Below the pieces are notes generated by a model, which saw only the letters and a program-made list of their open reading frames with translations, did not search any database and was not told the origin of the DNA. 64,000 bases of DNA from Methanococcoides sp. EBM-47 (GTDB taxonomy: Archaea; Halobacteriota; Methanosarcinia; Methanosarcinales; Methanosarcinaceae). The translations under genes and the position numbers were made by a program. This document shows positions 1 through 64,000 of the stretch, in pieces (position 1 is the first letter of the stretch; each line of letters starts with the position of its first letter). The stretch is from positions 186,001 to 250,000 of the forward strand of contig MPPA01000010.1 in NCBI GenBank assembly GCA_001896725.1, written 5' to 3'.

Positions 1-140
1 TAAGCATTCAACAGATCTAAAGATACATCTTTATCAACCGCTGTCATTTTACAGACATGGCCTTTATTTTCAAGTATCCGCATTGCGTTCCTGAAGAAAT
101 GGACCTGAGCAGGATGACCAACATTAAAAAGCACTCTCAT
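1..140 (-). CDS. DUF354 family protein, N-terminal part only
   Basis: Reading the reverse strand from an ATG at 140 gives an open frame that runs off the window start. The protein begins MRVLFNVGHPAQVHFFRN and continues into an alpha/beta pattern. This opening is typical of the DUF354 family, which has a glycosyltransferase-B-like fold and is found in archaeal surface-polysaccharide clusters. A GGTGA ribosome site lies just upstream of the ATG. It follows the methyltransferase with a 32 bp gap, so it is probably the next gene of the same reverse-strand operon. Only about 46 residues are visible, so the family call rests on the N-terminal motif. Confidence 0.7.
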   Translation of the reverse strand, partial: MRVLFNVGHPAQVHFFRNAMRILENKGHVCKMTAVDKDVSLDLLNA

Positions 141-172
141 TTTTTCACCGTTATAAGATTTCTGCATGATGA

Positions 173-850
173 TCAAATATCGTTCTTACTTTTACTTACA
201 ATGAATACTATTGCACAGGGCAATTTCGTTATTTTAGATATGAGAATGTGTATTTTTGTAGATAGATCGGTTATGGCAAAGCGACGTAATATCTTTATAG
301 TGATATGCCTGTCATAAAAATATATTCTTTCAATATTGCTTCCTACACTTTCAAAGAAAGATCTGAGATCTTCAATTTTATGGTTTTTCCAATTCGTTTT
401 CCTGACAAGTCCGGTTAGATTTGAATTATGTATCAGGACCAATATACCTCCTTCATTCAGCATGGATAGATATTTTGTCATTATTGGTTTATTTAGCTCA
501 ATGCCAAAAATTGAGAAGCCTGCCATAAAAATAATATCATATTTTTCAGTGAAATATTTTTCCGGATATCTTCCATCAGCAATAAGGAATGTGACGTCGG
601 AGTTATTTTTCATTTTGTTTTCCTTTGCCTTCTCAATCACACTTTCATCATAATCGAAGGCTGTAACCTTTGCTCCGTATCTTTCAAACAATAAAGAATG
701 ATGTCCTGTCCCGCAGCCAACATCAAGGACACTAGGATCTTTCTTATTAGAGTATTTTATACATTTTTGAATTAGGTACTTATCCTCATCATAATATTTA
801 AATCCCATTTTTACAATAAGTTTAGTTTGGATGCTTTCAATGATCTTCAT
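173..850 (-). CDS. class I SAM-dependent methyltransferase
   Basis: About 225 residues with a Rossmann-type methyltransferase core. Motif I reads VLDVGCGTGHHS, followed by an acidic strand end (VTAFDYDES), a IIFMAGFSIFG motif and a LNEGGILVLIHNSN post-motif. The open frame extends to 919, but the ATG at 850 is preferred because it overlaps the stop of the upstream deacetylase gene in an ATGA arrangement. The substrate cannot be read from sequence. The neighbours (polysaccharide deacetylases, DUF354 protein, glycosyltransferase) suggest methylation of a surface sugar or its lipid carrier. Confidence 0.8.
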   Translation of the reverse strand: MKIIESIQTKLIVKMGFKYYDEDKYLIQKCIKYSNKKDPSVLDVGCGTGHHSLLFERYGAKVTAFDYDESVIEKAKENKMKNNSDVTFLIADGRYPEKYFTEKYDIIFMAGFSIFGIELNKPIMTKYLSMLNEGGILVLIHNSNLTGLVRKTNWKNHKIEDLRSFFESVGSNIERIYFYDRHITIKILRRFAITDLSTKIHILISKITKLPCAIVFIVSKSKNDI

Positions 851-1623
851 CTTCTCATCATCCTCAGTGCTTTCTTTGCGGAATTGAATGCCATGTCCTG
901 GACCCAGAATAAAGCCCACCTGAAAGTGGTCGATGTCCAGCGGTCAGGATGCAGCGTGATGTATAGATTTTCCATCTCGTTGCTCTTTATCAATCGGATA
1001 AGATCATCAGTTGTCTCAGCAACGAACTTTTGCGTACCTCCCGGAATAAAATCTCTCAGGTTGTTCTTTGAGTTCCAGCCCCTTCCAGTGTCAGTAAAAT
1101 AATTAAGGTCTTCTCCGAGTGACAAATACGCTTCACCAATGATCCCAAAATCCTTGAAATCATATCGGTCCCAAAGGTCTCGATTATCATACTTTGATAG
1201 AGAGGCCCCATGCATACTTATGGTTTTCAGGGTACATATACTTCTGAATCTCTGTACTTCTTCCTCGAACATCTTTATCGCCTTTTCATAGTCGCCATTG
1301 GAGTCGCTCAAAGTCTCATAATGATATCCGATCTCATGTCCCATTGCCTCGATCTGTTGTATGATCTCGGGAACATAGATGTTCTTTTTTGCTCTGAAAT
1401 AATAAGTTGCACGTATGCCAAATTCCTTTTCAATGAGCGCCGTTCTCAGTGAAGGGACCGCCTTTCCATCAACATCATGGCGCATCAGAACAAAACGTTC
1501 TGGCAGATCATTACCAGCAGTCAGGTATTGCTCAATGGTTACAGAAGTATAGTTCTCAGCTAAGGCAGCACAGAGCTCACGAAACTTCTCAGTGGTAAAA
1601 TCAAGGTCCTGAAAATTTAACAT
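847..1623 (-). CDS. polysaccharide deacetylase (NodB-like) protein
   Basis: A 258-residue protein with NodB-type features: MRHDVDG carries the catalytic/metal aspartates, HEIGYHYE carries metal-type histidines, and SMHG lies on a later strand. It has no signal peptide, so action on a cytoplasmic lipid-linked sugar is more likely than on a finished polymer. It is clearly paralogous to the N-terminal half of the next upstream gene: both share the patterns MRHD(V/I)D, GHEIGYHYE, DNRDLW and GEAYLS. It overlaps genes on both sides (7 bp upstream, 4 bp downstream), which supports translational coupling. Confidence 0.82.
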   Translation of the reverse strand: MLNFQDLDFTTEKFRELCAALAENYTSVTIEQYLTAGNDLPERFVLMRHDVDGKAVPSLRTALIEKEFGIRATYYFRAKKNIYVPEIIQQIEAMGHEIGYHYETLSDSNGDYEKAIKMFEEEVQRFRSICTLKTISMHGASLSKYDNRDLWDRYDFKDFGIIGEAYLSLGEDLNYFTDTGRGWNSKNNLRDFIPGGTQKFVAETTDDLIRLIKSNEMENLYITLHPDRWTSTTFRWALFWVQDMAFNSAKKALRMMRR

Positions 1624-3326
1624 TCAGAATCACCAGCTGATCTCAAACCATCTACTACGTCCCGCAATGGGACTATATTCACGTCATCTAAGTTCTCTAA
1701 AATATAGCGTATCCTCTGCTCAACAATGTCTCCTTTAATAATCCAATAGAAAGGACGGCCTTTACCAACTTTCGGAAACTCTTCCCTGCTGATATCTATC
1801 GGATGGAAGTAAAATATAGCATGTCCTCTGTTCAAGCTCTGTCTGATGCCTTTAAGGATAAGGTTAGCACCAAGGAACCTCAGCATTGGTCCACCAGATG
1901 TAGGTATTTTTATCCCTACGTCATAATAGGACCAAGGGAATTCAATTAGATCCCCAACAGGGGCAGGTTCAAGGCTGCCCTTTGCCGGGTAATAAGGAAT
2001 TGTTGAAACCGATTTTAAAGAAGAATCTGTTTTATTATACAAAGAATTTACAGCTACTGAAGAATCATACTTAAAGCCCATCTTTCTAAGTGAATCGAGC
2101 ATTTGTCCAGTTATCGCTGCGTTCGGTGCACGGTAACCAATCACTTCTTGTCCGGAGGCCTTTTCCAGTATCTTCTTTGCTTCCATTGTGCTCTGTTCGA
2201 ACTCTTCGATCGTCAGTAAAGGCTTTTTTGTGCTAGTGTTGATACTACACCTGTGATCGGCTCCATGACATGCGATCTCATGACCTCTTGCAGCAATGGA
2301 CTCGACCAATCCAGGATAATGTTGTACGACATCTGCTACTATAAAGAACGTAGCTGTCATGTTAAATTCGTCAAGCATGTCAAGGACCCTTTTTGTAGGT
2401 TCACTTAAATAGTCATATCTTCCTTCCCACTTTTCAAAGAATTCTTTGACATCTTTATAAACTGAGAAATCAGATCCGCAAACTGAAGGGATATGATACC
2501 AATCTTCAATGTCAACCGTTATGGACAAACTACGATTGACATGCAGCCGGTTCTTTCGTCCTGCATACTCTATCAGAATGTTCTTCCCAAAATTAACAGC
2601 ACGGTCCATGGAATAATATGCGCCCCAGGAGAATATATTTGATGACCATCGCTCGGGATGCGTAAGAATATAAAGGTTATTGAGCTCCTTTCTTTCGATG
2701 AGCTTTATCAGATCGTTGGTGTTGCTAATGGTAATCTGCTGAGCATTTCCTGGAATATAATCCCTTATGTTGTCCTTAAGGTCCCAGCATCTGCCGGTAT
2801 CAGAAAAGTAGTTGAGCTCATCTCCTATGGATAGGTATGCTTCGCCCATGATCCCATAATCTTCATAGTTATAGATCTTCCAGAGATCACGGTTATCGAA
2901 ATTTGACAAAGGTCTTCCATGCATACAGATCGTTTTAACATCACATATCTGCCTTAATTTCTCCAGATTATGCCGGAAAAGCTCGATAGCTTTTTCCGGG
3001 TCACCATTGGCTTCGCTCAGCACCTCATAGTGATAACCGATCTCATGACCCATATCTCTGATCTGCCTTATTGTGTTTGTGTGGAATTTACCATGATTGG
3101 ACCTGAAATAATAGGTGGCCTTGATCCCAAGTTCATTTTCTATCTTGGCCGTTTTCAATGCATTTCCAGGAAATCTATCAATATCATGACGCATGATGAT
3201 GAATTTTTCAGAATGGGGTTTTTCAAAATACTCTAATATTGTTATAGTTGCATAATTTCTGGATATTGCTTCGCATATATGGCGAAATCGGGGAAGAGAA
3301 AAATCGAGATTCTCAAGATAAGACAT
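1617..3326 (-). CDS. two-domain polysaccharide deacetylase fusion
   Basis: 569 residues made of two NodB-fold domains. Residues 1-255 match the 258-residue downstream protein along their whole length (MRHDIDR, GHEIGYHYE, CMHG). Residues about 260-569 are a different subtype, beginning SITVDIEDWYH and carrying RGHEIACHGADH and GYRAPN. The second half resembles the deacetylases associated with exosortase-type exopolysaccharide clusters (DUF3473-like C-terminus). Metal-ligand residues appear intact in both halves, so two deacetylation steps could be carried by one chain. No signal peptide is seen. The order of genes suggests duplication of the N-terminal domain gene followed by fusion, or the reverse. 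Confidence 0.82.
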   Translation of the reverse strand: MSYLENLDFSLPRFRHICEAISRNYATITILEYFEKPHSEKFIIMRHDIDRFPGNALKTAKIENELGIKATYYFRSNHGKFHTNTIRQIRDMGHEIGYHYEVLSEANGDPEKAIELFRHNLEKLRQICDVKTICMHGRPLSNFDNRDLWKIYNYEDYGIMGEAYLSIGDELNYFSDTGRCWDLKDNIRDYIPGNAQQITISNTNDLIKLIERKELNNLYILTHPERWSSNIFSWGAYYSMDRAVNFGKNILIEYAGRKNRLHVNRSLSITVDIEDWYHIPSVCGSDFSVYKDVKEFFEKWEGRYDYLSEPTKRVLDMLDEFNMTATFFIVADVVQHYPGLVESIAARGHEIACHGADHRCSINTSTKKPLLTIEEFEQSTMEAKKILEKASGQEVIGYRAPNAAITGQMLDSLRKMGFKYDSSVAVNSLYNKTDSSLKSVSTIPYYPAKGSLEPAPVGDLIEFPWSYYDVGIKIPTSGGPMLRFLGANLILKGIRQSLNRGHAIFYFHPIDISREEFPKVGKGRPFYWIIKGDIVEQRIRYILENLDDVNIVPLRDVVDGLRSAGDSEC

Positions 3327-3485
3327 CAGACATCACCGCTAACAAAGATTTCGCTGATCTTGATATTTTTACATACAGGCCTGATATGACCGTCTTGCGA
3401 CCAGCTGCTTGGGAATATATTTACCATTTGACCGGAATGATATGTTTTAGGTATTATCATCTCTATTTTCTAATTAACAGATAAG

Positions 3486-5063
3486 TTAGTTCCAGGCCAC
3501 ACTCCGAAAATCGGTTTCACTATCTCGCATGGATTTGTCAGATTCCTGCATATCGAACAGCATAGCAAACAAAGTGAACTGTATTCCAGTTATCAGCAAT
3601 AGAGCGTCCAGCAATGGAGAGTTCGGAGACACTGGCCAGCCAATGAACAGTTTGGCGGCAAAAATGTAAGCTCCAAAGAGCAGACCAATAGGCACTAGTA
3701 TCATTCCCAGAGTATAGAAGAACACCAGAGGATGGAAGCTCAATATCATGTACTTCATCTTAAGGCGCCACAGGAATTTCCTGAAAAGCATAACGGAGAC
3801 ATGGAACATGAATTTAGTATATTTAATAGAGGATTTTTCCTGGCCGTAGCGGGCAGGCATTGTAATATCTATAGTGCGGAAACCAAATGTGTTAAGTTTG
3901 ACAAGCATATCATTGCAATACCCATAATAAGTAAAGAGGGTATCTATATCAATGCCAGAGAGGGCTTTTCGGGAGATGGCAGTATAACCGTTCTGAGGGT
4001 CCATAATATGCCAGTATCCACTGCTGATCTTATTGATCATTGTCAGAATAGAATTACCAAATAGACGCCATTTGCTCATGCCGCCCCTGAACTCCTTGCT
4101 GAGGAGACGATTACCTTTGGTGTAATCCGCTTTGCCCTGAATGATCGGCATGAGAAGTTTGGGAAGCTGGTCTGGGTTCATCTGATTATCCCCACCCATG
4201 ACCACAATGAGGTCCATATTCTCTTTCAGGGCGCGTTTGTACCCATGCAGAATAGCTGCACCAACGCCCTGATTTATCTCATGTGTGATCACATGTAATC
4301 TTGGATCTTTAATGGATTCCAGCACCTGTGCAGTTGAGTCGATGCTTGCATCATTGATCACAAATATCCTGGAAACGTATGGGGGAATACCTTCAACAGT
4401 GGCTCTTATAAGTTTTTCTTCGTTGTAGGCAGGAATGACCACACCGATTTTGTGTTCATGTAGAACAGCATTCTCGGCACTGACGAAAATGGATACTTCC
4501 ACTCCTTTTACATCAAGCCCTGCATCTTGTACGTCTTTAAGCAGAGAATATTCGACCGGAACTTGTGTTCCATCGAATTTAAGAACATCAAAGGTATTGG
4601 ATGAAAAAGCACTGAATCCGGCATATCTGCTTTCCGAAATGTAAAATGTATCTTCTACAATGGTCTGTTGTCCTTTTCCATTTTTATCGATGAGGACCAC
4701 AGGCATAGACTCATGACCTTTTAACTCGCCTGTGACAACATCAGATTGTAACCAGAAGATAGGTTCCAGGAGTTTAGGGATCTCATCGGGATTATGGCAT
4801 CCGTTTGGATAGAGCGTTACAATGATCTTTGGCTTAAGTTTGTAAGCCTCCTGAAAACCTGTTCTTAGAGCCTCAGCCTTGCCAAGGAACTTATCGTGGC
4901 GGACGAGATTGACATCATCCATACTGGTAGCAATGAACGCTGTGGCATCATCACTAAAATCATCCACAACTATGATCTCATCAACATAAGATCTTGCTTT
5001 TTTTATGATATCCCTTAGATACACCTCTTCATTATGAGCAGGAATTACAGCTACTATGGTCAA
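3486..5063 (-). CDS. tandem GT2 glycosyltransferase with a degenerate first domain
   Basis: 525 residues. Residues 1-200 form one family-2 glycosyltransferase domain (IPAHNEE, VDDFSDDA) and residues about 207-430 a second (VIPAYNEEKLIRA, INDASIDST, MGGDNQMNPDQLP). The C-terminus has two membrane spans near residues 445-475 and 485-505. The second domain matches dolichol/polyprenyl-phosphate mannosyltransferase-like enzymes. In the first domain the segment aligned with the metal-binding GGDNQ reads LYPNGCHNPDEIP, so the acidic metal ligand is missing and this half is probably not catalytic. It lies upstream of the deacetylase genes in the same orientation and is likely part of surface glycan assembly. 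Confidence 0.85.
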   Translation of the reverse strand: MTIVAVIPAHNEEVYLRDIIKKARSYVDEIIVVDDFSDDATAFIATSMDDVNLVRHDKFLGKAEALRTGFQEAYKLKPKIIVTLYPNGCHNPDEIPKLLEPIFWLQSDVVTGELKGHESMPVVLIDKNGKGQQTIVEDTFYISESRYAGFSAFSSNTFDVLKFDGTQVPVEYSLLKDVQDAGLDVKGVEVSIFVSAENAVLHEHKIGVVIPAYNEEKLIRATVEGIPPYVSRIFVINDASIDSTAQVLESIKDPRLHVITHEINQGVGAAILHGYKRALKENMDLIVVMGGDNQMNPDQLPKLLMPIIQGKADYTKGNRLLSKEFRGGMSKWRLFGNSILTMINKISSGYWHIMDPQNGYTAISRKALSGIDIDTLFTYYGYCNDMLVKLNTFGFRTIDITMPARYGQEKSSIKYTKFMFHVSVMLFRKFLWRLKMKYMILSFHPLVFFYTLGMILVPIGLLFGAYIFAAKLFIGWPVSPNSPLLDALLLITGIQFTLFAMLFDMQESDKSMRDSETDFRSVAWN

Positions 5064-5498
5064 CTATTTAGCCCCCGCATTAAAAGCCGGAAGGTGGCGT
5101 ACTTATCGTAAACCTCACATTCGCTTAGTATCGCTATGTGCATATTTATCTACATATATATACCTGCAAAGCAATATAAATGTTTCTTTATATTTAAACC
5201 ATATTTTAGAGGTAATCAAACTGGCTCCTTAGATCTCTATTCTAATGTAATGTACATTTTTAGAATAGTCCAAAATGAATTCTTAAGTTTAACCTTATCT
5301 TACAATTCAGTAGGCATCAATAGTTAATAAGAAACGAAATTGAGCCGGTCATCGTATCTTTTATATGCCACGTACTTTTTCGCATTCTCCTTTTTTCTTG
5401 TTATTGTCGAGGATTTCTATTGAGCCCGAATATTAGACAATATTTAAATTCATTGAAAGCGAATAATAGATTACTTCAAAGCAAACGGAGGATTTTTC
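5064..5498. other. intergenic region between divergent genes
   Basis: About 435 bases without a credible gene. It is AT-rich and divergent between the glycosyltransferase and the small membrane protein gene. It holds a TATA-like AATATTTAAATT near 5440-5451, about 50 bases before the forward gene, and the nested inverted repeat at 5237-5268. Short reading frames here have no ribosome site or recognisable composition. Confidence 0.6.
5237..5268. repeat. nested inverted repeat
   Basis: CTATTCTAA at 5237-5245 pairs perfectly with TTAGAATAG at 5260-5268. The 14-base loop itself contains the palindrome AATGTACATT at 5249-5258. It lies in the divergent intergenic region and could be an operator or an RNA hairpin. 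Confidence 0.5.
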
Positions 5499-5726
5499 AT
5501 GAAACAAGAAGTAGTTGAACAATTAGCTGCGCTTATAACTGCAGCATTTGGATTGGTAGCGGCCCTGGCATGGAACGATGCAATAAAGTCGTTATTTGCA
5601 GAGGGAGGAGCACTGTATTTCCTTGCTTCATGGGGTATATGGGCATATGCACTGTTTGTAACTGTCCTTGCCGTTGTAATGACCATCTGGATAGGGGGAC
5701 TTGCAGAAAAGTCAAAAAATGAGTGA
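5499..5726 (+). CDS. small membrane protein, DUF5654-like
   Basis: 75 residues with two hydrophobic segments (about residues 8-25 and 40-66) separated by a short NDAIKSLFAEGG stretch. The pattern ALAWNDAIKSLF is characteristic of the small DUF5654 membrane proteins common in methanogens, whose function is unknown. A GGAGG site at 5487-5491 sits at good distance from the ATG, and a TATA-like element lies near 5440. It stands alone with no neighbour within 400 bases on either side. Confidence 0.75.
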   Translation: MKQEVVEQLAALITAAFGLVAALAWNDAIKSLFAEGGALYFLASWGIWAYALFVTVLAVVMTIWIGGLAEKSKNE

Positions 5727-6236
5727 GAGATCTATTTAGATGAGGTCGTGATCAATATTTATTTGTTCTCTTCAACATAGTATGGGTGATCACAGCAGGA
5801 TCGCTGGTCCACTATAAAAGAACATTTCGCTGTATACCAGATATCTGCTGGATTTAAGGATTCATATCACATAAATATAGCTATCCTGGCTGCCAAGATA
5901 TGTTCACTAAGTCAGGCATCATATGAATTCCAGATCCTTTATAGACCTGCCCGCTCAATGTTGCAGAGATATTTTTTAATGAACTTCCCTTAGTACTAAG
6001 AAATACTTTGTAGCTGCTGGAGATAAACCCTCTGTAAGACTGGGGCGGCCATAAAGGGTTACTATCTGGCATTTCATCAGTGGCCGGTATAAGAAGAGTA
6101 TCTTGATCTTTAATATTTTTTTCTTAAAAGGACCGTTGTTCCAAGTACAAACAATAGAATAAAAAAACACAATATATACATATTATACCATAATTTAATT
6201 ATATTTTAAATTATATGTTATAGCTATCGATTTTAT
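5727..6236. other. intergenic region
   Basis: About 510 bases with no gene I can support. Reverse-strand frames of 63-64 codons overlap each other and lack ribosome sites. The last 60 bases are very AT-rich and include TATTTTAAATTATATG ending at about 6215, a likely promoter for the cupin gene. Confidence 0.5.
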
Positions 6237-6659
6237 ATGTATGTAAACCCTACTAAGGGCATGAAAGGATTTAGCATTAATATAGAAGATGCCACCGTGG
6301 AAAATAGCAATTTCCGCAAAGTACTCTACACTTCAAAGCACAGCCAGTTGGTACTCATGAGCCTCAGACCTCTGGAGGATATCGGCATGGAAGTACATGA
6401 GGAAAACGACCAGTTCTTCCGTTTTGAGAGCGGACAGGGAAAATGTATAATTGACGGTAATGAGCATGAAGTTAGTGATGGGGTCGCAGTAGTAGTGCCG
6501 GCAGGTGCACAACATAATGTCATCAATACCTCGGAAACAGAAGAACTGAAGCTCTATACGATCTATTCACCGGCACATCATAAGGATGGGATCATCCGTA
6601 CCACAAAGAAAGAAGCTGAAGCCAATGAAGCGGACTTTGACGGAGTAACAACGGAATAA
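6237..6659 (+). CDS. cupin-domain protein
   Basis: 140 residues with a single cupin barrel. Cupin motif 1 is visible around MEVHEENDQFFRFESGQGKC (residues 50-70) and motif 2 around VPAGAQHNVINTS (residues 90-103), with conserved His/Glu residues that could bind a metal. Such small cupins are often sugar isomerases, dioxygenases or sensors, and the sequence does not decide. No Shine-Dalgarno lies before the ATG while a TATA-like element ends about 22 bases upstream, so the mRNA may be leaderless. Confidence 0.85.
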   Translation: MYVNPTKGMKGFSINIEDATVENSNFRKVLYTSKHSQLVLMSLRPLEDIGMEVHEENDQFFRFESGQGKCIIDGNEHEVSDGVAVVVPAGAQHNVINTSETEELKLYTIYSPAHHKDGIIRTTKKEAEANEADFDGVTTE

Positions 6660-6756
6660 GAACAAAAATTTTAAAAAAGGCGATGTTTGAGGACACCGTT
6701 AGAAACTATTTACAAACGGTCTGAGAACAACAGGTCATGAAGTATTCTCCGTAGGT

Positions 6757-6802
6757 GGATATTCATCTGTGGCTAACATCAGATGAAATATATCCTCTTT
6801 TT
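6757..6802 (+). terminator. putative hairpin terminator downstream of the cupin gene
   Basis: GGATATTCATCTG at 6757-6769 can pair with CAGATGAAATATATCC at 6780-6795, with a 3-base bulge. TCTTTTT follows at 6796-6802. It lies about 100 bases after the cupin stop codon. Confidence 0.5.
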
Positions 6803-7285
6803 GTAAAAAAAAGTTCCAGCAGCGTATCTAATGGCTCAAACATAAATCAAGAACAAGATACGAGACCCGCATAAAGGCTACATTCATTTTCACAGACTAT
6901 TTCAAAAAAAACACTCAAAACACTTGCGTTTTTTAACATGCCATGAGTATGTAATATCTAACTATCCTTTAAGAAACTATAATAAGTCTTTTATGCCTAC
7001 TTATTGGTTTTCCGGACCTTCTATGCAACCTGTAATCAGAACAAAGAGAATGCCATTGATGACCTTACGGTCATCAGCTCTCTTTCTTCCAGTAATTGTC
7101 TGTGATGATAATTATAGGTCCATGAACTTCCATTGTTCATCAGAGTATTCTCTGGAATCCATTTTATCCCTATCTAATTCAAAAAGATAATATTCATAGC
7201 TTTGATATAAAGCCCATGCAGTATCCAATCATCTTAGAGGGTCCCAACCGAAAATCCTATCTGATAATATACGGTATGGATTACA
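6803..7285. other. intergenic region with a stable small hairpin
   Basis: No supportable gene. An 88-codon frame at 6924-7190 has no ribosome site and a composition (Phe, Ser, Arg rich) unlike neighbouring proteins. The region contains the perfect hairpin at 7057-7076 described separately and leads into the NMD3 gene. Confidence 0.5.
7057..7076. repeat. perfect 8-bp hairpin with a GNRA-type loop on the minus strand
   Basis: TGATGACC at 7057-7064 and GGTCATCA at 7069-7076 are perfect inverted repeats with a four-base loop. On the reverse strand the loop reads GTAA, which would be a GNRA tetraloop in RNA. No T-run follows on the reverse strand. Confidence 0.45.
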
Positions 7286-8350
7286 ATGACCACTACTATC
7301 TGCCCTAAGTGCGGAAAAGACACTACTATATTACTAAGTGGTGTATGCAAAGAATGTTTTTTTCAGAATTTTGTTCTGGCCCAGCTACCTCAGGTACTAC
7401 AGGCAAGGTTATGCCCTACCTGTGGAGCACGTTTTACCCGCGGCAGATGGACAGATGAATACGACATTGAAGCTGTGGTCATGAAAACCATCGAGGATGA
7501 ACTCTCGATACATGAAGCTGCAGATGATATTGAGGTATGCATATCTCCCAGACAGCTAACCCCACACATGTACACAGCAGAAGTGGAAGTGGGTGCAGCA
7601 GTTCAGGGAGAATGGATTAATGCAAATCTCTTTACCGAAATAAGGATAATACGTGAATCATGTGAGATGTGCAGCCGGGTTTCTGGAGGTTATTTCGAAG
7701 GTATCCTCCAGATAAGGGCTACCGAAAGAACACCTACAGATAGTGAATTTGAAACATGCCTCAGGATTGCAGATATGACCATTAACAGGATGCGTGCCAA
7801 AGGTGATCGCCTGGCGTTCATTACTGAAACAATCAGATCAAAGGAGGGACTGGACCTCTACATCGGATCGGTCGGTTCAGGCAGACATATTTGTAAAACC
7901 ATTATAGAAGAGTTGGGCGGTACGTTCACTGAATCTCCTTCCCTGTTCGGTCAGAAAGATGGCAGAGAGATCTACAGAATAACCTTTTCCATGAGATTGC
8001 CACGCTTTACACCTGGTGATATCATAAGTATCAGAAATAAAAAAATTATGGTCAAACATATGGAAAAAAAGCTAACTGGAACTGATCTTGCAGACGGTTC
8101 ACGTTTCATAGCTACCGAAGATGAAATTTCACTGGCTAAACATGTAGGGAATATTAGGGATGCTGTTAGTGCTGTGCTTGTTTCTGAGGAAGAACATGAA
8201 CTTATGATACTGGACCCTTTCACTTTTAGGACCGTTAATGTGAAAAAACCTTTAGTATTTTCAATCACCGGGGATAAAGAGATCCTGGTGATAAGGATAG
8301 AAGATACATTATTCCCCTTACCGCTTGAAAAGAGAAAGAACGATGACTGA
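7286..8350 (+). CDS. NMD3-family 60S/50S ribosome-associated protein
   Basis: 354 residues. The N-terminus carries two zinc-binding pairs, CPKCGK (residues 5-10) and CKECFF, followed by LCPTCGARF and, later, CEMCSR. This is the signature of the archaeal homologue of eukaryotic NMD3, the large-subunit export adaptor. Archaea lack nuclear export, so a role in large-subunit maturation or surveillance is the usual inference. The start is the ATG at 7286. It leads a forward run with the ATP-grasp, TFE and HD genes. Confidence 0.88.
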   Translation: MTTTICPKCGKDTTILLSGVCKECFFQNFVLAQLPQVLQARLCPTCGARFTRGRWTDEYDIEAVVMKTIEDELSIHEAADDIEVCISPRQLTPHMYTAEVEVGAAVQGEWINANLFTEIRIIRESCEMCSRVSGGYFEGILQIRATERTPTDSEFETCLRIADMTINRMRAKGDRLAFITETIRSKEGLDLYIGSVGSGRHICKTIIEELGGTFTESPSLFGQKDGREIYRITFSMRLPRFTPGDIISIRNKKIMVKHMEKKLTGTDLADGSRFIATEDEISLAKHVGNIRDAVSAVLVSEEEHELMILDPFTFRTVNVKKPLVFSITGDKEILVIRIEDTLFPLPLEKRKNDD

Positions 8351-8362
8351 AGGACTGATCTA

Positions 8363-9520
8363 TTGAATGTGCTTGTAATTGGGTTCAGCACCCGTAACAT
8401 TGTCTGCTCTGGTAGCCGGGCAGGTTATAACATGTATACCATCGATGCATTTTCTGATCAGGACACAATAGATTGTTGTATTGCCACAAAGGAGCTGCCT
8501 CATGAACTGGACATCAGAAGCGAAGATGCGGCAGAGATCATTATAGACATGATCCGAAGTTTTGATGTGGATTTTGATGCGATCGTTCCAGGCTCAGGAT
8601 TTGAGGTAATGGATTTTACTTCTTTGCCTTGGGCAATACTTGCAAGTGATCCTAAAAACATTCAAATGGTACAGGATAAGTTAGCTCTTTCCCACAAGCT
8701 CTCAGAACTTGGACTTCCACACCCCCATGTTTACGAGAGCGTTGATGATGAGCCGGATAAGTTCCCTGTAATGATAAAACCCCGCAAAGCAGGAGGAGGG
8801 ATACTTAACAGGATGGCCTGTAACGAACAGCAACTTTCAAGAGCGGTCCGGGATATCCTGAAGAATGAACCATCTTTTACCCGCAATGACCTTATGATGC
8901 AGGAGTTCGCCCTGGGTGAACCCGCAAGTGTATCACTTATTGCCATTAAAGATAAGGCAGTAGCTGTGGCGGTGAACGAACAGCTGATCGGTACCCCTTG
9001 GCTAACAAGGATGGAATTCGCCTATTGTGGCAATATCACTCCTTATGAAGGAAAATATGCAGAAGAAATGTGCAAGATCTCAGAAAAGCTCATCAGCGAA
9101 CTTGGACTTTTGGGATCCGTAGGTATAGACTTCATAGTAACAAAGAATGGACCTGAGATCATAGAAGTGAATCCCCGGTTCCAGGGAAGTATGGATACTG
9201 TAGAAATGGCTACCGGAATTAACCTTTTTGATGCACATGTGAAAGCATTTCAGGAGAAACTGCCTCAAAAATATGGAAAGGTACAAAGATCTGCCGGCAG
9301 ATGTATCATATATGCAGATAAGGAGATCAGAATAGATGCACATGTTCTGAAGGAGATGCGTAAACAAAGAGTAGCAGATATACCTCAACATGGCTACGTG
9401 GCATTTAAAGACAAACCTGTGATCTCTGTGCTTCAAACTGGAATGAACCGTAGTGATGTGATCGATTCATTGAAGCGAGATTCTGAAAACATAAAGCGAA
9501 TAATTTATGAAATGAGTTAA
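8363..9520 (+). CDS. ATP-grasp domain protein, predicted carboligase
   Basis: 385 residues beginning at a TTG codon 12 bases after the NMD3 stop; the reading gives MNVLVIGFSTRN, a typical pre-ATP-grasp strand and glycine turn. The ATP-grasp core follows: VMIKPRKAGGG (about residues 134-144), MQEFALGEPASV, and EVNPRFQG near residue 270 with the metal-binding Glu and Asn. It resembles the archaeal ATP-dependent carboligases of COG2232 type. The acceptor substrate is unknown. Co-orientation and close spacing suggest an operon with NMD3. Confidence 0.8.
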   Translation: MNVLVIGFSTRNIVCSGSRAGYNMYTIDAFSDQDTIDCCIATKELPHELDIRSEDAAEIIIDMIRSFDVDFDAIVPGSGFEVMDFTSLPWAILASDPKNIQMVQDKLALSHKLSELGLPHPHVYESVDDEPDKFPVMIKPRKAGGGILNRMACNEQQLSRAVRDILKNEPSFTRNDLMMQEFALGEPASVSLIAIKDKAVAVAVNEQLIGTPWLTRMEFAYCGNITPYEGKYAEEMCKISEKLISELGLLGSVGIDFIVTKNGPEIIEVNPRFQGSMDTVEMATGINLFDAHVKAFQEKLPQKYGKVQRSAGRCIIYADKEIRIDAHVLKEMRKQRVADIPQHGYVAFKDKPVISVLQTGMNRSDVIDSLKRDSENIKRIIYEMS

Positions 9521-9604
9521 TTATTGATGCAGGAACATGAACATCTTGTGCAAAAATTAATATCACAATACAACAGATTAAGAATCCATTCTTGAGGTGA
9601 ATTT

Positions 9605-10099
9605 TTGATAGATATGAATGATCCTGTTATCCGGGGATACCTAATTCGTCTTGTGGGTGAAGATGGATTGGCTATGATCGAAGAAATGCCTGAAGGTGAG
9701 GTCACTGACGAGCAAATAGCTCAGGCCACAGGCATACTTCTCAATATTGTGCGAAGAACTCTATTCATATTGAATGAGAACAAACTTGCTATTTGCAGGA
9801 GGGAAAGAGATGCCAGTAGCGGATGGCTTACTTATCTCTGGACCCTCGATATATCTGATATCAGAAAACAGCTTATAAAGGAGCGGAAAAAATTAATAAA
9901 AAATCTTAAAATACGTAAGGAATTCGAGGAGAGCAATGTATTTTATATTTGCCCAGAAGGTTGTATCAGAATGGATTTTAAGCAGGCATCCGATGCTGTG
10001 TTCATGTGTATGGAATGTGGGGAGGACATGATACATGAGGACAATACACCCTTTATTCAACTGATAGATGAAAGGATCAAAAACCTGGAAAGCAGATGA
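9605..10099 (+). CDS. tfe: transcription factor E (TFE, TFIIE-alpha homologue)
   Basis: 164 residues. The N-terminal half is a winged helix (VTDEQIAQATGILLNIVRRTLFILNEN split over helices 2-3). A charged coiled segment follows (ERKKLIKNLKIRKEFEE), then a zinc ribbon near residues 117-142 with CPEGC and CMECG. This order is diagnostic for archaeal TFE, which helps open the promoter with RNA polymerase, TBP and TFB. GAGGTGA at 9594-9600 favours the TTG at 9605, although an in-frame ATG at 9614 is an alternative. Confidence 0.93.
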   Translation: MIDMNDPVIRGYLIRLVGEDGLAMIEEMPEGEVTDEQIAQATGILLNIVRRTLFILNENKLAICRRERDASSGWLTYLWTLDISDIRKQLIKERKKLIKNLKIRKEFEESNVFYICPEGCIRMDFKQASDAVFMCMECGEDMIHEDNTPFIQLIDERIKNLESR

Positions 10100-10100
10100 T

Positions 10101-10607
10101 ATGATAACACCGGACAGAGCACTACAAATACTTAGAGATGAAGGCTGCTCTGAAAAGGTCATCGCACATTGTATAGCTGTTTCTGAACATGCTACTGAAA
10201 TTGCAGAAAAACTAGTAGCGGAAGGAAAACAAGTAGATGTAGAGCTGGTGACGATCGGAGGTTTGCTCCACGATCTGGGCAGATGTCGCACCCATGGGAT
10301 CGATCATGCTGTGGTAGGTGCAGATATCGCTGCGGAGCTGGACCTTGGTCCTTTGATAATCAATATAATAAAGAAACATATAGGGGCGGGCATTACCACA
10401 GAAGAGGCAAAAGAACTTGGTCTGCCGGAAGATGATTATATTCCAGTTACCCTCGAAGAGAAGATAGTGGCACATGCTGATAACTTCATTTCAGGCAATA
10501 CAAGGACAACCATGGAACAACTAATTGAAAAAATGAAGGAGAAAGATCTTACTGAGGAAAGCATGATGCGCATCATTGCACTGGCAGAAGAGATAGGAAT
10601 ATATTGA
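10101..10607 (+). CDS. HD-domain hydrolase, TIGR00295-type
   Basis: 168 residues from the ATG at 10101, one base after the TFE stop; an in-frame ATG at 10068 would lie inside tfe and is less likely. The HD metal-binding pattern is visible: HCIAVSEHA (first His), GGLLHDLGR (HD pair), HAVVGADIA and HADNFIS (last Asp). It matches the archaeal HDIG-type family of small phosphohydrolases. The substrate is unknown. Tight linkage to tfe suggests a shared transcript. Confidence 0.82.
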   Translation: MITPDRALQILRDEGCSEKVIAHCIAVSEHATEIAEKLVAEGKQVDVELVTIGGLLHDLGRCRTHGIDHAVVGADIAAELDLGPLIINIIKKHIGAGITTEEAKELGLPEDDYIPVTLEEKIVAHADNFISGNTRTTMEQLIEKMKEKDLTEESMMRIIALAEEIGIY

Positions 10608-10662
10608 GCTATGATCATAAAGGTCAAAGCTTTATTTTAGATGAGCAGGACTATCTTTAATG

Positions 10663-10680
10663 GAAAGCCTTATATATATT
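10663..10680 (+). promoter_or_regulatory. BRE/TATA promoter for psmB
   Basis: GAAAG at 10663-10667 followed by CTTATATATATT at 10669-10680 is a good archaeal BRE-TATA pair. It would place transcription start near 10705, giving a leader of about 60 bases before psmB. Confidence 0.55.
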
Positions 10681-10762
10681 CTGATTAATCAGTAAAGTGT
10701 CTGGGTGACAGATATTATCTTTTTGCTAAGGTTTTCTCATTTTGCGACGATGAGGTATATTG

Positions 10763-11395
10763 ATGGTCGATGATAAATATTTAAAAGGTACAACTACTGT
10801 AGGTATAGTTTGTGATAAAGGTGTGGTACTTGCCACCGAAAGGCGTGCAACGATGGGTCATTTTATAGCCAGCAAGACGGCAAAAAAGATTTACCAGATC
10901 GATGACCTTGTAGGTATGACCACTGCAGGATCTGTGGGGGATGCTCAACAGATAGTACGTATAATGAGCGTTGAGTCGCATCTTTACAAAATGAGGCGAA
11001 AAGAGCCTATGACTATCAAAGGTATAACTACGCTCCTGTCAAACATCTTAAGCGGGCAGCGCTATTACCCTCTCATGGTGCAGCTACTTGTAGGTGGTGT
11101 GGACAAGAACGGGCCTGCAATATTCTCCCTTGATGCTCTAGGAGGCACTATCGAGGAAACAAAAGCCGTAGCTACAGGTTCTGGTTCTCCCATGGCTTAT
11201 GGAGTGCTTGAGGACCGCTTCGTGGACGGAATATCTATCGAGGATGGGGTAGAACTGGCAATACGTGCCCTTCATAACGCAATGAAGAGAGACTCTGCCT
11301 CAGGAAATGGGATAGACGTTGTAGTGATCACAGCAGATAAATTTAATCGCCTGGAAGAGGAAGAAGTTCAGCAGTACAGAGATAAATTGAACTGA
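10763..11395 (+). CDS. psmB: 20S proteasome beta subunit
   Basis: 210 residues. A short propeptide (MVDDKYLKG) precedes the nucleophile threonine of [17 protein letters not shown], so self-cleavage after Gly9 is expected. The basic catalytic residues lie in [11 protein letters not shown], and GSGSPMAYG and the SGNGIDV segments are typical. The ATG at 10763 is preferred over the TTG at 10760 because GAGG at 10752-10755 is well spaced. The subunit forms the proteolytic inner rings with the alpha subunit, which is not in this window. Confidence 0.95.
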
Positions 11396-11496
11396 TGGCG
11401 ATCCTGACAATTCTGTTGACTTTACTTTAACATCTGTTCTATCTTGTAAAGATCAAAATTTTATGTTTTTTTATTTTTCTTAAAGGAAGGCTTTTA

Positions 11497-13407
11497 ATGG
11501 CAATAGATGAAGTATTAGCTGATCTAAAACAAAAAATTGACGAGAAATTGCCGAAAGGTACCACTATTTCTAGCGTAGAGTTCGAAGGTCCTCAGCTTGT
11601 AATGTACACTGAGAACCCCTGGAGCTTTGCAGACAATGGTAATATTGTACGGAACCTTGCTAAGATCCTTAGGACGCGTATAGTTGTCCGACCCGACCCA
11701 AAGGTTCTACTGCCACCAGAAGAGTCTGTTAATAAGATCATTGAAACTGTACCTGAGGATTCTTCCATAGCCAACTATCATTTCGACCCAGATGTAGGGG
11801 AGGTTATAATCGAGGCAGAAAAACCCGGCCTTGTGATAGGAAAACATGGAGAAACCCTTAGAGAGATCACAAAAAAGATAGGATGGACACCGAAAGTGGT
11901 GCGTGCTCCGCCCATATCTTCACGGACAGTAAAGAATATCCGTGAATTCATGAAAACGAACCACAAGGAAAGGAAGGAAATACTCAGGACCGTGGGGCGT
12001 AAGATACACAGGGAGTGCACATCAAAAGACCAATGGGTCAGGATCACTGCATTGGGTGGATGCCGGGAGGTAGGAAGAAGCTGTTTTTTACTATCCACAC
12101 CTGAGTCATGTGTAATGATAGATTGCGGTGTTAACGTTGGCTCTGATGAACACATGACACCGTACCTCTATGTCCCTGAGGTTTCACCCCTGAGCAAGCT
12201 CGATGCAGTGATAATCACCCACGCGCACCTGGACCACCAGGGTCTATTGCCTCTTTTATACAGGTATGGATTTGAGGGACCTGTTTATTGCACACCTCCT
12301 ACAAGGGATCTGACAGCTTTATTACAGCTTGATTATATAGACGTAGCCTCAAAGGAAGGGGGCAGGCCTCCGTATTCTTCGGCAGATGTACGTGAAGTGC
12401 TTAAACATACCATTGTCCTGGATTATGAAGAGGTCACAGATATTGCACCTGATATCAAGCTCACATTTCACAATGCTGGCCATATACTTGGCTCAGCCGT
12501 TTCTCATTTTCATATTGGTGATGGCCTGCACAATGTGGTATTCACAGGAGATTTCAAATACGAGAAGACAAGGCTTTTCGATCCGGCGGTCAACAAGTTT
12601 CCCCGCGTGGAAAGCGTGGTCATGGAATCCACATATGGAGGAGCTAACGCGATCCAGCCATCCCTGCAGGATGCAGAGAGCCATCTACAACAAGTGATCA
12701 AGAACACTCTTCAGAACAAGGGAATAGTGCTGATACCCGCCTTTGCTGTCGGAAGAAGTCAGGAGGTTATGATCGTCCTGGAAGATGCCATACGCAAAGG
12801 ACTGATCGACAATGTCCCTGTGTACCTTGATGGTATGATATGGGAAGCTACAGCTATCCATGCCACATATCCGGAATACCTTAATAACGATCTGAGAAGG
12901 CTTATTTTCCAAAAAGGGGAAAATCCATTCCTTTCAGAATGCTTCAAACCTGTAGATTCAAATGAACTCAGGCAGGAGATCATATCCAAACGTGAACCAT
13001 GTGTCATTCTCTCTACATCAGGAATGATGAATGCCGGCCCTGTGATGGAATACTTCAAGGCCTTTGCTGAAGACGAAAGGAATACACTTGTGTTCGTAGG
13101 CTACCAAGCAGATGGCACACTGGGACGCAGGATTCAGAAAGGCTGGAAAGAGATACCTCTGAATACCGGAAAAGGAACAGAGGTAATAAACATGAATATG
13201 AACGTAGAGATCATTGACGGCTTCTCAGGCCATTCTGATCGCAGACAGCTCATGGAATATGTGCGTAAGATGAAGCCCAGGCCAGAGCGTGTATTTACAG
13301 AGCATGGGGATGAAAGGTCATGTATTGACCTTGCGACTTCCATTCATAAAAAGAACAAGATAGAAACACGAGCGCTCATTAACCTTGAAACCATCCGTCT
13401 TGTGTGA
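11497..13407 (+). CDS. beta-CASP ribonuclease aCPSF1 (FttA)
   Basis: 636 residues. Residues 1-150 hold tandem KH-type RNA-binding domains ([14 protein letters not shown]). A metallo-beta-lactamase domain follows with HAHLDHQG near residue 242 and a VFTGDFKY strand. The beta-CASP cap and returning motifs are [27 protein letters not shown] and FTEHGD. This is the archaeal CPSF73 homologue that cleaves RNA 3' ends and drives factor-dependent transcription termination. AAGGAAGG at 11483-11490 supports the ATG at 11497. Confidence 0.93.
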
Positions 13408-13412
13408 TAACT

Positions 13413-14060
13413 TTACAAAAGTTTGTATAGATATGCTATCAGTTCGGCATGATCAGCAAGCACCATGTCGGCATCTGTTAATTTTTCATAGGGAAGGTAA
13501 GTAGGGACTGCCAAACAGTACATACCAGCGTTTTTTGCCGATCTTATTCCCAGAGGAGCATTTTCTATCACCATGCATTCTTCGATCCCGAGCCCAAGTT
13601 TATGGGCTGCTGTAAGGTAAGGTTCTGGATTGGGTTTTCCATGAGCAACATCTTCTCCTGAAACTATTGCTTCGAATATACCTGGATAGAATTTATCCAT
13701 GAGCGAGTTCACTATGGTTCTATCCGCCCCTGAAGCAATAGCGAGTTTATACTTACCTTTGAGCGCCTGCAGGCATGTCTGCATACCTTTGAAGGGTTCT
13801 GATCTGTTGTTCTGCATAAAAAATTCTCTTTTCCTTTTAAGGAATGTCTTGTAATCCGATGTTTTGGGCTCTATGCCTGCTTTATGAAAAACTATATCTA
13901 CTACACTTTTGTGATTAGAGCCTTCTATCTCATATATATCCATATTTGTAATGTGAATACCTGCATCCTCAAATGCCTTCACCCACGCATCTGCATGATA
14001 TGGCATGGAATCCATCAACACTCCATCAACATCAAAGATCAGACCTTTTAACATGTACAT
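13413..14060 (-). CDS. HAD-superfamily hydrolase, beta-phosphoglucomutase-like
   Basis: 215 residues. HAD motif I is FDVDGVLMDS (residues 9-18), motif II SGADR, the motif III lysine is in HGKPNPEPY, and motif IV is VIENAPLGIRSAKNAGM. A helical cap lies between motifs I and II, as in subfamily IA phosphatases and beta-phosphoglucomutases. The substrate is unknown. It is convergent with aCPSF1 with 5 bases between the stops. The start may instead be the ATG two codons further in (14054); neither has a strong ribosome site. Confidence 0.82.
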   Translation of the reverse strand: MYMLKGLIFDVDGVLMDSMPYHADAWVKAFEDAGIHITNMDIYEIEGSNHKSVVDIVFHKAGIEPKTSDYKTFLKRKREFFMQNNRSEPFKGMQTCLQALKGKYKLAIASGADRTIVNSLMDKFYPGIFEAIVSGEDVAHGKPNPEPYLTAAHKLGLGIEECMVIENAPLGIRSAKNAGMYCLAVPTYLPYEKLTDADMVLADHAELIAYLYKLL

Positions 14061-14391
14061 TCATCTTTGGATATCAGATAAATATTTGTGCATGGGATTG
14101 GACTTAAAAACAAAGTATATTGGATATGTTTAAAATGAAAAATAAATTCCTTTAGCACTTCTTCTAAATTTATATCATTTGAACAAATCATGGAAGAATG
14201 TATCCTGAATCTAAGCCTTTAGAAGATGTGCTAACAATCAACGCCTTTTCTTAGCTCAGAAAAAGAAGTAAAAACCGGGAGGATCAAGGTCCTCTAAGGT
14301 ATTTTATCCTTTAGCATTAACAATTATGGGATATTATCTACGTGATCTGTCCATTTGAAGTAGCATCTTTTTATCTGATAAGAGAAATCCA
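14061..14391. other. divergent intergenic region
   Basis: About 330 bases without a gene. CTTTTTATCTG near 14367-14377 may be the TATA box for the forward methyltransferase gene. At about 25 bases before the ATG this would give a leaderless transcript. Confidence 0.45.
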
Positions 14392-15270
14392 ATGTTCATG
14401 GATCTATTAGCTATAGGGAAAGTTCATAACCATGCTTCTGAAGAGAACATGCAGATGCTGCCTCTCTGGAAACAGGCGATAAGCGGGGTCGAGATCATAA
14501 GTGCCGAAAACGATCTGTTCACTGAGGAATACTCTCATTATATAGTGATCCATGACCCTTTGAAAATAAAGTTCCCAAAAAGCCGGGAAGAACTGAACAA
14601 AAGATTCTGTGCACAAGCGGGAGCTTCTGTTGTCAGCTATATGCGCAAGGAGGGAAATATGCATTATGTGAGAGGTCTGATGGCTGAAAATGGTGCCTCT
14701 GTCTATAATATCTTACCCTATACTTCCTTTGACCATACAGAATGTGCAAAATTTCCCCAAAGCAGCATGGAAACTAAAAAAATGCAGGCTTTCAAAGAGA
14801 TCCTTCCGCTATTGCAAGGAAAGAACATACTCGACGTGGGGTGTGGTCTTGGTACCCTCAGTATAAAAATAGCTACCGCGAAGACAGATGCTTTAGTATA
14901 TGGAGTTGATCTTCTAGAGAGCCTGATGGAACAATGCAGATTCAACGCACGGATAGAAGGTGCGACAAACACAAAGTTCGTTGCTGCAAGTGCATACGAA
15001 CTGCCGTTCCAGCAGGAATACTTCACTTCAATAATGTGTTTTTTTATGTTGCACCACCTTGAAGATGTGCCGCGGGCACTGAAAGAAATCAAAAGAGTGC
15101 TTAAGCACGGCGGTGAAATATTTGCTGTGGAACCTGTCGATCATTTCCATGATGTGCAGAGATATCCCGAAGACTGGAAAAGTCTCTTTCTGGATATAGG
15201 CTATGATGTAGAAGTATATGAAAAAGATAAACTAACATACATCCGTGCTACAACAGGCGATTTAAAGTGA
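14392..15270 (+). CDS. degenerate TrmO-like domain fused to a class I methyltransferase
   Basis: 292 residues. Residues 135-285 are a classical SAM methyltransferase: ILDVGCGLGTLS, VYGVDLL, MLHHLEDVPRALKEI and VLKHGGEIFAVEP. Residues 1-125 align by eye with the TrmO/TsaA (UPF0066) beta-barrel: IGKVHN, EEYSHYIVI, then ASVVSYMRKEGNMHYVRGL and ILPYTSFD. The conserved RSPxRPNPIG SAM-binding loop of TrmO is replaced by FCAQAG, so the barrel probably no longer binds SAM as TrmO does. It may instead serve substrate recognition. The function could be RNA or small-molecule methylation; the sequence does not decide. Confidence 0.72.
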   Translation: MFMDLLAIGKVHNHASEENMQMLPLWKQAISGVEIISAENDLFTEEYSHYIVIHDPLKIKFPKSREELNKRFCAQAGASVVSYMRKEGNMHYVRGLMAENGASVYNILPYTSFDHTECAKFPQSSMETKKMQAFKEILPLLQGKNILDVGCGLGTLSIKIATAKTDALVYGVDLLESLMEQCRFNARIEGATNTKFVAASAYELPFQQEYFTSIMCFFMLHHLEDVPRALKEIKRVLKHGGEIFAVEPVDHFHDVQRYPEDWKSLFLDIGYDVEVYEKDKLTYIRATTGDLK

Positions 15271-15516
15271 CAATAAACAAAAATGATAGGAGGATGGGGT
15301 CAATAAACCCAGATTTTAAAGATCTGTGCCTTAAAAGTATCGTTGCAAGTTCTCTTTATGACCATATAATATTAAAAATTAATCATTTTGTAATACTATA
15401 ATTTAGTTTTAAAATTTAAATTATAAAAGATTTACTTTAGAAGGTCCCTATTATCTTCGAAAGATTAAAGAATGAGCCATGATAACAAGTGACATTAAAA
15501 TTTAAGGGGATAGCAG

Positions 15517-15639
15517 ATGCTTGGAATCGATGACCCACAGATATGGCTGGCATATTTACTTAGTATAGGTAGCGCTCTGGGCTGCATAATATATGGACTA
15601 GTGCATTGGAATTACAAAGACCCCCTGGAGGAGAACTGA
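15517..15639 (+). CDS. symporter small accessory protein (40 aa)
   Basis: A 40-residue frame starting MLGIDDPQIWLAYLLSIGSA, with one membrane span (residues about 10-30) and the C-terminal tail HWNYKDPLEEN. GGGGA at 15506-15510 precedes the ATG. The stop codon overlaps the start of the symporter gene (TGATG), so the two are translationally coupled. Small single-span proteins of this kind precede sodium:solute symporter genes in many prokaryotes. It probably joins the transporter in the membrane. Confidence 0.8.
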   Translation: MLGIDDPQIWLAYLLSIGSALGCIIYGLVHWNYKDPLEEN

Positions 15640-17228
15640 TGGCAAGCAGTATGGTCCTGGGAATAGCCGTGCTCATCTATCTTATGATCACGTCCTATTG
15701 CGGGTGGTTAGGATACAAACATACTAAGAGCACCGATGACTTCATGGTGGGAGGAAGGAAAGTAAACCCTTTCATACTAGCACTGTCCTATGGAGCTGCT
15801 TTTATAAGTACCTCGGCTATAATAGGTTTCGGAGGATATGCTGGTGCCTTCGGAATGGGAATATTATGGCTCGTATTCATGAATATCTTTGTTGGCATAT
15901 TCATTGCATTCGTTGCATTTGGTTCAAGGACAAGAAGAATGGGAGTGAATTTAAAAGCTGTTACATTTCCTGAGCTTATAGGCAGAAGGTTCCAATCCCG
16001 CTTCATCCAGGGATTTTCAGGTCTTTTAATAGCAATATTTATGCCAATTTACACAAGTGGCGTACTTATAGGTGGAGCCCGGTTCATGGAAACGGCTCTT
16101 GGGATCGACTACAACACATCTGTACTTATAATCACGATCATAACTGCAGCCTATGTGATCATAGGCGGGCTCTTAGCTGTCATGTATACAGATGCAATGC
16201 AGGGAGCCCTTATGTTCATAGGCATGGCCATTCTTATGGTACTTACCTACACAAAGCTTGGGGGCGTAACAGAAGCACATCAAGCACTTACCAACCTTGC
16301 ATACCTTGTACCTGAAACCATGGCACAGCAGGGGCACACTGGCTGGACGTCCATGCCTGCATTTGGCTCGCCTATATGGTGGACACTTGTTTCTACCATT
16401 ATTCTTGGAGTGGGGATCGGAGTACTCGCTCAACCTCAACTGGCAGTAAGGTTTATGACCGTAAAGGATACCACCTCACTTAAAAGAGCAGTACTCTCCG
16501 GTGGACCTTTTATCTTTATGATGGTCGGGGTCGCATACGTAGTAGGGGCTTTGTCCAATGTATATTTCATCAATACCAGAGGAATGTTGTCTATAGATGT
16601 GGCAGGCGGTAACATCGATAAGATCATACCTGAGTATATAAACAGTGCTATGCCTGAAATATTCATTGTTTTTTTCATGCTTACTCTTCTTGCAGCTGCC
16701 ATGTCGACCCTCAGCTCCCAGTTCCACAATATGGGAACTGCCATAGGCCATGACCTCTACAGAGAATTCATAATGCATGGAAAGATCGGGCATACGATCA
16801 GCATTACAAAACTGGGTATTGCCCTTACTATCATCATAAGTGTCATCCTTGCCTATATCCTTCCCGCTGGCATCATTGCCAGAGCAACGGCTATTTTCTT
16901 TGGTTTGACAGCTGCTGCCTTTTTACCCATGTATACAGGCGCCATATTCTGGAAACGTATGACAAAAGAAGGAGCAATTGCAAGCCTGCTGGTAGGTACT
17001 TTCAGCAGTCTTTTCTGGCTTACGTTCGTACATGAAAAAGAAGCTACTGCACTGGGAATAAGTCAGGCTGTCTTCGGCCAGGCAACATTAATTACGGGAA
17101 CATGGACATTAGTGGACCCAATACTTGTAGCTACCCCACTTTCAGTTCTTGTTGCCATAATAGTCAGCCTTCTTACAAAACCAGCGTCCAAGGAACATAT
17201 TGAGAAGTGTTTTGGAAAAACTATGTGA
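15639..17228 (+). CDS. sodium:solute symporter (SSS family)
   Basis: 529 residues with about 13 membrane spans. SSS hallmarks include DDFMVGGRKVNPF (residues about 32-45), SYGAAFISTSAIIGFGG, the GGLLAVMYTDAMQG segment and LTLLAAAMSTLSSQFHNMGT. The layout resembles the monocarboxylate/pantothenate/proline transporters, but the substrate cannot be named. The start at 15639 overlaps the stop of the 40-residue accessory gene; an upstream in-frame TTG at 15606 lies inside that gene and is unlikely. Confidence 0.9.
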   Translation: MASSMVLGIAVLIYLMITSYCGWLGYKHTKSTDDFMVGGRKVNPFILALSYGAAFISTSAIIGFGGYAGAFGMGILWLVFMNIFVGIFIAFVAFGSRTRRMGVNLKAVTFPELIGRRFQSRFIQGFSGLLIAIFMPIYTSGVLIGGARFMETALGIDYNTSVLIITIITAAYVIIGGLLAVMYTDAMQGALMFIGMAILMVLTYTKLGGVTEAHQALTNLAYLVPETMAQQGHTGWTSMPAFGSPIWWTLVSTIILGVGIGVLAQPQLAVRFMTVKDTTSLKRAVLSGGPFIFMMVGVAYVVGALSNVYFINTRGMLSIDVAGGNIDKIIPEYINSAMPEIFIVFFMLTLLAAAMSTLSSQFHNMGTAIGHDLYREFIMHGKIGHTISITKLGIALTIIISVILAYILPAGIIARATAIFFGLTAAAFLPMYTGAIFWKRMTKEGAIASLLVGTFSSLFWLTFVHEKEATALGISQAVFGQATLITGTWTLVDPILVATPLSVLVAIIVSLLTKPASKEHIEKCFGKTM

Positions 17229-17839
17229 TATGGAACCATATCATTAGTTTCCTTATTTGAACTACATAACCCAGTAAGAAAGAAGAACTAAACGCATAGA
17301 CCGGGATCATGCACAACATCATGCTTGAATAAGGCAAAAGTCGTATGACGAGAACTAGAGGGGATATAAAGGATAATAATGTTCGACTTTTGCCATCTTA
17401 TCTTCGGTATTAATTATATATAAACATGCTCCTCACCTATCTGCAAATTTACCTTATAGCTCTAAACGTACATATATTCATTATCAGTATTTTGTTATCG
17501 TGTAAATCTTTGACTTTGTGTAAAATACAAGAATCTCGTGAGATCGTGTCAAATGTGTTGTAGCACATGGATATTACATTTATAGGACAGATAGGGACCA
17601 TTAATGGCCATGGGTCACAAGTATGATGTCCGACATGTCCGGTCTTATATCCTGCAGAAGTGATTTTGCTTTAGGGTTACCCATAAAGAAAGGGCAATAA
17701 GCACATTAGCCCTTATCTTAAAACAAACATGATCGTGCTATATCAATTGTATCTCTTACATAAAGTAATAGGACATGCACCCAGACAATAATTTCCGTGC
17801 GGGATCATTAATTATGTATGACCGATAATATGGAAGATC
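17229..17839. other. long intergenic region
   Basis: About 610 bases without a credible gene. It contains the perfect 11-base inverted repeat at 17333-17394 and several AT-rich tracts. No tRNA-like folding was found by eye. It separates the symporter from the DUF2117 gene. Confidence 0.5.
17333..17394. repeat. 11-bp perfect inverted repeat with 40-base spacer
   Basis: GGCAAAAGTCG at 17333-17343 and CGACTTTTGCC at 17384-17394 are exact complements. The spacer is 40 bases and contains a small TCGT/ACGA hairpin at 17341-17351, which overlaps the left arm. It could be a structured RNA, the 3' end of the symporter transcript, or a remnant of an element end. Confidence 0.5.
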
Positions 17840-18994
17840 ATGAAGATAGGACTCGTGATACATGGTCCGGAGGTGGTTGATTCGGGACAGGCTAGTAAGA
17901 TAATTAAAATGTTGAACACAAAAGGAACTGTTACAGCCATGGCCGCAGGCACAATGAGCAGGACTGCTGTCATAGACGCACACATGGAAAATATAATTGA
18001 CATTAGTAGAAACCTTAAGCCCAGCGAATGCATAGAAGAATGCATTGACACACAAGATGTGATCTATCTGCTAAACCATGGAAAGAACATGGAAACAGGA
18101 ATAGCATTTGCAGGCATGGTCATGTCTCATCTTAAAAGGAAAGATAAGAAACCCATTGTACACATAGAAAGACCTGGCAGTTCAGATGGTGCTATCATCC
18201 CTTTGAACGATCTTGCTAAAGAGCATGCCAAAACTATTGCTAACGATCTAGATCTATCTATGATCGAAGCTACAGGGATGATAAAAGGGATAACATTAGA
18301 AATTAATGGATCACACGTTGTGCGACACTTGACCGGAGTGTGCCCTGGAGAAAAAATATTTGTAAATGGTATAGTTGTAGGCTTTGCAGTATCCTTTGAT
18401 GTCAGTATTGTTGCAGAGAATGGATATATTACTCAGATTAAAGGAGGTAAGATAAAGGAGCATGGTGTGGAAAAACTACATAATTACGAGCAACGTGCTC
18501 CTATCGACCTAACAACAGCCTGGGTAAAAAGCGGGAGGCTGCGTTCTGATAATTTCAAAACACGTACTTTACGACCTTCTGAACTTGGTATCTTTACCAA
18601 CAACATAGAAAAGAAAAGGTGCACCAAGGGAATTAATGCTGTAATTATCGACCATGCAGCCGAAAAAGTATTTGACATCGTACCTGGTACAGATATTGCC
18701 GTAACCATAGGTGATGATACCACAATACTTGCGGCAGATATCTTATATAGGCTAAGCATACCGATAATAGGAATAACCGATGGAGATTCTGATGGGGTAT
18801 CTCATCGAGCGTACATATTTCCAGGTTCAATGATCATGAGATTAATACCAGATAGCGATGACATAGCTGGAAGAAAAGTGCTTTCTAACGTGTTCATGTA
18901 TAAAATGAGTATGAACTTTAAAAGCTTGGAAGAGTTGAAAGATATGATCATACATCAGGCATTTGATGCCATTAAATATATAAGAGAATATTAA
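17840..18994 (+). CDS. DUF2117 family methanogen protein
   Basis: 384 residues beginning MKIGLVIHGPEVVDSGQA, the opening typical of the DUF2117 proteins conserved in methanogens. A Rossmann-like N-terminal half (residues 1-130) is followed by a region with GSSDGAIIPLN and LTGVCPGEKIFVNG. The C-terminal half has PGTDIAVTIGDDTTILAADIL and IIGITDGDSDG, which resemble nucleotide- or metal-binding turns. Function is unknown. It is monocistronic here. Confidence 0.75.
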   Translation: MKIGLVIHGPEVVDSGQASKIIKMLNTKGTVTAMAAGTMSRTAVIDAHMENIIDISRNLKPSECIEECIDTQDVIYLLNHGKNMETGIAFAGMVMSHLKRKDKKPIVHIERPGSSDGAIIPLNDLAKEHAKTIANDLDLSMIEATGMIKGITLEINGSHVVRHLTGVCPGEKIFVNGIVVGFAVSFDVSIVAENGYITQIKGGKIKEHGVEKLHNYEQRAPIDLTTAWVKSGRLRSDNFKTRTLRPSELGIFTNNIEKKRCTKGINAVIIDHAAEKVFDIVPGTDIAVTIGDDTTILAADILYRLSIPIIGITDGDSDGVSHRAYIFPGSMIMRLIPDSDDIAGRKVLSNVFMYKMSMNFKSLEELKDMIIHQAFDAIKYIREY

Positions 18995-19103
18995 ATATAC
19001 TATCCTGCAAAAAGTCCGGCTATAAAAGTTTAAATATAATAATGTGCATACTATGAACTATATCTCATAAAAGAGATACGAACATAGAATAAGGGGTTAT
19101 TTT

Positions 19104-19487
19104 ATGAAGGACTTTGAAGTAAAAATATTGGACGACACCGACTACCGGTTCATAGATGCACTGAAGAACCTGGGAATGTCAAGGAACGTTGCTACAACGC
19201 TGACATACCTTTCGAACGTAAAAGAGGCTTCATCCCAGGAGATAGAAATGAGCACGGGCCTAAGACAGCCTGAGGTAAGTGTGGCAATGAGGCAGATGCG
19301 TGAAAAGCACTGGATCAGTGTTCACAATAAGAAAGCTATTGGGAAAGGCAGGCCAACAAAGATCTATACTCTTAATGCTCCTATTGAAGAGATAATCAAG
19401 CACTATGAGGAAAAGATCATAGAAGATACGAAAACCACAATGATAGCTATCAAGAAATTGAAGACAATAAGCAAAGGGATGGAGTGA
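19104..19487 (+). CDS. winged-helix transcriptional regulator
   Basis: 127 residues with a MarR/TrmB-like winged helix between residues 20 and 92: NVATTLTYLSNVKEASSQEI, then RQPEVSVAMRQMREKHWI as the recognition-helix region and a GKGRPTKIYTLN wing. The C-terminal 30 residues are a charged helix suited to dimer formation. It matches the predicted archaeal regulators of COG4738 type. GGGG before the ATG and a TATA-like TATAAAAGTTTAAATAT at 19020-19036 mark the promoter. The target genes are unknown. Confidence 0.75.
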   Translation: MKDFEVKILDDTDYRFIDALKNLGMSRNVATTLTYLSNVKEASSQEIEMSTGLRQPEVSVAMRQMREKHWISVHNKKAIGKGRPTKIYTLNAPIEEIIKHYEEKIIEDTKTTMIAIKKLKTISKGME

Positions 19488-19739
19488 GACAAACTCCTCC
19501 GATACAGATATTTTTATAGAATATAACTGATGTCTTCTTTGAAGGACGTGTATACACTCTTATTTTGTTTGCGTCCTTCTATACAGATCTTTTAAATTTG
19601 GCTCTGTGATATGTTTGCTGGATACAGGCAATCCTATCGTATAACACGGTTGGCTGCTATCGAACCAAAAAAAGATAATATATCAATATATATTTCTAAA
19701 AACTAATAGGATTGTTTTCGCAAGGATAAACAATCCAAA

Positions 19740-19949
19740 TTATCCTCTTGATGTTATTTTCACAATAGATAAGTTGCCTGAGCTGACAACCTCATCAGAT
19801 GGTACAAATTCCCCATCCTTTAACAGGAGCACTGTTTCTTGATTGATCATGAGTTCCTTGAGCACATCCTCGTATTTAGTTCCGCTAAGGAATGCCATGG
19901 TCTTTGGCAGTCCTTCTGAAGGGTCCACAGATATACGAAGAGATACCAT
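19740..19949 (-). CDS. ThiS/MoaD-like ubiquitin-fold modifier (SAMP-like)
   Basis: 69 residues from the ATG at 19949 (the frame is open to 19985, but that start overlaps the upstream gene). The pattern of beta-strands, a central helix (YEDVLKELMI), VLLLKDGEFVPSDEVVSSGNLSIVKI and a terminal glycine is that of ThiS, MoaD and archaeal SAMP proteins. The tail ends Arg-Gly rather than Gly-Gly. It may act as a sulfur carrier or as a protein modifier after activation by an E1-like enzyme, which is not in this window. It is probably co-transcribed with the 47-residue gene 13 bases upstream. Confidence 0.75.
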   Translation of the reverse strand: MVSLRISVDPSEGLPKTMAFLSGTKYEDVLKELMINQETVLLLKDGEFVPSDEVVSSGNLSIVKITSRG

Positions 19950-19962
19950 AGGAGAGGTATGC

Positions 19963-20106
19963 TCACTCCTCGAAATCTTCACCACCTGGAAGTTCTACTA
20001 GCTCTTCTTTGAGATCTGAGAGGTTATCTTGTATTAGCTTGGATTCCAATTCCTTATTTTTTTTGTCACCCTTTCTTTCGTAATTTCTCTTCAGGAATTT
20101 TGACAT
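19963..20106 (-). CDS. 47-residue charged hypothetical protein
   Basis: A short reverse-strand frame beginning MSKFLKRNYERKGDKK and ending GGEDFEE. The first half is strongly basic and the second strongly acidic, with a predicted helix between them. A GAGGTGG site at 20112-20118 lies five bases before the ATG. The gene ends 13 bases before the ThiS/SAMP-like gene in the same orientation, so it is probably translated with it. I do not recognise the family; it might be a partner or substrate of the modifier. Confidence 0.6.
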   Translation of the reverse strand: MSKFLKRNYERKGDKKNKELESKLIQDNLSDLKEELVELPGGEDFEE

Positions 20107-20604
20107 ACAATGCCACCTCAGTTTACATCTGCCACTATCACTATTAACCTTTTCGCAATGAATGTTTCATCACGCGCTGGACAGAACATGGAAAAAGATA
20201 GAGTTTGCCAATTAGAACTTCAATTTAAAAAAACCATTCATTTTTTTGAGATGGGACGGTAGCTATAAATATTACTAGATTTTGCCCTCTCTCCATGATC
20301 AAAAAATATATAAAGTACATTAACTTTCCCTTTGAAAGCTCCAAAGAGGATCATCTCAACAGAGAAAACACCACAACCTGTTAATTCATTTTTTCTTTTA
20401 GCTCTGTAAAAATCTCCTCTTTTCAAGGGACAAAACAAACTGACCTTTTTATAAAAACTGTTGGTCATGTATCGACCCAGAACAGATATTTCAGGCCAGC
20501 GATATTGAATTAAATAGGGTCTTACAAAGTACTAACAATAAAATATAATAACTACATAAGCGTACGCCTGAAAGCATACGAAAAAGAGCATACGCACAAA
20601 CACT
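20107..20604. other. intergenic region, divergent promoters
   Basis: About 500 bases. It carries a 76-codon reverse frame (20238-20468) with no ribosome site that I do not accept as a gene. An AAATATAATA box at 20541-20550 is followed by the direct repeats at 20560-20596. Confidence 0.45.
20560..20596. repeat. three GCRTACG repeats in a leader
   Basis: GCGTACGC at 20560-20567 (itself a palindrome), GCATACG at 20574-20580 and GCATACGC at 20589-20596 recur at 14- and 15-base steps. They lie just downstream of a TATA-like box and upstream of the gene at 20638, a position suited to a regulator-binding site. Confidence 0.5.
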
Positions 20605-20637
20605 ATGGCTGACATAAATCTTAATGTGGGGAAAAAA

Positions 20638-21366
20638 ATGACCGATACTACCAGTGAAAATGCGGTAACAGATCTGTTTGAACTGATAAATGGCCATTCT
20701 GTACTTTTTGCATATAATGCTCAGACCAGGATGTCCGAACTGGCATACGGCATCATCTCATCATTTCTGGAGACTACTGGTGTATCAATGTCTCTGATCC
20801 TCTTTACAGAGCAAGGTCAGGAACTATGGAAAGAGTTTAGATGGAACAAGAACTGGAATGCTGGACTAAGATCAACATGTGACCACTTTGCTAAATTTTC
20901 TGCAGGTGGTATCACTTGTACGGACATGACAGAATTATTGATGGACATTGAATCAGAAATAAAAACAAGACAGCTACTATTCCTTGAAGATCTTGCATTT
21001 CTAAGATGGCGTCATAATAAGATCCCTTTTATGCGTTTTCTTGAAATACTTTCTTCTCGTGTGAGAGAAAAAAAAGGAACAACCGTGTGCACAATTGCTC
21101 TTAATATGCTTGACACCGAGATTGAAAAGCTTCTTTTTTCTGTATTTGATATTGTTCTCTTTATAACAGAAGATGCTATCCAACTAGGACCAAAAAAAAG
21201 CAAGGACGATATACAATACAGTCTGAAAGATAGTAAACTTGTTTTAAGGTCCGCTGTAAGCACCGATATGAAAAAGATAAAAGAAATATTCAGCCTTAGT
21301 ATAGAAGAAAAAGAAGAGCTGGACAAAATAGTCCATGAGCATATTGAGGATTTTAAAAGATCATAG
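20638..21366 (+). CDS. RecA/KaiC-like protein with degenerate P-loop
   Basis: 242 residues from the ATG at 20638, which has GGGG a few bases upstream; an in-frame ATG at 20605 lacks a ribosome site. The alternation of strands and helices and a LLFLEDLAFL Walker-B-like strand (about residue 110) resemble KaiC/RecA ATPases. Where the Walker A motif should be, the sequence reads VLFAYNAQTRMSELAYGII, with no GKT. The C-terminus is a charged helix ending DLKRS-like. It is likely a non-hydrolysing partner of the KaiC-like ATPases nearby. It is convergent with the MinD gene (stops 2 bases apart). Confidence 0.55.
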   Translation: MTDTTSENAVTDLFELINGHSVLFAYNAQTRMSELAYGIISSFLETTGVSMSLILFTEQGQELWKEFRWNKNWNAGLRSTCDHFAKFSAGGITCTDMTELLMDIESEIKTRQLLFLEDLAFLRWRHNKIPFMRFLEILSSRVREKKGTTVCTIALNMLDTEIEKLLFSVFDIVLFITEDAIQLGPKKSKDDIQYSLKDSKLVLRSAVSTDMKKIKEIFSLSIEEKEELDKIVHEHIEDFKRS

Positions 21367-21367
21367 A

Positions 21368-22099
21368 TCAGGGAACCAACATCCTCGTTGCGATGGTCTG
21401 CAACTGCTGACAGTAACCACAATCCTTTTCCTCTAATGCCACCAGTTTCCTTGACCATGTACGTGCCACCGTATCATCAAAGTTCAGTGAACCAAGTAAC
21501 GAGGTCCCCAGTTTTTTGCTGAACTCTGTCACTATTACATTGATCTCATCTGATTTATCTCTGGGTGTCCTGTTAAAAAGCAGATTAGCTTTAGTACCAA
21601 GCTTTGAAGACATACTGGACAGAATATATGTCCCCCTTATATCCTGCACATCTATGGTAGAAACAATAGTGGCCCTGTCAGCTATGTTCATAATGAGCAA
21701 GCTGGATTTGTTAATACCAGGGCTGCAATCAAATAGAACATGGTCCACCTGTAACTGCCTCTTTAGAAACTTAATGATCTCAAGCAGTTTATCTTTAGCC
21801 TCACCAGGAGAACCAAACATTGAAGTTATATCCTCCTCGCAGGCTTTGGATGGAACAATATACAGGTCCATATTCTTATAAGGCTTGTATATTATCTCAG
21901 CTATCTTGCATTCATCCCGTAGGAAATCTACCAATGTCGCAGAGAAATGAACATCAAAAAGGGAATGCAGGCCCGGACCGTTCACATCTGTATCAATGAT
22001 GCATATTTTCTGTCCATATTGAGCAAGATGCACACCCAGATTGCTCACAAAGGTTGTTTTTCCTGTACCCCCTTTATATGAATGGAAGCTTAACAGCAT
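21368..22099 (-). CDS. MinD/ParA-type ATPase
   Basis: 243 residues with the deviant Walker A KGGTGKTT (residues 9-16), the IIDTDVNGPG switch I region and VLFDCSPGIN as switch II/Walker B. A cysteine pair appears near the C-terminus in DCGYCQQL. Archaeal MinD homologues have been linked to polar placement of archaella and chemosensory arrays, which fits the neighbouring archaellin cluster, though that link here is inference. It is downstream of the winged-helix gene with 4 bases between them. Confidence 0.85.
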   Translation of the reverse strand: MLLSFHSYKGGTGKTTFVSNLGVHLAQYGQKICIIDTDVNGPGLHSLFDVHFSATLVDFLRDECKIAEIIYKPYKNMDLYIVPSKACEEDITSMFGSPGEAKDKLLEIIKFLKRQLQVDHVLFDCSPGINKSSLLIMNIADRATIVSTIDVQDIRGTYILSSMSSKLGTKANLLFNRTPRDKSDEINVIVTEFSKKLGTSLLGSLNFDDTVARTWSRKLVALEEKDCGYCQQLQTIATRMLVP

Positions 22100-22103
22100 T
22101 TTT

Positions 22104-22523
22104 TCACCCCAAGAGCTGATCTAGCTTGCTCTCTATTTCTTCTACAGCTAATATACATTCATGCCTCTCCTCATCTAATCTTTTTTTCAGTGAGTAAAAG
22201 ATCTTCTTACCTTTTCTATCTCTCTTTAACCAACCAGACCTATAGAGCTCATTAAGATATTTGTTCTCTATAGACCTATGACGACCTGTAACCTCACTTA
22301 CCTCATCAGCAGTGCACGAGACCAAACTGGATACTGCAATAAGGGACTTGCGGATAGAATCAGGGACCGTAAGGAACAAAGCCATTTTATCATCTATCGG
22401 AGGAGAAGACCTCATTTCGATCTCTGCAACTCTTGATTCCAGCTGCTTTAAACGATCATCAAGATCATTTAACAAAGCAATAATATTAATATCAAATTCA
22501 GGTACAGGCATAATGATCAACAT
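22104..22523 (-). CDS. winged-helix protein with N-terminal coiled coil
   Basis: 139 residues. Residues 10-40 form a coiled coil (LLNDLDDRLKQLESRVAEIE). Residues about 55-115 form a winged helix: SLVSCTADEVSEVTGRHRSIE, then ELYRSGWLKRDRKGKKIFYS. A similar C-terminal helix-wing unit ends the 558-residue coiled-coil protein in this cluster. It may be a DNA-binding regulator or a protein-interaction adaptor for the MinD ATPase encoded immediately downstream. The start may be the ATG at 22511 instead; neither has a clear ribosome site. Confidence 0.7.
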   Translation of the reverse strand: MLIIMPVPEFDINIIALLNDLDDRLKQLESRVAEIEMRSSPPIDDKMALFLTVPDSIRKSLIAVSSLVSCTADEVSEVTGRHRSIENKYLNELYRSGWLKRDRKGKKIFYSLKKRLDEERHECILAVEEIESKLDQLLG

Positions 22524-22679
22524 TTAATGGATTTGAACTGGTTATGTATATTGCAACAAACATGATGTAAACATTGACATATTATACTACTCATGCACAG
22601 CTCTAATAAGCACATAAACATTTATTTCAGTAAATATATAACTATCTAAACATCACAGATATTATAATAAGGTGACCAT

Positions 22680-23381
22680 ATGCTATCTTCCACATATGTA
22701 CCAAACTTGGACGCTATACTTCATAACGGCCTTATACAAGGGTCAAGTGTGCTGATAGCAGGGCCCACTGGAAGTGGGCGCACCCTTACATGCTTACAGT
22801 CATTATTCATGGCTGCAAAGGCCGGTGAAAGGTGCATTTATGTAACTTTACTGTCCGAACATCCAGATAAATTGCTGCATATCGCACAGAACTACTCGTT
22901 CTTTGATGACGGACCTTTGAAATGTGGCAAACTAAAGCTCCTTGAACTGGATAGAGAGATACTTACAAAAGGAGATTATGCAGTCCTTAAATATTTCCAT
23001 ACACTTGCCCGTGATAATCCCAACAGAGTGGTCATTGACCCTGCAACAGTGCTATTATACATCTCACCATCCTTTGAGGACGGTAGAGAATTGTTTCCTT
23101 TAGAAAAAAGAGTTTTCTTTGTGAATCTGCTCCGAGCCTTTGCGGCTTCGGATACATTACTTGTGATGACAGGGGATCTTACCGGAGACAGGATCAACAC
23201 CAACATCCTGAGCAATCTTTCCGATGTAGTGATCGAGCTGGGGAACCATGGACAAAATGATCATAGTGAACAACGATATATCAGAGTGATAAAATCCAGG
23301 GGAAGGGATTTTGTTGCAGGGAAACATGATCTCAAAATGACATTAGATGGAGTTATCATTTCATCCTGTGAACCACGCTGA
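22680..23381 (+). CDS. KaiC-like RecA-fold ATPase with altered Walker A
   Basis: 233 residues. The KaiC/RadA-like core is clear: GLIQGSSVLIAGPTGSGRT (residues 17-35), CIYVTLLSEHPDKLL, and a VVIDPATVLL Walker B strand. The Walker A lysine is replaced by arginine (GSGRT), which usually weakens ATP hydrolysis. An AAGGTGAC ribosome site precedes the ATG. It is divergent from the MinD/winged-helix pair and probably shares the regulatory region at 22524-22679. Confidence 0.75.
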   Translation: MLSSTYVPNLDAILHNGLIQGSSVLIAGPTGSGRTLTCLQSLFMAAKAGERCIYVTLLSEHPDKLLHIAQNYSFFDDGPLKCGKLKLLELDREILTKGDYAVLKYFHTLARDNPNRVVIDPATVLLYISPSFEDGRELFPLEKRVFFVNLLRAFAASDTLLVMTGDLTGDRINTNILSNLSDVVIELGNHGQNDHSEQRYIRVIKSRGRDFVAGKHDLKMTLDGVIISSCEPR

Positions 23382-23715
23382 TATATTTATTATCCTGACC
23401 ATTCGTTCCCAGATATCTTTCAGTTAATGCTGATAAGTATATGCTGCTATACATATCCCTGCTCTAATTTCTTTCTTATTCTTTGAAGTAAAGTATGTAT
23501 GACCTGGTCAACAGCAGTAAAGTTATCTGCAGCAGATGTGGATCATTAGATATATTGTATTTTGATAAAAATTATGTTGTATTATATTATATTATATTAC
23601 ATAATCTAAAGTAGTTGCCTGCACAGTTTCTGAAAAATTATGCTTAGCATACCATTCCCACAAAGATCTTTATCTATTGATCAAGTCTCAAAATCAATCT
23701 CTATTAAATATCACA
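23382..23715. other. intergenic region with ATTAT repeat
   Basis: About 330 bases between convergent genes. It contains a short run of ATTAT units at about 23578-23600. No gene, tRNA or clear terminator is seen. Confidence 0.5.
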
Positions 23716-24489
23716 TCATACACATCTGCGCAATTCATTGAGCAGGCGGTTCATTTCTTTTTCCATAACATCAGATAACATACCATCACACTCCCCAAGC
23801 AAGGCCTCTAACCTGTTAATATCATTGTCATTGCAGGCCATTACTTTACCCATATGAAGACGGAATTTTAATGACTCATAAAGATCGATCAGCTCCGGAT
23901 ATGCTATCCTCGGATATTTGGTTGCTATCTCATGCCATAAAGCAACAGCTCTGGGGTATGCCAGCATCAGATGCCCTTCATATTTTTGTCTGGAGTTGCC
24001 AATGGGGCCCGTAACCTCTGTAAAACCAAGCTTTTTACTGAAAAAGCTTGCAGCTTCGGGGTTGTCTGGAATTGTGAGAACATTACCTTTAAGATAGTAT
24101 ACAGCCCTTGAGAACAAGACCCTGCCAATTCCACAGTTACGGAAAGAAGAATGAACTTCCATACTACGTAACAGGAATAAAGATGGCCTTACGACATTCA
24201 TCTTGCCCTTGATCTCTTTTTCGGTATGTTCCTCCAATTTCTCAAATCGTGCAAATCCTATGAGCTTATCATTCCCGATTATTGACGCAAACAAGAAATG
24301 ACCTGATTCAATGGATTTTTTGAGAAGGAACACATATGGCATCCCAAACTTCTGATGAAAATAAATGAAACCTTCCCTGTCAACAGTGCCTATATCGATG
24401 TTTAGAGTATCAACTGCTTTGGATGACATGAGAAGGACATAAGAGATATCTCCCGCCTGGTGTATTTTTTTCATTTCCTGCATTTGCAT
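23716..24489 (-). CDS. GNAT-family N-acetyltransferase
   Basis: 257 residues. The GNAT core lies between residues 65 and 170: a FARFEKL strand, then MEVHSSFRNCGIGRVLF with the acetyl-CoA-binding R-x-x-G-x-G turn at residues 117-122, and a later PEAASFFSKKLGFTEV segment. The N-terminal 60 residues and the C-terminal 80 residues are extra. It is the last gene of the long reverse-strand archaellin-associated run, 32 bases after the coiled-coil gene. The acetyl acceptor is unknown; two HDAC-family genes lie in the same run. Confidence 0.8.
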   Translation of the reverse strand: MQMQEMKKIHQAGDISYVLLMSSKAVDTLNIDIGTVDREGFIYFHQKFGMPYVFLLKKSIESGHFLFASIIGNDKLIGFARFEKLEEHTEKEIKGKMNVVRPSLFLLRSMEVHSSFRNCGIGRVLFSRAVYYLKGNVLTIPDNPEAASFFSKKLGFTEVTGPIGNSRQKYEGHLMLAYPRAVALWHEIATKYPRIAYPELIDLYESLKFRLHMGKVMACNDNDINRLEALLGECDGMLSDVMEKEMNRLLNELRRCV

Positions 24490-24521
24490 GATCTCACGAG
24501 ATAGGGATCATAGAGCCTTTG

Positions 24522-26198
24522 TCATTCTTTGTTCGCACTGTAGTACAGATACCTTCCTTTTCTGTACGAAGTGATCAAACCCGAAGATAAAGCCCCGTCT
24601 AAAATCTGTGTTAGCTCCTTTTCATCTATTTTGTTATCAGAGGATATCAGAGATCTGCGGAGTTGTTTCAATGTAGACGGACCAGCATCGTTCAGAGCAG
24701 TTACAACCACTCCTGAGAGCTCATGCAGGTTATCCAGCTCATCTAGGTCAATTAACATATCACTTTCAAGAGTGTCAGATTTGTCTTCATGGATAACAAC
24801 TTCCTCAATGTCATCCAGGTCGATGTACATCACATCTTCCTGCATTTCCGAGCGTAGCTTTTGCAATTGCTCCTGCAATGAAGCCACTTCTCTGGAAACG
24901 TTTTCAACACTATGGAAATCCGAGAATACAGAATTTACACGTGAATAGAGTTCCGCTATCATTAAGGATGTTTGTTCTCTCAGATCGTTCAAAGCTGTAG
25001 CGAGAGCTGTAATTTCAGGCTGTGATGGCACAGCCTGGGAGATCTCTGAGGAAATAGAGAGAATTTCCTGGGTCACTACCTTGTTATCTGGATCTGATCC
25101 GATCTGTTCGAGCTGTGAACGAATAGTTTCCAGATTGTTATTTAATTTTTTAAATAGACGCGTATGCAAATTCACAGCATCCGAAAGGCTAGAGATCTGG
25201 TCCTTCATATTGATAATATCTTCTGATCTGTTCTTGATCTCCTCAAGTTGCTGGTTCTGTAACTGGGCAACGAATCCCATGTTCTCAGAAACTGTGTTTA
25301 ATTCCTGTAAGTATTTGTTCACAAGACATTCCAGGTCCTTAAGACGATGATTATGCTCAGCTATTTTTTCAATTGAATATTCTCTGCTGCCTGTTTCTAC
25401 AAATGATCGGAAATCCCGGGATTCGTAGTTTGGCACATATTCTACCATCCTTTTAAATATCTCTATATAGGTTCCATGGATCTGTTTTGTCGAAACCAGC
25501 CGGACCTGAATAGCCTCTGAAAGCTCTTTTACAATAAAAGTTCCCTCTTCGAACCGGAAAAAATCCACACCTGCACTGAACTCACGGACAGCACTCCTGA
25601 TAGAATGAACAATGTCTTCTGCCTCACTTTCCCCATATATGTTTAACATTGCTCCGTAAAGGTCATTCAACGTTTTCGAATAAGTGATCTGGAGCACATC
25701 CGGAGGGATTTTAGCAGCGTTGAGGAGCTGACCACTGAGAACATCCTCTTCCCGCGCTACCCTGCTTAATTTTTTATATAATGAGTCAAATTCTTTTCTT
25801 AATTTGGACAGCTCTCTGTTCGAAGCCAAATAAGAAACCTCATCTTTCAACGCATTCAAAGAATCAGAGCTCTTTGAAAGGCCTTCATCTATCTTTATCT
25901 GTACTTCAGAGAACATATCTTCAAAGTAAGCAATTTTTTGTTGAATAAGTTGAATGGTTGCATCGCCATAAATGGCCTGGGGTTTATCTACAGAAATTTG
26001 TTCAATTACACTTTGAGGTAAATCGTCATCGATCTTTGATCCTGAAACATCTGTATCTTCCAAAGAAGAAAATAAAAGAGAGACATCTGTGATATCTGCC
26101 TGGATATCAGGCTTGTTTCCTGTGATGTCACCATCACATGACCCGATGCAATGTGAACAATCTTCCGGCTTGTTCTTCAGATCATTAGTTTTTACCAT
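24522..26198 (-). CDS. long coiled-coil protein with C-terminal winged helix
   Basis: 558 residues from the ATG at 26198, chosen because it follows the upstream stop; the open frame reaches 26351 inside the previous gene. The N-terminus has a small cysteine cluster (CGCMV precedes it, then DCSHCIGSC). Residues about 90-480 are mostly heptad-rich helices (for example ISSLSDAVNLHTRLFKKLNN). The last 70 residues form a winged-helix-like unit, VTALNDAGPSTLKQLRRSL to YRKGRYLYYS. Its architecture recalls scaffold proteins; a distant tie to archaellum cytoplasmic proteins FlaC/D/E is possible but not shown. Confidence 0.65.
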   Translation of the reverse strand: MVKTNDLKNKPEDCSHCIGSCDGDITGNKPDIQADITDVSLLFSSLEDTDVSGSKIDDDLPQSVIEQISVDKPQAIYGDATIQLIQQKIAYFEDMFSEVQIKIDEGLSKSSDSLNALKDEVSYLASNRELSKLRKEFDSLYKKLSRVAREEDVLSGQLLNAAKIPPDVLQITYSKTLNDLYGAMLNIYGESEAEDIVHSIRSAVREFSAGVDFFRFEEGTFIVKELSEAIQVRLVSTKQIHGTYIEIFKRMVEYVPNYESRDFRSFVETGSREYSIEKIAEHNHRLKDLECLVNKYLQELNTVSENMGFVAQLQNQQLEEIKNRSEDIINMKDQISSLSDAVNLHTRLFKKLNNNLETIRSQLEQIGSDPDNKVVTQEILSISSEISQAVPSQPEITALATALNDLREQTSLMIAELYSRVNSVFSDFHSVENVSREVASLQEQLQKLRSEMQEDVMYIDLDDIEEVVIHEDKSDTLESDMLIDLDELDNLHELSGVVVTALNDAGPSTLKQLRRSLISSDNKIDEKELTQILDGALSSGLITSYRKGRYLYYSANKE

Positions 26199-26214
26199 AC
26201 ATCCACATCCGTTT

Positions 26215-26985
26215 TTATACAAAAGATTCAAGCTTTCGTTTGATGTCAGGTATCCACTCTGACATGCAAATATCGGCAATGTAATCACCATGTAGTGGAC
26301 GTATCTGGTCATTGACCACCATTTCCAGAAGCAATGGCCACAATTTTTCATTCATCCATTTAGGGGAAGAAGCAATTTCATTAAAAGCCATTGCTAGAAC
26401 CTGATCAACCTCCCCGCGTCCCATAACATCTATTATCTTCTTTTTGATGTCACTAAGTATCTCCATATTCTTTTTGTATTCAGAAGATTGCGTATACATT
26501 TCATTGAATACGCATTTAGCAAGCTCCTTTAGTTCTCTGGAAACGTCTTCCGGGTATGCGGAGAGCTGAGCCTCGGTCATTGGCTTTTGTTCAAAAAGGT
26601 GCTGCATGACATCTCTTGTTATCTCTATTTTTCTCATGTTCTGAGAAAGATCTATCTTCTTAGTGAATAATGAGATCAGTAGTGCACCTCTTCCCACAGA
26701 TGAGAAAATAACAGTACCAAAATCATATTCGATCACTGATTGCTGCAAGCCCATTGAAAGTTGCTGACTTATATGCAATAAGTTGCTGGTAATGAGATTT
26801 GTCAGTTCGAATAACTTAGGACCAATACTATCCGGGATATACGAAGCATATATCTTTCCATCGATTCCAGCAAACAACAAAATATCCACATCACTTGTTT
26901 CGTAGGTCCTCTTCAATTGGGATACCAATGCGAACTTTAGCAGAGATACATCCTCAAGATCCTCTTTTGTTTTTTTCACTGCCAT
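26215..26985 (-). CDS. roadblock/LC7-like domain protein
   Basis: 256 residues from the ATG at 26985 (a GTG at 26994 is possible). Residues 25-110 fit a roadblock/longin fold: DILLFAGIDGKIYASYIPDS, a long helix, then VIEYDFGTVIFSSVGRGALLIS. The C-terminal half is helical. Roadblock proteins commonly regulate small GTPases or ATPases. The gene lies 17 bases after the KaiC-type ATPase gene, so it may be a regulator of that ATPase. I could not assign a specific family. Confidence 0.6.
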   Translation of the reverse strand: MAVKKTKEDLEDVSLLKFALVSQLKRTYETSDVDILLFAGIDGKIYASYIPDSIGPKLFELTNLITSNLLHISQQLSMGLQQSVIEYDFGTVIFSSVGRGALLISLFTKKIDLSQNMRKIEITRDVMQHLFEQKPMTEAQLSAYPEDVSRELKELAKCVFNEMYTQSSEYKKNMEILSDIKKKIIDVMGRGEVDQVLAMAFNEIASSPKWMNEKLWPLLLEMVVNDQIRPLHGDYIADICMSEWIPDIKRKLESFV

Positions 26986-27002
26986 TGTTACCACATCAGA
27001 AT

Positions 27003-28082
27003 TTATTTCATAAGCTCTTCAAGCTCTCTGAGCTCCTCGATATCGATAATACCTTCATTCGTCTTTTTGGAAGGAGCAGACATTTCTTCCGGGCCAACAA
27101 GCGTCTTTTCAACATCTGCAAGGAAAGCAGGCTGCTCTCCTGTGCTCTCAGCGATGTGCTGAGCTTCTTGTTTTCGTTTTTCAACGTCCTCTTTTCTAAT
27201 GGAACCAGTAAGTCCCTGAGATTCAAAGAATATCTGAAGGGTTTCTTTAGGAGAGAAGGAATATGTCCAGTTTTTCTTCACATACTCTATGCGACCAAGC
27301 AGACTTTCAGAGGCGCCGAGATCAGCTGCCGTTCTGATCGCTTTGTCGAACATATCATCATATTTATTTGCATCTTCAGCTGAAATAAGAGGAGTGGTCC
27401 TTACAACAACACCTATTCCACGGACAAATATATACGGATAGACCTCTTCACCATGCCTTGTAGCGCGCATTTTAATGATCTCAAGAGCCCGGTTAAAAGC
27501 GCCACCAATAGGCCTGTAGGAAAGATGGATAGCACCATCGGACATATAGACTGGAATAAGCACATCCTCACCTACTGCTTCTCCAGGAGCTGCATGTTCT
27601 TCTGTCGTGATCAACACCGGACCAAGTTGTTTCAAGGTATAGAACAGTTTAGTGATAATATCCCTCTGTTCCTGCTTATCCTGAACGGCCCAGATAAGCG
27701 GGGTAAGGGGATCAATGACCACACGTGTCTTCACAGCATAATCCTTATTAGCTTCCACAAGTGCTGGTAACTGTTCATCCACCAGCTTAACAAAGTCCTT
27801 TCCTTTAGAGTGGAAAAAGAAAAGTTCTTTGTTATAGTACTTGTCTAAATTGAAACCAAGCATGCGGGCTTCTCTGAGTATCTGTTCTGCTGGCTCTTCC
27901 ATGCTGACATAAAGAGCGTTTTCCCCATGTTCAAGACCGTAAGCGATATACTGCATTGCAAAAGTAGATTTCCCTGTACCACTTGAGCCTACAATGAGCA
28001 ATGTGCTCTTATCCCGCACACCACCTTCTATTACTCTGTCCAGACCTGCTATACCCGTGGGGATCCTGGTCTCTTCGTTCAT
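27003..28082 (-). CDS. KaiC-type RecA-fold ATPase
   Basis: 359 residues. It opens with RIPTGIAGLDRVIEGGV and has the Walker A GSSGTGKST (residues 32-40), the catalytic glutamate pair in SMEEP (residues 60-64) and a VVIDPLTPLIW Walker B strand. This is a complete single KaiC domain. About 110 extra residues follow, helical and acidic, ending in DIEELRELEELMK. It is not FlaH: it has both catalytic glutamates and the extra tail. It overlaps the Sm-like gene by 4 bases (ATGA), which indicates co-translation. Confidence 0.85.
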   Translation of the reverse strand: MNEETRIPTGIAGLDRVIEGGVRDKSTLLIVGSSGTGKSTFAMQYIAYGLEHGENALYVSMEEPAEQILREARMLGFNLDKYYNKELFFFHSKGKDFVKLVDEQLPALVEANKDYAVKTRVVIDPLTPLIWAVQDKQEQRDIITKLFYTLKQLGPVLITTEEHAAPGEAVGEDVLIPVYMSDGAIHLSYRPIGGAFNRALEIIKMRATRHGEEVYPYIFVRGIGVVVRTTPLISAEDANKYDDMFDKAIRTAADLGASESLLGRIEYVKKNWTYSFSPKETLQIFFESQGLTGSIRKEDVEKRKQEAQHIAESTGEQPAFLADVEKTLVGPEEMSAPSKKTNEGIIDIEELRELEELMK

Positions 28083-28420
28083 AAAAGACCCTCCAGTCTA
28101 GGATCATTTGTCATATCTGAACTACTATTTATCTGGCCGTTCTCTACAGAGAGTATAAGTGATTCGTTCTCCTCGAAAGGGTATCCTAATTCAATGTACA
28201 TGACCTCAACCGAGTAACCACTGATCAACATAAGATCAGTTACTTTGACCCAACCGGATTCTACCTTACGTACAACATCCTTGAGAAAAATATCATTAGA
28301 TTTTGCATCAACCATTAGACATTCTCCTCTATAATGGGAACTGTCAGTTATGACACGTACCATCTCTCCGATAAAGCGGGAGATTAGATCATATTTATCG
28401 TTTTGTGGACCACAAACCAT
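28079..28420 (-). CDS. small protein with a likely Sm-like (LSm) fold
   Basis: 113 residues from the ATG at 28420, which has GAGG seven bases upstream. Residues 15-75 follow the Sm pattern by eye: FIGEMVRVITDSSHYRGECL, then MVDAKSNDIFLKDV and a third stretch ending LMLISGYSVEVMYIEL. This mirrors the Sm1 sequence (G-V-V hydrophobic, G, D-N-L) and the Sm2 strand (I-x-G-x-V). The tail after residue 80 is acidic. Sm-like proteins bind RNA as rings; here the gene lies between V4R and KaiC genes, which is unusual. The assignment is from pattern only. Confidence 0.5.
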   Translation of the reverse strand: MVCGPQNDKYDLISRFIGEMVRVITDSSHYRGECLMVDAKSNDIFLKDVVRKVESGWVKVTDLMLISGYSVEVMYIELGYPFEENESLILSVENGQINSSSDMTNDPRLEGLL

Positions 28421-28429
28421 GTTCAAGCC

Positions 28430-29359
28430 TCAGTTTTGTTTTTTCATCTTTGCTATGAGCTCAGCAAAGCTTCCTGCAGTCTTTGCTTCATCTTTGATCT
28501 TCGTTGCCTGTTCCTGGATGGAAGGAGTAGAGGGGACAGGTGCTGGTGGCGAAACAGATGATAATGGGGGTGCAGAAGGAGCTGGAGCCGTAGCTGTAAC
28601 AGGAGACGGCATGGACTGCACTTTTAGAGCCATTTCCCCAAAAGCGGCACCAAAAGCATTATGCTTGGAAGTGATGGATTTGAGCTCCTCTGCCGTTTTC
28701 CATGGGGGATCGAATATTTTTTCTTTTACTGGCATGCTACCTGCAAATTGCATATAAGCTTCGCCTACATCGGAAAGTTTTCCCTGATCAAGAAGTTTAT
28801 AGATAGTAAGGATCTCCGCCCTACTGACAAGTTCAGGATGTTCCATAGCCGGGGGTCTTTTCCCAGAGAGGATAGATCTGTCATCGCCATCAAGGAGGAT
28901 CTGATAAGCAGAAATAGGCTGCAGTGATACCTTGAACTTGCAGACTGCTCCACTGTCCTTTATGCATTCTGTTTCCTCGACCGTACATTCTAGCTCTAGT
29001 CCCTCTTTGAAGAAACGGTGTAAAGCATCCGTGGTAGCTACACATACTTTCTGGTTATGGAGAGCAGGATAGATGTTGCAAACAGGACAACTTGGGACTG
29101 CAAACACATAATGCATTGGTGCATATCCTATGAGCTGCATATCTCCCAGACCCACTTCCTTGAACAAGCGCATCATAAAACCATACAAAGGAGTGGACCT
29201 GATCGATTCAATGGTATGTGCCCGCAGAAAGATCCGAGTGTCTTTCCACGGTACCCTGGAATTTGGGAACCTGGTGCTGATCGATTCCTGTATCTTTAGC
29301 ATGGCACCAAATGCACCAAGTGACTGAGCAAAGCTGCCACCTGGAGGCATATCGCTCAT
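28430..29359 (-). CDS. V4R-domain protein with proline/alanine-rich tail
   Basis: 309 residues. Residues 25-165 look like a V4R (4-vinyl reductase type) sensor domain: PLYGFMMRLFKEVG, CPVCNIYP, VCVATTDALHRFFKEGLEL and CIKDSGAVCKFKV, with four cysteines at the usual C-terminal positions. Residues about 245-285 are a flexible Ala/Pro/Ser linker, followed by a short helix ending FAELIAKMKKQN that could dock to a partner. V4R domains bind small hydrophobic ligands or metals in signalling proteins. It is 39 bases after the CheF-like gene. Confidence 0.65.
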   Translation of the reverse strand: MSDMPPGGSFAQSLGAFGAMLKIQESISTRFPNSRVPWKDTRIFLRAHTIESIRSTPLYGFMMRLFKEVGLGDMQLIGYAPMHYVFAVPSCPVCNIYPALHNQKVCVATTDALHRFFKEGLELECTVEETECIKDSGAVCKFKVSLQPISAYQILLDGDDRSILSGKRPPAMEHPELVSRAEILTIYKLLDQGKLSDVGEAYMQFAGSMPVKEKIFDPPWKTAEELKSITSKHNAFGAAFGEMALKVQSMPSPVTATAPAPSAPPLSSVSPPAPVPSTPSIQEQATKIKDEAKTAGSFAELIAKMKKQN

Positions 29360-29398
29360 ATCAGAAGCCCCCTGCTAAAAGTATCTTAGAGATAACCA

Positions 29399-29986
29399 TT
29401 ACATCAGCTCCTTGATCTTCGTCAGACCCTCCTGTGTCAGTCTTCCCATCGTATCACAGAACCCTTGGTCCCTGATGTTCTTAAAACTGCCAGCAAGAGT
29501 TTCATTATCAGCTCCTATAAGGAAGGAAAGTTTCGCCATATCATTGATCCCTGTATAGAGCATATAGAGCAATTTCTTGTCAATGTCAGAAAGAGACTGG
29601 GACTTTGGTGGAGTCCCGCACATTGGCTGAAGATAAGCTTTCAATGTGTTAATTACTGCCTCATTGCCTCCTAATAGTGCTACTGATGATGCATATGAAT
29701 CAGTACTTACACTTGAGGGCTGCAGATAGTCAATGATCAATACATGGGTTGTACCTATGCCACGCTGTGCTTTCAGGCGAATGGTATTTGGAACCTCTCT
29801 TCCCACCATAGTGATGTTCTTAAGTGGAATAGTGGACCAGCCTTTACCTTCAGAGAACCAGAGGTTAAGGTTAGTGAGATAAAGTATTCCCTTCTCCCAG
29901 TTGTCAGAATAAAGGGAGGTCCCCATAATGACAGCCTTGAAGATGTAATTTAGATCAACTTTTGCAATACCTTGCTCCTGTGTCAT
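29399..29986 (-). CDS. CheF-like taxis protein
   Basis: 195 residues from the ATG at 29986, which has AGGGAAAAG just upstream; the open frame reaches 30061. Residues 10-75 fit the PH-like domain of CheF (DUF439): DNWEKGILYLTNLNLWFSE then TIPLKNITMVG. A C-terminal winged helix follows (KKLLYMLYTGINDMAKLSFL to LTQEGLTKIKEL). CheF links CheY to the archaellum motor in haloarchaea. Here no CheA, CheY or receptor gene is in the window, so the role may differ. It may start a second transcription unit, since an AT-rich promoter-like tract precedes it at 30001-30050. Confidence 0.65.
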   Translation of the reverse strand: MTQEQGIAKVDLNYIFKAVIMGTSLYSDNWEKGILYLTNLNLWFSEGKGWSTIPLKNITMVGREVPNTIRLKAQRGIGTTHVLIIDYLQPSSVSTDSYASSVALLGGNEAVINTLKAYLQPMCGTPPKSQSLSDIDKKLLYMLYTGINDMAKLSFLIGADNETLAGSFKNIRDQGFCDTMGRLTQEGLTKIKELM

Positions 29987-30125
29987 CTTTTCCCTACAAA
30001 TATTTAATATTAAATTATAATTATAAAATATATAGTACTGAACTAATAAAACAGTTTCCATTAGTTTGCCAGTAGTAAGGCAAATTAGAATTTAAAGAAG
30101 AAATAAAAACAGAGAATTGAAGATG

Positions 30126-31043
30126 TTACTTATTTTTTAAGAAATATCTCTCATTTCCACATGCAGCACATATAAAAAGAAAGCCTGGAGAACTACCTGA
30201 GACAGCATACTTATGGGTCATGTATTCGCCACAGCTACACTGGCTCATCATCTTATGCTCCTTTAAAAATTCTCTGTTAGTAGGAGCAGCCGTATCTGAA
30301 GCACTCTGAACAATGGGAACACAGCTGCAAGAGAACGGTCGTGCACAATGAACATCTGCCTCTACCCGAGACACAGGTTCGAATGGGTCAGGCCCCACAA
30401 GATCTCTGACCATTGTACCTTCCTTTACGCTCGCCACTTCAGGGTCCTGCTCAGAAGACAGATTAAAGGCAGGCCTGAATACATCTTTTACATAAAGGTC
30501 CTTCTGGATTTTTAATAGTCCTTCATTGTTGATCTTCAGTTCAGCAGGAACGCTCTTTAACTCATGAACTTCTGGAAGGAAAAGATAGCCAGGATAGTTA
30601 CTAAGGTCTACAGGACAATCCTTGGCAGGCTCCTGGAAACCCAGAGACAGAAAAAAAGCCTTTGCTATAGCGTTTACCGGTTTAGTCAGTATATGCCCAG
30701 GACAAGCCTTGAAGCTTAGCAAGAACAATACTTTGCCAATACCTCTGCGGGAGATAGAAGGGGACACTTCGATCCCTCGCAGTACGTGGACAGAGCTCCC
30801 ATCCTTACTATTCTGGTTCCATCTTTCGGTCATTACCCAACCTACGATAGTGACATCATCTATTCCAACTATAAGGGTCACAGATTGTCTTTTGAGCCAA
30901 CTGTTAAAGTTATCCATATAGTTGCTCATACCCAAATGTTTATTGAAATAATTGAAACTGCCTATCTTAAGCTTATCAAGCTCATATGGGTATCTCAGTT
31001 TGGAAAACTTCAATCCACCATCATAGCAAGCAAGATCTATCAT
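30126..31043 (-). CDS. GNAT acetyltransferase with C-terminal zinc ribbon
   Basis: 305 residues from the ATG at 31043. GNAT core: a TLIVGIDDVTIVGWVMTE strand pair, RGIEVSPSISRRGIGKVLF with the R-x-x-G-x-G/A acetyl-CoA turn (residues about 96-104) and NAIAKAFFLSLGFQ. The C-terminal 35 residues hold a zinc ribbon (CSCGEYMTHK and CAACGNERY). A Cys-rich stretch (CARPFSCSC) precedes it. The ribbon may bring the enzyme to nucleic acid or a protein partner. It lies 22 bases after an HDAC-family gene. Confidence 0.75.
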   Translation of the reverse strand: MIDLACYDGGLKFSKLRYPYELDKLKIGSFNYFNKHLGMSNYMDNFNSWLKRQSVTLIVGIDDVTIVGWVMTERWNQNSKDGSSVHVLRGIEVSPSISRRGIGKVLFLLSFKACPGHILTKPVNAIAKAFFLSLGFQEPAKDCPVDLSNYPGYLFLPEVHELKSVPAELKINNEGLLKIQKDLYVKDVFRPAFNLSSEQDPEVASVKEGTMVRDLVGPDPFEPVSRVEADVHCARPFSCSCVPIVQSASDTAAPTNREFLKEHKMMSQCSCGEYMTHKYAVSGSSPGFLFICAACGNERYFLKNK

Positions 31044-31065
31044 AAAAAGCACCAAATCAAATATA

Positions 31066-32130
31066 TTAAATTTCCCAGTAAGATGACATCAATGTCTTAA
31101 GTTCATTTAGTTTGCTCTCAAATATACGTCTGCAAGAACTTTGGCGGGAAGCCAGTAGATGCATCTGATCAACCTCATCTTTAGTATATCTGTTACCTGA
31201 CAATGCCTGCAATACCATATCTGCCAGCAGGCCAATATCATCATGATAGCCACCCTCCAGCAATACAATAGTGCGCCATTTGCTAGAGATGCTAGAAACT
31301 ATGCCATAATACCCATCCATCGTCAGGTTCAGCTTAGAAAGTCCTTCTTTGTAATAAGAATCAAAACCACACTCAAGGATAACTATATCAGGACAAAACT
31401 GCTCAATTACCTTAAGGCCGATCTCTTCAAAAAAAATAAAATATTCAGAATTCCCTGCCTCTGGTGGCATTTCCATGTTCAATGTATACCCTACAGCTGG
31501 CATAAAGCCTATTTCCCGAATGAAACCTTTGAAGGGATAAAAGTGAGACGGGTCCTGGTGTACAGAAATGCAAAGGACGGATGGATCTGCATTGAATATA
31601 TCCTGAGTACCGTCTGAAGCATGGGCATCTATATTCACAATAGCGATCTTTGAATAGGACCGGACCTGCTGTAGATATCTTGCAAGGACAGCAGCATTGT
31701 TGAAGACACAGAAGCCGCTGTAGTGGTCTGCATACGCATGATGGCCCGGGGGCCTGATCAGGGCAAAAGCATGATCATGTTCTCCTGTTGCAACAGCTTT
31801 GCCCGCTTCAAGTACAGATCCCACCGCCTGCAACAAGACCTCAAGAGAACCCTCACATAAATAAGTATCATTACCAAGCCATCCACCCCCTTTCAGTGAA
31901 CATAGCTGCACGAAAGAAAAATAATCCATTGTATGCACACGCAGAACATCCTGAACAGAAGCACTGACAGGATTTAGAACTTTGCAGTTATTGTTTTCAA
32001 GTACTTTGTTATCTCTGAAATGCTGCATGATCCTTTGCAATCTTACAGGACTTTCCGGGCTTGGAAAGCCTTTCAACATATAATCATGCAGCTCGTGATT
32101 GGTATTGAATATGACACCTATGCTGCGCAT
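31066..32130 (-). CDS. histone deacetylase family protein
   Basis: 354 residues with a complete HDAC-superfamily active site: RPPGHHA (His130-His131), the zinc ligands Asp168 and His170 in NIDAHASDG, the third zinc ligand Asp257 in ECGFDSYYKEG, and the catalytic-type tyrosine Tyr295 in LEGGYHDD. The arrangement matches the acetoin-utilization/acetylpolyamine and class II deacetylases. It removes acyl groups from lysine or polyamine substrates. AGAGGTAGA precedes the ATG. It follows the longer HDAC paralogue with an 11-base gap. Confidence 0.85.
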   Translation of the reverse strand: MRSIGVIFNTNHELHDYMLKGFPSPESPVRLQRIMQHFRDNKVLENNNCKVLNPVSASVQDVLRVHTMDYFSFVQLCSLKGGGWLGNDTYLCEGSLEVLLQAVGSVLEAGKAVATGEHDHAFALIRPPGHHAYADHYSGFCVFNNAAVLARYLQQVRSYSKIAIVNIDAHASDGTQDIFNADPSVLCISVHQDPSHFYPFKGFIREIGFMPAVGYTLNMEMPPEAGNSEYFIFFEEIGLKVIEQFCPDIVILECGFDSYYKEGLSKLNLTMDGYYGIVSSISSKWRTIVLLEGGYHDDIGLLADMVLQALSGNRYTKDEVDQMHLLASRQSSCRRIFESKLNELKTLMSSYWEI

Positions 32131-32141
32131 TCTACCTCTTA

Positions 32142-34016
32142 TTATTCCTGAATTCCTAACATTTCCTTAACATATGAAACCTTTTTTTCTGTAGCTTTCA
32201 TGATCGATTTCTGCTGATTTCGTTCATATTCCGTGGTTTTAAGAGTATCAGCTATGGGATCAGGCAGTCCAAGCAAAGAATTGATGACCACATGAGCAAG
32301 ATGTCCATTGAACTTGTGGTAACCTCCTTCCATTATTAGTACAAGGTTCCCATTCATGATGGACATGATCTTCTTTGTCATCATATGATAGCCTGCAGAA
32401 GTAAGATTCAGCTTTATGTGCTGTTCTTTATAATAAGCGTCAAACCCGCAGCTGCATATTACAAAATCCGGTGAGAAACTGTGCAAGAGAGGGATCACTA
32501 GTTCATCAAAAACAAAAGCATAGTCTTCATCTCCTGCCCCCACAGGCATTTCCACATTGACCGTGTAACCTACACCTGGTCCTTCTCCAGTCTGAGAACT
32601 GAAACCTCTTCTGGGATAGAAGCCATGCGGGTCACGATGCAGGGACAATACCAGAACTGTGGGGTCATCATAGAATATCTCCATAGTGCCATCGCCGGCA
32701 TGAGCATCCCAATCAATAATCATTACTTTTGAAATGCCTTTTTTTCTCTGCAAGTAACGAGCTAAAACAGCTGCATTATTAAATATACAAAAGCCTCTGT
32801 ACTTGTCCGCATTTGCGTGGTGACCTGGAGGTCTGGTCATCACCATGGCTGCAGAATATCTTCCTGATAACACAAGTTCTCCAGCCTGTATAGAAGAGCC
32901 CACGGCAAGTCCTGCAACTTCAAATGTATTAGACGTCATATAGGTACTGTCACCCAGAAAACCTCCACCTGAAAGGGAGTATGATCTGACGAACTTGATA
33001 TACTCAGCAGAATGGACCAATAAGAGATCCTGATCTGAAGCAGGATATTTATCTGTGATAAGGTCACATCTTTTACTGAAAACACCACTACGCTGTAGAT
33101 ATTCCATGGCCCCTGTAAGACGCTCAGGACGTTCCATGTCCTGTACATTGGTATTTACAGGAAAATGTGCAATGTGAGCTTCAGAATATAGTACAGCTAC
33201 TTTTTCAGGCAGGTCTTTTTGAGCCACTGTCATGTCTATCTTTTCAGCATGTACAAGCTCATTTTTTTTCATCCCACATTCAATTTGATCCAGTTTATCC
33301 ATAATACTGGCAATATCCTCGGTCACTGGAGGATTGTTACCTATGTTCTTGTTAATGCCTTTTGTGATCTTGCCTGAGATCTGCACTTGCTGTTCTCTAT
33401 CTGAAACTGTTCCCCCCTTTTCTTTTTGGACAAGAACGGTACTTTCTTGTTCCTTATGTGAAATAGACTTAATTACGTTTTCTTTCTTTTTCAAGATCGC
33501 ATTTGATTTTGGTTCTGTCTCTGATAATCCTGCTTGCTCATGCACAGTCGTGCTTGCATCTGTAACTGAACAGTATGGAGAAAGATGTGCCTTTTCATTA
33601 ACAAGCGACTTCACCAGAGGCCTGGGACAGTCCTGCTCTAGTTCACAAGAATCGTATAACACTTCCTTAAAACTTGAGGAAGCCAACTTGTTCAGTTTAT
33701 TGTACAACTCGTGTTCAAGATCCTTTCCTGCAGATCTAGAAGATGACTGTTTTTGCTGTTGATCGGTCATGATATTGTTTACAGATGAACCGGCATCGCT
33801 GCTGAGCTCTGCGTAAATCACATTATCCTCTGTGTTTTCTTTTTCTGATGGGGCGATGGCCTCTTCCATCGCAACTCTTATGGAGATGTCATCTTGACCT
33901 CTGACCATACCTTCCAGACTATCGTTAAAGCGTAGTGCTATCAACTTATTAAGTTTTAACATAGTTTCTTTTATATTATCCTCTTTTTCAACACCACCAT
34001 TTTCTTCTTTGAACAT
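32142..34016 (-). CDS. histone deacetylase family protein with a 270-residue N-terminal extension
   Basis: 624 residues from the ATG at 34016 (GGAGG five bases upstream). The C-terminal 350 residues are an HDAC domain closely related to its downstream neighbour: RPPGHHANADKY, IIDWDAHAGDGT, SCGFDAYYKEQH and MEGGYHKFN keep all the zinc ligands and the tyrosine. The N-terminal 270 residues are polar and low in hydrophobics (runs such as QQQKQSSSRS), with no signal peptide or known domain, and are probably largely disordered. The extension may recruit partners or carry acetylated lysines. Confidence 0.8.
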   Translation of the reverse strand: MFKEENGGVEKEDNIKETMLKLNKLIALRFNDSLEGMVRGQDDISIRVAMEEAIAPSEKENTEDNVIYAELSSDAGSSVNNIMTDQQQKQSSSRSAGKDLEHELYNKLNKLASSSFKEVLYDSCELEQDCPRPLVKSLVNEKAHLSPYCSVTDASTTVHEQAGLSETEPKSNAILKKKENVIKSISHKEQESTVLVQKEKGGTVSDREQQVQISGKITKGINKNIGNNPPVTEDIASIMDKLDQIECGMKKNELVHAEKIDMTVAQKDLPEKVAVLYSEAHIAHFPVNTNVQDMERPERLTGAMEYLQRSGVFSKRCDLITDKYPASDQDLLLVHSAEYIKFVRSYSLSGGGFLGDSTYMTSNTFEVAGLAVGSSIQAGELVLSGRYSAAMVMTRPPGHHANADKYRGFCIFNNAAVLARYLQRKKGISKVMIIDWDAHAGDGTMEIFYDDPTVLVLSLHRDPHGFYPRRGFSSQTGEGPGVGYTVNVEMPVGAGDEDYAFVFDELVIPLLHSFSPDFVICSCGFDAYYKEQHIKLNLTSAGYHMMTKKIMSIMNGNLVLIMEGGYHKFNGHLAHVVINSLLGLPDPIADTLKTTEYERNQQKSIMKATEKKVSYVKEMLGIQE

Positions 34017-34037
34017 AATGCCTCCATGCAACAGCGT

Positions 34038-34985
34038 TCATTGGACAGGTATCCATATCGTATCCAAGGTTCCGGTATATTTTGTACCCAGATACTCAAA
34101 CACAACAGTAGGCTCTTCCACTCCAAGCCAGCCTTGCATCCTGGGCACAAATGTCCAACTCTGTTTCACTGTCTGACCAGCAGGTATGGGGTCAAAGAAA
34201 AGAGCAGTATCTTTGATCTCCACAGTATTAGGGAATCTTGCTTTTATAGCAAATTTTTCATATGGTTGCTGAGAAAAGTTCTTTATCCATACATCAATAA
34301 CTGTCTTTCCGCCAGCCACAACTTTTTGTGAAGGGACGAACATGATGAACTGAGCAAGAGATTCCTTTGGCATAGGAATACCATTACTGGTATCCACGGT
34401 TCTGCTATTATTCTTGTGTTTTTGTTTTTCTCGCTGATTGAGATATATACCAGAACCGAAGAGCATTACAGAAAATATAGTTATAGGCAAAGCGTTCTCT
34501 GTAATAGGATCAATGGGAGTTCTCTGAACCTCTACGGTCACAAGGTCATCCTCTGAAAGTTCAAGGGGACCAGAGAAAGTGACCCTGATTATGATCCATC
34601 CAAGTTCGGTATACTGTAATTTGAAGTATATAGGTAGAATAGCTCTTTCTATCTCGTTACCATCATCATTAAGTTTTGCCACTGTACATTCTGCCGTAGC
34701 AACTGCAACATTCTCTGTGTGCTCTTCTGAAATGATCAACACTTCTTTAAGCCCACCTGGAGAGAACTTCTTGTTCTTGAACGTCATCCCTATGCTGGCA
34801 GGAACAAGGAAATCTTTCCCTTCATACATACCAAAAGCCACATTATAGTCCTCTGCATTCACAGCTTCCAGGAACTTAATGACAGTAGTGTTCACTGCAT
34901 CAGAATGTTCCTGACCCGAACATCCACTTGCGTAGATAGAAAAACTGAAAATGAACAATATGAGGAGTAAGTGTTGATATCTCAT
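34038..34985 (-). CDS. lipoprotein with NTF2-like and CARDB-like parts
   Basis: 315 residues. The N-terminus is a lipoprotein signal: a hydrophobic stretch to residue 20 and then the lipobox-like YASGC, so a lipid on Cys22 is expected. Residues 30-150 resemble a DUF4878/NTF2-like domain (VIKFLEAVNAEDYNVAFGMY). A second membrane span lies near residues 165-182 (ITIFSVMLFGSGIYLN). The C-terminal 110 residues form a beta-rich, Ig/CARDB-like domain (KVVAGGKTVIDVWIKN). It is 33 bases after the EF-hand protein gene and probably acts at the cell surface. Confidence 0.65.
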   Translation of the reverse strand: MRYQHLLLILFIFSFSIYASGCSGQEHSDAVNTTVIKFLEAVNAEDYNVAFGMYEGKDFLVPASIGMTFKNKKFSPGGLKEVLIISEEHTENVAVATAECTVAKLNDDGNEIERAILPIYFKLQYTELGWIIIRVTFSGPLELSEDDLVTVEVQRTPIDPITENALPITIFSVMLFGSGIYLNQREKQKHKNNSRTVDTSNGIPMPKESLAQFIMFVPSQKVVAGGKTVIDVWIKNFSQQPYEKFAIKARFPNTVEIKDTALFFDPIPAGQTVKQSWTFVPRMQGWLGVEEPTVVFEYLGTKYTGTLDTIWIPVQ

Positions 34986-35018
34986 TTAACTCATATTATA
35001 GTATTAAATATATAATAT

Positions 35019-35762
35019 TTAATACTTTCTTCTTGTAAAAATAAAAAACATGATCAGTAGTAATTCAATGCCTAACAGAAGAGGCAAAACATATCCATGT
35101 TCATAAAAGTTGGGGGTTCGGAAATCCACAATAGTGGCATATTCAAATGTTGATCTATTACCTGCCATAAAGTTGCGTACTCCACTTCTTCCCTCCAGTT
35201 CTACCTGACCATCCTCCACTATTGTGACATTGTCCAACCCATCATGAGAGACAAGTATTGTACCTTTTGGCAGGCTTATGCGCATCCTCTCTATAAGAGG
35301 GTGGCCAATGACCCACAAAGAATGATCACCTGCTCCAAGAGCAGGAACAATACCATAGTTAATGGTCGTATTAACATAAAGAGGATCTTGACCGACCTTT
35401 CCTGTAGCATTATATAGATCAAAAGAGATAGAGTCCATGTACAAAGTTACATTGCCATTATCCACCATTATATATTCCATGAACTGTGAACTTCTCGATG
35501 CAAGATAGGACCTTTTAAAAGAAGTGAGCTCAGGCTCCGTTACCAGAGAATCATTATCAGTATCAAGAGATTGTCTAAATTCAAGTGCATCGCTTAAATT
35601 ATATGTCTCTAATATGGTCAATGTGAGAACATCTTTTTCAAGATGTACATCATTCTCATAAACAGCTTCTGCTATTGCCTGAGAAACTAAAAGAAGTAGT
35701 ACCATAAAGAAAATCGGTCCTTTTGGGATATTAACACCTTCTGATAAAAGGAGAGATATCAC
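35019..35762 (-). CDS. surface membrane protein with an EF-hand-type loop
   Basis: 247 residues from a GTG at 35762, one base after the archaellin stop; an ATG at 35705 is an alternative. A signal peptide ends near AIAEAV (about residue 34). A near-perfect EF-hand loop DTDNDSLVTEPE lies at about residues 70-81, with acids at loop positions 1, 3, 5 and 12. The C-terminus has one membrane span (VLPLLLGIELLLIMFFIF) and a basic tail, so most of the chain faces outward. Calcium binding is inferred. I do not recognise the overall family. Confidence 0.65.
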   Translation of the reverse strand: MISLLLSEGVNIPKGPIFFMVLLLLVSQAIAEAVYENDVHLEKDVLTLTILETYNLSDALEFRQSLDTDNDSLVTEPELTSFKRSYLASRSSQFMEYIMVDNGNVTLYMDSISFDLYNATGKVGQDPLYVNTTINYGIVPALGAGDHSLWVIGHPLIERMRISLPKGTILVSHDGLDNVTIVEDGQVELEGRSGVRNFMAGNRSTFEYATIVDFRTPNFYEHGYVLPLLLGIELLLIMFFIFTRRKY

Positions 35763-35763
35763 T

Positions 35764-36546
35764 TTACGGATATAATTGTATTGTTTCCTTGCTACCGTAG
35801 GAAGAGGGAGTTACAAAATCCACACTTGTTATTGTTCCAGCTTCCGGTGTAAAGACCAGACTTACAGTTGTTCTAGGTCCGATGTCAAGGGTTGAATCTT
35901 TCTGAGAGCCGTTAGTGGTTATATGACCAATGGTCGTATATCCAAGATCACCATCTGAGACCGTTGACACATAGATGGTCACGAGATCTCCGGTGTTCAT
36001 AATAGGAGAGGATTGAGAAAAAGATAGGTCCTCATCACGGATCTTGGACACTGTGAAATAGTATGCTGCATTGTCACCCGGATAGGTCTGAGTGGACGTC
36101 AGCAATTTTTCAAGATTAGCATCTGCACTTGCACTGCCTGAAAAATCGCTCATTGAGGTTCCATAAGATTTCTTATTGTTCCCATATATAAGATCATTAT
36201 TGTTGGTCCCATCTGAGATGGAAATAACCAATTGGTTAAGATCTACAGGAGAACTACCTACATTAAGTCCAACTTTCATCTTAAGGAGAGAGATGTTCTC
36301 AGCCATGAACGTTGAACTATTCTTAGCCCGTATACCTTCAATGCTTTTTACCACCAGATTGGATGAAACTTCCTGAGTTGCCTGTTTACCGGTAGATTGT
36401 GCCTTTTGTTGTAACACACCGGATGTTTGTATGAGCACAGAGGCAGCAACTGAGGCTATAAGCACCATAGCTATGAAAATAATAAGAGTACCAATGCCTA
36501 TCTGAGCACTGGTATCATCTCTTAAAGAGGATCTTTCTATGGTCAT
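35764..36546 (-). CDS. archaellin (flagellin B-type), copy 1
   Basis: 260 residues. A class III signal peptide (MTIERSSLRDDTS) is followed by [22 protein letters not shown], the N-terminal helix shared by all archaellins; prepilin peptidase-type cleavage just before AQ is expected. The rest is beta-rich, with N-linked glycosylation sequons such as NSS and NIS, and ends in [18 protein letters not shown]. It is the most diverged of the four copies and is paired with copy 3. It follows copy 2 with 29 bases between them and runs into the EF-hand protein gene without a terminator. Confidence 0.93.
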   Translation of the reverse strand: MTIERSSLRDDTSAQIGIGTLIIFIAMVLIASVAASVLIQTSGVLQQKAQSTGKQATQEVSSNLVVKSIEGIRAKNSSTFMAENISLLKMKVGLNVGSSPVDLNQLVISISDGTNNNDLIYGNNKKSYGTSMSDFSGSASADANLEKLLTSTQTYPGDNAAYYFTVSKIRDEDLSFSQSSPIMNTGDLVTIYVSTVSDGDLGYTTIGHITTNGSQKDSTLDIGPRTTVSLVFTPEAGTITSVDFVTPSSYGSKETIQLYP

Positions 36547-36575
36547 TGTATTGCCTCTTTAGGCTCAATGTCTGA

Positions 36576-37388
36576 TCATGGATACAGTTGTACGGTTTCT
36601 TTTACACCATAGGAAGAAGGTGTCACAAAATCAGCATTTGTCACTACACCTGACTCCGGAGTAAGGATTATGTTAACAACAGTCCTTGGCACCAGATTAA
36701 GGCCAGCTGTTTTAAGACCTGCTGAAGTGTCGGTGGTACCTACAGATGTATATTTAGCTGAGGCAGCACTTGGTGAAGTTGTGGCAATATATACATTGAT
36801 AAGGTCACCAGTGTTCATGACAGGGTTCGACTGTGAGAAAGAAGCATCTTCATCACGGATCTTGTCTACTGTGAAATAGTGATCAGAATTGTTGAAAGTA
36901 GAGGATGCAGCGGTTGTACCTGTAAGAAGCTTTTGAAGATTGGCCGCTGAATCGGTTGAGCTAAAACTACCCATTGCCCCATTTGAGGAACCGACAGATG
37001 CATATGATTTTTGGTTACCTGCATAAACAAGGTTGTTTGCAGTAGTACCATCGGTGATGGAGATGACCACCTGATTAACGTCCACGGATTGGCTTCCTAC
37101 GTTCAGACCAACTTTCAGCCTTAGAAGATCGATAGTGGATGAGAGAACCACAGAACTGTTCTTTGCACGCACACCCTCGATATTTTTAACGATCAGGTTG
37201 GAAGATACTTCCTGGGTTGCCTGTTTACCAGTAGACTGTGCCTTCTGCTGCAGTGTACCAGATGTCTGAATGAGCACGGCGGCAGCCACGGCGGCAACCA
37301 GCACCATTGCAATGAAGATGATCAGTGTACCAATACCTACCTGTGCATTAGTATCTTTCTTCATGGAAAATATTTTATTTGCTTTCAT
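36576..37388 (-). CDS. archaellin, copy 2
   Basis: 270 residues from the ATG at 37388, which follows AGAGGA by six bases; the frame is open to a TTG at 37394. It opens [14 protein letters not shown] and [23 protein letters not shown]. It is most like copy 4, with matching segments along its whole length (for example [20 protein letters not shown]). A promoter-like TTTTATATAAAAC lies near 37421-37433 on the reverse strand. It heads the long run of reverse-strand genes down to 23716. Confidence 0.93.
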
Positions 37389-37549
37389 ATACAATCCTCT
37401 GAAATGATTATTTAGTAGAGTTTTATATAAAAATAATAGTATATATAATATGTGGTTGGGAATAACAAACTAAAAACATCAAATATGCTCTTGCGCAAAT
37501 GATATATATAATGTTTAAAATATAATAATTTATTCGATAGAGGATATAA

Positions 37550-38317
37550 ATGACAGCAGGATTGATACTCAATGCAACAATATGTTTTGCAATAACTGCA
37601 TCTTCATTTGCCTTTGCATGGGTACTTGCAAGCAGTGAAGACAAGCATAATGAGAAAAGTAAGCCTGCCCTGTGGGCTCTGGTGGTCCTCTGGTCACTTG
37701 TAGCCTTAACATATCTGCCAACAACTATCCGAATGATAGCATCAGTTACAAATCACCCATCCCTTGACTTAATGATGTATAACCTTGCAGCAATACCTTT
37801 TTCAATGGTCACTGTTCCACTTGTGTTCTTTATATTGTATATAATAACAGGCAATCAGAAAATAAGTGGATATTTATCTTTCCTGTTCATACTTTTTGGG
37901 GCAGCATACCTGGCGTTCCTTTACTCTAACGGTGTAATTGGACCCATTATGACCGAATACTCCTCAATGTTCAAAATCAACAGTGATACTGCCATTAATA
38001 TATATCTAGTTGGACTTTTTGTGATCCCCACGGCAATGATATTGGGATTAATGATGCTAATATTCCTTCAGCGTATGCCACGCCATCTCAGATACAGGAC
38101 TACACTTCCACTAGTAGCTATATCATTCGTGTTTGATTTTATGCTAACTGACATGATCACTGATATGGATGTTATGCAGGTGGCAGCAAGGACCTTTATC
38201 CTTATTGGTACTGTTCTGGCGTTCCTTGCCTACTTCCCTCCCTCTACATTGAAAAAAACACTTGGAATTGAAACATCTTTGAATGAGAGCTATGAGGAGG
38301 AAGAAAATGGCCTTTGA
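37550..38317 (+). CDS. seven-span membrane protein
   Basis: 255 residues with seven predicted membrane spans, near residues 3-27, 42-63, 75-100, 104-124, 147-171, 182-203 and 213-228. The N-terminus is outside or in the first span, without a cleaved signal, and the last 25 residues are acidic and cytoplasmic (ESYEEEENGL). The two-cysteine-poor, 7-TM layout recalls archaeal 7TM sensors, but I do not recognise a family. A TATA-like GATATATATAATG near 37500-37512 and GAGG at 37541-37544 precede the ATG. It is divergent from archaellin copy 2 and overlaps the winged-helix gene at its end. Confidence 0.7.
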   Translation: MTAGLILNATICFAITASSFAFAWVLASSEDKHNEKSKPALWALVVLWSLVALTYLPTTIRMIASVTNHPSLDLMMYNLAAIPFSMVTVPLVFFILYIITGNQKISGYLSFLFILFGAAYLAFLYSNGVIGPIMTEYSSMFKINSDTAINIYLVGLFVIPTAMILGLMMLIFLQRMPRHLRYRTTLPLVAISFVFDFMLTDMITDMDVMQVAARTFILIGTVLAFLAYFPPSTLKKTLGIETSLNESYEEEENGL

Positions 38318-38669
38318 AATAGATGTAGAGATGGAACAGAAAGTTGCTGATTTCTACCAATCACTTGGCATCAATCAAGGCCCAGGCGACCTCCAATATA
38401 GAATTATCCTTCTTGTACTGAACAAGAATGAAGGAAAGATTACTGAGTTTGCGGATATTAGAGAATATACCGACAATTTTGCAGACAAAGGCAGCATTGG
38501 AAGCAAAATGAAAACTGTTTTCCAGCTTGAAGGATTAGTTGAAAAGGTAAAAAGAGGAGGCTATATGATCACTGATAAAGGGATCATAGCTGCCAATTTC
38601 CTTAAAGATACCACTGATTATTATAAGAAAACAAAACGCATGGGTGACATGATCGATAGGATGCCCTAA
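38307..38669 (+). CDS. small winged-helix protein
   Basis: 120 residues from the ATG at 38307, preceded by GAGGAGGAAG; the frame opens earlier at 38283 inside the 7-TM gene. It begins MAFEIDVEMEQKVADFYQSLG. A winged helix is suggested by IGSKMKTVFQLEGLVEKVKRGGYMITDKG at residues 70-98. The gene overlaps the 7-TM gene by 11 bases, so the two are translated together. It may be the regulator or the cytoplasmic output of that membrane protein. No family is recognised. Confidence 0.65.
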   Translation: MAFEIDVEMEQKVADFYQSLGINQGPGDLQYRIILLVLNKNEGKITEFADIREYTDNFADKGSIGSKMKTVFQLEGLVEKVKRGGYMITDKGIIAANFLKDTTDYYKKTKRMGDMIDRMP

Positions 38670-38940
38670 AAGATCATTTTGACGCTCCTTATTTTTAAAA
38701 CATAAGAGAAGTGCTTTTCTTTACCTTTCTTTTATAACAGAACATGATATGAACACTATTTGAAAGGATATTTATAAGAATGTCAGACAGCGTTGTATGA
38801 GCACAAGACAAAAGACACATAGAACTATCATGGTCAGTAAAAAAGATAGATGATCACGATAAGCTTTCGTTTTAAAACAATTGTTCGAAAGTGCATACTA
38901 TAATATTTTAAATATAGGGATTTCTCGAAATACCTGATAG
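38670..38940. other. intergenic region between convergent genes
   Basis: About 270 bases, AT-rich. TTAAAATATTATAG-type tracts near 38899-38920 are present, but no gene, tRNA or repeat is recognised. Confidence 0.45.
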
Positions 38941-38967
38941 AAAAAAGGAAGGTGAGAGAACTCACCT
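38941..38967 (-). terminator. hairpin terminator of archaellin copy 3
   Basis: AGGTGAG at 38950-38956 and CTCACCT at 38961-38967 form a perfect 7-bp stem with a four-base loop. On the reverse strand it is followed by TTCCTTTTTT. The stem overlaps the stop codon of archaellin copy 3. Confidence 0.7.
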
Positions 38968-39752
38968 CATGGATAGAGAACCACAGTTTCCCTAGTTCCA
39001 TAGGAAGAAGGTGTCACGAAATCAGCATTTGTCACTACACCTGACTCTGGAGTTATCACTATGCTGACACTTGTCCTGGGGCCAATATCAAGCCCAGAAC
39101 CTTTCTGGGAGCCATTTACGTTTATATCGCCAACATATTTATAACCGAGATCTGTATCGGACATAGTCGAAACATAGAAAGTAGCTAGGTCACCAGTGTT
39201 CATTACCGGCTTCCCCTGGGTAAAAGAACTATCTTCATCACGGATCTTATCTACTGTAAAGTAATACTTGGCATTAGCACCTGGTGAGGTTTGTGTGCCC
39301 GTTAGAAGCTTATTGAGATTCGTTGCAGCTGTTGCGGATGCTGAAAAATTATTCATGGCATTCCCATATGTCTTATCATTGCTGGCATATATAAGATTAT
39401 TAGTAGTAGTGCCATCAGTGATGGAAATGACCACTTGGTTCACATCCACCGGTGAACTGCCCACATTAAGACCTACCTTCAACTTTAGTAAAGAGATTTT
39501 GCCTGCCAGAGCTGTGGCGTTATCCTTAGCTCTTATGCCATCTATCCCCTTTACTATGAGATTTGAAGAAACCTCCTGAGTTGCCTGCTTACCAGTGGAC
39601 TGGGCTTTCTGTTGTAGCGTACCAGATGTCTGGATGAGCACAGCAGCAGCCACAGCGGCAACCAGCACCATTGCAATGAAGATGATAAGGGTGCCTATAC
39701 CTACCTGAGCACTAGTATGTGAGCCTAAATTGTATTTTCTATTAGATTTCAT
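38967..39752 (-). CDS. archaellin, copy 3
   Basis: 261 residues with signal peptide MKSNRKYNLGSHTS before [23 protein letters not shown]. It is most like copy 1 (shared LDIGPRT and GSQKGS segments) and ends [19 protein letters not shown] strong GAGAGGTGAT ribosome site precedes the ATG. It lies 34 bases after copy 4, so they are probably one transcript that ends at the hairpin at 38941-38967. Confidence 0.93.
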   Translation of the reverse strand: MKSNRKYNLGSHTSAQVGIGTLIIFIAMVLVAAVAAAVLIQTSGTLQQKAQSTGKQATQEVSSNLIVKGIDGIRAKDNATALAGKISLLKLKVGLNVGSSPVDVNQVVISITDGTTTNNLIYASNDKTYGNAMNNFSASATAATNLNKLLTGTQTSPGANAKYYFTVDKIRDEDSSFTQGKPVMNTGDLATFYVSTMSDTDLGYKYVGDINVNGSQKGSGLDIGPRTSVSIVITPESGVVTNADFVTPSSYGTRETVVLYP

Positions 39753-39786
39753 AAGATCACCTCTCTTCTATGCAACCCATTAAGTT

Positions 39787-40599
39787 TTATGGATACAGTT
39801 GTACAGTTTCTTTCACACCATAAGAGGAAGGTGTCACGAAATCGGCATTTGTCACTACACCTGACTCTGGAGTAAGGATTATGTTAACAACAGTCCTTGG
39901 TACCAGATTAAGGCCAGCTGATTTAAGACCTGCTGAAGTGTTGGTGGTACCTACATATTTATAGTCAGCTGAAACAGCACTTGGTGAAGTTGTGGCAATA
40001 TATACATTGATAAGGTCACCAGTGTTCATGACAGGGTTAGACTGTGAGAAAGAAGCATCTTCATCACGGATCTTATCTACTGTGAAATAGTGATCGGCAT
40101 TATTGAAAGCAGAAGATGTAGTAGTTGTGCCTGTAAGAAGCTTTTGAAGATTTTTCCCTGCATCTGTTGAATTAAAGGTATCCATTGCTCCATCTGAGGC
40201 GCCGATGGTAGCATATGATTTTTGGTTGCCTGCATACACAAGGTTGTTTGCAGTAGTACCATCAGTGATGGAAATGACCACCTGATTAACGTCAACAGAT
40301 TGACTTCCTACGTTCAGGCCGACTTTCAGCCTTATAAGATCAATAGTCTGCGATAGGACTAAAGAACTATCCTTTGCACGCACACCCTCAATATTTTTAA
40401 CGATCAGATTAGAAGATACTTCCTGAGTTGCCTGCTTACCAGTAGACTGAGCTTTCTGTTGTAGTGTACCGGATGTCTGAATGAGCACGGCGGCTGCCAC
40501 AGCGGCAACCAGCACCATTGCAATGAAGATGATAAGAGTGCCTATACCTACCTGAGCACTACTGTTCGTGAACATTTTTCTTCTTCTGTTTGCTTTCAT
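39787..40599 (-). CDS. archaellin, copy 4
   Basis: 270 residues. It opens [14 protein letters not shown], then [23 protein letters not shown], and is nearly collinear with copy 2 in both length and sequence. AAAGGAG at 40607-40613 precedes the ATG. It is the first gene of the upstream archaellin pair and is divergent from trpC. Confidence 0.93.
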
Positions 40600-40653
40600 G
40601 TGTATTCTCCTTTCAGTAAGTGTAATATAAATACAATTTTATATTAAAAATCA

Positions 40654-40668
40654 ATATATAAAAAGGTA
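40654..40668 (-). promoter_or_regulatory. TATA-like promoter for archaellin copies 4-3
   Basis: On the reverse strand TTTTTATATATTG lies about 55 bases before the archaellin copy 4 ATG. This would give a leader of about 30 bases containing the AAAGGAG site. Confidence 0.45.
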
Positions 40669-40837
40669 TGGTTTAATTCCTTAAATATAAAGGATAATGC
40701 ACACTAAACACCCTATATGAACACTGAAAAAACAATTTGGATTTTTCACACATAAGATGTAAAAAGGTCCTTCTTGAAAAGAAGTATTATTGTCACAGGA
40801 AATTCAATTGGATCCCGTTTGTCAAAATCTTTAAGTA

Positions 40838-40867
40838 GGTTAAATTATATGTTCATATTTGAACATA
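40838..40867 (+). promoter_or_regulatory. promoter and palindromic operator candidate for the trp operon
   Basis: TTAAATTATAT at about 40840-40850 is TATA-like. It overlaps the perfect palindrome TATGTTCA-TATT-TGAACATA at 40848-40867. The palindrome lies about 20 bases before trpC, where a repressor would block transcription start. The binding protein is unknown. Confidence 0.55.
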
Positions 40868-40888
40868 GATGTATAAATAAGTGATATA

Positions 40889-41677
40889 ATGCATGAAATC
40901 ATGAAAAGGATTCTTGATGAAACATCTAAAAGAGTAGATGCAATAACGACCTCTCCTAAGAAGAGCGACATAAAGACATATAACAAAAAGGATATTGTAG
41001 CCGCTATTAAAAAAAAACATATAGAAGGCGATATACCTGTTATCGCAGAAGTTAAGCCAGCATCACCTTCACAACAATATATGGACATATCTCCTGAAAA
41101 AGCATCGGACATAGCAATACAGATGGAAAGAGCAGGGGCAGTTGCTGTTTCAGTGCTCACTGAACCTAATTTCTTTCATGGTTCTCTAGAGAACTTGGAG
41201 AAAGTAAGGCAAGATGTGCATCTGCCAGTGCTCAGAAAGGATTTCATCATTGATGAGAAACAACTGGAAGAAATAAACTGTGACATCATATTGCTTATGA
41301 CCGGAGTGCTTGGAACCAGAACAGGAGAATTTGTAGACCTCGCTATTTCAAAGGGCATAGAGCCACTGGTGGAAATACAAAATAAAGAAGAACTATACAC
41401 AGCACTTGCAACAAATACAAAACTGATAGGTATCAATAACAGAGATTTCCGTACCATGGAAGTGAGCCTCAACAATACCGTGGAACTGGCCCCACTTATA
41501 AGGAAATATGATATTGAACATGGTACTGAGCATATGATCATTAGCGAAAGTGGAATACATTCAGGTGCAGATGCAAAGGCAATGATAGAAGCTGGGGCCG
41601 ATGCGCTCCTCATAGGGACCGCTATAATTAAAAGCGATGATATATACCATAAGACAAAGGAGATAGTGAAGGCATAA
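40889..41677 (+). CDS. trpC: indole-3-glycerol phosphate synthase
   Basis: 262 residues with the TIM-barrel signature of TrpC: AEVKPASPSQ (catalytic lysine, residues about 53-62), LRKDFIID, DIILLM, GINNRDFRTMEV, ISESGI and GADALLIGTAI. It converts carboxyphenylaminodeoxyribulose phosphate to indole-3-glycerol phosphate, the substrate of TrpA in the same operon. trpE, trpG, trpD and trpF are not in the window. The start is the ATG at 40889; an in-frame ATG at 40901 is possible. Confidence 0.95.
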   Translation: MHEIMKRILDETSKRVDAITTSPKKSDIKTYNKKDIVAAIKKKHIEGDIPVIAEVKPASPSQQYMDISPEKASDIAIQMERAGAVAVSVLTEPNFFHGSLENLEKVRQDVHLPVLRKDFIIDEKQLEEINCDIILLMTGVLGTRTGEFVDLAISKGIEPLVEIQNKEELYTALATNTKLIGINNRDFRTMEVSLNNTVELAPLIRKYDIEHGTEHMIISESGIHSGADAKAMIEAGADALLIGTAIIKSDDIYHKTKEIVKA

Positions 41678-41679
41678 AA

Positions 41680-41865
41680 ATGTACAAAAAGCTTTGCAGG
41701 TCCAAAAAAGAAAGAATCATTGCAGGAGTATGTGGAGGGATAGGAACATTTCTGAATGTCGACCCGACCCTGGTAAGACTCCTGTGGATATTCCTGATAT
41801 TCTTGGGTGGTGGAGGTATCCTGGCATATTTTATTGCCTGGTTGATAATTCCCGAAGAACATTAG
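41680..41865 (+). CDS. PspC-domain membrane protein
   Basis: 61 residues matching the PspC domain: KLCRSKKERIIAGVCGGIG, then a membrane span (LLWIFLIFLGGGGILAYFIAW) and the LIIPEEH tail. PspC proteins act in membrane-stress signalling in bacteria; small stand-alone PspC proteins in archaea have no defined role. The gene sits two bases after trpC and about 70 bases before trpB, an odd place for a stress protein. Confidence 0.85.
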   Translation: MYKKLCRSKKERIIAGVCGGIGTFLNVDPTLVRLLWIFLIFLGGGGILAYFIAWLIIPEEH

Positions 41866-41932
41866 GCGACAAAGATCATTGAAATGGACCATCAGTAGAT
41901 CAAGATCAATACAGATAACTGGAGTGTAAACT

Positions 41933-43132
41933 ATGCAAAAACCTACATATGGGAGGTTCGGTGGCCAGTTCGTGCCTGAAGTGCTGATGCCAGCATTGAA
42001 TGAACTGGAAGAGGAATACGAACGATACAAGGGAGATCCTGGGTTTCTCAGGGAGCTTAACTACTATCTTACAGAGTTTGCCGGACGCAGTACACCTCTA
42101 TACCATGCAAGGAATTTAAGCAAAAAATATGGTACAAAGATATACCTCAAACGTGAGGACCTGCTGCACGGTGGTGCTCACAAACTGAACAACACTATAG
42201 GACAGTCATTACTTGCCAAATATATGGGTAAGAAAAGGATCATCGCAGAAACGGGTGCCGGACAACATGGTACTGCAACTGCAATGGCGGGAGCTAATCT
42301 TGGATTTGAGACCGTTGTATATATGGGTGCCAAGGATGTTGAAAGGCAGAGGATGAATGTGTACCGTATGGAACTTATGGGTACAAAGGTGTGTCCTGTG
42401 AGGTCCGGGTCCATGACCCTGAAAGATGCGATAAATGAAGCACTGAGAGATTGGGTAACCAATGTGGAAAACACACACTATCTTATTGGTTCTGTAGTGG
42501 GGCCACATCCTTATCCGATGATCGTGAGGGATTTCCAGAGTGTGATAGGTAAGGAGGTCAAACAGCAGATCATGGAAAAAGAGGGGAGGCATCCTGACTC
42601 CATTATTGCCTGTGCAGGCGGGGGGAGCAATGCCATGGGTATATTCTATCCCTTTATAGATGATACTGATGTGAAACTCTTACCAGTGGAGGCTGGTGGA
42701 TGTGGTATACAGGTACAGGGAAAGACAGCAACCCATTCTGCTTCTCTTGGAGCTGGTGAAGAAGGGATCTTGCAGGGTGCTAGAACACTTATCCTGCAGG
42801 ATAGGTACGGACAGATCCTGGAATCTACTTCAGTATCAGCCGGCTTGGATTATTCTGGGGTGGGACCCGAACTTGCACACCTGGCAGAAACTGGAAGAAT
42901 AAAACCTGGAAATGTGAATGACCAAGAAGCCCTAAATGCTTTTCATGAACTGTGCAGGCTCGAAGGTATAATCCCGGCGCTGGAATCAGCCCACGCACTG
43001 GCATACGTAAAGAAAATGGCAGACACCGGTGAGCTTGGGGATCTGGTGGTAGTGAACCTTTCAGGTAGAGGAGATAAAGACCTTGAGACCGTATTGAAAT
43101 TAAAAGTAACCGATAATGAGGAAAAACAATGA
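41933..43132 (+). CDS. trpB: tryptophan synthase beta subunit
   Basis: 399 residues. The PLP lysine lies in GGAHKLNN (about residue 88), and [24 protein letters not shown] and [12 protein letters not shown] are standard TrpB1 motifs. It condenses indole with serine. It ends with an ATGA overlap with trpA (start at 43129), the usual coupling of the two subunits. Confidence 0.97.
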
Positions 43133-43908
43133 GGATAGCAGAAAAGTTCCGGGAACTAAAAGCAAAGAATGAGAAAGCGCTCATTGCTTACATATGCGCA
43201 GGTGACCCCAGCGCAGATGCTACTAGGGAATATGTGCATACACTTGTAAAGGGTGGGGTCGATATGGTGGAACTGGGACTGCCTTTTTCAGATCCTGTGG
43301 CAGACGGACCTACGATCCAAGCTGCATCTGACAGATCACTAGAAGCCGGTATGAACCCGGACACCTATTTCGAACTTGCTGCATCCATTAAGGAGCAAGT
43401 GCCACTGATATGCATGACATATTATAACCTCATTTTCCGAAGGGGTGTGGAAAAGTTCGTGAAGGACTGCGCTGCATCGGGCATCACCGGCATAATAGTA
43501 CCTGACCTACCTATAGAGGAAACCGATGATATCCTCAAAGCCTGTAAAGCACATTGTGTAGACATGATATTCATGGTAACTCCTTTAACGGACAAGGAAA
43601 GGATGCAGAAGATCTTCACCAAAGGTTCTGGATTCTTATATATAGTATCCCGTCTGGGGGTCACAGGAACACGTGCTGATGTTGCAAAATCCACAAAGGA
43701 GGTACTGGATAAAGTGAACACGGCCCTTCCCAGAGCAGTAGGATTTGGTATATCCAATGGAAAACAGGCTACTGAGGTGATCGCAGCAGGCGCCGATGCC
43801 ATAATAGTAGGATCGGCCTTTGTGAACATCATAGCTTCTCAGGATAACGTGGAAGGAAGGTTGGAGGAACTGGCCCGGGAGCTAAAGGCCGGATGCATTG
43901 GCCAATAA
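43129..43908 (+). CDS. trpA: tryptophan synthase alpha subunit
   Basis: 259 residues. The catalytic glutamate and aspartate lie in [20 protein letters not shown] (split at Glu about 48 and Asp about 59), and [23 protein letters not shown] and [12 protein letters not shown] follow. It cleaves indole-3-glycerol phosphate and passes indole to TrpB. The stop is 6 bases from the convergent ftsY stop. Confidence 0.97.
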
Positions 43909-43913
43909 TATCA

Positions 43914-45062
43914 TTATTCAAATATCTGATCCACGAACCACTCTGGGTCGAACTTCTTCAGATCATCGTAGCCCTGACCCATACCCAGGAACAGTATAGG
44001 TTTGCCTGTGATATATGCAATGGATATAGCAGCGCCACCTTTGGCATCTGCATCTGTTTTAGTTAAAATGGAACCATTAATGGGAACAGCTTCGTTGAAC
44101 TGAGCTGCTCTTTCTACGGCATCGTTGCCTGCCACGGCCTCGTCTACAAAGATAATGAGATCTGGAGAGCTTACCCTGCAAACCTTCTTGAGCTGTTCCA
44201 TGAGATTGATGTTCGTGTGCATACGGCCTGCTGTGTCTGAAAGCACTATGTCGGACTTGTGGGCTTTAGCATATTGCACAGCATCATAGACAACCGCTGC
44301 GGGATCACCGCCTTCCTGATGTTTGATGACCTTGACACCGATCCTGTCGCCATGTATCTGTAGCTGATCGATGGCACCTGCCCTGAAAGTATCACCTGCC
44401 GCCAAAACTACAGAATATCCAATATCTTTGAAATGTTTTGCTGCCTTAGCGATGCTGGTGGTCTTTCCCGTGCCGTTGATACCTACAAAGACAATGTGTA
44501 CTGGTTTCCTGGCATTCCTGACATAATCATCAAGATCAAAGGTGTTTGCACTCATCACATCATATAAAGCATTGCGTAAAGCCTTCTCAACGATCCCAGT
44601 AGTATCTTTACCGATCTTCCTGCGGGAACCTACAAGCTCGGATCTTACAGACTCTGTAATAGCTTCTGCAACAGTAAGAGCAATATCACTTTCAAGCAAT
44701 GCTATTTGAAGGTCCCAGAGAGGCCCTTCCAGGTCCTTCTCTTCCAGAATGAACTCGCGCTCAAATACCAAAGCCTTTGCCTTGCTCACCAGGCCAGTCT
44801 TCTTCTGTTCCTGAGATCTGGAAGCTTTAGTATCAGCTGTCTGATCGGGTACAACTTGTTGCTGAGATCCAAAATTATAATCATCTGCTTCGATCCCTGT
44901 ATCAACTAAAGGATGATCCTCGGTCCCTGATGCAGCAGGTGGACTAAAAGGGATTTCATCTGTCTGTTCCTGAATTTCCTCCACAAGAACAGCCTTTTCG
45001 TCGATCTGCCTACTGAGGCTTTTTGTAAAACCGTTAAGCTTTTCTTTCAGTTTATTGAACAT
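43914..45062 (-). CDS. ftsY: signal recognition particle receptor FtsY
   Basis: 382 residues. Residues 1-90 are an acidic N-domain that supports membrane contact. The NG GTPase domain has GINGTGKTTSIAK (G1), DTFRAGA (G2), DTAGR (G3), TKTDADAKGG (G4) and GMGQGYDDLKKF. The frame is open to 45098, but that start lies inside the prefoldin gene, so the ATG at 45062 is preferred. It is the last gene of the conserved S19e-to-ftsY operon. Confidence 0.95.
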   Translation of the reverse strand: MFNKLKEKLNGFTKSLSRQIDEKAVLVEEIQEQTDEIPFSPPAASGTEDHPLVDTGIEADDYNFGSQQQVVPDQTADTKASRSQEQKKTGLVSKAKALVFEREFILEEKDLEGPLWDLQIALLESDIALTVAEAITESVRSELVGSRRKIGKDTTGIVEKALRNALYDVMSANTFDLDDYVRNARKPVHIVFVGINGTGKTTSIAKAAKHFKDIGYSVVLAAGDTFRAGAIDQLQIHGDRIGVKVIKHQEGGDPAAVVYDAVQYAKAHKSDIVLSDTAGRMHTNINLMEQLKKVCRVSSPDLIIFVDEAVAGNDAVERAAQFNEAVPINGSILTKTDADAKGGAAISIAYITGKPILFLGMGQGYDDLKKFDPEWFVDQIFE

Positions 45063-45094
45063 AAGCCAACTCTGCGGAAATGATGGATAAAATA

Positions 45095-45529
45095 TCACAG
45101 GGTACCTGATTGTACACCCTGTTGCAGTGCAGCTACCTGAGCTTCGATGGACTGCATGCCTTGGGCCAGTTGCCCGAGGGTAGCATTCATCTTTTCCAGT
45201 ATCTTATCAAGCTCGTTCTTACGTTTTTGAAGAGTTTCCTTTGCTTCGGGAACAGACTTCTCGATACTGATACCAGCACCAACGTTTACTACCACTTTAT
45301 TGAGCATATCAAGCTTAGCATAGACGAATGAACCAGAACCTATGGGGACCATGGTATGGGCACCTTCTTTTTCATTTTCCAGCCCTTCTATGGTAGCGAT
45401 GGCCCGCTGGCAGTCCTGTACCGACAGGCCTACCATACTTATCTGCTGCTGTAATGCCTCAGCCCTGCGCTGATACTCACGGTGCTGCATCAACAGGTTG
45501 CGTGGGTCCTTGTCATTCATCCCTGTCAT
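45095..45529 (-). CDS. pfdA: prefoldin alpha subunit
   Basis: 144 residues with two long heptad-rich helices (residues 10-55 and 100-140) joined by a beta segment (VPIGSGSFVYAKL), the prefoldin alpha architecture. With the beta subunit it forms the hexameric chaperone. GAGGC lies eight bases before the ATG at 45529. It is 4 bases from the L18Ae stop. Confidence 0.92.
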   Translation of the reverse strand: MTGMNDKDPRNLLMQHREYQRRAEALQQQISMVGLSVQDCQRAIATIEGLENEKEGAHTMVPIGSGSFVYAKLDMLNKVVVNVGAGISIEKSVPEAKETLQKRKNELDKILEKMNATLGQLAQGMQSIEAQVAALQQGVQSGTL

Positions 45530-45532
45530 GGA

Positions 45533-45709
45533 TCATGCCTCAGAAATACTTTCAATCTTTACGAACATCCTTTTAATGCCATGTTTGCTGCCAAAGAGAG
45601 AATATATCTTATCCTCTGCATTTTTCTCATTCTGGCTAGCAACTTGCTTAGTGAATTTTGCCCATTCACATCCGGCTTTGAACTTCCCTTTAACAACAAA
45701 GTCCTTCAT
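45533..45709 (-). CDS. ribosomal protein L18Ae (LX)
   Basis: 58 residues from the ATG at 45709, five bases after GGGTGA; an in-frame GTG at 45718 is less likely. The opening [13 protein letters not shown] and the [13 protein letters not shown] segment are typical of archaeal LX. It belongs to the operon with eIF6, L31e, L39e, prefoldin and ftsY. Confidence 0.88.
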
Positions 45710-45741
45710 ATTGTTCACCCATATATAAACTAAAATTCCCT

Positions 45742-46407
45742 TTATCTATTCCCAATTAAGCTCAGAGCACCCTCGATCCTGCCCAGCTCATAGCCAGTGG
45801 TCTTTGAACCTGCCACATAACCCTTGGAATTTGCCAGCAGGCCTGAACCTACCATCGGGGTGCCATAATTGGTAGTTCCCACATCTACAGGCAGTTCAAA
45901 TATATCTTCAAGGAATGACAGCTCCTGTACAGTGGCCCTGGGATGTACAAGCACTCCCTTGTTTGTTACCGTTCCGGCCATCCCTACTGTTTTGAAACCT
46001 GCGATAGTGCCCCTGTGTACATCCACTTTTAAGGTTTGAGCAATGATATCTACAGAGTGGTCAGACAGTTCCGGGTGGACCAAAGCGGCTGAATCATTAG
46101 CGAGGACTATATTCCCGATCGCATTCAGCTTATCAGGAAGAATGGATATCGGAAGACCGATACCTTCTAGGCCCTCAACAAGGCCATCCCTAGGAACAAT
46201 AAAGCCATTCGAATTGCCCCTTATCATAGAACCGATCACACTGCTTTGACCCATTATGATCTCCAGTACCTGAACATGTAGATTGTCAGCTATAAAGTCC
46301 TTAGCATCTACTTTTATGCCATGTGGTACCAAAGCAACCTCTTCTGTACAGGTTGCAAAGACCCCGATCACAGGGGTACCCATTATCTCCAGAGTAGGGA
46401 TCATCAT
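45742..46407 (-). CDS. translation initiation factor 6 (aIF6)
   Basis: 221 residues with the pseudo-fivefold repeat of eIF6: [60 protein letters not shown] and [15 protein letters not shown]. It binds the large subunit and prevents joining until needed. The start could be 46407 or the adjacent ATG at 46404. It lies between L31e and L18Ae in the operon. Confidence 0.95.
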
Positions 46408-46445
46408 TCCAATATGCTTGCTTTCTGAAATATAATGTAGCGGTC

Positions 46446-46712
46446 TTAGGCAAGTTCTGCCTCTACCACCCCATCTTCAAACTTTGCAGCACGTACCCTT
46501 ATGATCGATGGGGGCTTCTGTATACCCCTTTCCCATATTTTCTCATTAATGGTCGTGTGCAACTTTACCTTATCAGGTTCTACCTTCATGTGTTTTGTAA
46601 GGTAGTTCCTTATGAGCGTCATAGCCTTATCTGCCCTTCTATACCTGGGGAGTTCTTTAATTGAACGCAGGGGGATCGTATAGATCTGCTCTTTAACTGC
46701 ATCTTCTGCCAT
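46446..46712 (-). CDS. ribosomal protein L31e
   Basis: 88 residues from the ATG at 46712, which follows GGTGAT; an in-frame GTG at 46721 is possible. [21 protein letters not shown] and the [14 protein letters not shown] segment are diagnostic of L31e. It is 13 bases after L39e. Confidence 0.95.
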
Positions 46713-46725
46713 CAATATCACCTAC

Positions 46726-46881
46726 TTACTTCACATCCAGATCGCTTCTTCTCCAGTTTCTTCTCTTCGGATGGCCTACAACCTTCCTGGCTGTCTTGAT
46801 TATCACCCAAGTTGGAACCCTGTGGTTCTGCCTGTGTGCTTTTGCAAGCCTAATCTTTTGTCCTTTACTATTCTGGCTCAC
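46726..46881 (-). CDS. ribosomal protein L39e
   Basis: A 51-residue reverse-strand frame with a GTG start at 46881, preceded by GGTGAGAC. It begins [19 protein letters not shown] and ends [12 protein letters not shown], the pattern of L39e, a very small basic ribosomal protein. It lies immediately upstream of L31e, as in other archaea. Confidence 0.92.
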
Positions 46882-47003
46882 TTGTCTCACCTATCTATGG
46901 AACCTTAAATCAAATAAGATGTATATCAAAGTTTGGCTTAATTATACACTTTTCTGTCTGTACGAACATCTGTTCAAGAGATCTGTTGTTCGATGATAGC
47001 ATC

Positions 47004-47600
47004 TCATCTCTTACGGCCGATGACATGAGACTGAACATGAGAGGGAAAAAGCTTCTCTACCATATTTCTATCATGCCTCTGATATATGATCTCACGCAGC
47101 TCTGTTTCATAATCTGCTTTTATGACCTCTGAACTCTGGCCTTCTTCTATTATCAGATGTTTGTCTACCAGATGATCAACAGCTGACCTGCCATATCCTT
47201 TTAGCGGACATATGTACATTATACCTGACCTGTCCTCTATGCTGCGGGACTGGCCAAGGGTCAATACTGGAGCACGATCATCCCTTCTCACTCCATCAAT
47301 GACCGCTGAAACATTCCCGTCAAAGGAAAGTTGTTCTACCGCCTTGTAATGGATGTGATTAATGGCATTTCTGGGAAAACCATCCTTAATAAGAGAGACA
47401 TAGGCCTCTTCCAGTACCTGCCTACCAAGTTCAAGGGTCCTGTGAGGAAAACCAAGCTTTTTAGCTGCTTTCCTGGCAACCTCGCCCACTGGGAGCACAC
47501 CAAAGGTACATGTCACTAATTCTATTTCGAAGAATGGTTCAAGCAGTATAGCTGACAGAGAACTGTCCTTTCCGCCGCTGAACAGAACTGATGCCTTCAT
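47004..47600 (-). CDS. PP-loop ATPase (N-type ATP pyrophosphatase)
   Basis: 198 residues beginning MKASVLFSGGKDSSLSAI, with the SGGKDS pyrophosphate-binding loop near residues 8-13. VIDGVRRDDRAP and ICPLKGYGRSAVD are later conserved segments. Enzymes of this fold adenylate RNA or small molecules, often for thiolation or amidation; the substrate here is unknown. In many archaea the gene lies next to PDCD5 and L39e, as here, which hints at a translation-linked role. Confidence 0.82.
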   Translation of the reverse strand: MKASVLFSGGKDSSLSAILLEPFFEIELVTCTFGVLPVGEVARKAAKKLGFPHRTLELGRQVLEEAYVSLIKDGFPRNAINHIHYKAVEQLSFDGNVSAVIDGVRRDDRAPVLTLGQSRSIEDRSGIMYICPLKGYGRSAVDHLVDKHLIIEEGQSSEVIKADYETELREIIYQRHDRNMVEKLFPSHVQSHVIGRKR

Positions 47601-47609
47601 GACCTATGA

Positions 47610-47960
47610 TCATACCCTCGTGATAGTGGTCTTACGCTTCTTAGGCTGCATTTGGGCTAACAGGGCTTTCAGTTTCTCATCTGTTATCTGCGACTGCAGC
47701 CTGCCGTTCTGCGCAAGCATTATTAACTGGGACTCCAGTTGTGCTACTAGTTCGGGCCTAGACATTTTCAGTGTGGTCAAACGTTCTCTTGCCTCTGGAG
47801 TAAGGATCTGCCGAAGAATGGATTGCTTCTTAGCCTCTAATTCAGCTTGCATCTGTTCCTGCTGATAAGCAGCCTGGATATCAGGATGCATTTGAGCTGC
47901 CTGCTGTTGCTGTAGCTGCTCAAGCCTCTTTCTACGGATATCCTCAAGTTCACCTGCCAT
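47610..47960 (-). CDS. PDCD5-family DNA-binding protein
   Basis: 116 residues. A glutamine-rich N-terminal helix (IRRKRLEQLQQQQAAQM) precedes a three-helix core with ILTPEARERLTTLKMSRPEL and ends in a basic tail (KPKKRKTTITRV-like). This is the archaeal relative of human PDCD5. It is 67 bases after S19e and 10 bases before the PP-loop gene. Confidence 0.92.
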   Translation of the reverse strand: MAGELEDIRRKRLEQLQQQQAAQMHPDIQAAYQQEQMQAELEAKKQSILRQILTPEARERLTTLKMSRPELVAQLESQLIMLAQNGRLQSQITDEKLKALLAQMQPKKRKTTITRV

Positions 47961-48026
47961 GCGATCACCTACTAATATATTATCGATCTGCAGAAATTAT
48001 GAATTTGATCTGCTACCTACTGCCAT

Positions 48027-48476
48027 CTAGTATCTGGCAAGTCCGGGTATATCTTCTAATAGTGTTTTTTTGACCTCATATGCAGTATTGTCCAACATGG
48101 ATTGACCGGCTGGGGACACGACACGACCACTTTTCAGTGAACGAACAAATCCAGCAGCTTCAAGCTGTTGTGAAGCTTCTCTGGCAATGGAGCCACTTCC
48201 CTTAGCCTTTCTGTATGGCTGGGAGCCCATATCCTTTTTACCCCCATAGACGGACCGCAGCCTCTCTACGCCAATAGGGCCCTCAGTATAAATCGTCCTT
48301 AATACAGCAGCACACCGAATGTACCACCAATCATCGTTCGTAGGAGCAAGCTCCTTATGAGCACCGGTCTTAACATAGGCCGCCCATTCAGGTGGCTTCA
48401 CATGCTCATTCTCTTTCAACTTTTCTGCTACCTTAGAGATCAGGTCATTTGCAGGAACATCATATAATGTAGTCAT
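48027..48476 (-). CDS. ribosomal protein S19e
   Basis: 149 residues. [49 protein letters not shown] and [11 protein letters not shown] are hallmark S19e segments. It is the first gene of the S19e-to-ftsY operon. Confidence 0.95.
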
Positions 48477-48603
48477 TTTATTCTCCCTGGATTAGATAAC
48501 AAATTTTCAGATAATTGGACTCAGCATCTGGAAACTTAGATACGGTGGAATATTGATTTTAAACTCTCAGTTAGTATATACGCTTTTCGGCAGAGGGAAT
48601 TAT

Positions 48604-49875
48604 TTATTTTCTGAAGGTCTGTTCCCTTCCAGGGCCTACTGAGATATATTTTATAGGTATCCTTATCATTTCCTCAAGATATGTCACATATCCGCGGGCA
48701 GCATCCGGAAGATCAGAGAACTGGCGCACGTTAGTAAGATCATCTGACCATCCTGGTAATTCCTTATACACTGGAACACACCGAGCAAGCTCATCAGCAA
48801 GCTCAGGAGGATATTCCATGAACTTACCATCCAGTTCATATCCGACACAGACCTTCAGCGGATCAATATCTGAGAGCACATCAAGTTTTGTAAGAGCAAG
48901 TTCTGTATAACCATTGAGAAAAACAGCCTTCTTTACCAGAGGCATGTCAAACCAGCCACATCGTCTTACCCGACCGGTAGTGGTACCGAATTCCCTTCCA
49001 ACCTGCTGGAGCTGTTCTCCCACATCGTCCTTCAGTTCGGTTGGCAGAGGACCTTCACCTACACGAGTGATATATGCCTTGACTATGCCCATCACATTAG
49101 TCACCTTTGTCGGTCCAACACCCAGATTGGCACATGCAGAGCCGGCGATTGTGCTGGACGAAGTGACGAACTTCTGGGTCCCATGGGTCACATCGAGATG
49201 TGTTCCCTGTGCACCTTCAGCCAGTACATTTTTGCCTTCTTCCAATGCTTTGTTGATCTCCAGAGACACATCCGTTATGTAAGGTGCAAATCTTTGACCC
49301 AGTGAAACATAGAGATCTATTGATTTATTGTCCATGACAACGGATGGATCACCTCCAAGTTCCCTGATAGAGCTTTCCTTCTGGGGAGCCAGTTCTTCAA
49401 GCCTTGCAAGGAACTTTGCCCTGTCTGTTAGATCAGCTAATTGTATCTCATCTCTTGCAACCTTGTCTATGTATGCAAAGCCTATACCTTTTTTAGTGGT
49501 CCCTATCTTCTCAAGGCGACTCGACTCCTTCAGACCGTCGAGTTCGATGTGGTATGGCATGATAATACTGGTCTTGGCATCTATACCAAATTTTTCGGGA
49601 CCAATATGGATCCCCCCATTGGCAAGCGTCTCCAGCTCCTGTGCCAGAGACAGGGGGTTGAGGACAGTACCTGGACCTATGAGCACTCTGGAATCAAGCA
49701 GAAAACCTGATGGTATTAAATGCAATTTATAGATAACATCTCCTACTTTAACAGTGTGGCCTGCATTATCCCCGCCCTGAAATCTGACCACAAGGTCATA
49801 TTTGTCAGAGATCAGATCAACGATCTTCCCTTTGCCTTCATCACCGAACTGAGCACCTGTAATGATTGTGAACAT
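48604..49875 (-). CDS. purA: adenylosuccinate synthetase
   Basis: 423 residues. GAQFGDEGKGK (residues 6-16) is the GTP/IMP site, followed by GGDNAGHTV, GPGTVLNP, EGAQGTHLDVTHGT and GRVRRCGWFD. It joins IMP and aspartate in AMP synthesis. It stands about 130 bases upstream of S19e in the same orientation. The ATG at 49875 fits the family start. Confidence 0.96.
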   Translation of the reverse strand: MFTIITGAQFGDEGKGKIVDLISDKYDLVVRFQGGDNAGHTVKVGDVIYKLHLIPSGFLLDSRVLIGPGTVLNPLSLAQELETLANGGIHIGPEKFGIDAKTSIIMPYHIELDGLKESSRLEKIGTTKKGIGFAYIDKVARDEIQLADLTDRAKFLARLEELAPQKESSIRELGGDPSVVMDNKSIDLYVSLGQRFAPYITDVSLEINKALEEGKNVLAEGAQGTHLDVTHGTQKFVTSSSTIAGSACANLGVGPTKVTNVMGIVKAYITRVGEGPLPTELKDDVGEQLQQVGREFGTTTGRVRRCGWFDMPLVKKAVFLNGYTELALTKLDVLSDIDPLKVCVGYELDGKFMEYPPELADELARCVPVYKELPGWSDDLTNVRQFSDLPDAARGYVTYLEEMIRIPIKYISVGPGREQTFRK

Positions 49876-49920
49876 GGAAGAAAGATGAACGTTGATGCAT
49901 AATAATTTTGTGATGCAGAC

Positions 49921-50277
49921 TTAATATTCCTCATCGAACACTAACATCCGCATACCCTCATCAAAAGGGTCATTATCATCCTTTCTGCAGCGCAGAGTCC
50001 GTGCATTGCCCATATCTAGCAAAGTATCAATAAGCTTTTCAGCTAGATTAAGCGTTACATTGAACTCTGACTCCAGCATGTAAATTGCATCCTGTCTTTT
50101 AATAGAGAAATTACAGGAATTGGACCTACGGGGAGATGTACAAGAAAGATAGAACTCACACCTTTGAACCTTGGAACTGTTCTTGAAGTGTACAGCAAGG
50201 CCATGCCATGAATGAACGTTATGCATACCTTTAATACCATATAGGTTCGATTTGCTTTTGTCCTTTGGAACAGCCAT
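49921..50277 (-). CDS. hypothetical protein
   Basis: 118 residues from the ATG at 50277; the open frame reaches 50655, but the part upstream is antisense to a forward gene and low in coding character. It begins MAVPKDKSKSNLYGIKGMH. A C-terminal helix-turn-helix-like unit is possible (ESEFNVTLNLAEKLIDTLLD). Two cysteines (SCTSP, SCNF) lie mid-chain. I do not recognise a family. Confidence 0.5.
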   Translation of the reverse strand: MAVPKDKSKSNLYGIKGMHNVHSWHGLAVHFKNSSKVQRCEFYLSCTSPRRSNSCNFSIKRQDAIYMLESEFNVTLNLAEKLIDTLLDMGNARTLRCRKDDNDPFDEGMRMLVFDEEY

Positions 50278-50440
50278 AATAATTAATATATTAATTAAAT
50301 ATAAATATTTATGTGTGGAAAAAGGAACAAATGGATACTCAATAATATTGAACTCTAATATAAAAAAAATTAAACTTACTGGAATGTTATTGGACATTAG
50401 AAAAACTATATATAATGAAGATGAACAATGACAGGACAAT

Positions 50441-50713
50441 ATGTTAACATCTATAACATCTACAGCATTGGTAAGTGTAGTAGCATCTACTACCGCAAGT
50501 GGTACGGTCTCATCGATGACCACAGCAACAGGATTGCCTGAATATGGAGGACTTGCAGCCCTTGCATTGGTTATGCTACTCTGTGCAAAGTTGATGTTAG
50601 CTGCATCCACAAGATGGAACAATATCATCAGATGCTCACTGGATATGAGCATCATACCACTGCTGATCTCTTTTGCCGCTATAGTGGTCTATAAGATAAT
50701 TTCAATAATCTGA
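50441..50713 (+). CDS. small two-span membrane protein
   Basis: 90 residues. The first 30 are Thr/Ser/Ala-rich (SVVASTTASGTVSSM), and two membrane spans follow (about residues 35-53 and 70-87). The motif TGLPEYGGLAALALVMLL recalls small methanogen membrane proteins and sorting-signal-like tails. ATG at 50441; upstream TATATATAATGAAG at 50408-50421 could be the promoter. It is divergent from the hypothetical gene at 50277. Function unknown. Confidence 0.55.
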   Translation: MLTSITSTALVSVVASTTASGTVSSMTTATGLPEYGGLAALALVMLLCAKLMLAASTRWNNIIRCSLDMSIIPLLISFAAIVVYKIISII

Positions 50714-50909
50714 AGAGGGAATAGCTGTAGCAAGAACTTTGCCATTGAATACTTCTCTGACCATAGAATGTACTCGTTCTTCTGAAATTCTCTAAATTGT
50801 CGCTACGAAATGGACCCTGTTTTATTGAATCATTTAACTGTTGTTAATATTTTAAAAGAATGGGATACTGGGAAAAATAGACCTGTCGAAATTCCCTCCA
50901 GCGACTGTA

Positions 50910-51197
50910 TCAATCCTCATCATTGACCCATGCTGCCAGTTCATCATGCAGGAACTTTTCGGCAGCTTGTACCACTTCGAGTTTACCACGCATTACCAGC
51001 AGTTCTCTCTGGTCACATTCCACTATGTTCACTGATATCTTTCTCTCCACAGGTTCAAGGTCGAATTCTTCTACCATATCATATATGATGTAAGAGGGAG
51101 TTCCGGGTGGGATTATCAAATCATAAAGATCTTCAAGCTGCTCTTCATCGATCTTTTTTTTGGGTTTAAGGTCTTCAAGTGTAAGTTTTCTTGCCAT
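50910..51197 (-). CDS. conserved hypothetical acidic protein
   Basis: 95 residues beginning MARKLTLEDLKPKKK. An acidic helix is followed by a likely alpha/beta unit (KISVNIVECDQRELLVMRG) and a final helix. A GGTGAGC site precedes the ATG. It is probably genuine, since it has good codon use and a ribosome site, but I do not recognise the family. Confidence 0.6.
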   Translation of the reverse strand: MARKLTLEDLKPKKKIDEEQLEDLYDLIIPPGTPSYIIYDMVEEFDLEPVERKISVNIVECDQRELLVMRGKLEVVQAAEKFLHDELAAWVNDED

Positions 51198-51368
51198 CTG
51201 CTCACCTACTGCGATATCTGATATTCAACTTCAGCATAAAAAGTAAACGGACAAAAATAGGAATGGTCATGGTATATCGTCTTTGATGACCTATAGGATG
51301 GGTCCTTTGGATTGTACTTTGTCTGAATCTGCAATATAATTAAAAGCTCTCAGACCAAACCATATTCC

Positions 51369-53003
51369 ATGCAAGCGATCAAAGGAAAACTGGTAGATAT
51401 TATCCAGCGGGATATTTACAATGCCATCGTCATTGTTGAGGATGGGAGGATCCAAGATATCCAAAGGACGGAAGAAGAGTTCGATAAATATCTGCTGCCC
51501 GGATTTGTAGATGCCCACGTCCATATAGAAAGTTCAATGCTAAAACCTTCTGAATTTGCCAAGATAGCTGTCAAACATGGTACTGTTGCTATGATAGCCG
51601 ATCCACATGAGATAGCTAATGTATGTGGTCTTGAAGGTATTTATTATATGATGAACGATGCTGAGAATATACCTGTAAAAGTATATTTTACTGCACCGAG
51701 TTGTGTACCTGCAACAGAATTTGAAAACACTGGCCATAGGTTGTCAGCAAAGGAAATAAAAGCATTGATGCAGATGCCAAAAATTGTTGCATTGGGAGAA
51801 ATGATGAACTATCCTGGTGTATTGAACGATGACAATGAAGTATATGCTAAGATCAAAGCTGCCTTTGACGCAGGCAAGCCGGTTGACGGCCATGCACCTG
51901 GACTTACAGAGGATGAACTAAAAAAATACATCCATGCAGGGATCAGCACTGACCATGAATGTACCCGGCTGGAAGAAGCCATGGAAAAAATAGAGAATGG
52001 TATGCATATCCTGATCAGAGAAGGCTCTGCGGCTCTAAACTTCGATGCTCTTCATCCTCTTCTTGCTAAGTACCCGGGATCATGTATGTTCTGCACTGAT
52101 GACTGTCATCCTGAACATCTTGAAAAGGGGCATATAAACAGACTTGTTTCAAAGGCCATAGCTGCAGGCTATGATCTTTTCGATGTACTGCGTACCTCTT
52201 CCTATAACGCGTCAAAACACTACAAGATCAATGTCGGAATGTTACAGCCAGGAGATATGGCAGATCTCATAATTGTCAATTCCCTGGATAAAATGGATGT
52301 CGTTGCAACCTATATAGGCGGAAGACCTGTGTTTGAAAACGGCAGAGTGCTGTTTCAGGCACCTATCTCAGAACCCATCAATAATTTCAAACTGACCAAA
52401 GTGATCGAACCTGAACAATTGGAAGTATACTCGGATGCTGATATCTTTAAGGTCATACAGGCTTATGATGGCTCCCTTTTTACAGATGTTCTGGAACACC
52501 GCCTTCCAAATAAAAACGGGAAGGTATTTGCAGATCCTGTGAACGGGATCAATAAGATAGTAGTGATCAACCGTTATACTGAAGATCCAGTACCTTCCAT
52601 AGGGTTCATTAAGGGCTTCGGTATTGAAAAAGGAGCAATAGCTTCCACAGTTGCTCATGATTCCCATAATATTGTGGCCATTGGTATGGATGATGCGGAC
52701 CTGGCTTTGGTCATCAACAAGCTTATCGTGTCAGGGGGAGGTATGGCTCTGTCAGACGGAATCAATATATATCATCTTCCTTTACCTATAGCAGGGCTTA
52801 TCTCCAACGAACAAGCAGGCGCTGTTATCGAGATCTTTGAAAGACTGAATGGAAAGGTTCACCAAATCGGATGTGGCCTAAACTCAGCTTTTATGACAAT
52901 GTCGTTCATGGCATTATTGGTGATACCAAAACTGAAGATAAGTGATAAAGGCTTATTCGATGTATCTGAGTTCAAACTGACGGTTATAGAAAAGGATACT
53001 TAA
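51369..53003 (+). CDS. adenine deaminase
   Basis: 544 residues. PGFVDAHVHIESSML (residues about 46-60) provides the metal histidines, DGHAPGL and DHECTRLEEA are later metal and base sites, and the C-terminal domain has HDSHNIVAIG and SGGGMALSDG, as in adenine deaminases (amidohydrolase superfamily, AdeC type). It converts adenine to hypoxanthine for purine salvage. An AATATAATT box about 30 bases upstream suggests a leaderless or nearly leaderless message. Confidence 0.93.
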   Translation: MQAIKGKLVDIIQRDIYNAIVIVEDGRIQDIQRTEEEFDKYLLPGFVDAHVHIESSMLKPSEFAKIAVKHGTVAMIADPHEIANVCGLEGIYYMMNDAENIPVKVYFTAPSCVPATEFENTGHRLSAKEIKALMQMPKIVALGEMMNYPGVLNDDNEVYAKIKAAFDAGKPVDGHAPGLTEDELKKYIHAGISTDHECTRLEEAMEKIENGMHILIREGSAALNFDALHPLLAKYPGSCMFCTDDCHPEHLEKGHINRLVSKAIAAGYDLFDVLRTSSYNASKHYKINVGMLQPGDMADLIIVNSLDKMDVVATYIGGRPVFENGRVLFQAPISEPINNFKLTKVIEPEQLEVYSDADIFKVIQAYDGSLFTDVLEHRLPNKNGKVFADPVNGINKIVVINRYTEDPVPSIGFIKGFGIEKGAIASTVAHDSHNIVAIGMDDADLALVINKLIVSGGGMALSDGINIYHLPLPIAGLISNEQAGAVIEIFERLNGKVHQIGCGLNSAFMTMSFMALLVIPKLKISDKGLFDVSEFKLTVIEKDT

Positions 53004-53131
53004 GAGCTCAGGGCTGCGATCATTTGCTTGCCAAGGTAATGGACATCTCATAGTTGCTTTTACAGAAGGATCAAAAATTCCCTTTTTTGTACTAGATTTT
53101 AAATCATTGACCTTGAACATGGAATAGACGG

Positions 53132-53731
53132 TTATCTCGCCTCACGCCTAAATGGATCATATCTGAACCCAAAACCCAGATACCTCAGGGATAATATGGA
53201 CATGAGAACCACAAGGATAAAAGAGAGTGCTCCGATTATGACGGTAAAGGCATAGTACAGAATACCCATTTCTGAAGGAACCATGTTCAGGAACGGGAAG
53301 AGGCTGAAGGGCTTGCTGTACAGGGGATACAGGTATGAGATGATACCTTTGTCCAGATCGTCCAGGATCAGGTGGAAAAGGGATGCTGCCTCTGCGAATA
53401 CTCCCACTGCCAGGGCTTTGTTCCACTGTCTGTACATCACCATGCCTGGAATAACGCCGCCGACAAAGGCAATGCTGGCGAACAGCAATGAATGTGTGGG
53501 CAGGGACCCAATGGTACAATGATCACCCCTGGCACCATACAGGAGCAGATTGATGACCGCCGATATGTCCGGGAACAGTGAAAAAAAACTGCCTATAGCA
53601 AACAGTATCAGCAAATAGAACCAGTCGCTACGCTGTACCTTCCCTTTGCGAAAAGCCTGAATAAAACCATACAGTGCTACAGGAAAAAGCAGCAATATGA
53701 AGAATGTGATATGTCCAGCAGGATATGGCAT
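53132..53731 (-). CDS. membrane protein, DUF457/YdjM-like, copy A
   Basis: 199 residues with about five spans. It shares with its upstream neighbour the patterns MPYP, LFPDISAV, PTHSLLF, AEAASLFHLILDD and SYLYPLY. The HxxLDD and PTHS elements recall the YdjM/DUF457 family of membrane-bound metal-dependent hydrolase-like proteins. The C-terminus FGFRYDPFRREAR is basic. The role is unknown. Confidence 0.7.
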   Translation of the reverse strand: MPYPAGHITFFILLLFPVALYGFIQAFRKGKVQRSDWFYLLILFAIGSFFSLFPDISAVINLLLYGARGDHCTIGSLPTHSLLFASIAFVGGVIPGMVMYRQWNKALAVGVFAEAASLFHLILDDLDKGIISYLYPLYSKPFSLFPFLNMVPSEMGILYYAFTVIIGALSFILVVLMSILSLRYLGFGFRYDPFRREAR

Positions 53732-53830
53732 GTAATTAGATATTAATAGAATTATTTTATAATCCTGTCGGTCAGTTCTACCCTAAACGAACAATATTCT
53801 ATGCCCGAAGGCTTGTGATCCACATAATGC

Positions 53831-54517
53831 TCACTTTTCATTATTTGTGACATCTGTCGGTCCTATACTTTTTGAAGAGCAGCCGTATATTATATTGATC
53901 TTATTATGTAGTGTTTTTGTTTCTGTTACCTTTGCTCCCGGAGGCTGATATCTGAAATCAAAACCCAGGTAGTGTAATGACATCAGGGATATGAGCAGCA
54001 CACAGAACATAAAGAACACTGAAACCATACCGGCCAGATTATAATATAAGCTGTTCACGTCTGAAAATCCTACATCCATATAAGAGAACACACTTAAAGG
54101 TTCATTGTGCAGCGGATAGAGATAGCTAAGACCACCCTCTGCAATATCATCCAAAAGCAGATGGGAAAGGAATGCTGCCTCCGCAAACATGCCTAATGCC
54201 AGTGCTCTGTCACGGTGCTTGTAAATCAGCAGGCCTAAAATGAACGCACTACAAAAGGCTACAACACCGAACACCAAAGAATGCGTTGGTACCGGCCCTG
54301 CCATGGTATGTTCAAGATTTCCGTACATAAAAAAGTTCCATACTGCCGGTATATCTGGAAGCAGTGAACAAAAAGCACCCACCATCAGCACCACTAAGAA
54401 ATGCCAACCATCCCGTCGGGAAATTTCACCTCTGAGGTATGACTGTATGGACCCGTAAATTCCGGGAAGGGATATGCATAACATGAAGAACATTACATGC
54501 ACGATAGGATATGGCAT
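53831..54517 (-). CDS. membrane protein, DUF457/YdjM-like, copy B
   Basis: 228 residues, a paralogue of the 199-residue protein 100 bases downstream: MPYPIVH, LLPDIPAVWNF, PTHSLVF, AEAAFLSHLLLDD and SYLYPLHNE align. It carries an extra C-terminal tail (about 35 residues) beyond FDFRYQPPG. Tandem duplication is the simplest explanation. The conserved His/Asp residues could bind a metal in the membrane. Function unknown. Confidence 0.7.
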   Translation of the reverse strand: MPYPIVHVMFFMLCISLPGIYGSIQSYLRGEISRRDGWHFLVVLMVGAFCSLLPDIPAVWNFFMYGNLEHTMAGPVPTHSLVFGVVAFCSAFILGLLIYKHRDRALALGMFAEAAFLSHLLLDDIAEGGLSYLYPLHNEPLSVFSYMDVGFSDVNSLYYNLAGMVSVFFMFCVLLISLMSLHYLGFDFRYQPPGAKVTETKTLHNKINIIYGCSSKSIGPTDVTNNEK

Positions 54518-54752
54518 GGAACATCAATATTACCATAATTAATATATAATCATTAGGCTGAACTGTTCCCCTGTAGGCATATCTGGTATTTACTGAAAGC
54601 CTGTACATTACCTTTTCCACAATAAACATAGATAGTGCCTTGATCTACATTGAAAGAAGAGCAAAAACCATATTTATCATAGCTGCCAAACAGTCAGGTC
54701 GTGGGGTATATTGTCAGGGATATTTCCTGGGAGTATCATAAAAGTGATTAAT

Positions 54753-55412
54753 ATGGCAGGAGACAAACTAGATAAAGGAGCGATCCTACAGAGAGACAGG
54801 GAAACATATGCAATAGCGCCACAGATACCAGGAGGTATAGTAACACCTGATCTGTTGCGCAAGATAGCTGATGTATCAGAGAAATACAATGCTGCAGCAT
54901 TAAAACTGACCTCTGCGCAGAGAATAGCCATAGTTGGGATCAGGGAAGCTGACCTGGACAACATCTGGAAGGACCTGGATATGAAACCTGCAGCAGCCAT
55001 AGGGTTGTGCGTAAGGAGTATAAAGATCTGTCCGGGCACAACATTCTGTAAACGTGGGCAGCAGGACGCTGTTGGTCTGGGTCTGAAGCTTGATGAAAAA
55101 TACCATGGTCTGCAACTCCCTTCCAAGCTTAAGATAGCAGTCGCAGGATGTATGAACTCCTGCTCAGAGCCTGCGATCAAGGATATAGGTATACTGGGCA
55201 CGTCCAAGGGATATACTGTGATGGTAGGGGGCAGTGCAGGAATTAAACCAAGGCTTGCAGACATTGTAGCTGACGAACTATCCGATGAAGAGGTGCTGGC
55301 ACTTGTGGACAGGATCATCAGCTATTATAAAAAACATGCTACAAAGCACAGACTTGGAAGGTTCATCGACGAGATAGGGCTGAATAAGTTCAAAGAAGAC
55401 CTCGGACTATGA
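54753..55412 (+). CDS. sulfite-reductase-like hemoprotein (small Dsr-like)
   Basis: 219 residues from the ATG at 54753 (a TTG at 54711 is also in frame). The ferredoxin-like half is followed by the siroheme/4Fe-4S motif split as CPGTTFCKRG (residues about 93-102) and AGCMNSCSEP (about 130-139), giving four cysteines. This is the small sulfite/nitrite reductase-like family seen in methanogens. The physiological reaction is unclear, and it may not reduce sulfite. It lies just upstream of the heterodisulfide reductase genes, though with its own leader. Confidence 0.8.
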   Translation: MAGDKLDKGAILQRDRETYAIAPQIPGGIVTPDLLRKIADVSEKYNAAALKLTSAQRIAIVGIREADLDNIWKDLDMKPAAAIGLCVRSIKICPGTTFCKRGQQDAVGLGLKLDEKYHGLQLPSKLKIAVAGCMNSCSEPAIKDIGILGTSKGYTVMVGGSAGIKPRLADIVADELSDEEVLALVDRIISYYKKHATKHRLGRFIDEIGLNKFKEDLGL

Positions 55413-55534
55413 ACACTACACACATTGTTTTTTTAATATCGTCTTTTTCCCCAAGCGGCCGGGAATGTAAAAATGTGGCTGCTGATATATATAACGTAAT
55501 GAAAATCTTTAAATATGATAGAAGCTACAATCAT

Positions 55535-55551
55535 GCAACCATAGCGGTTGC
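55535..55551. repeat. 6-bp inverted repeat in the hdrE leader
   Basis: GCAACC at 55535-55540 and GGTTGC at 55546-55551 flank ATAGC. The repeat lies between the TATA-like CTTTAAATATGAT (about 55508-55520) and hdrE, and may be an RNA hairpin or an operator. Confidence 0.4.
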
Positions 55552-55611
55552 TCAAGAGTAGTCAAATTTAACTTTTATAGTATTTATATTAACAGCAGGA
55601 GAAGGTAAAAT

Positions 55612-56403
55612 ATGGATTATTTTTCAGGTATATCTGATGCGCTAAGGGTCACGTTTGTGCAGATGATGTTATTGTCCATCATTGCAGTTGGTATCTTTAT
55701 TATAGGAATGTATATCAATTTAAAGAAATGGGGCATGGGCTCCACAGGATATGGTCAGCCACCATCGAAAAGTATATGGGCTTTCCCTAAGATGCTCATG
55801 TACCAGATGAGCCAGCATGCACATGTTCATAATCAATCGGTTCTTGAAACCCTTGTTCTTGATATTATCTTTCAGAGAAGGATACTGAGAAGAAGCCCTC
55901 TCAGATGGTTCATGCACTTCACTATTTTTGTTGGCTGGATGGTCCTATTTGTAATGTCCGGTGCGATGTTCTTTGTGGAAATGACCCATATGATCGGTGA
56001 AAAAGTAGGATTTGCAGAAGCACTTCCCTGGTTCATGAACCCGGAGGTTTTCAGAGAGCTGCTCTCATTGCCTAATGACATCTTCAGTTACATATTGCTT
56101 ATAGGCGTTGTAATTGCAATTTATAGAAGACTGTTCGTTGCAAAGACCAGAGAAGCCACCATTGCGTACGACTCCGTCCTTATCATCGGGCTTGCCGTGA
56201 TCACGATCTCGGGTTTCGTTGCAGACGGTATAAGGACCGGCAGGCTCTGGGGCTTTGGCATAGAATATGCATATGCGCCACCTGCAGCACTGTTCCATGT
56301 GGTGCTCTCTCTGTTGTTCTGTATCGCATATATACCCTTCAGCAAGTACATACACGCCATTGCCATCCCTCTTACACTGCTCGCAAATAAGGGAGGGGAA
56401 TAA
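55612..56403 (+). CDS. hdrE: heterodisulfide reductase subunit E (cytochrome b)
   Basis: 263 residues with five membrane spans and histidines within the helices ([34 protein letters not shown]) suited to b-heme binding, as in NarI-type cytochromes. GGAGAAGG precedes the ATG. It passes electrons from methanophenazine to HdrD and anchors the complex. The gene is two bases upstream of hdrD. Confidence 0.92.
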
Positions 56404-56405
56404 AG

Positions 56406-57653
56406 ATGGCAAAAAGTCAGCCTTCTATAAATACTGAGAACTTCACAGCAGTACAGCTCATGGAGCTGGATGCCTGCAGCAGATGTGGTGAGTGTGTTGA
56501 CTGGTGTCCTACATATGATGCTTCTGGTCAGGATCCCGGGCTTGCACCCAGGGACAAGATCCTCAGATGGGCCGAGTTCATGAAAAAATCTTACGGACTG
56601 CGGGCAAGGCTCTTCGGTCCCAAACATATCCCATTGGAAGAGATTGAAAAGTTCAAGGACGATGTTTATGGATGTACCACATGTGGTATGTGTGCTACTG
56701 TGTGTGAATCCGCCATAAATACCGTGGAACTGTGGGAATCAATGCGTGCAAACCTTGTAAAAAGCGGTATTGGCCCATACGGTAAGCAGGGCATGTTCCT
56801 GAAGCTTATTGGAGAGTACAAGAACCCATACATGGCAGACAATAAGGACAGGACAAACTGGTTCCCTGCTGACATAAAGGTAGAGGAGCAGGCAGAGATC
56901 CTGTACTTTGGTGGATGCACTGCAGAGCTCAGACAGAGAAAGCTCGCCCTTGCAACTGCCCGCGTGCTCAACAAGCTCGGAATAAAGTTCACAATGCTTG
57001 GAGAAGATGAGATCTGCTGCGGTTCTGCATTAATTAGAACGGGACAGTACTTCATCAATGATACGGCAAAGATAAATGCCCAGAAGAACGTGGACAACAT
57101 CAAAGCAAAGGGTTCCAAGATAGTGCTCTATGCATGCGCAGGATGTTACAGGGCTTCCCTTATCGACTGGCCACGTCTGACCGGTAAGGAGCTGCCATTT
57201 AAGGTGGTCCATGTAACAGAATTCCTTCAAGACCTCATCAGGAAAGGAGAGATCAAATGGGAGAAGTCCATTGACAAGAAGGTCACATACCATGACCCAT
57301 GTCACCTTGGTCGTCACGTAGGCGTGTTCGAACCACCAAGGGCTGTCCTTGAAGCTATTCCAGGGATCCAGTTCATAGAGATGGAAAGGATAAAGGAGAA
57401 CCAGCGTTGCTGTGGAGCGGGAGGCGGTGTAAAAGCCGGTATTCCGGACCTTGCACTGGGAGTTGCATCCACCCGTGTAGAAGATGCGCTTGCTATCAAT
57501 GTCGATATCCTGTCAAGTGCCTGTCCGTTCTGCAAAAGGAACCTCTCTGACGGCAGGGATGCTCTTGGCGTGAACGAACTTGAAGTTGAAGATGTGATCG
57601 TGCTTGTGGCAGAAGCCATGGGGATCGACCTGAGCGATACTCCTGCGGAGTGA
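56406..57653 (+). CDS. hdrD: heterodisulfide reductase subunit D
   Basis: 415 residues. Two 4Fe-4S binding motifs lie at [11 protein letters not shown] (from residue 24) and [11 protein letters not shown]. Two CCG domains follow: FGGCT with EICCGSAL and ACAGCYRAS, then [19 protein letters not shown] and ACPFCKRN. These cysteines hold the unusual active-site clusters that reduce CoM-S-S-CoB. The pairing with hdrE marks a cytochrome-containing methanogen. Confidence 0.95.
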
Positions 57654-57673
57654 AAGCCCACCGATCACTTTTT
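57649..57673 (+). terminator. weak hairpin at the end of hdrD
   Basis: AGTGA at 57649-57653 (overlapping the hdrD stop) can pair with TCACT at 57665-57669, followed by four more T residues. The stem is only five base pairs. Confidence 0.3.
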
Positions 57674-57717
57674 AAAAAAAAATAGGGCGCCTTGACAAAG
57701 TTGTAAATGAGATAAAA

Positions 57718-58356
57718 ATGCAGATTCCCTATGAAATACTGGGAAAAGTATTCATAATACTGACCATTGTAACTATTACAGGTATTGCTATAGCCTTATT
57801 GCTAGGGGCTTACAGTTTCAAGCGCAAGCGAATACTTTTCCCAAATTTCATACTTTTTATGCTATATCTGTTCTATGGTCCTGCCAAGTGGATCTGCAGA
57901 CGATTTTCTATTCGCGATACGATCGTCGATGAGATCCTGGTAGAGCTAAGGAATGCCATTATGCTGGACAAGTTCCGCAGTACAAAAGGGCTGAAAATGG
58001 TATTCCTGCCCCAATGTCTGCGCCATCCGGAATGCAAGGCGCGGTGCGATCCTGTTGAAGGGTACCAGTGTACAAAATGCGGAAAATGTGATATTGGAAC
58101 TATTTATAAAGCCGCTGATGAATATGGCTTCAGGGTTTTCGTTATACCAGGTGGAAGTTTTGTAAAAAAGATATTAAAATTATACAAGCCTCAAAGCTGT
58201 ATCGGGGTGGCTTGCTATCCAGAGCTCTCTGAATCCATGCAAGGAGCTGCAGCCTATATGCCGGTACAGGGAGTATGCCTGCTTAAGGACGGTTGTTTCA
58301 ACACTGAGGCTGATGTCGAAGAGATTATAAGGAAAATGGAGGAGACCAGTGTATAG
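57718..58356 (+). CDS. DUF116 protein, copy A
   Basis: 212 residues. One or two N-terminal spans (residues 8-30 and about 42-58) are followed by a cysteine-rich region: PQCLRHPECKARC and CTKCGKCDIG (residues about 100-125), then SFVKKILK. This is the DUF116 family found in methanogens and some bacteria, of unknown function and probably iron-sulfur binding. It overlaps copy B by 8 bases. Both lie downstream of hdrED. Confidence 0.82.
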   Translation: MQIPYEILGKVFIILTIVTITGIAIALLLGAYSFKRKRILFPNFILFMLYLFYGPAKWICRRFSIRDTIVDEILVELRNAIMLDKFRSTKGLKMVFLPQCLRHPECKARCDPVEGYQCTKCGKCDIGTIYKAADEYGFRVFVIPGGSFVKKILKLYKPQSCIGVACYPELSESMQGAAAYMPVQGVCLLKDGCFNTEADVEEIIRKMEETSV

Positions 58357-58990
58357 AATAATAGGCGAGACGGTCTTCTTTCTAATCATCGCTTCTCTTG
58401 TGCTTATAGGGATCGCCCTTGTGGTCAGCCGTATGAGCCTTAGCAGGAACGTATGGCTTGCTGGTTTTTTTGCAGAGGTCCTTGATTTTTTTTATCTGCC
58501 GATCAAATACTTCTTCTATAAGTTCTCTGACCCAAAGAAGCTTGACAAATGGATGGTCTCCATGAAGAACATCGCTCAGAGAAATGATTTTCATAGGACG
58601 AAGAACCGCATAATCCTGGCTCCTCACTGCATGCGTTCCATGGATTGTCCTGCACATTCCACAAAAGAAGGGATACAATGTGTGTCATGTGGTAAGTGTG
58701 TCTTTGATAAGCTTGGCAAGGATGCAAAGAAATATGGTTATAGGTTGTACATAATCACTGGTTCTTCTTTTGTCAAACACATCCTGCATGATAGAACAAT
58801 AGACGGTGCTCTGCTAATAGCATGTGACTATGAACTAATTAAAGTAATGCATGCCCTCAAAGGTACAGAGATCGTCACGTATGGTATCTCAATGCTGAAT
58901 GATGGATGCTACAATACAGAAGTGGATTATGACAAAGTTATACAGGTTTTTGAGGACCTTGCAATAAATGGAACAGGACAGCATATATAA
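58349..58990 (+). CDS. DUF116 protein, copy B
   Basis: 213 residues from a GTG at 58349. Membrane span near residues 8-28, then PHCMRSMDCPAHS and CVSCGKCVFDK (residues about 92-115) and SSFVKHILHD. It shares the cysteine spacing of copy A with one cysteine fewer in the first cluster. The start overlaps the end of copy A, which supports co-translation. Confidence 0.82.
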   Translation: MYRIIGETVFFLIIASLVLIGIALVVSRMSLSRNVWLAGFFAEVLDFFYLPIKYFFYKFSDPKKLDKWMVSMKNIAQRNDFHRTKNRIILAPHCMRSMDCPAHSTKEGIQCVSCGKCVFDKLGKDAKKYGYRLYIITGSSFVKHILHDRTIDGALLIACDYELIKVMHALKGTEIVTYGISMLNDGCYNTEVDYDKVIQVFEDLAINGTGQHI

Positions 58991-59089
58991 AAGTAGATAT
59001 AAAGAAGATCGTAAGCTGCTTGCCCTTTGGGTTGACCTGTAAGCTGGTCCAGATGCGCAGAGATACTGAAAAAGAGAAGAGGTAAGACA

Positions 59090-59359
59090 ATGAAGAAATT
59101 GATCAATGGAAAATTATACAATACAAGGAACTCAATAGCAGTAGCCAGCTGGGATAATGGTGTGGAAATATCAGATCCTGCATACTGTGAAGAAACCTTG
59201 TTCAAAAGTAAAATGGAAACGTATTTCATATATCAAAAGAAATACGATGGTCTCGATATCAGAGAACTTGACCCAGTGGCTGCCTTTGAATGGCTTCAGG
59301 AACACGGCATGAAAGTAGAAGCTAGAAGAGAATTCCCGCAGATGTTCACAGAAATATAA
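59090..59359 (+). CDS. small hypothetical protein
   Basis: 89 residues opening MKKLINGKLYNTRNS. The patterns NGKLYNT, ASWDNG, YCEETLFKSK and FEWLQEHGM resemble a family of small proteins common on bacterial mobile elements and gut Firmicutes chromosomes, of unknown function. GAGGTAAGAC precedes the ATG. It may have been acquired by transfer, but this rests on motif memory only. Confidence 0.6.
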   Translation: MKKLINGKLYNTRNSIAVASWDNGVEISDPAYCEETLFKSKMETYFIYQKKYDGLDIRELDPVAAFEWLQEHGMKVEARREFPQMFTEI

Positions 59360-59417
59360 TTATCCGAACCTGACCCTGCTACTCCCGGTGTCCATCGTCA
59401 GGATATGATATCTTCAG

Positions 59418-60128
59418 TTATTTTTCCATTGCTCTTTTTCTCATATCCTGTGGGAACTTTTCGATAGCATATCTTAAAGACGTTCTTGGCATTACCTTTT
59501 TGTTTTTCATTACGTATTCATATATCTCCTGCTGATGAGCCTTGCTGGCTTCCTTGAGCATCCAGCCGTAGCCCTTGCGCACAAGGTCATCTTCATCCAT
59601 AAGCAAACTGTCAGCTATTTCCAGGATGTCCACCAGGAATTTACCATTCCTGGCAGGCAGCACAAGAGTTACTGCCGCAGCTCTCCTGAGCCACCTGTTC
59701 TCAGACCTGGTCCATGCTTTAAGCCTGGAAAGATACTGCGGATATGACCCTATGAAAGATGCTATCGAATGATTGCACAGTGTATCACATTTTGCCCAGT
59801 TGTTAACGTATCTTTCTATCCATCCTTCAAATATCTCAAAGTCCTCTGGCTCATAACAGTCCCGCATACGGTAAACCCATTCAAAGGCAATTGTGGACTC
59901 TTCGAACAGGTCCGATCCCAGTAGTTCTTCACACAATAAGAAGATGGTCTGCTTTTGTTCGTTCTGTATCTGTTCGAAGTATTTGTCTGCTATCTTATGG
60001 ACAGTTGTTGCTCTTACACCATAGCAGTTCATACCATCCTTAAAAAATCGAGAAGTTGCTCCTTTTGTTCTTTCATCTGCGTTGCTGGTCAGCTCCATCC
60101 TTATTTCAGATATCAGGTCCCCATACAT
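59418..60128 (-). CDS. DNA alkylation repair enzyme, AlkD-like
   Basis: 236 residues, mostly paired helices of HEAT/ARM type, as in AlkD. Recognisable segments are ATTVHKIADKYF, WVYRMRDCYEPEDFE, YVNNWAKCDTLCNHSIASF, SENRWLRRAAAVTLVLPAR and LMDEDDLVRKGYGWMLKEAS. AlkD-type glycosylases remove bulky or positively charged alkylated bases. It is convergent with the preceding gene. Confidence 0.88.
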   Translation of the reverse strand: MYGDLISEIRMELTSNADERTKGATSRFFKDGMNCYGVRATTVHKIADKYFEQIQNEQKQTIFLLCEELLGSDLFEESTIAFEWVYRMRDCYEPEDFEIFEGWIERYVNNWAKCDTLCNHSIASFIGSYPQYLSRLKAWTRSENRWLRRAAAVTLVLPARNGKFLVDILEIADSLLMDEDDLVRKGYGWMLKEASKAHQQEIYEYVMKNKKVMPRTSLRYAIEKFPQDMRKRAMEK

Positions 60129-60214
60129 TTTCTGTTCTACATGTGGTTTATTTGAAGGATAGGTAATTTAAAGTAAAATATATTAATTAACTAAGAGATG
60201 GCCCTCCATGGTCC

Positions 60215-62446
60215 TTACTGATAAGCAGCTCCACCACCTTCCTCTTCCTTCCTCTCATCGTAATTAGCTGCATACTGAGCATAGGTTTCAGTTGCTTTTT
60301 CATAGATATTCATGGAACTTCTGGAAGTTGTGGGCTTTATTCTGGCAATGGCTTTCCTGAAATGGACCATGGAGATTCTGACCTCATTTGCCAATACCTT
60401 CATTTCCTGTTTTGTCACACCTGGGAGGATCACTGTCCGCAGGGCCAATATAGAAGCTTCCCTGCAGATGGCTTCAATATCCGCACCCACATAACCTTCT
60501 GTCATATCTGCAAGCAAATTAAGGTCCACATCCTCTGCCAGAGGTTTGCCCAAGATATGTATCTCAAATATCTTCCTCCGACCCTCCTTCTCAGGTGGGC
60601 TCACATAGATGAGCCTGTCAAATCGTCCCGGGCGCAGTAAGGCAGGGTCGATGATGTCAGGTCTGTTGGTGGCGGCTATGACAACAACATCCCTGAGCTC
60701 TTCCACCCCGTCTATTTCAGTAAGTATCTGGCTCACCACACGCTCCGTTACATATGCATCGGTGCTGACTCCCCTTTCTGGTGCCATGGCATCTATCTCA
60801 TCAAAGAAGATCACTGTGGGGGCAGCCTGCTTTGCTTTTCTGAATGTTTCACGTACCGCTTTTTCGGACTCGCCCACATATTTGCTCAAAAGCTCTGGAC
60901 CTTTAATGCTAATGAAATTAGCCTCGCTTTCGCTGGCAACCGCTTTGGCCAGCATGGTCTTGCCGGTACCAGGCGGCCCGAAAAGCAGTATACCTTTTGG
61001 GGGTGCGGTGTTGACAACTTCGAACATTTCCGGATATTTCAAAGGCCATTCCACAGCTTCGATAAGTTCCTGTTTTGCCGCTTCCAGCCCACCGATGTCA
61101 TCCCAACGTACATGGGCAACCTCTACGAACACCTCCCGCATGGCCGAAGGTTCTATGTTCTTGAAAGCTGAATCAAAATCGGATCTAGTGACCACAAGAC
61201 TATCCATGGTCTCCTGAGGTATGCCATCCTCTATGCGCATTTCGGGCAGCATTCTGCGCAAGGCATGCATAGCTGCTTCCTTGCACAGGGATGACAGGTC
61301 AGCGCCCACATAACCGTGAGTTACAGCAGCTATCTGTTCCAGATCGATATCATTTTCAATAGGCATTCCTCTGGTGTGCACATAAAGGATCTGCAGCCGG
61401 CCATTGCGGTCAGGGATACCTACTTCGATCTCCCTATCAAACCTGCCACCTCTGCGCAGTGCAGGATCTATGGAGTTGGGACGATTGGTTGCAGCTATAA
61501 CGATGACCCTTCCCCTGGACCTCAGACCGTCCATGAGCGAAAGCAACTGAGCCACAACCCTGCGTTCCACCTCCCCCATCACTTCATCCCGCTTAGGAGC
61601 AATGGAATCGATCTCATCGATGAATATGATAGAGGGTGCATCCTTCTCTGCATCCTCGAACATCTGGCGCAGCTTCTGTTCGCTCTCACCATAATACTTT
61701 GACATGATCTCAGGACCGCTGATCGATATGAAATTCGCATCAGTTTCGCTGGCAACCGCCCTGGCGATCATGGTCTTGCCAGTGCCTGGCTGGCCATACA
61801 GCAACACACCTTTGGGTGGGTCTATGCCAAGCTTCTGGAATATCTCCGGATGTTTGAGGGGAAGCTCGATCATTTCCCTTACCATACCCAGTTCACGTTT
61901 AAGGCCTCCTATATCCTCGTAGGTGATATGGTCCCTGGTCGTGGCCTCTTCCAGAGGTTTTTCCCTAAGTACTATCTGGGTGTTCCGGGTAACCACCACA
62001 GGTCCTGAGGGCTTGGTGGCCAGTACAGCAAATGTTAGGGGATTGTTCACGGTCTCTACTCTGACCCTTTCTCCTTTCGAGAGTGGTCTGCCCTCTATGA
62101 TCCTCAGGATAAAACGGGGTCCTCCTACAAGCTGGACTGGCTGGGTAGGTGCAAGTGTGACACTTTCGGCTTCATGAGCTAATATCTTCCTGATAGTTAC
62201 CTGATCATCCAGCCCTATCCTGGCATTGGACCGCAGATTACCATCTATGCGGATTATCCCCTTCCCTGTATCATCGGCATAACCTGGCCAGACGATAGCG
62301 TAGCATTTGTCCTTGCCTCTGATCTCTATGATATCGCCGCTTGTCGCTCCCAATCGCTGCATCAGATCTTTTTCCAGGCGGGCTATGCCTCTGCCTGTAT
62401 CCCTGGGATATGCCTGTGCCACTTGTATGATGATCTCTTCGGACAT
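60215..62446 (-). CDS. CDC48/VAT-type AAA ATPase
   Basis: 743 residues. The N-terminal domain (residues 1-180) has the double-psi barrel and VAT-type features ([27 protein letters not shown]). D1 has GQPGTGKT and [14 protein letters not shown], and D2 has GPPGTGKT and [13 protein letters not shown] with arginine fingers. The tail ends GGGAAYQ, like the hydrophobic-tyrosine tails of p97 homologues that contact the proteasome. It probably unfolds proteins and may feed the 20S proteasome encoded elsewhere in this window. Confidence 0.95.
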
Positions 62447-62598
62447 TTCTCAACCGCCATTTTAAGAGCCAGTGCCTTAACACGTGATCTCAGAAAAAAT
62501 CATTATTCAACTAATTAAATATCCATATTTAGAATAATATGCCAATATTTAAAACATTGTGGGGGTCAGCCTAGCAGACCATAAAATACGGTGATTAT

Positions 62599-62703
62599 AT
62601 GAAATTCTGCGGTCGGAGGTTCTCAAAGAAGACTGTGCGTATAAAGCACATTAAAAACCTTGAAGACATCAGAACCTCTTTTTCATGTACAAGGAAGGAA
62701 TAA
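62599..62703 (+). CDS. possible 34-residue basic peptide
   Basis: MKFCGRRFSKKTVRIKHIKN begins this short frame, which ends SFSCTRKE. GGTGA at 62590-62594 lies four bases before the ATG. The chain is strongly basic with two cysteines. It overlaps the stem-loop at 62616-62683, so the region could instead be a structured RNA. There is no family match I can name. Confidence 0.3.
   Translation: MKFCGRRFSKKTVRIKHIKNLEDIRTSFSCTRKE
62616..62683 (+). other. long-range stem-loop followed by a T-run
   Basis: GAGGTTCT at 62616-62623 pairs perfectly with AGAACCTC at 62671-62678, and TTTTT follows at 62679-62683. Between them TGTGC (62634-62638) pairs with GCACA (62646-62650). The nested arrangement with a terminal T-run looks like a small RNA or attenuator. 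Confidence 0.4.
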
Positions 62704-62858
62704 AGAATATCTATTCCTTATCACATACTGGATGGCGCCAGCAGTGGTCACCAGTTCCCACTGTCCTACAATAGTGGCAGAGAATACATGATATTTATAG
62801 AGTATCTTTAAAGCGACCATAAAATCTTTATACTCTTCAGTTAACAGATATATACAAC

Positions 62859-63254
62859 ATGTACGATCTATACGAGATACGCGACTGGATATATGAATGC
62901 GAGCTGTTCCTTTTCTTGGCAGAGGTCCATTTCATAGATGTAAAAGTGTCTCCTGTATGTCATGAGTTCTTCCATGTGTTATCTGGCAGTGAACTTGAGG
63001 AAATGCTTGCTCATGTGGAAAAGCGGCATTGTTCATGCATGTGCATGTATTCCTGTATCCAAAGAGAGGAACTTGATGACCTTAAGTCTGTAATGGACCA
63101 TATAGCATCAGAACAGTGGGACCAGCTCAGCTCTGACAAGATAGTTCAGGCTCAGGATGTATTACAAAAGCTTGCCAGCGGGCTTAGGAACACTATTATC
63201 AAGGCACATAAAGAACGAGGACATCCCCAGTTATATTCAGGAACGGAAGGATAA
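62859..63254 (+). CDS. hypothetical helical protein
   Basis: 131 residues, mostly helical, with three cysteines and a histidine close together (EKRHCSCMCMYSC near residues 54-66), which could bind a metal. No ribosome site is visible and a TATA-like element lies about 27 bases upstream, so the message may be leaderless. I do not recognise a family. Confidence 0.6.
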   Translation: MYDLYEIRDWIYECELFLFLAEVHFIDVKVSPVCHEFFHVLSGSELEEMLAHVEKRHCSCMCMYSCIQREELDDLKSVMDHIASEQWDQLSSDKIVQAQDVLQKLASGLRNTIIKAHKERGHPQLYSGTEG

Positions 63255-63279
63255 TACCCTGGACAGGTGCTTTTCATCA

Positions 63280-64000
63280 TCACCGCTTGCTCTGCTGTGA
63301 CCTTCTTATTTGCGTGGAAGAAATACCATGGTCACAGTATTCTTCCTCTGGGACCATGGTCACTATAGGTCCGGCCTCTGCAGGTATCTCGATTTGTATC
63401 CCTTTTCTGCTGAAAACAAGAAAATCGATCCCTTTTGTCCTGAAAAGTTCAAGAAGGGAAGACAGGCTGTCTCCAGGACGATAGTATCTTGGATCAAATA
63501 GTCTTTTTATGGTATCAGCACCCACGATAAAAGTGGATTCCGGGAAAATGATCGCTTTTTCTGCAAACAGAGGTGCATTCGTCACAAATATATCTCCCAT
63601 AGGAACAGGACCATGCCGGACCTTTATAGAAGAGATCCTCTCTTCAAGAGAGATATAGTCTATTGGGGGTTTGTCCACATTAAGAAGAGAGATCTCAAAA
63701 TCTACTGGCAGGCCATATTTCCTGTATGCCACCTGTGCCATTTCCACATGGTTCTCATGGCAAGGATCAAAGGAACCAGGGAATATGACCCTGTGTGAAC
63801 GATGCGTATAACGTTTTTGACCGCTCATGTTCACACAGCTTGGGACCCTACTGGACGGATCAGCCTCATGCAACAGCATGTCCGCTATTGCCCCAGTGAC
63901 CTGTGCCCGTTCTACTTGTGGTCTTTCATGGAACGATAGTCCTGTCCCATCAGTTATTATGACATCCATGCCACAGGCTGAAGCTATCATGTTGATGATC
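63280..64000 (-). CDS. nucleotidyltransferase (NadD/NMNAT-like), 5' end outside the window
   Basis: At least 240 residues; the frame is still open at the window edge, so the N-terminus is missing and the ATG at 63990 is probably internal. The core starts near residue 67 with VIFPGSFDPCHENHVEMAQ, the GxFDPxHxxH nucleotide-binding motif, and ends with GISSTQIRR, the ISSTxIR motif of nicotinamide-nucleotide adenylyltransferases. The preceding 65 residues could be the end of a CinA-like amidase domain fused upstream, as seen in some two-domain homologues. That fusion is inference. Confidence 0.75.
   Translation of the reverse strand, partial: IINMIASACGMDVIITDGTGLSFHERPQVERAQVTGAIADMLLHEADPSSRVPSCVNMSGQKRYTHRSHRVIFPGSFDPCHENHVEMAQVAYRKYGLPVDFEISLLNVDKPPIDYISLEERISSIKVRHGPVPMGDIFVTNAPLFAEKAIIFPESTFIVGADTIKRLFDPRYYRPGDSLSSLLELFRTKGIDFLVFSRKGIQIEIPAEAGPIVTMVPEEEYCDHGISSTQIRRSQQSKR

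What the first reader, a model, noticed from the sequence alone, without database searches (positions are those of the whole stretch)
23716..37388. Fourteen-gene archaellin run joining KaiC-type ATPase, CheF-like, V4R, Sm-like and acetylation enzymes
Two archaellins open a reverse-strand run in which gaps are mostly under 40 bases and one start overlaps the previous stop. Downstream come an EF-hand surface protein, a lipoprotein, two HDAC-family proteins, a GNAT with a zinc ribbon, a CheF-like protein, V4R, Sm-like, KaiC-type, roadblock-like and coiled-coil proteins, and a second GNAT. Canonical archaellum operons continue with FlaC/D/E, F, G, H, I and J, and none of those is seen. An AT-rich tract at 30001-30050 may split the run into two transcripts. 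I infer a signalling system tied to archaellum or surface structure, with acetylation as a likely switch.
Basis: partly seen in the sequence, partly recalled or inferred. Interest (0 to 1): 0.87.

Follow-up and report, generated by a model that had tools for sequence, protein, structure and literature searches.

The report
KaiC signalling cassette beside archaellin genes
Next to the genes for the swimming filament of a methane-making archaeon sits a conserved set of signalling genes that is lost whenever the chemotaxis genes are lost, and it probably carries signals to the swimming motor in place of the usual adaptor protein CheF.

Summary
In detail: a same-strand run of 14 genes, archaellins to GNAT, with no arlC-J in it. 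The motor operon is on another contig. The gene order recurs in 29-35 of 38 loci from Methanomethylovorans, Methanolobus, Methanohalobium, Methanosalsum and relatives. The run is two things joined. (a) Archaellins, EF-hand-like protein and lipoprotein belong to the archaellum. (b) HDAC1-HDAC2-GNAT1 | CheF-like-V4R-Sm-KaiC-Roadblock-coiled coil-GNAT2 form a separate cassette. The cassette follows chemotaxis: 37 archaellate genomes have both, 12 have neither. One Methanolobus lost the whole 11-kb block cleanly, its che genes and all HDACs, yet kept its archaellum genes. Che operons of these genomes show no cheF. The CheF-like protein is a CheF without its first PH domain. A reduced version of the cassette, with HDAC and GNAT, occurs in Thermoplasmata, where no CheW was found. 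Two genes that follow the coiled coil there close the che operon here. Best reading: a KaiC/V4R/Roadblock hub that replaced CheF between chemotaxis and the archaellum. The CheY link and the acetylation switch are inferred.

The parts
36576..37388 (-). archaellin AB1
   Evidence: PF01917 E 4e-31; kept in the genome that lost the cassette
35764..36546 (-). archaellin AB2
   Evidence: PF01917 E 1e-30
35019..35762 (-). surface protein with an EF-hand-like loop and C-terminal TM; archaellum-linked, not part of the cassette
   Evidence: sequence; loop pattern in 21 of 26 relatives; retained in G129
34038..34985 (-). lipoprotein; archaellum-linked, not part of the cassette
   Evidence: lipobox ASGC; retained next to archaellins in cassette-less genomes
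32142..34016 (-). HDAC1: HDAC6-class deacetylase domain with a poorly conserved N-terminal extension of about 270 aa
   Evidence: PF00850 E 2e-86; Zn and catalytic residues H399 H400 D437 H439 D526 Y566 invariant; PDB best HDAC6
31066..32130 (-). HDAC2: second deacetylase; not found in the Methanohalobium and Methanosalsum loci, fragmentary in two other Methanomethylovorans loci
   Evidence: PF00850 E 7e-77
30126..31055 (-). GNAT1 acetyltransferase with C-terminal zinc ribbon
   Evidence: PF00583; ribbon CxC...CxxC in aligned Methanosarcinaceae members, missing in Thermoplasmata
29987..30125 (-). intergenic promoter region of the second transcript; TATA box 30029-30034
   Evidence: conserved TATATA in five Methanomethylovorans loci
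29399..29986 (-). CheF-like adaptor: PH2-like domain plus CheF-type C-terminal domain, no PH1
28430..29359 (-). V4R sensor protein with C-terminal SFAELxxKxxK tail
   Evidence: PF02830 E 2e-5; three Cys (C106, C132, C140) invariant across Methanosarcinaceae and Thermoplasmata
28079..28426 (-). small protein of 115 aa, possibly SH3/Sm-like (not confirmed)
   Evidence: E 0.06; conserved position
27003..28082 (-). KaiC-family ATPase with Walker A, catalytic EE, Walker B; acidic C-terminal tail ending in a conserved short motif
   Evidence: PF06745 E 4e-46; PDB KaiC E 1e-44
26215..26985 (-). Roadblock/LC7 (MglB-like) domain plus helical C-terminal domain
24522..26198 (-). coiled-coil scaffold with a conserved central domain and a C-terminal winged-helix-like end
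23716..24489 (-). GNAT2 acetyltransferase
   Evidence: PF00583 E 6e-8
37550..38317 (+). seven-TM protein, divergent from the archaellins; archaellum-linked
   Evidence: retained in cassette-less genomes
38283..38669 (+). small winged-helix-like protein paired with the 7TM gene
   Evidence: retained in cassette-less genomes
38967..40599 (-). two further archaellins (38967-39752, 39787-40599)
   Evidence: PF01917

Best explanation
The run is an archaellin/surface-protein unit followed by an independent signalling cassette. In the cassette a KaiC-type ATPase, an MglB-like Roadblock protein, a cysteine-bearing V4R sensor and a coiled-coil scaffold form a cytosolic hub. A CheF-derived adaptor (PH domain plus CheF C-terminal domain) connects the hub to the ArlCE switch ring of the archaellum motor and takes over the job of CheF, which is not found in these genomes. 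The V4R protein would sense a small ligand or redox state, KaiC/Roadblock would integrate it with CheY-P from the separate che operon, and the HDAC and GNAT pair would set the acetylation state of hub or motor proteins. Shown: conserved cassette, CheF homology, no cheF in the che operons read, co-loss with che, physical linkage to che genes in Methanosalsum, and cassette genes inside the che operon. Inferred: the protein contacts, the direction of signalling, the ligand, and acetylation as a switch.
For: Conserved order in 29-35 of 38 loci. V4R is found in 39 Methanosarcinaceae genomes with high similarity. CheF-like matches canonical CheF along PH2 and the C-terminal domain; its profile's best PDB hit is the CheF C-terminal region, though weak (E 0.024). 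That C-terminal domain binds CheY-P, and the PH domains are thought to dock on ArlCDE (PMC9126983). Che operons of cassette genomes (L114, L118, L128-L133) hold che genes but no gene matching CheF. No cassette genome has a PF04283 hit over cut-off except four Methanolobus genomes whose hit is a 402-413-aa paralogue. Genomes with this archaellum type: cassette and CheW 37, cassette only 1 (73% complete), neither 12; the five with CheW but no cassette have a CheF homologue beside CheW (Fisher p 1e-10, not corrected for phylogeny). G129 nests inside Methanolobus (100% support with G123) and lost the block, CheA and all HDACs, but kept archaellins, EF, LIPO and the motor genes. In Methanosalsum natronophilum CheY-CheB-CheR-CheC follow V4R-KaiC-Roadblock-CC on the same strand; in G147 a che operon lies beside the cassette. 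Two genes that follow CC in Thermoplasmata end the che operons here (51% and 47% identity).
Against: The Thermoplasmata cassettes occur in genomes with no detectable CheW, so chemotaxis is not the ancestral or only input. CheF-like is about five residues shorter than CheF where CheF forms its dimer strand, so CheY-P binding may be lost. In most genera che and cassette are on different contigs or far apart. The co-loss count is phylogenetically clustered. The CheF profile misses some true CheF proteins (three g7 genomes), so a diverged CheF could be overlooked. No expression, interaction or acetylation data exist. The CheF-like model is of moderate confidence (mean pLDDT 72) and its fold search gave only generic PH and HTH hits, not CheF.
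Confidence: 0.55

Rival explanations
1. The cassette is a self-standing KaiC/V4R redox or energy sensor that acts on the archaellum (assembly, speed or on/off) in parallel with chemotaxis. CheF-like only docks it to the motor and does not bind CheY. It is lost with che because both become useless once directed swimming is given up.
For: Cassette without CheW in six Thermoplasmata genomes. V4R resembles the methanogen regulator MsvR and keeps its three cysteines. CheF-like is shortened at the CheF dimer strand.
Against: It does not by itself explain why canonical CheF was not found in che-positive cassette genomes, why che genes follow the cassette in Methanosalsum, or why two cassette genes close the che operon.
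Confidence: 0.3
2. The cassette positions or scaffolds the archaellum and chemoreceptor array at the cell pole (polar-cap-like role), with Roadblock acting like MglB in polarity and the neighbouring MinD/KaiC2 genes helping.
For: Roadblock domain matches MglB. MinD, TrmB-like and a second KaiC lie next door in most loci. A coiled-coil scaffold is present. MinD4 positions motility machinery in Haloferax (literature known to me; related papers found).
Against: No MglA-type GTPase was recognised in the locus; G129 keeps its archaellum genes without any of it. The MinD/KaiC2 group is separable: absent in some cassette loci, present without the cassette in G184.
Confidence: 0.08
3. The cassette regulates archaellin transcription (winged-helix ends of CheF-like and the coiled-coil protein), with GNAT and HDAC acting on chromatin proteins.
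For: Winged-helix-like ends; position beside archaellins; HDACs.
Against: The fold matched in CheF-like is CheF's protein-binding domain, not a DNA reader. Archaellins remain next to their own divergent 7TM/winged-helix pair in genomes without the cassette. Thermoplasmata cassettes show no archaellin within about 5 kb.
Confidence: 0.05

Closest known systems
CheF, the archaeal CheY-P adaptor (PF04283; structures 7ovp, 7od9)
   Same: CheF-like aligns along CheF's second PH domain and C-terminal CheY-binding domain
   Different: No first PH domain; shorter dimer strand; below Pfam's cut-off; encoded with archaellins, V4R, KaiC and Roadblock instead of beside cheY
Archaeal KaiC-family signalling hubs (proposal of Makarova et al. 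2017, cited in PMC5847659; full text not held) and KaiC/Roadblock genes near type IV pilus and archaellum loci (PMC4858521)
   Same: KaiC ATPase and Roadblock gene near an archaellin locus
   Different: Fixed cassette with V4R, CheF-like, HDAC and GNAT; found in Methanosarcinaceae and Thermoplasmata; tied to presence of chemotaxis in Methanosarcinaceae. I did not find it described in the papers searched.
ArlH, the KaiC-like archaellum protein
   Same: KaiC family fold
   Different: A true ArlH is on contig C10. The cassette KaiC scores 57.5 bits against a cut-off of 215, and keeps the catalytic EE pair where ArlH of this genome reads TQ
MglB/Roadblock polarity and GAP proteins
   Same: Roadblock domain of similar structure
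   Different: Extra helical C-terminal domain; no MglA-type GTPase recognised
HDAC6-class deacetylases and bacterial HDAC-like amidohydrolases
   Same: All zinc and catalytic residues
   Different: Inside a signalling cassette; poorly conserved N-terminal extension; substrate unknown

Membership tests
CheF (PF04283) | Homology along PH2 and C-terminal domain | tested here: met
   hhalign prob. 97%, E 1.1e-10 over 177 columns
CheF (PF04283) | Two N-terminal PH domains | tested here: not met
   Only PH2 is present; residues 1-75 or so of CheF have no counterpart
CheF (PF04283) | Pfam curated cut-off | tested here: not met
   16.8 bits against 25
CheF (PF04283) | C-terminal domain able to dimerise and bind CheY-P | tested here: inconclusive
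   Helices predicted, dimer strand shortened by about five residues; binding not testable here
Canonical archaellum operon | arlC/D/E, F, G, H, I, J following the archaellins | tested here: not met
   They are on contig C10, with no full-length archaellin ORF beside them
KaiC-family ATPase | Walker A, catalytic carboxylates, Walker B | tested here: met
   GSSGTGKST, SMEEP, VIDP conserved
ArlH | Curated score cut-off of NF052589 | tested here: not met
   57.5 against 215 bits
Roadblock/LC7 | Fold | tested here: met
   Foldseek E 2e-6 to archaeal Roadblock3, 1e-5 to MglB
V4R | Three conserved cysteines | tested here: met
   C106, C132, C140 invariant across the two archaeal groups; Pfam hit below cut-off
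HDAC superfamily (zinc-dependent) | His-His dyad, D-H-D zinc ligands, catalytic Tyr | tested here: met
Sm/LSm | Sm fold | tested here: inconclusive

The most novel reading that the evidence does not exclude
An archaeal signalling system shared by Methanosarcinaceae and Thermoplasmata, in which a KaiC ATPase, a V4R sensor and a Roadblock protein act through reversible protein acetylation (HDAC6-class deacetylase plus GNAT), and which in Methanosarcinaceae has displaced CheF as the route from chemotaxis to the archaellar motor.
Probability: 0.35. Interest if true: 0.87.

Novelty: new variant of a known kind. Interest (0 to 1): 0.74.

Why it matters
CheF is described as the adaptor that links archaeal chemotaxis to the archaellum. 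Here is a clade with che genes, an archaellum and no full-length CheF found, plus a cassette that holds a trimmed CheF homologue and is lost whenever che is lost. That makes the replacement of CheF directly testable in cultured Methanolobus. The cassette also gives KaiC-type archaeal hubs a concrete set of candidate partners (V4R, Roadblock, scaffold, acetylation enzymes) conserved between two distant archaeal groups, and offers a possible biological context for archaeal HDACs.

Tried and rejected
One single 14-gene archaellum operon: rejected, since G129 keeps archaellins, EF and LIPO without the rest. KaiC protein as ArlH: rejected by score and catalytic residues. Strictly Methanosarcinaceae-specific module: first suggested by a profile search of one phylum, rejected after Thermoplasmata relatives appeared. 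Chemotaxis-only module: rejected as a general statement because six Thermoplasmata genomes show no CheW. A shared motif IDxExLxEL in the KaiC tail and coiled coil: seen in the window, but in the coiled coil it is not conserved among relatives, so not used. Fetching longer Thermoplasmata contigs failed because contig numbers are not known. The 2017 paper on KaiC hubs is not held, so I could not check whether it lists part of this neighbourhood. Fold search with the CheF-like model gave only generic PH and HTH hits.
Full report
Observation. The window lies in a 2.18-Mb genome of a Methanomethylovorans relative (the same-genus contig in G141 is titled Methanomethylovorans sp.). Small corrections: starts of CheF-like (29986), coiled coil (about 26198), Roadblock (26985) and HDAC1 (34016). 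Two more archaellins lie upstream (38967-40599). The archaellum motor operon arlCE-F-G-H-I-J is on contig C10, where PF01917 matches only ArlF/ArlG-type genes.

Conservation. V4R was found at E 1e-97 or better in 39 of 186 genomes of the order, all in the same family (four more hits at E about 5e-4 are chance-level or generic V4R). Neighbourhoods of up to 20 kb were fetched. The order AB1-AB2-EF-LIPO-HDAC1-HDAC2-GNAT1-CheFL-V4R-Sm-KaiC-Roadblock-CC-GNAT2 holds pair by pair in 26/27 to 36/36 loci; nine genes LIPO to CC are in order in 29 of 38, and V4R-KaiC-Roadblock-CC in 35 of 38. Genera identified by contig title and length: Methanomethylovorans, Methanolobus, Methanohalobium, Methanosalsum. 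In most loci GNAT1 and CheF-like are parted by 82-268 bp (838-1902 bp in three; 39 bp in one, where the called start is too early), while most genes of the second half nearly touch. A TATA box 48 bases before the CheF-like start is conserved. I therefore read two transcripts.

Two units in one run. In G129, a Methanolobus at 99% completeness that nests beside G123 with 100% support, the locus reads winged helix, 7TM <> AB1, AB2, EF, LIPO and then at once the outer flanking genes. The DNA after LIPO matches the DNA that follows the cassette in G123 (80.5% over 318 bp), so the block from HDAC1 to the gene after GNAT2 (about 11 kb) was removed cleanly. G129 has no CheA, no proper CheW and no HDAC gene at all, but keeps its motor genes. 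Other genera with the same archaellum type but no che (g7, g10, g14; probably Methanococcoides and Methanohalophilus for the first two, by inference) have archaellins, 7TM and winged helix, with LIPO in g7 and g14, and no cassette. Counted over genomes with this ArlH type (at least 245 bits): both 37, neither 12, cassette only 1 (a 73% complete genome), che only 5; those five have a CheF homologue beside CheW, where the case read in full shows a second archaellum locus. Fisher p is 1e-10 without the five and 2e-7 with them, but the genomes are not independent. On the tree of archaellum-linked proteins the cassette-less groups fall among cassette-bearing ones, so several separate losses are likely.

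Link to chemotaxis. The che operons of cassette genomes (L114, L118, L128-L133) carry cheB, A, C, R and mostly cheY and cheD, but none matching cheF. In Methanosalsum natronophilum (L088) V4R-KaiC-Roadblock-CC are followed on the same strand by CheY-CheB-CheR-CheC, and its CheF-like and Sm genes lie between ArlCE copies and an archaellin on another contig that also carries CheW and CheA. In G147 a receptor gene, CheW, CheY, CheB and CheA follow beyond the cassette.

CheF-like protein. Profile comparison with canonical CheF gives probability 97% and E 1.1e-10. The match covers CheF's second PH domain and C-terminal domain; the first PH domain is missing. In the solved CheF the C-terminal domain binds CheY-P, and the PH domains are proposed to dock on ArlCDE (PMC9126983). 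The predicted structure shows a beta-rich PH-like part and a helical bundle with a C-terminal helix. The strand that dimerises CheF is shortened, so CheY-P binding is plausible but not shown.

Other parts. The KaiC protein keeps Walker A, catalytic EE and Walker B. Roadblock matches archaeal Roadblock and MglB by structure. V4R keeps three cysteines and a C-terminal SFAEL-type tail in both archaeal groups. Both HDACs keep all catalytic residues. GNAT1 carries a zinc ribbon in the aligned Methanosarcinaceae members only.

Beyond the family. A scan of one genome per species found Roadblock relatives in Thermoplasmata and one unclassified euryarchaeal MAG (32-39% identity). The two most complete loci (L176, L177) read HDAC - two small genes - CheF-like (weak) - V4R - KaiC (52%) - Roadblock - CC - D209 - D207, with GNAT1 following in L176; L175 has V4R to GNAT1 (KaiC 60%). 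The CheF-like assignment there is tentative (hhalign prob. 44%, E 2e-4). CheW was not found in any of the six genomes (completeness unknown). D209 and D207 are 51% and 47% identical to the two genes that close the che operon in Methanosarcinaceae; they were found at that place in the che loci that reach far enough. So the cassette in Methanosarcinaceae seems split over the archaellin locus and the che operon.

Mechanism. Shown: the cassette, its CheF homology, its joint loss with che, and its links to che genes. Inferred: CheF-like docks the hub on ArlCE and passes CheY-P or hub signals to the motor; V4R senses a ligand or redox state (a V4R domain also occurs in the methanogen regulator MsvR, hit; its redox role is from my own knowledge); acetylation of hub or motor proteins tunes it. 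I put the adaptor reading at 0.55, a parallel sensor at 0.3, polar scaffold at 0.08, transcriptional control at 0.05.

Known or new. KaiC and Roadblock genes near archaeal type IV pilus and archaellum loci were noted before (PMC4858521), and KaiC hubs were proposed in 2017 (cited in PMC5847659; paper not held). I found no description of this cassette, of a CheF-free chemotactic clade, or of HDAC/GNAT in such a hub in the papers searched; absence from these searches is not proof.

Noticed in passing
L128:5637-6879; L114:9321-10567; L118:14893-16138; L174-L178: Two related genes of about 208 aa (D209, D207) with no Pfam match close the che operon in Methanosarcinaceae and follow the coiled-coil gene in Thermoplasmata cassettes.
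   Followed up: partly
L134:4596-6516; L135:2958-4875; L136:4567-7876; L137:4433-6342: Proteins of about 400 aa related to the CheF-like protein sit next to a different KaiC-family gene in other loci, suggesting that CheF-like/KaiC pairing is a wider theme.
   Followed up: no
L130:12319-14439, L131:5369-7489, L132:12276-14396, L133:10295-12427: A protein of about 706 aa whose start resembles an actin/Hsp70-type ATPase (by eye) is inserted between CheC and CheR in che operons of Methanolobus and genus g3.
   Followed up: no
window 20605-23381: DUF835-like, MinD, TrmB-like and a second KaiC gene form a neighbouring group that can be present without the cassette (L141) or absent with it (L071, L072).
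   Followed up: partly
L010:722-1600: A lone 292-aa archaellin family member on contig C18 carries an insert that looks by eye like a cupredoxin-type domain; similar long singletons occur in other genera.
   Followed up: no
L009:13298-14401: A KaiC-like/DUF835-like protein fused to a receiver domain lies near the arl motor operon; KaiC-receiver fusions were reported for six Methanosarcinaceae genera (PMC5847659).
   Followed up: no
L062:16911-17492 and relatives: A conserved protein of about 195 aa follows GNAT2 or CC in many loci but is missing in the window genome.
   Followed up: partly
L141:16302-16742: G184 keeps a CheW-like gene of 146 aa near its archaellins although no CheA was found, perhaps a relic of lost chemotaxis.
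   Followed up: no
L054:10718-11184; L056:9144-9275: HDAC2 is fragmentary in two Methanomethylovorans genomes, so the second deacetylase seems dispensable.
   Followed up: no
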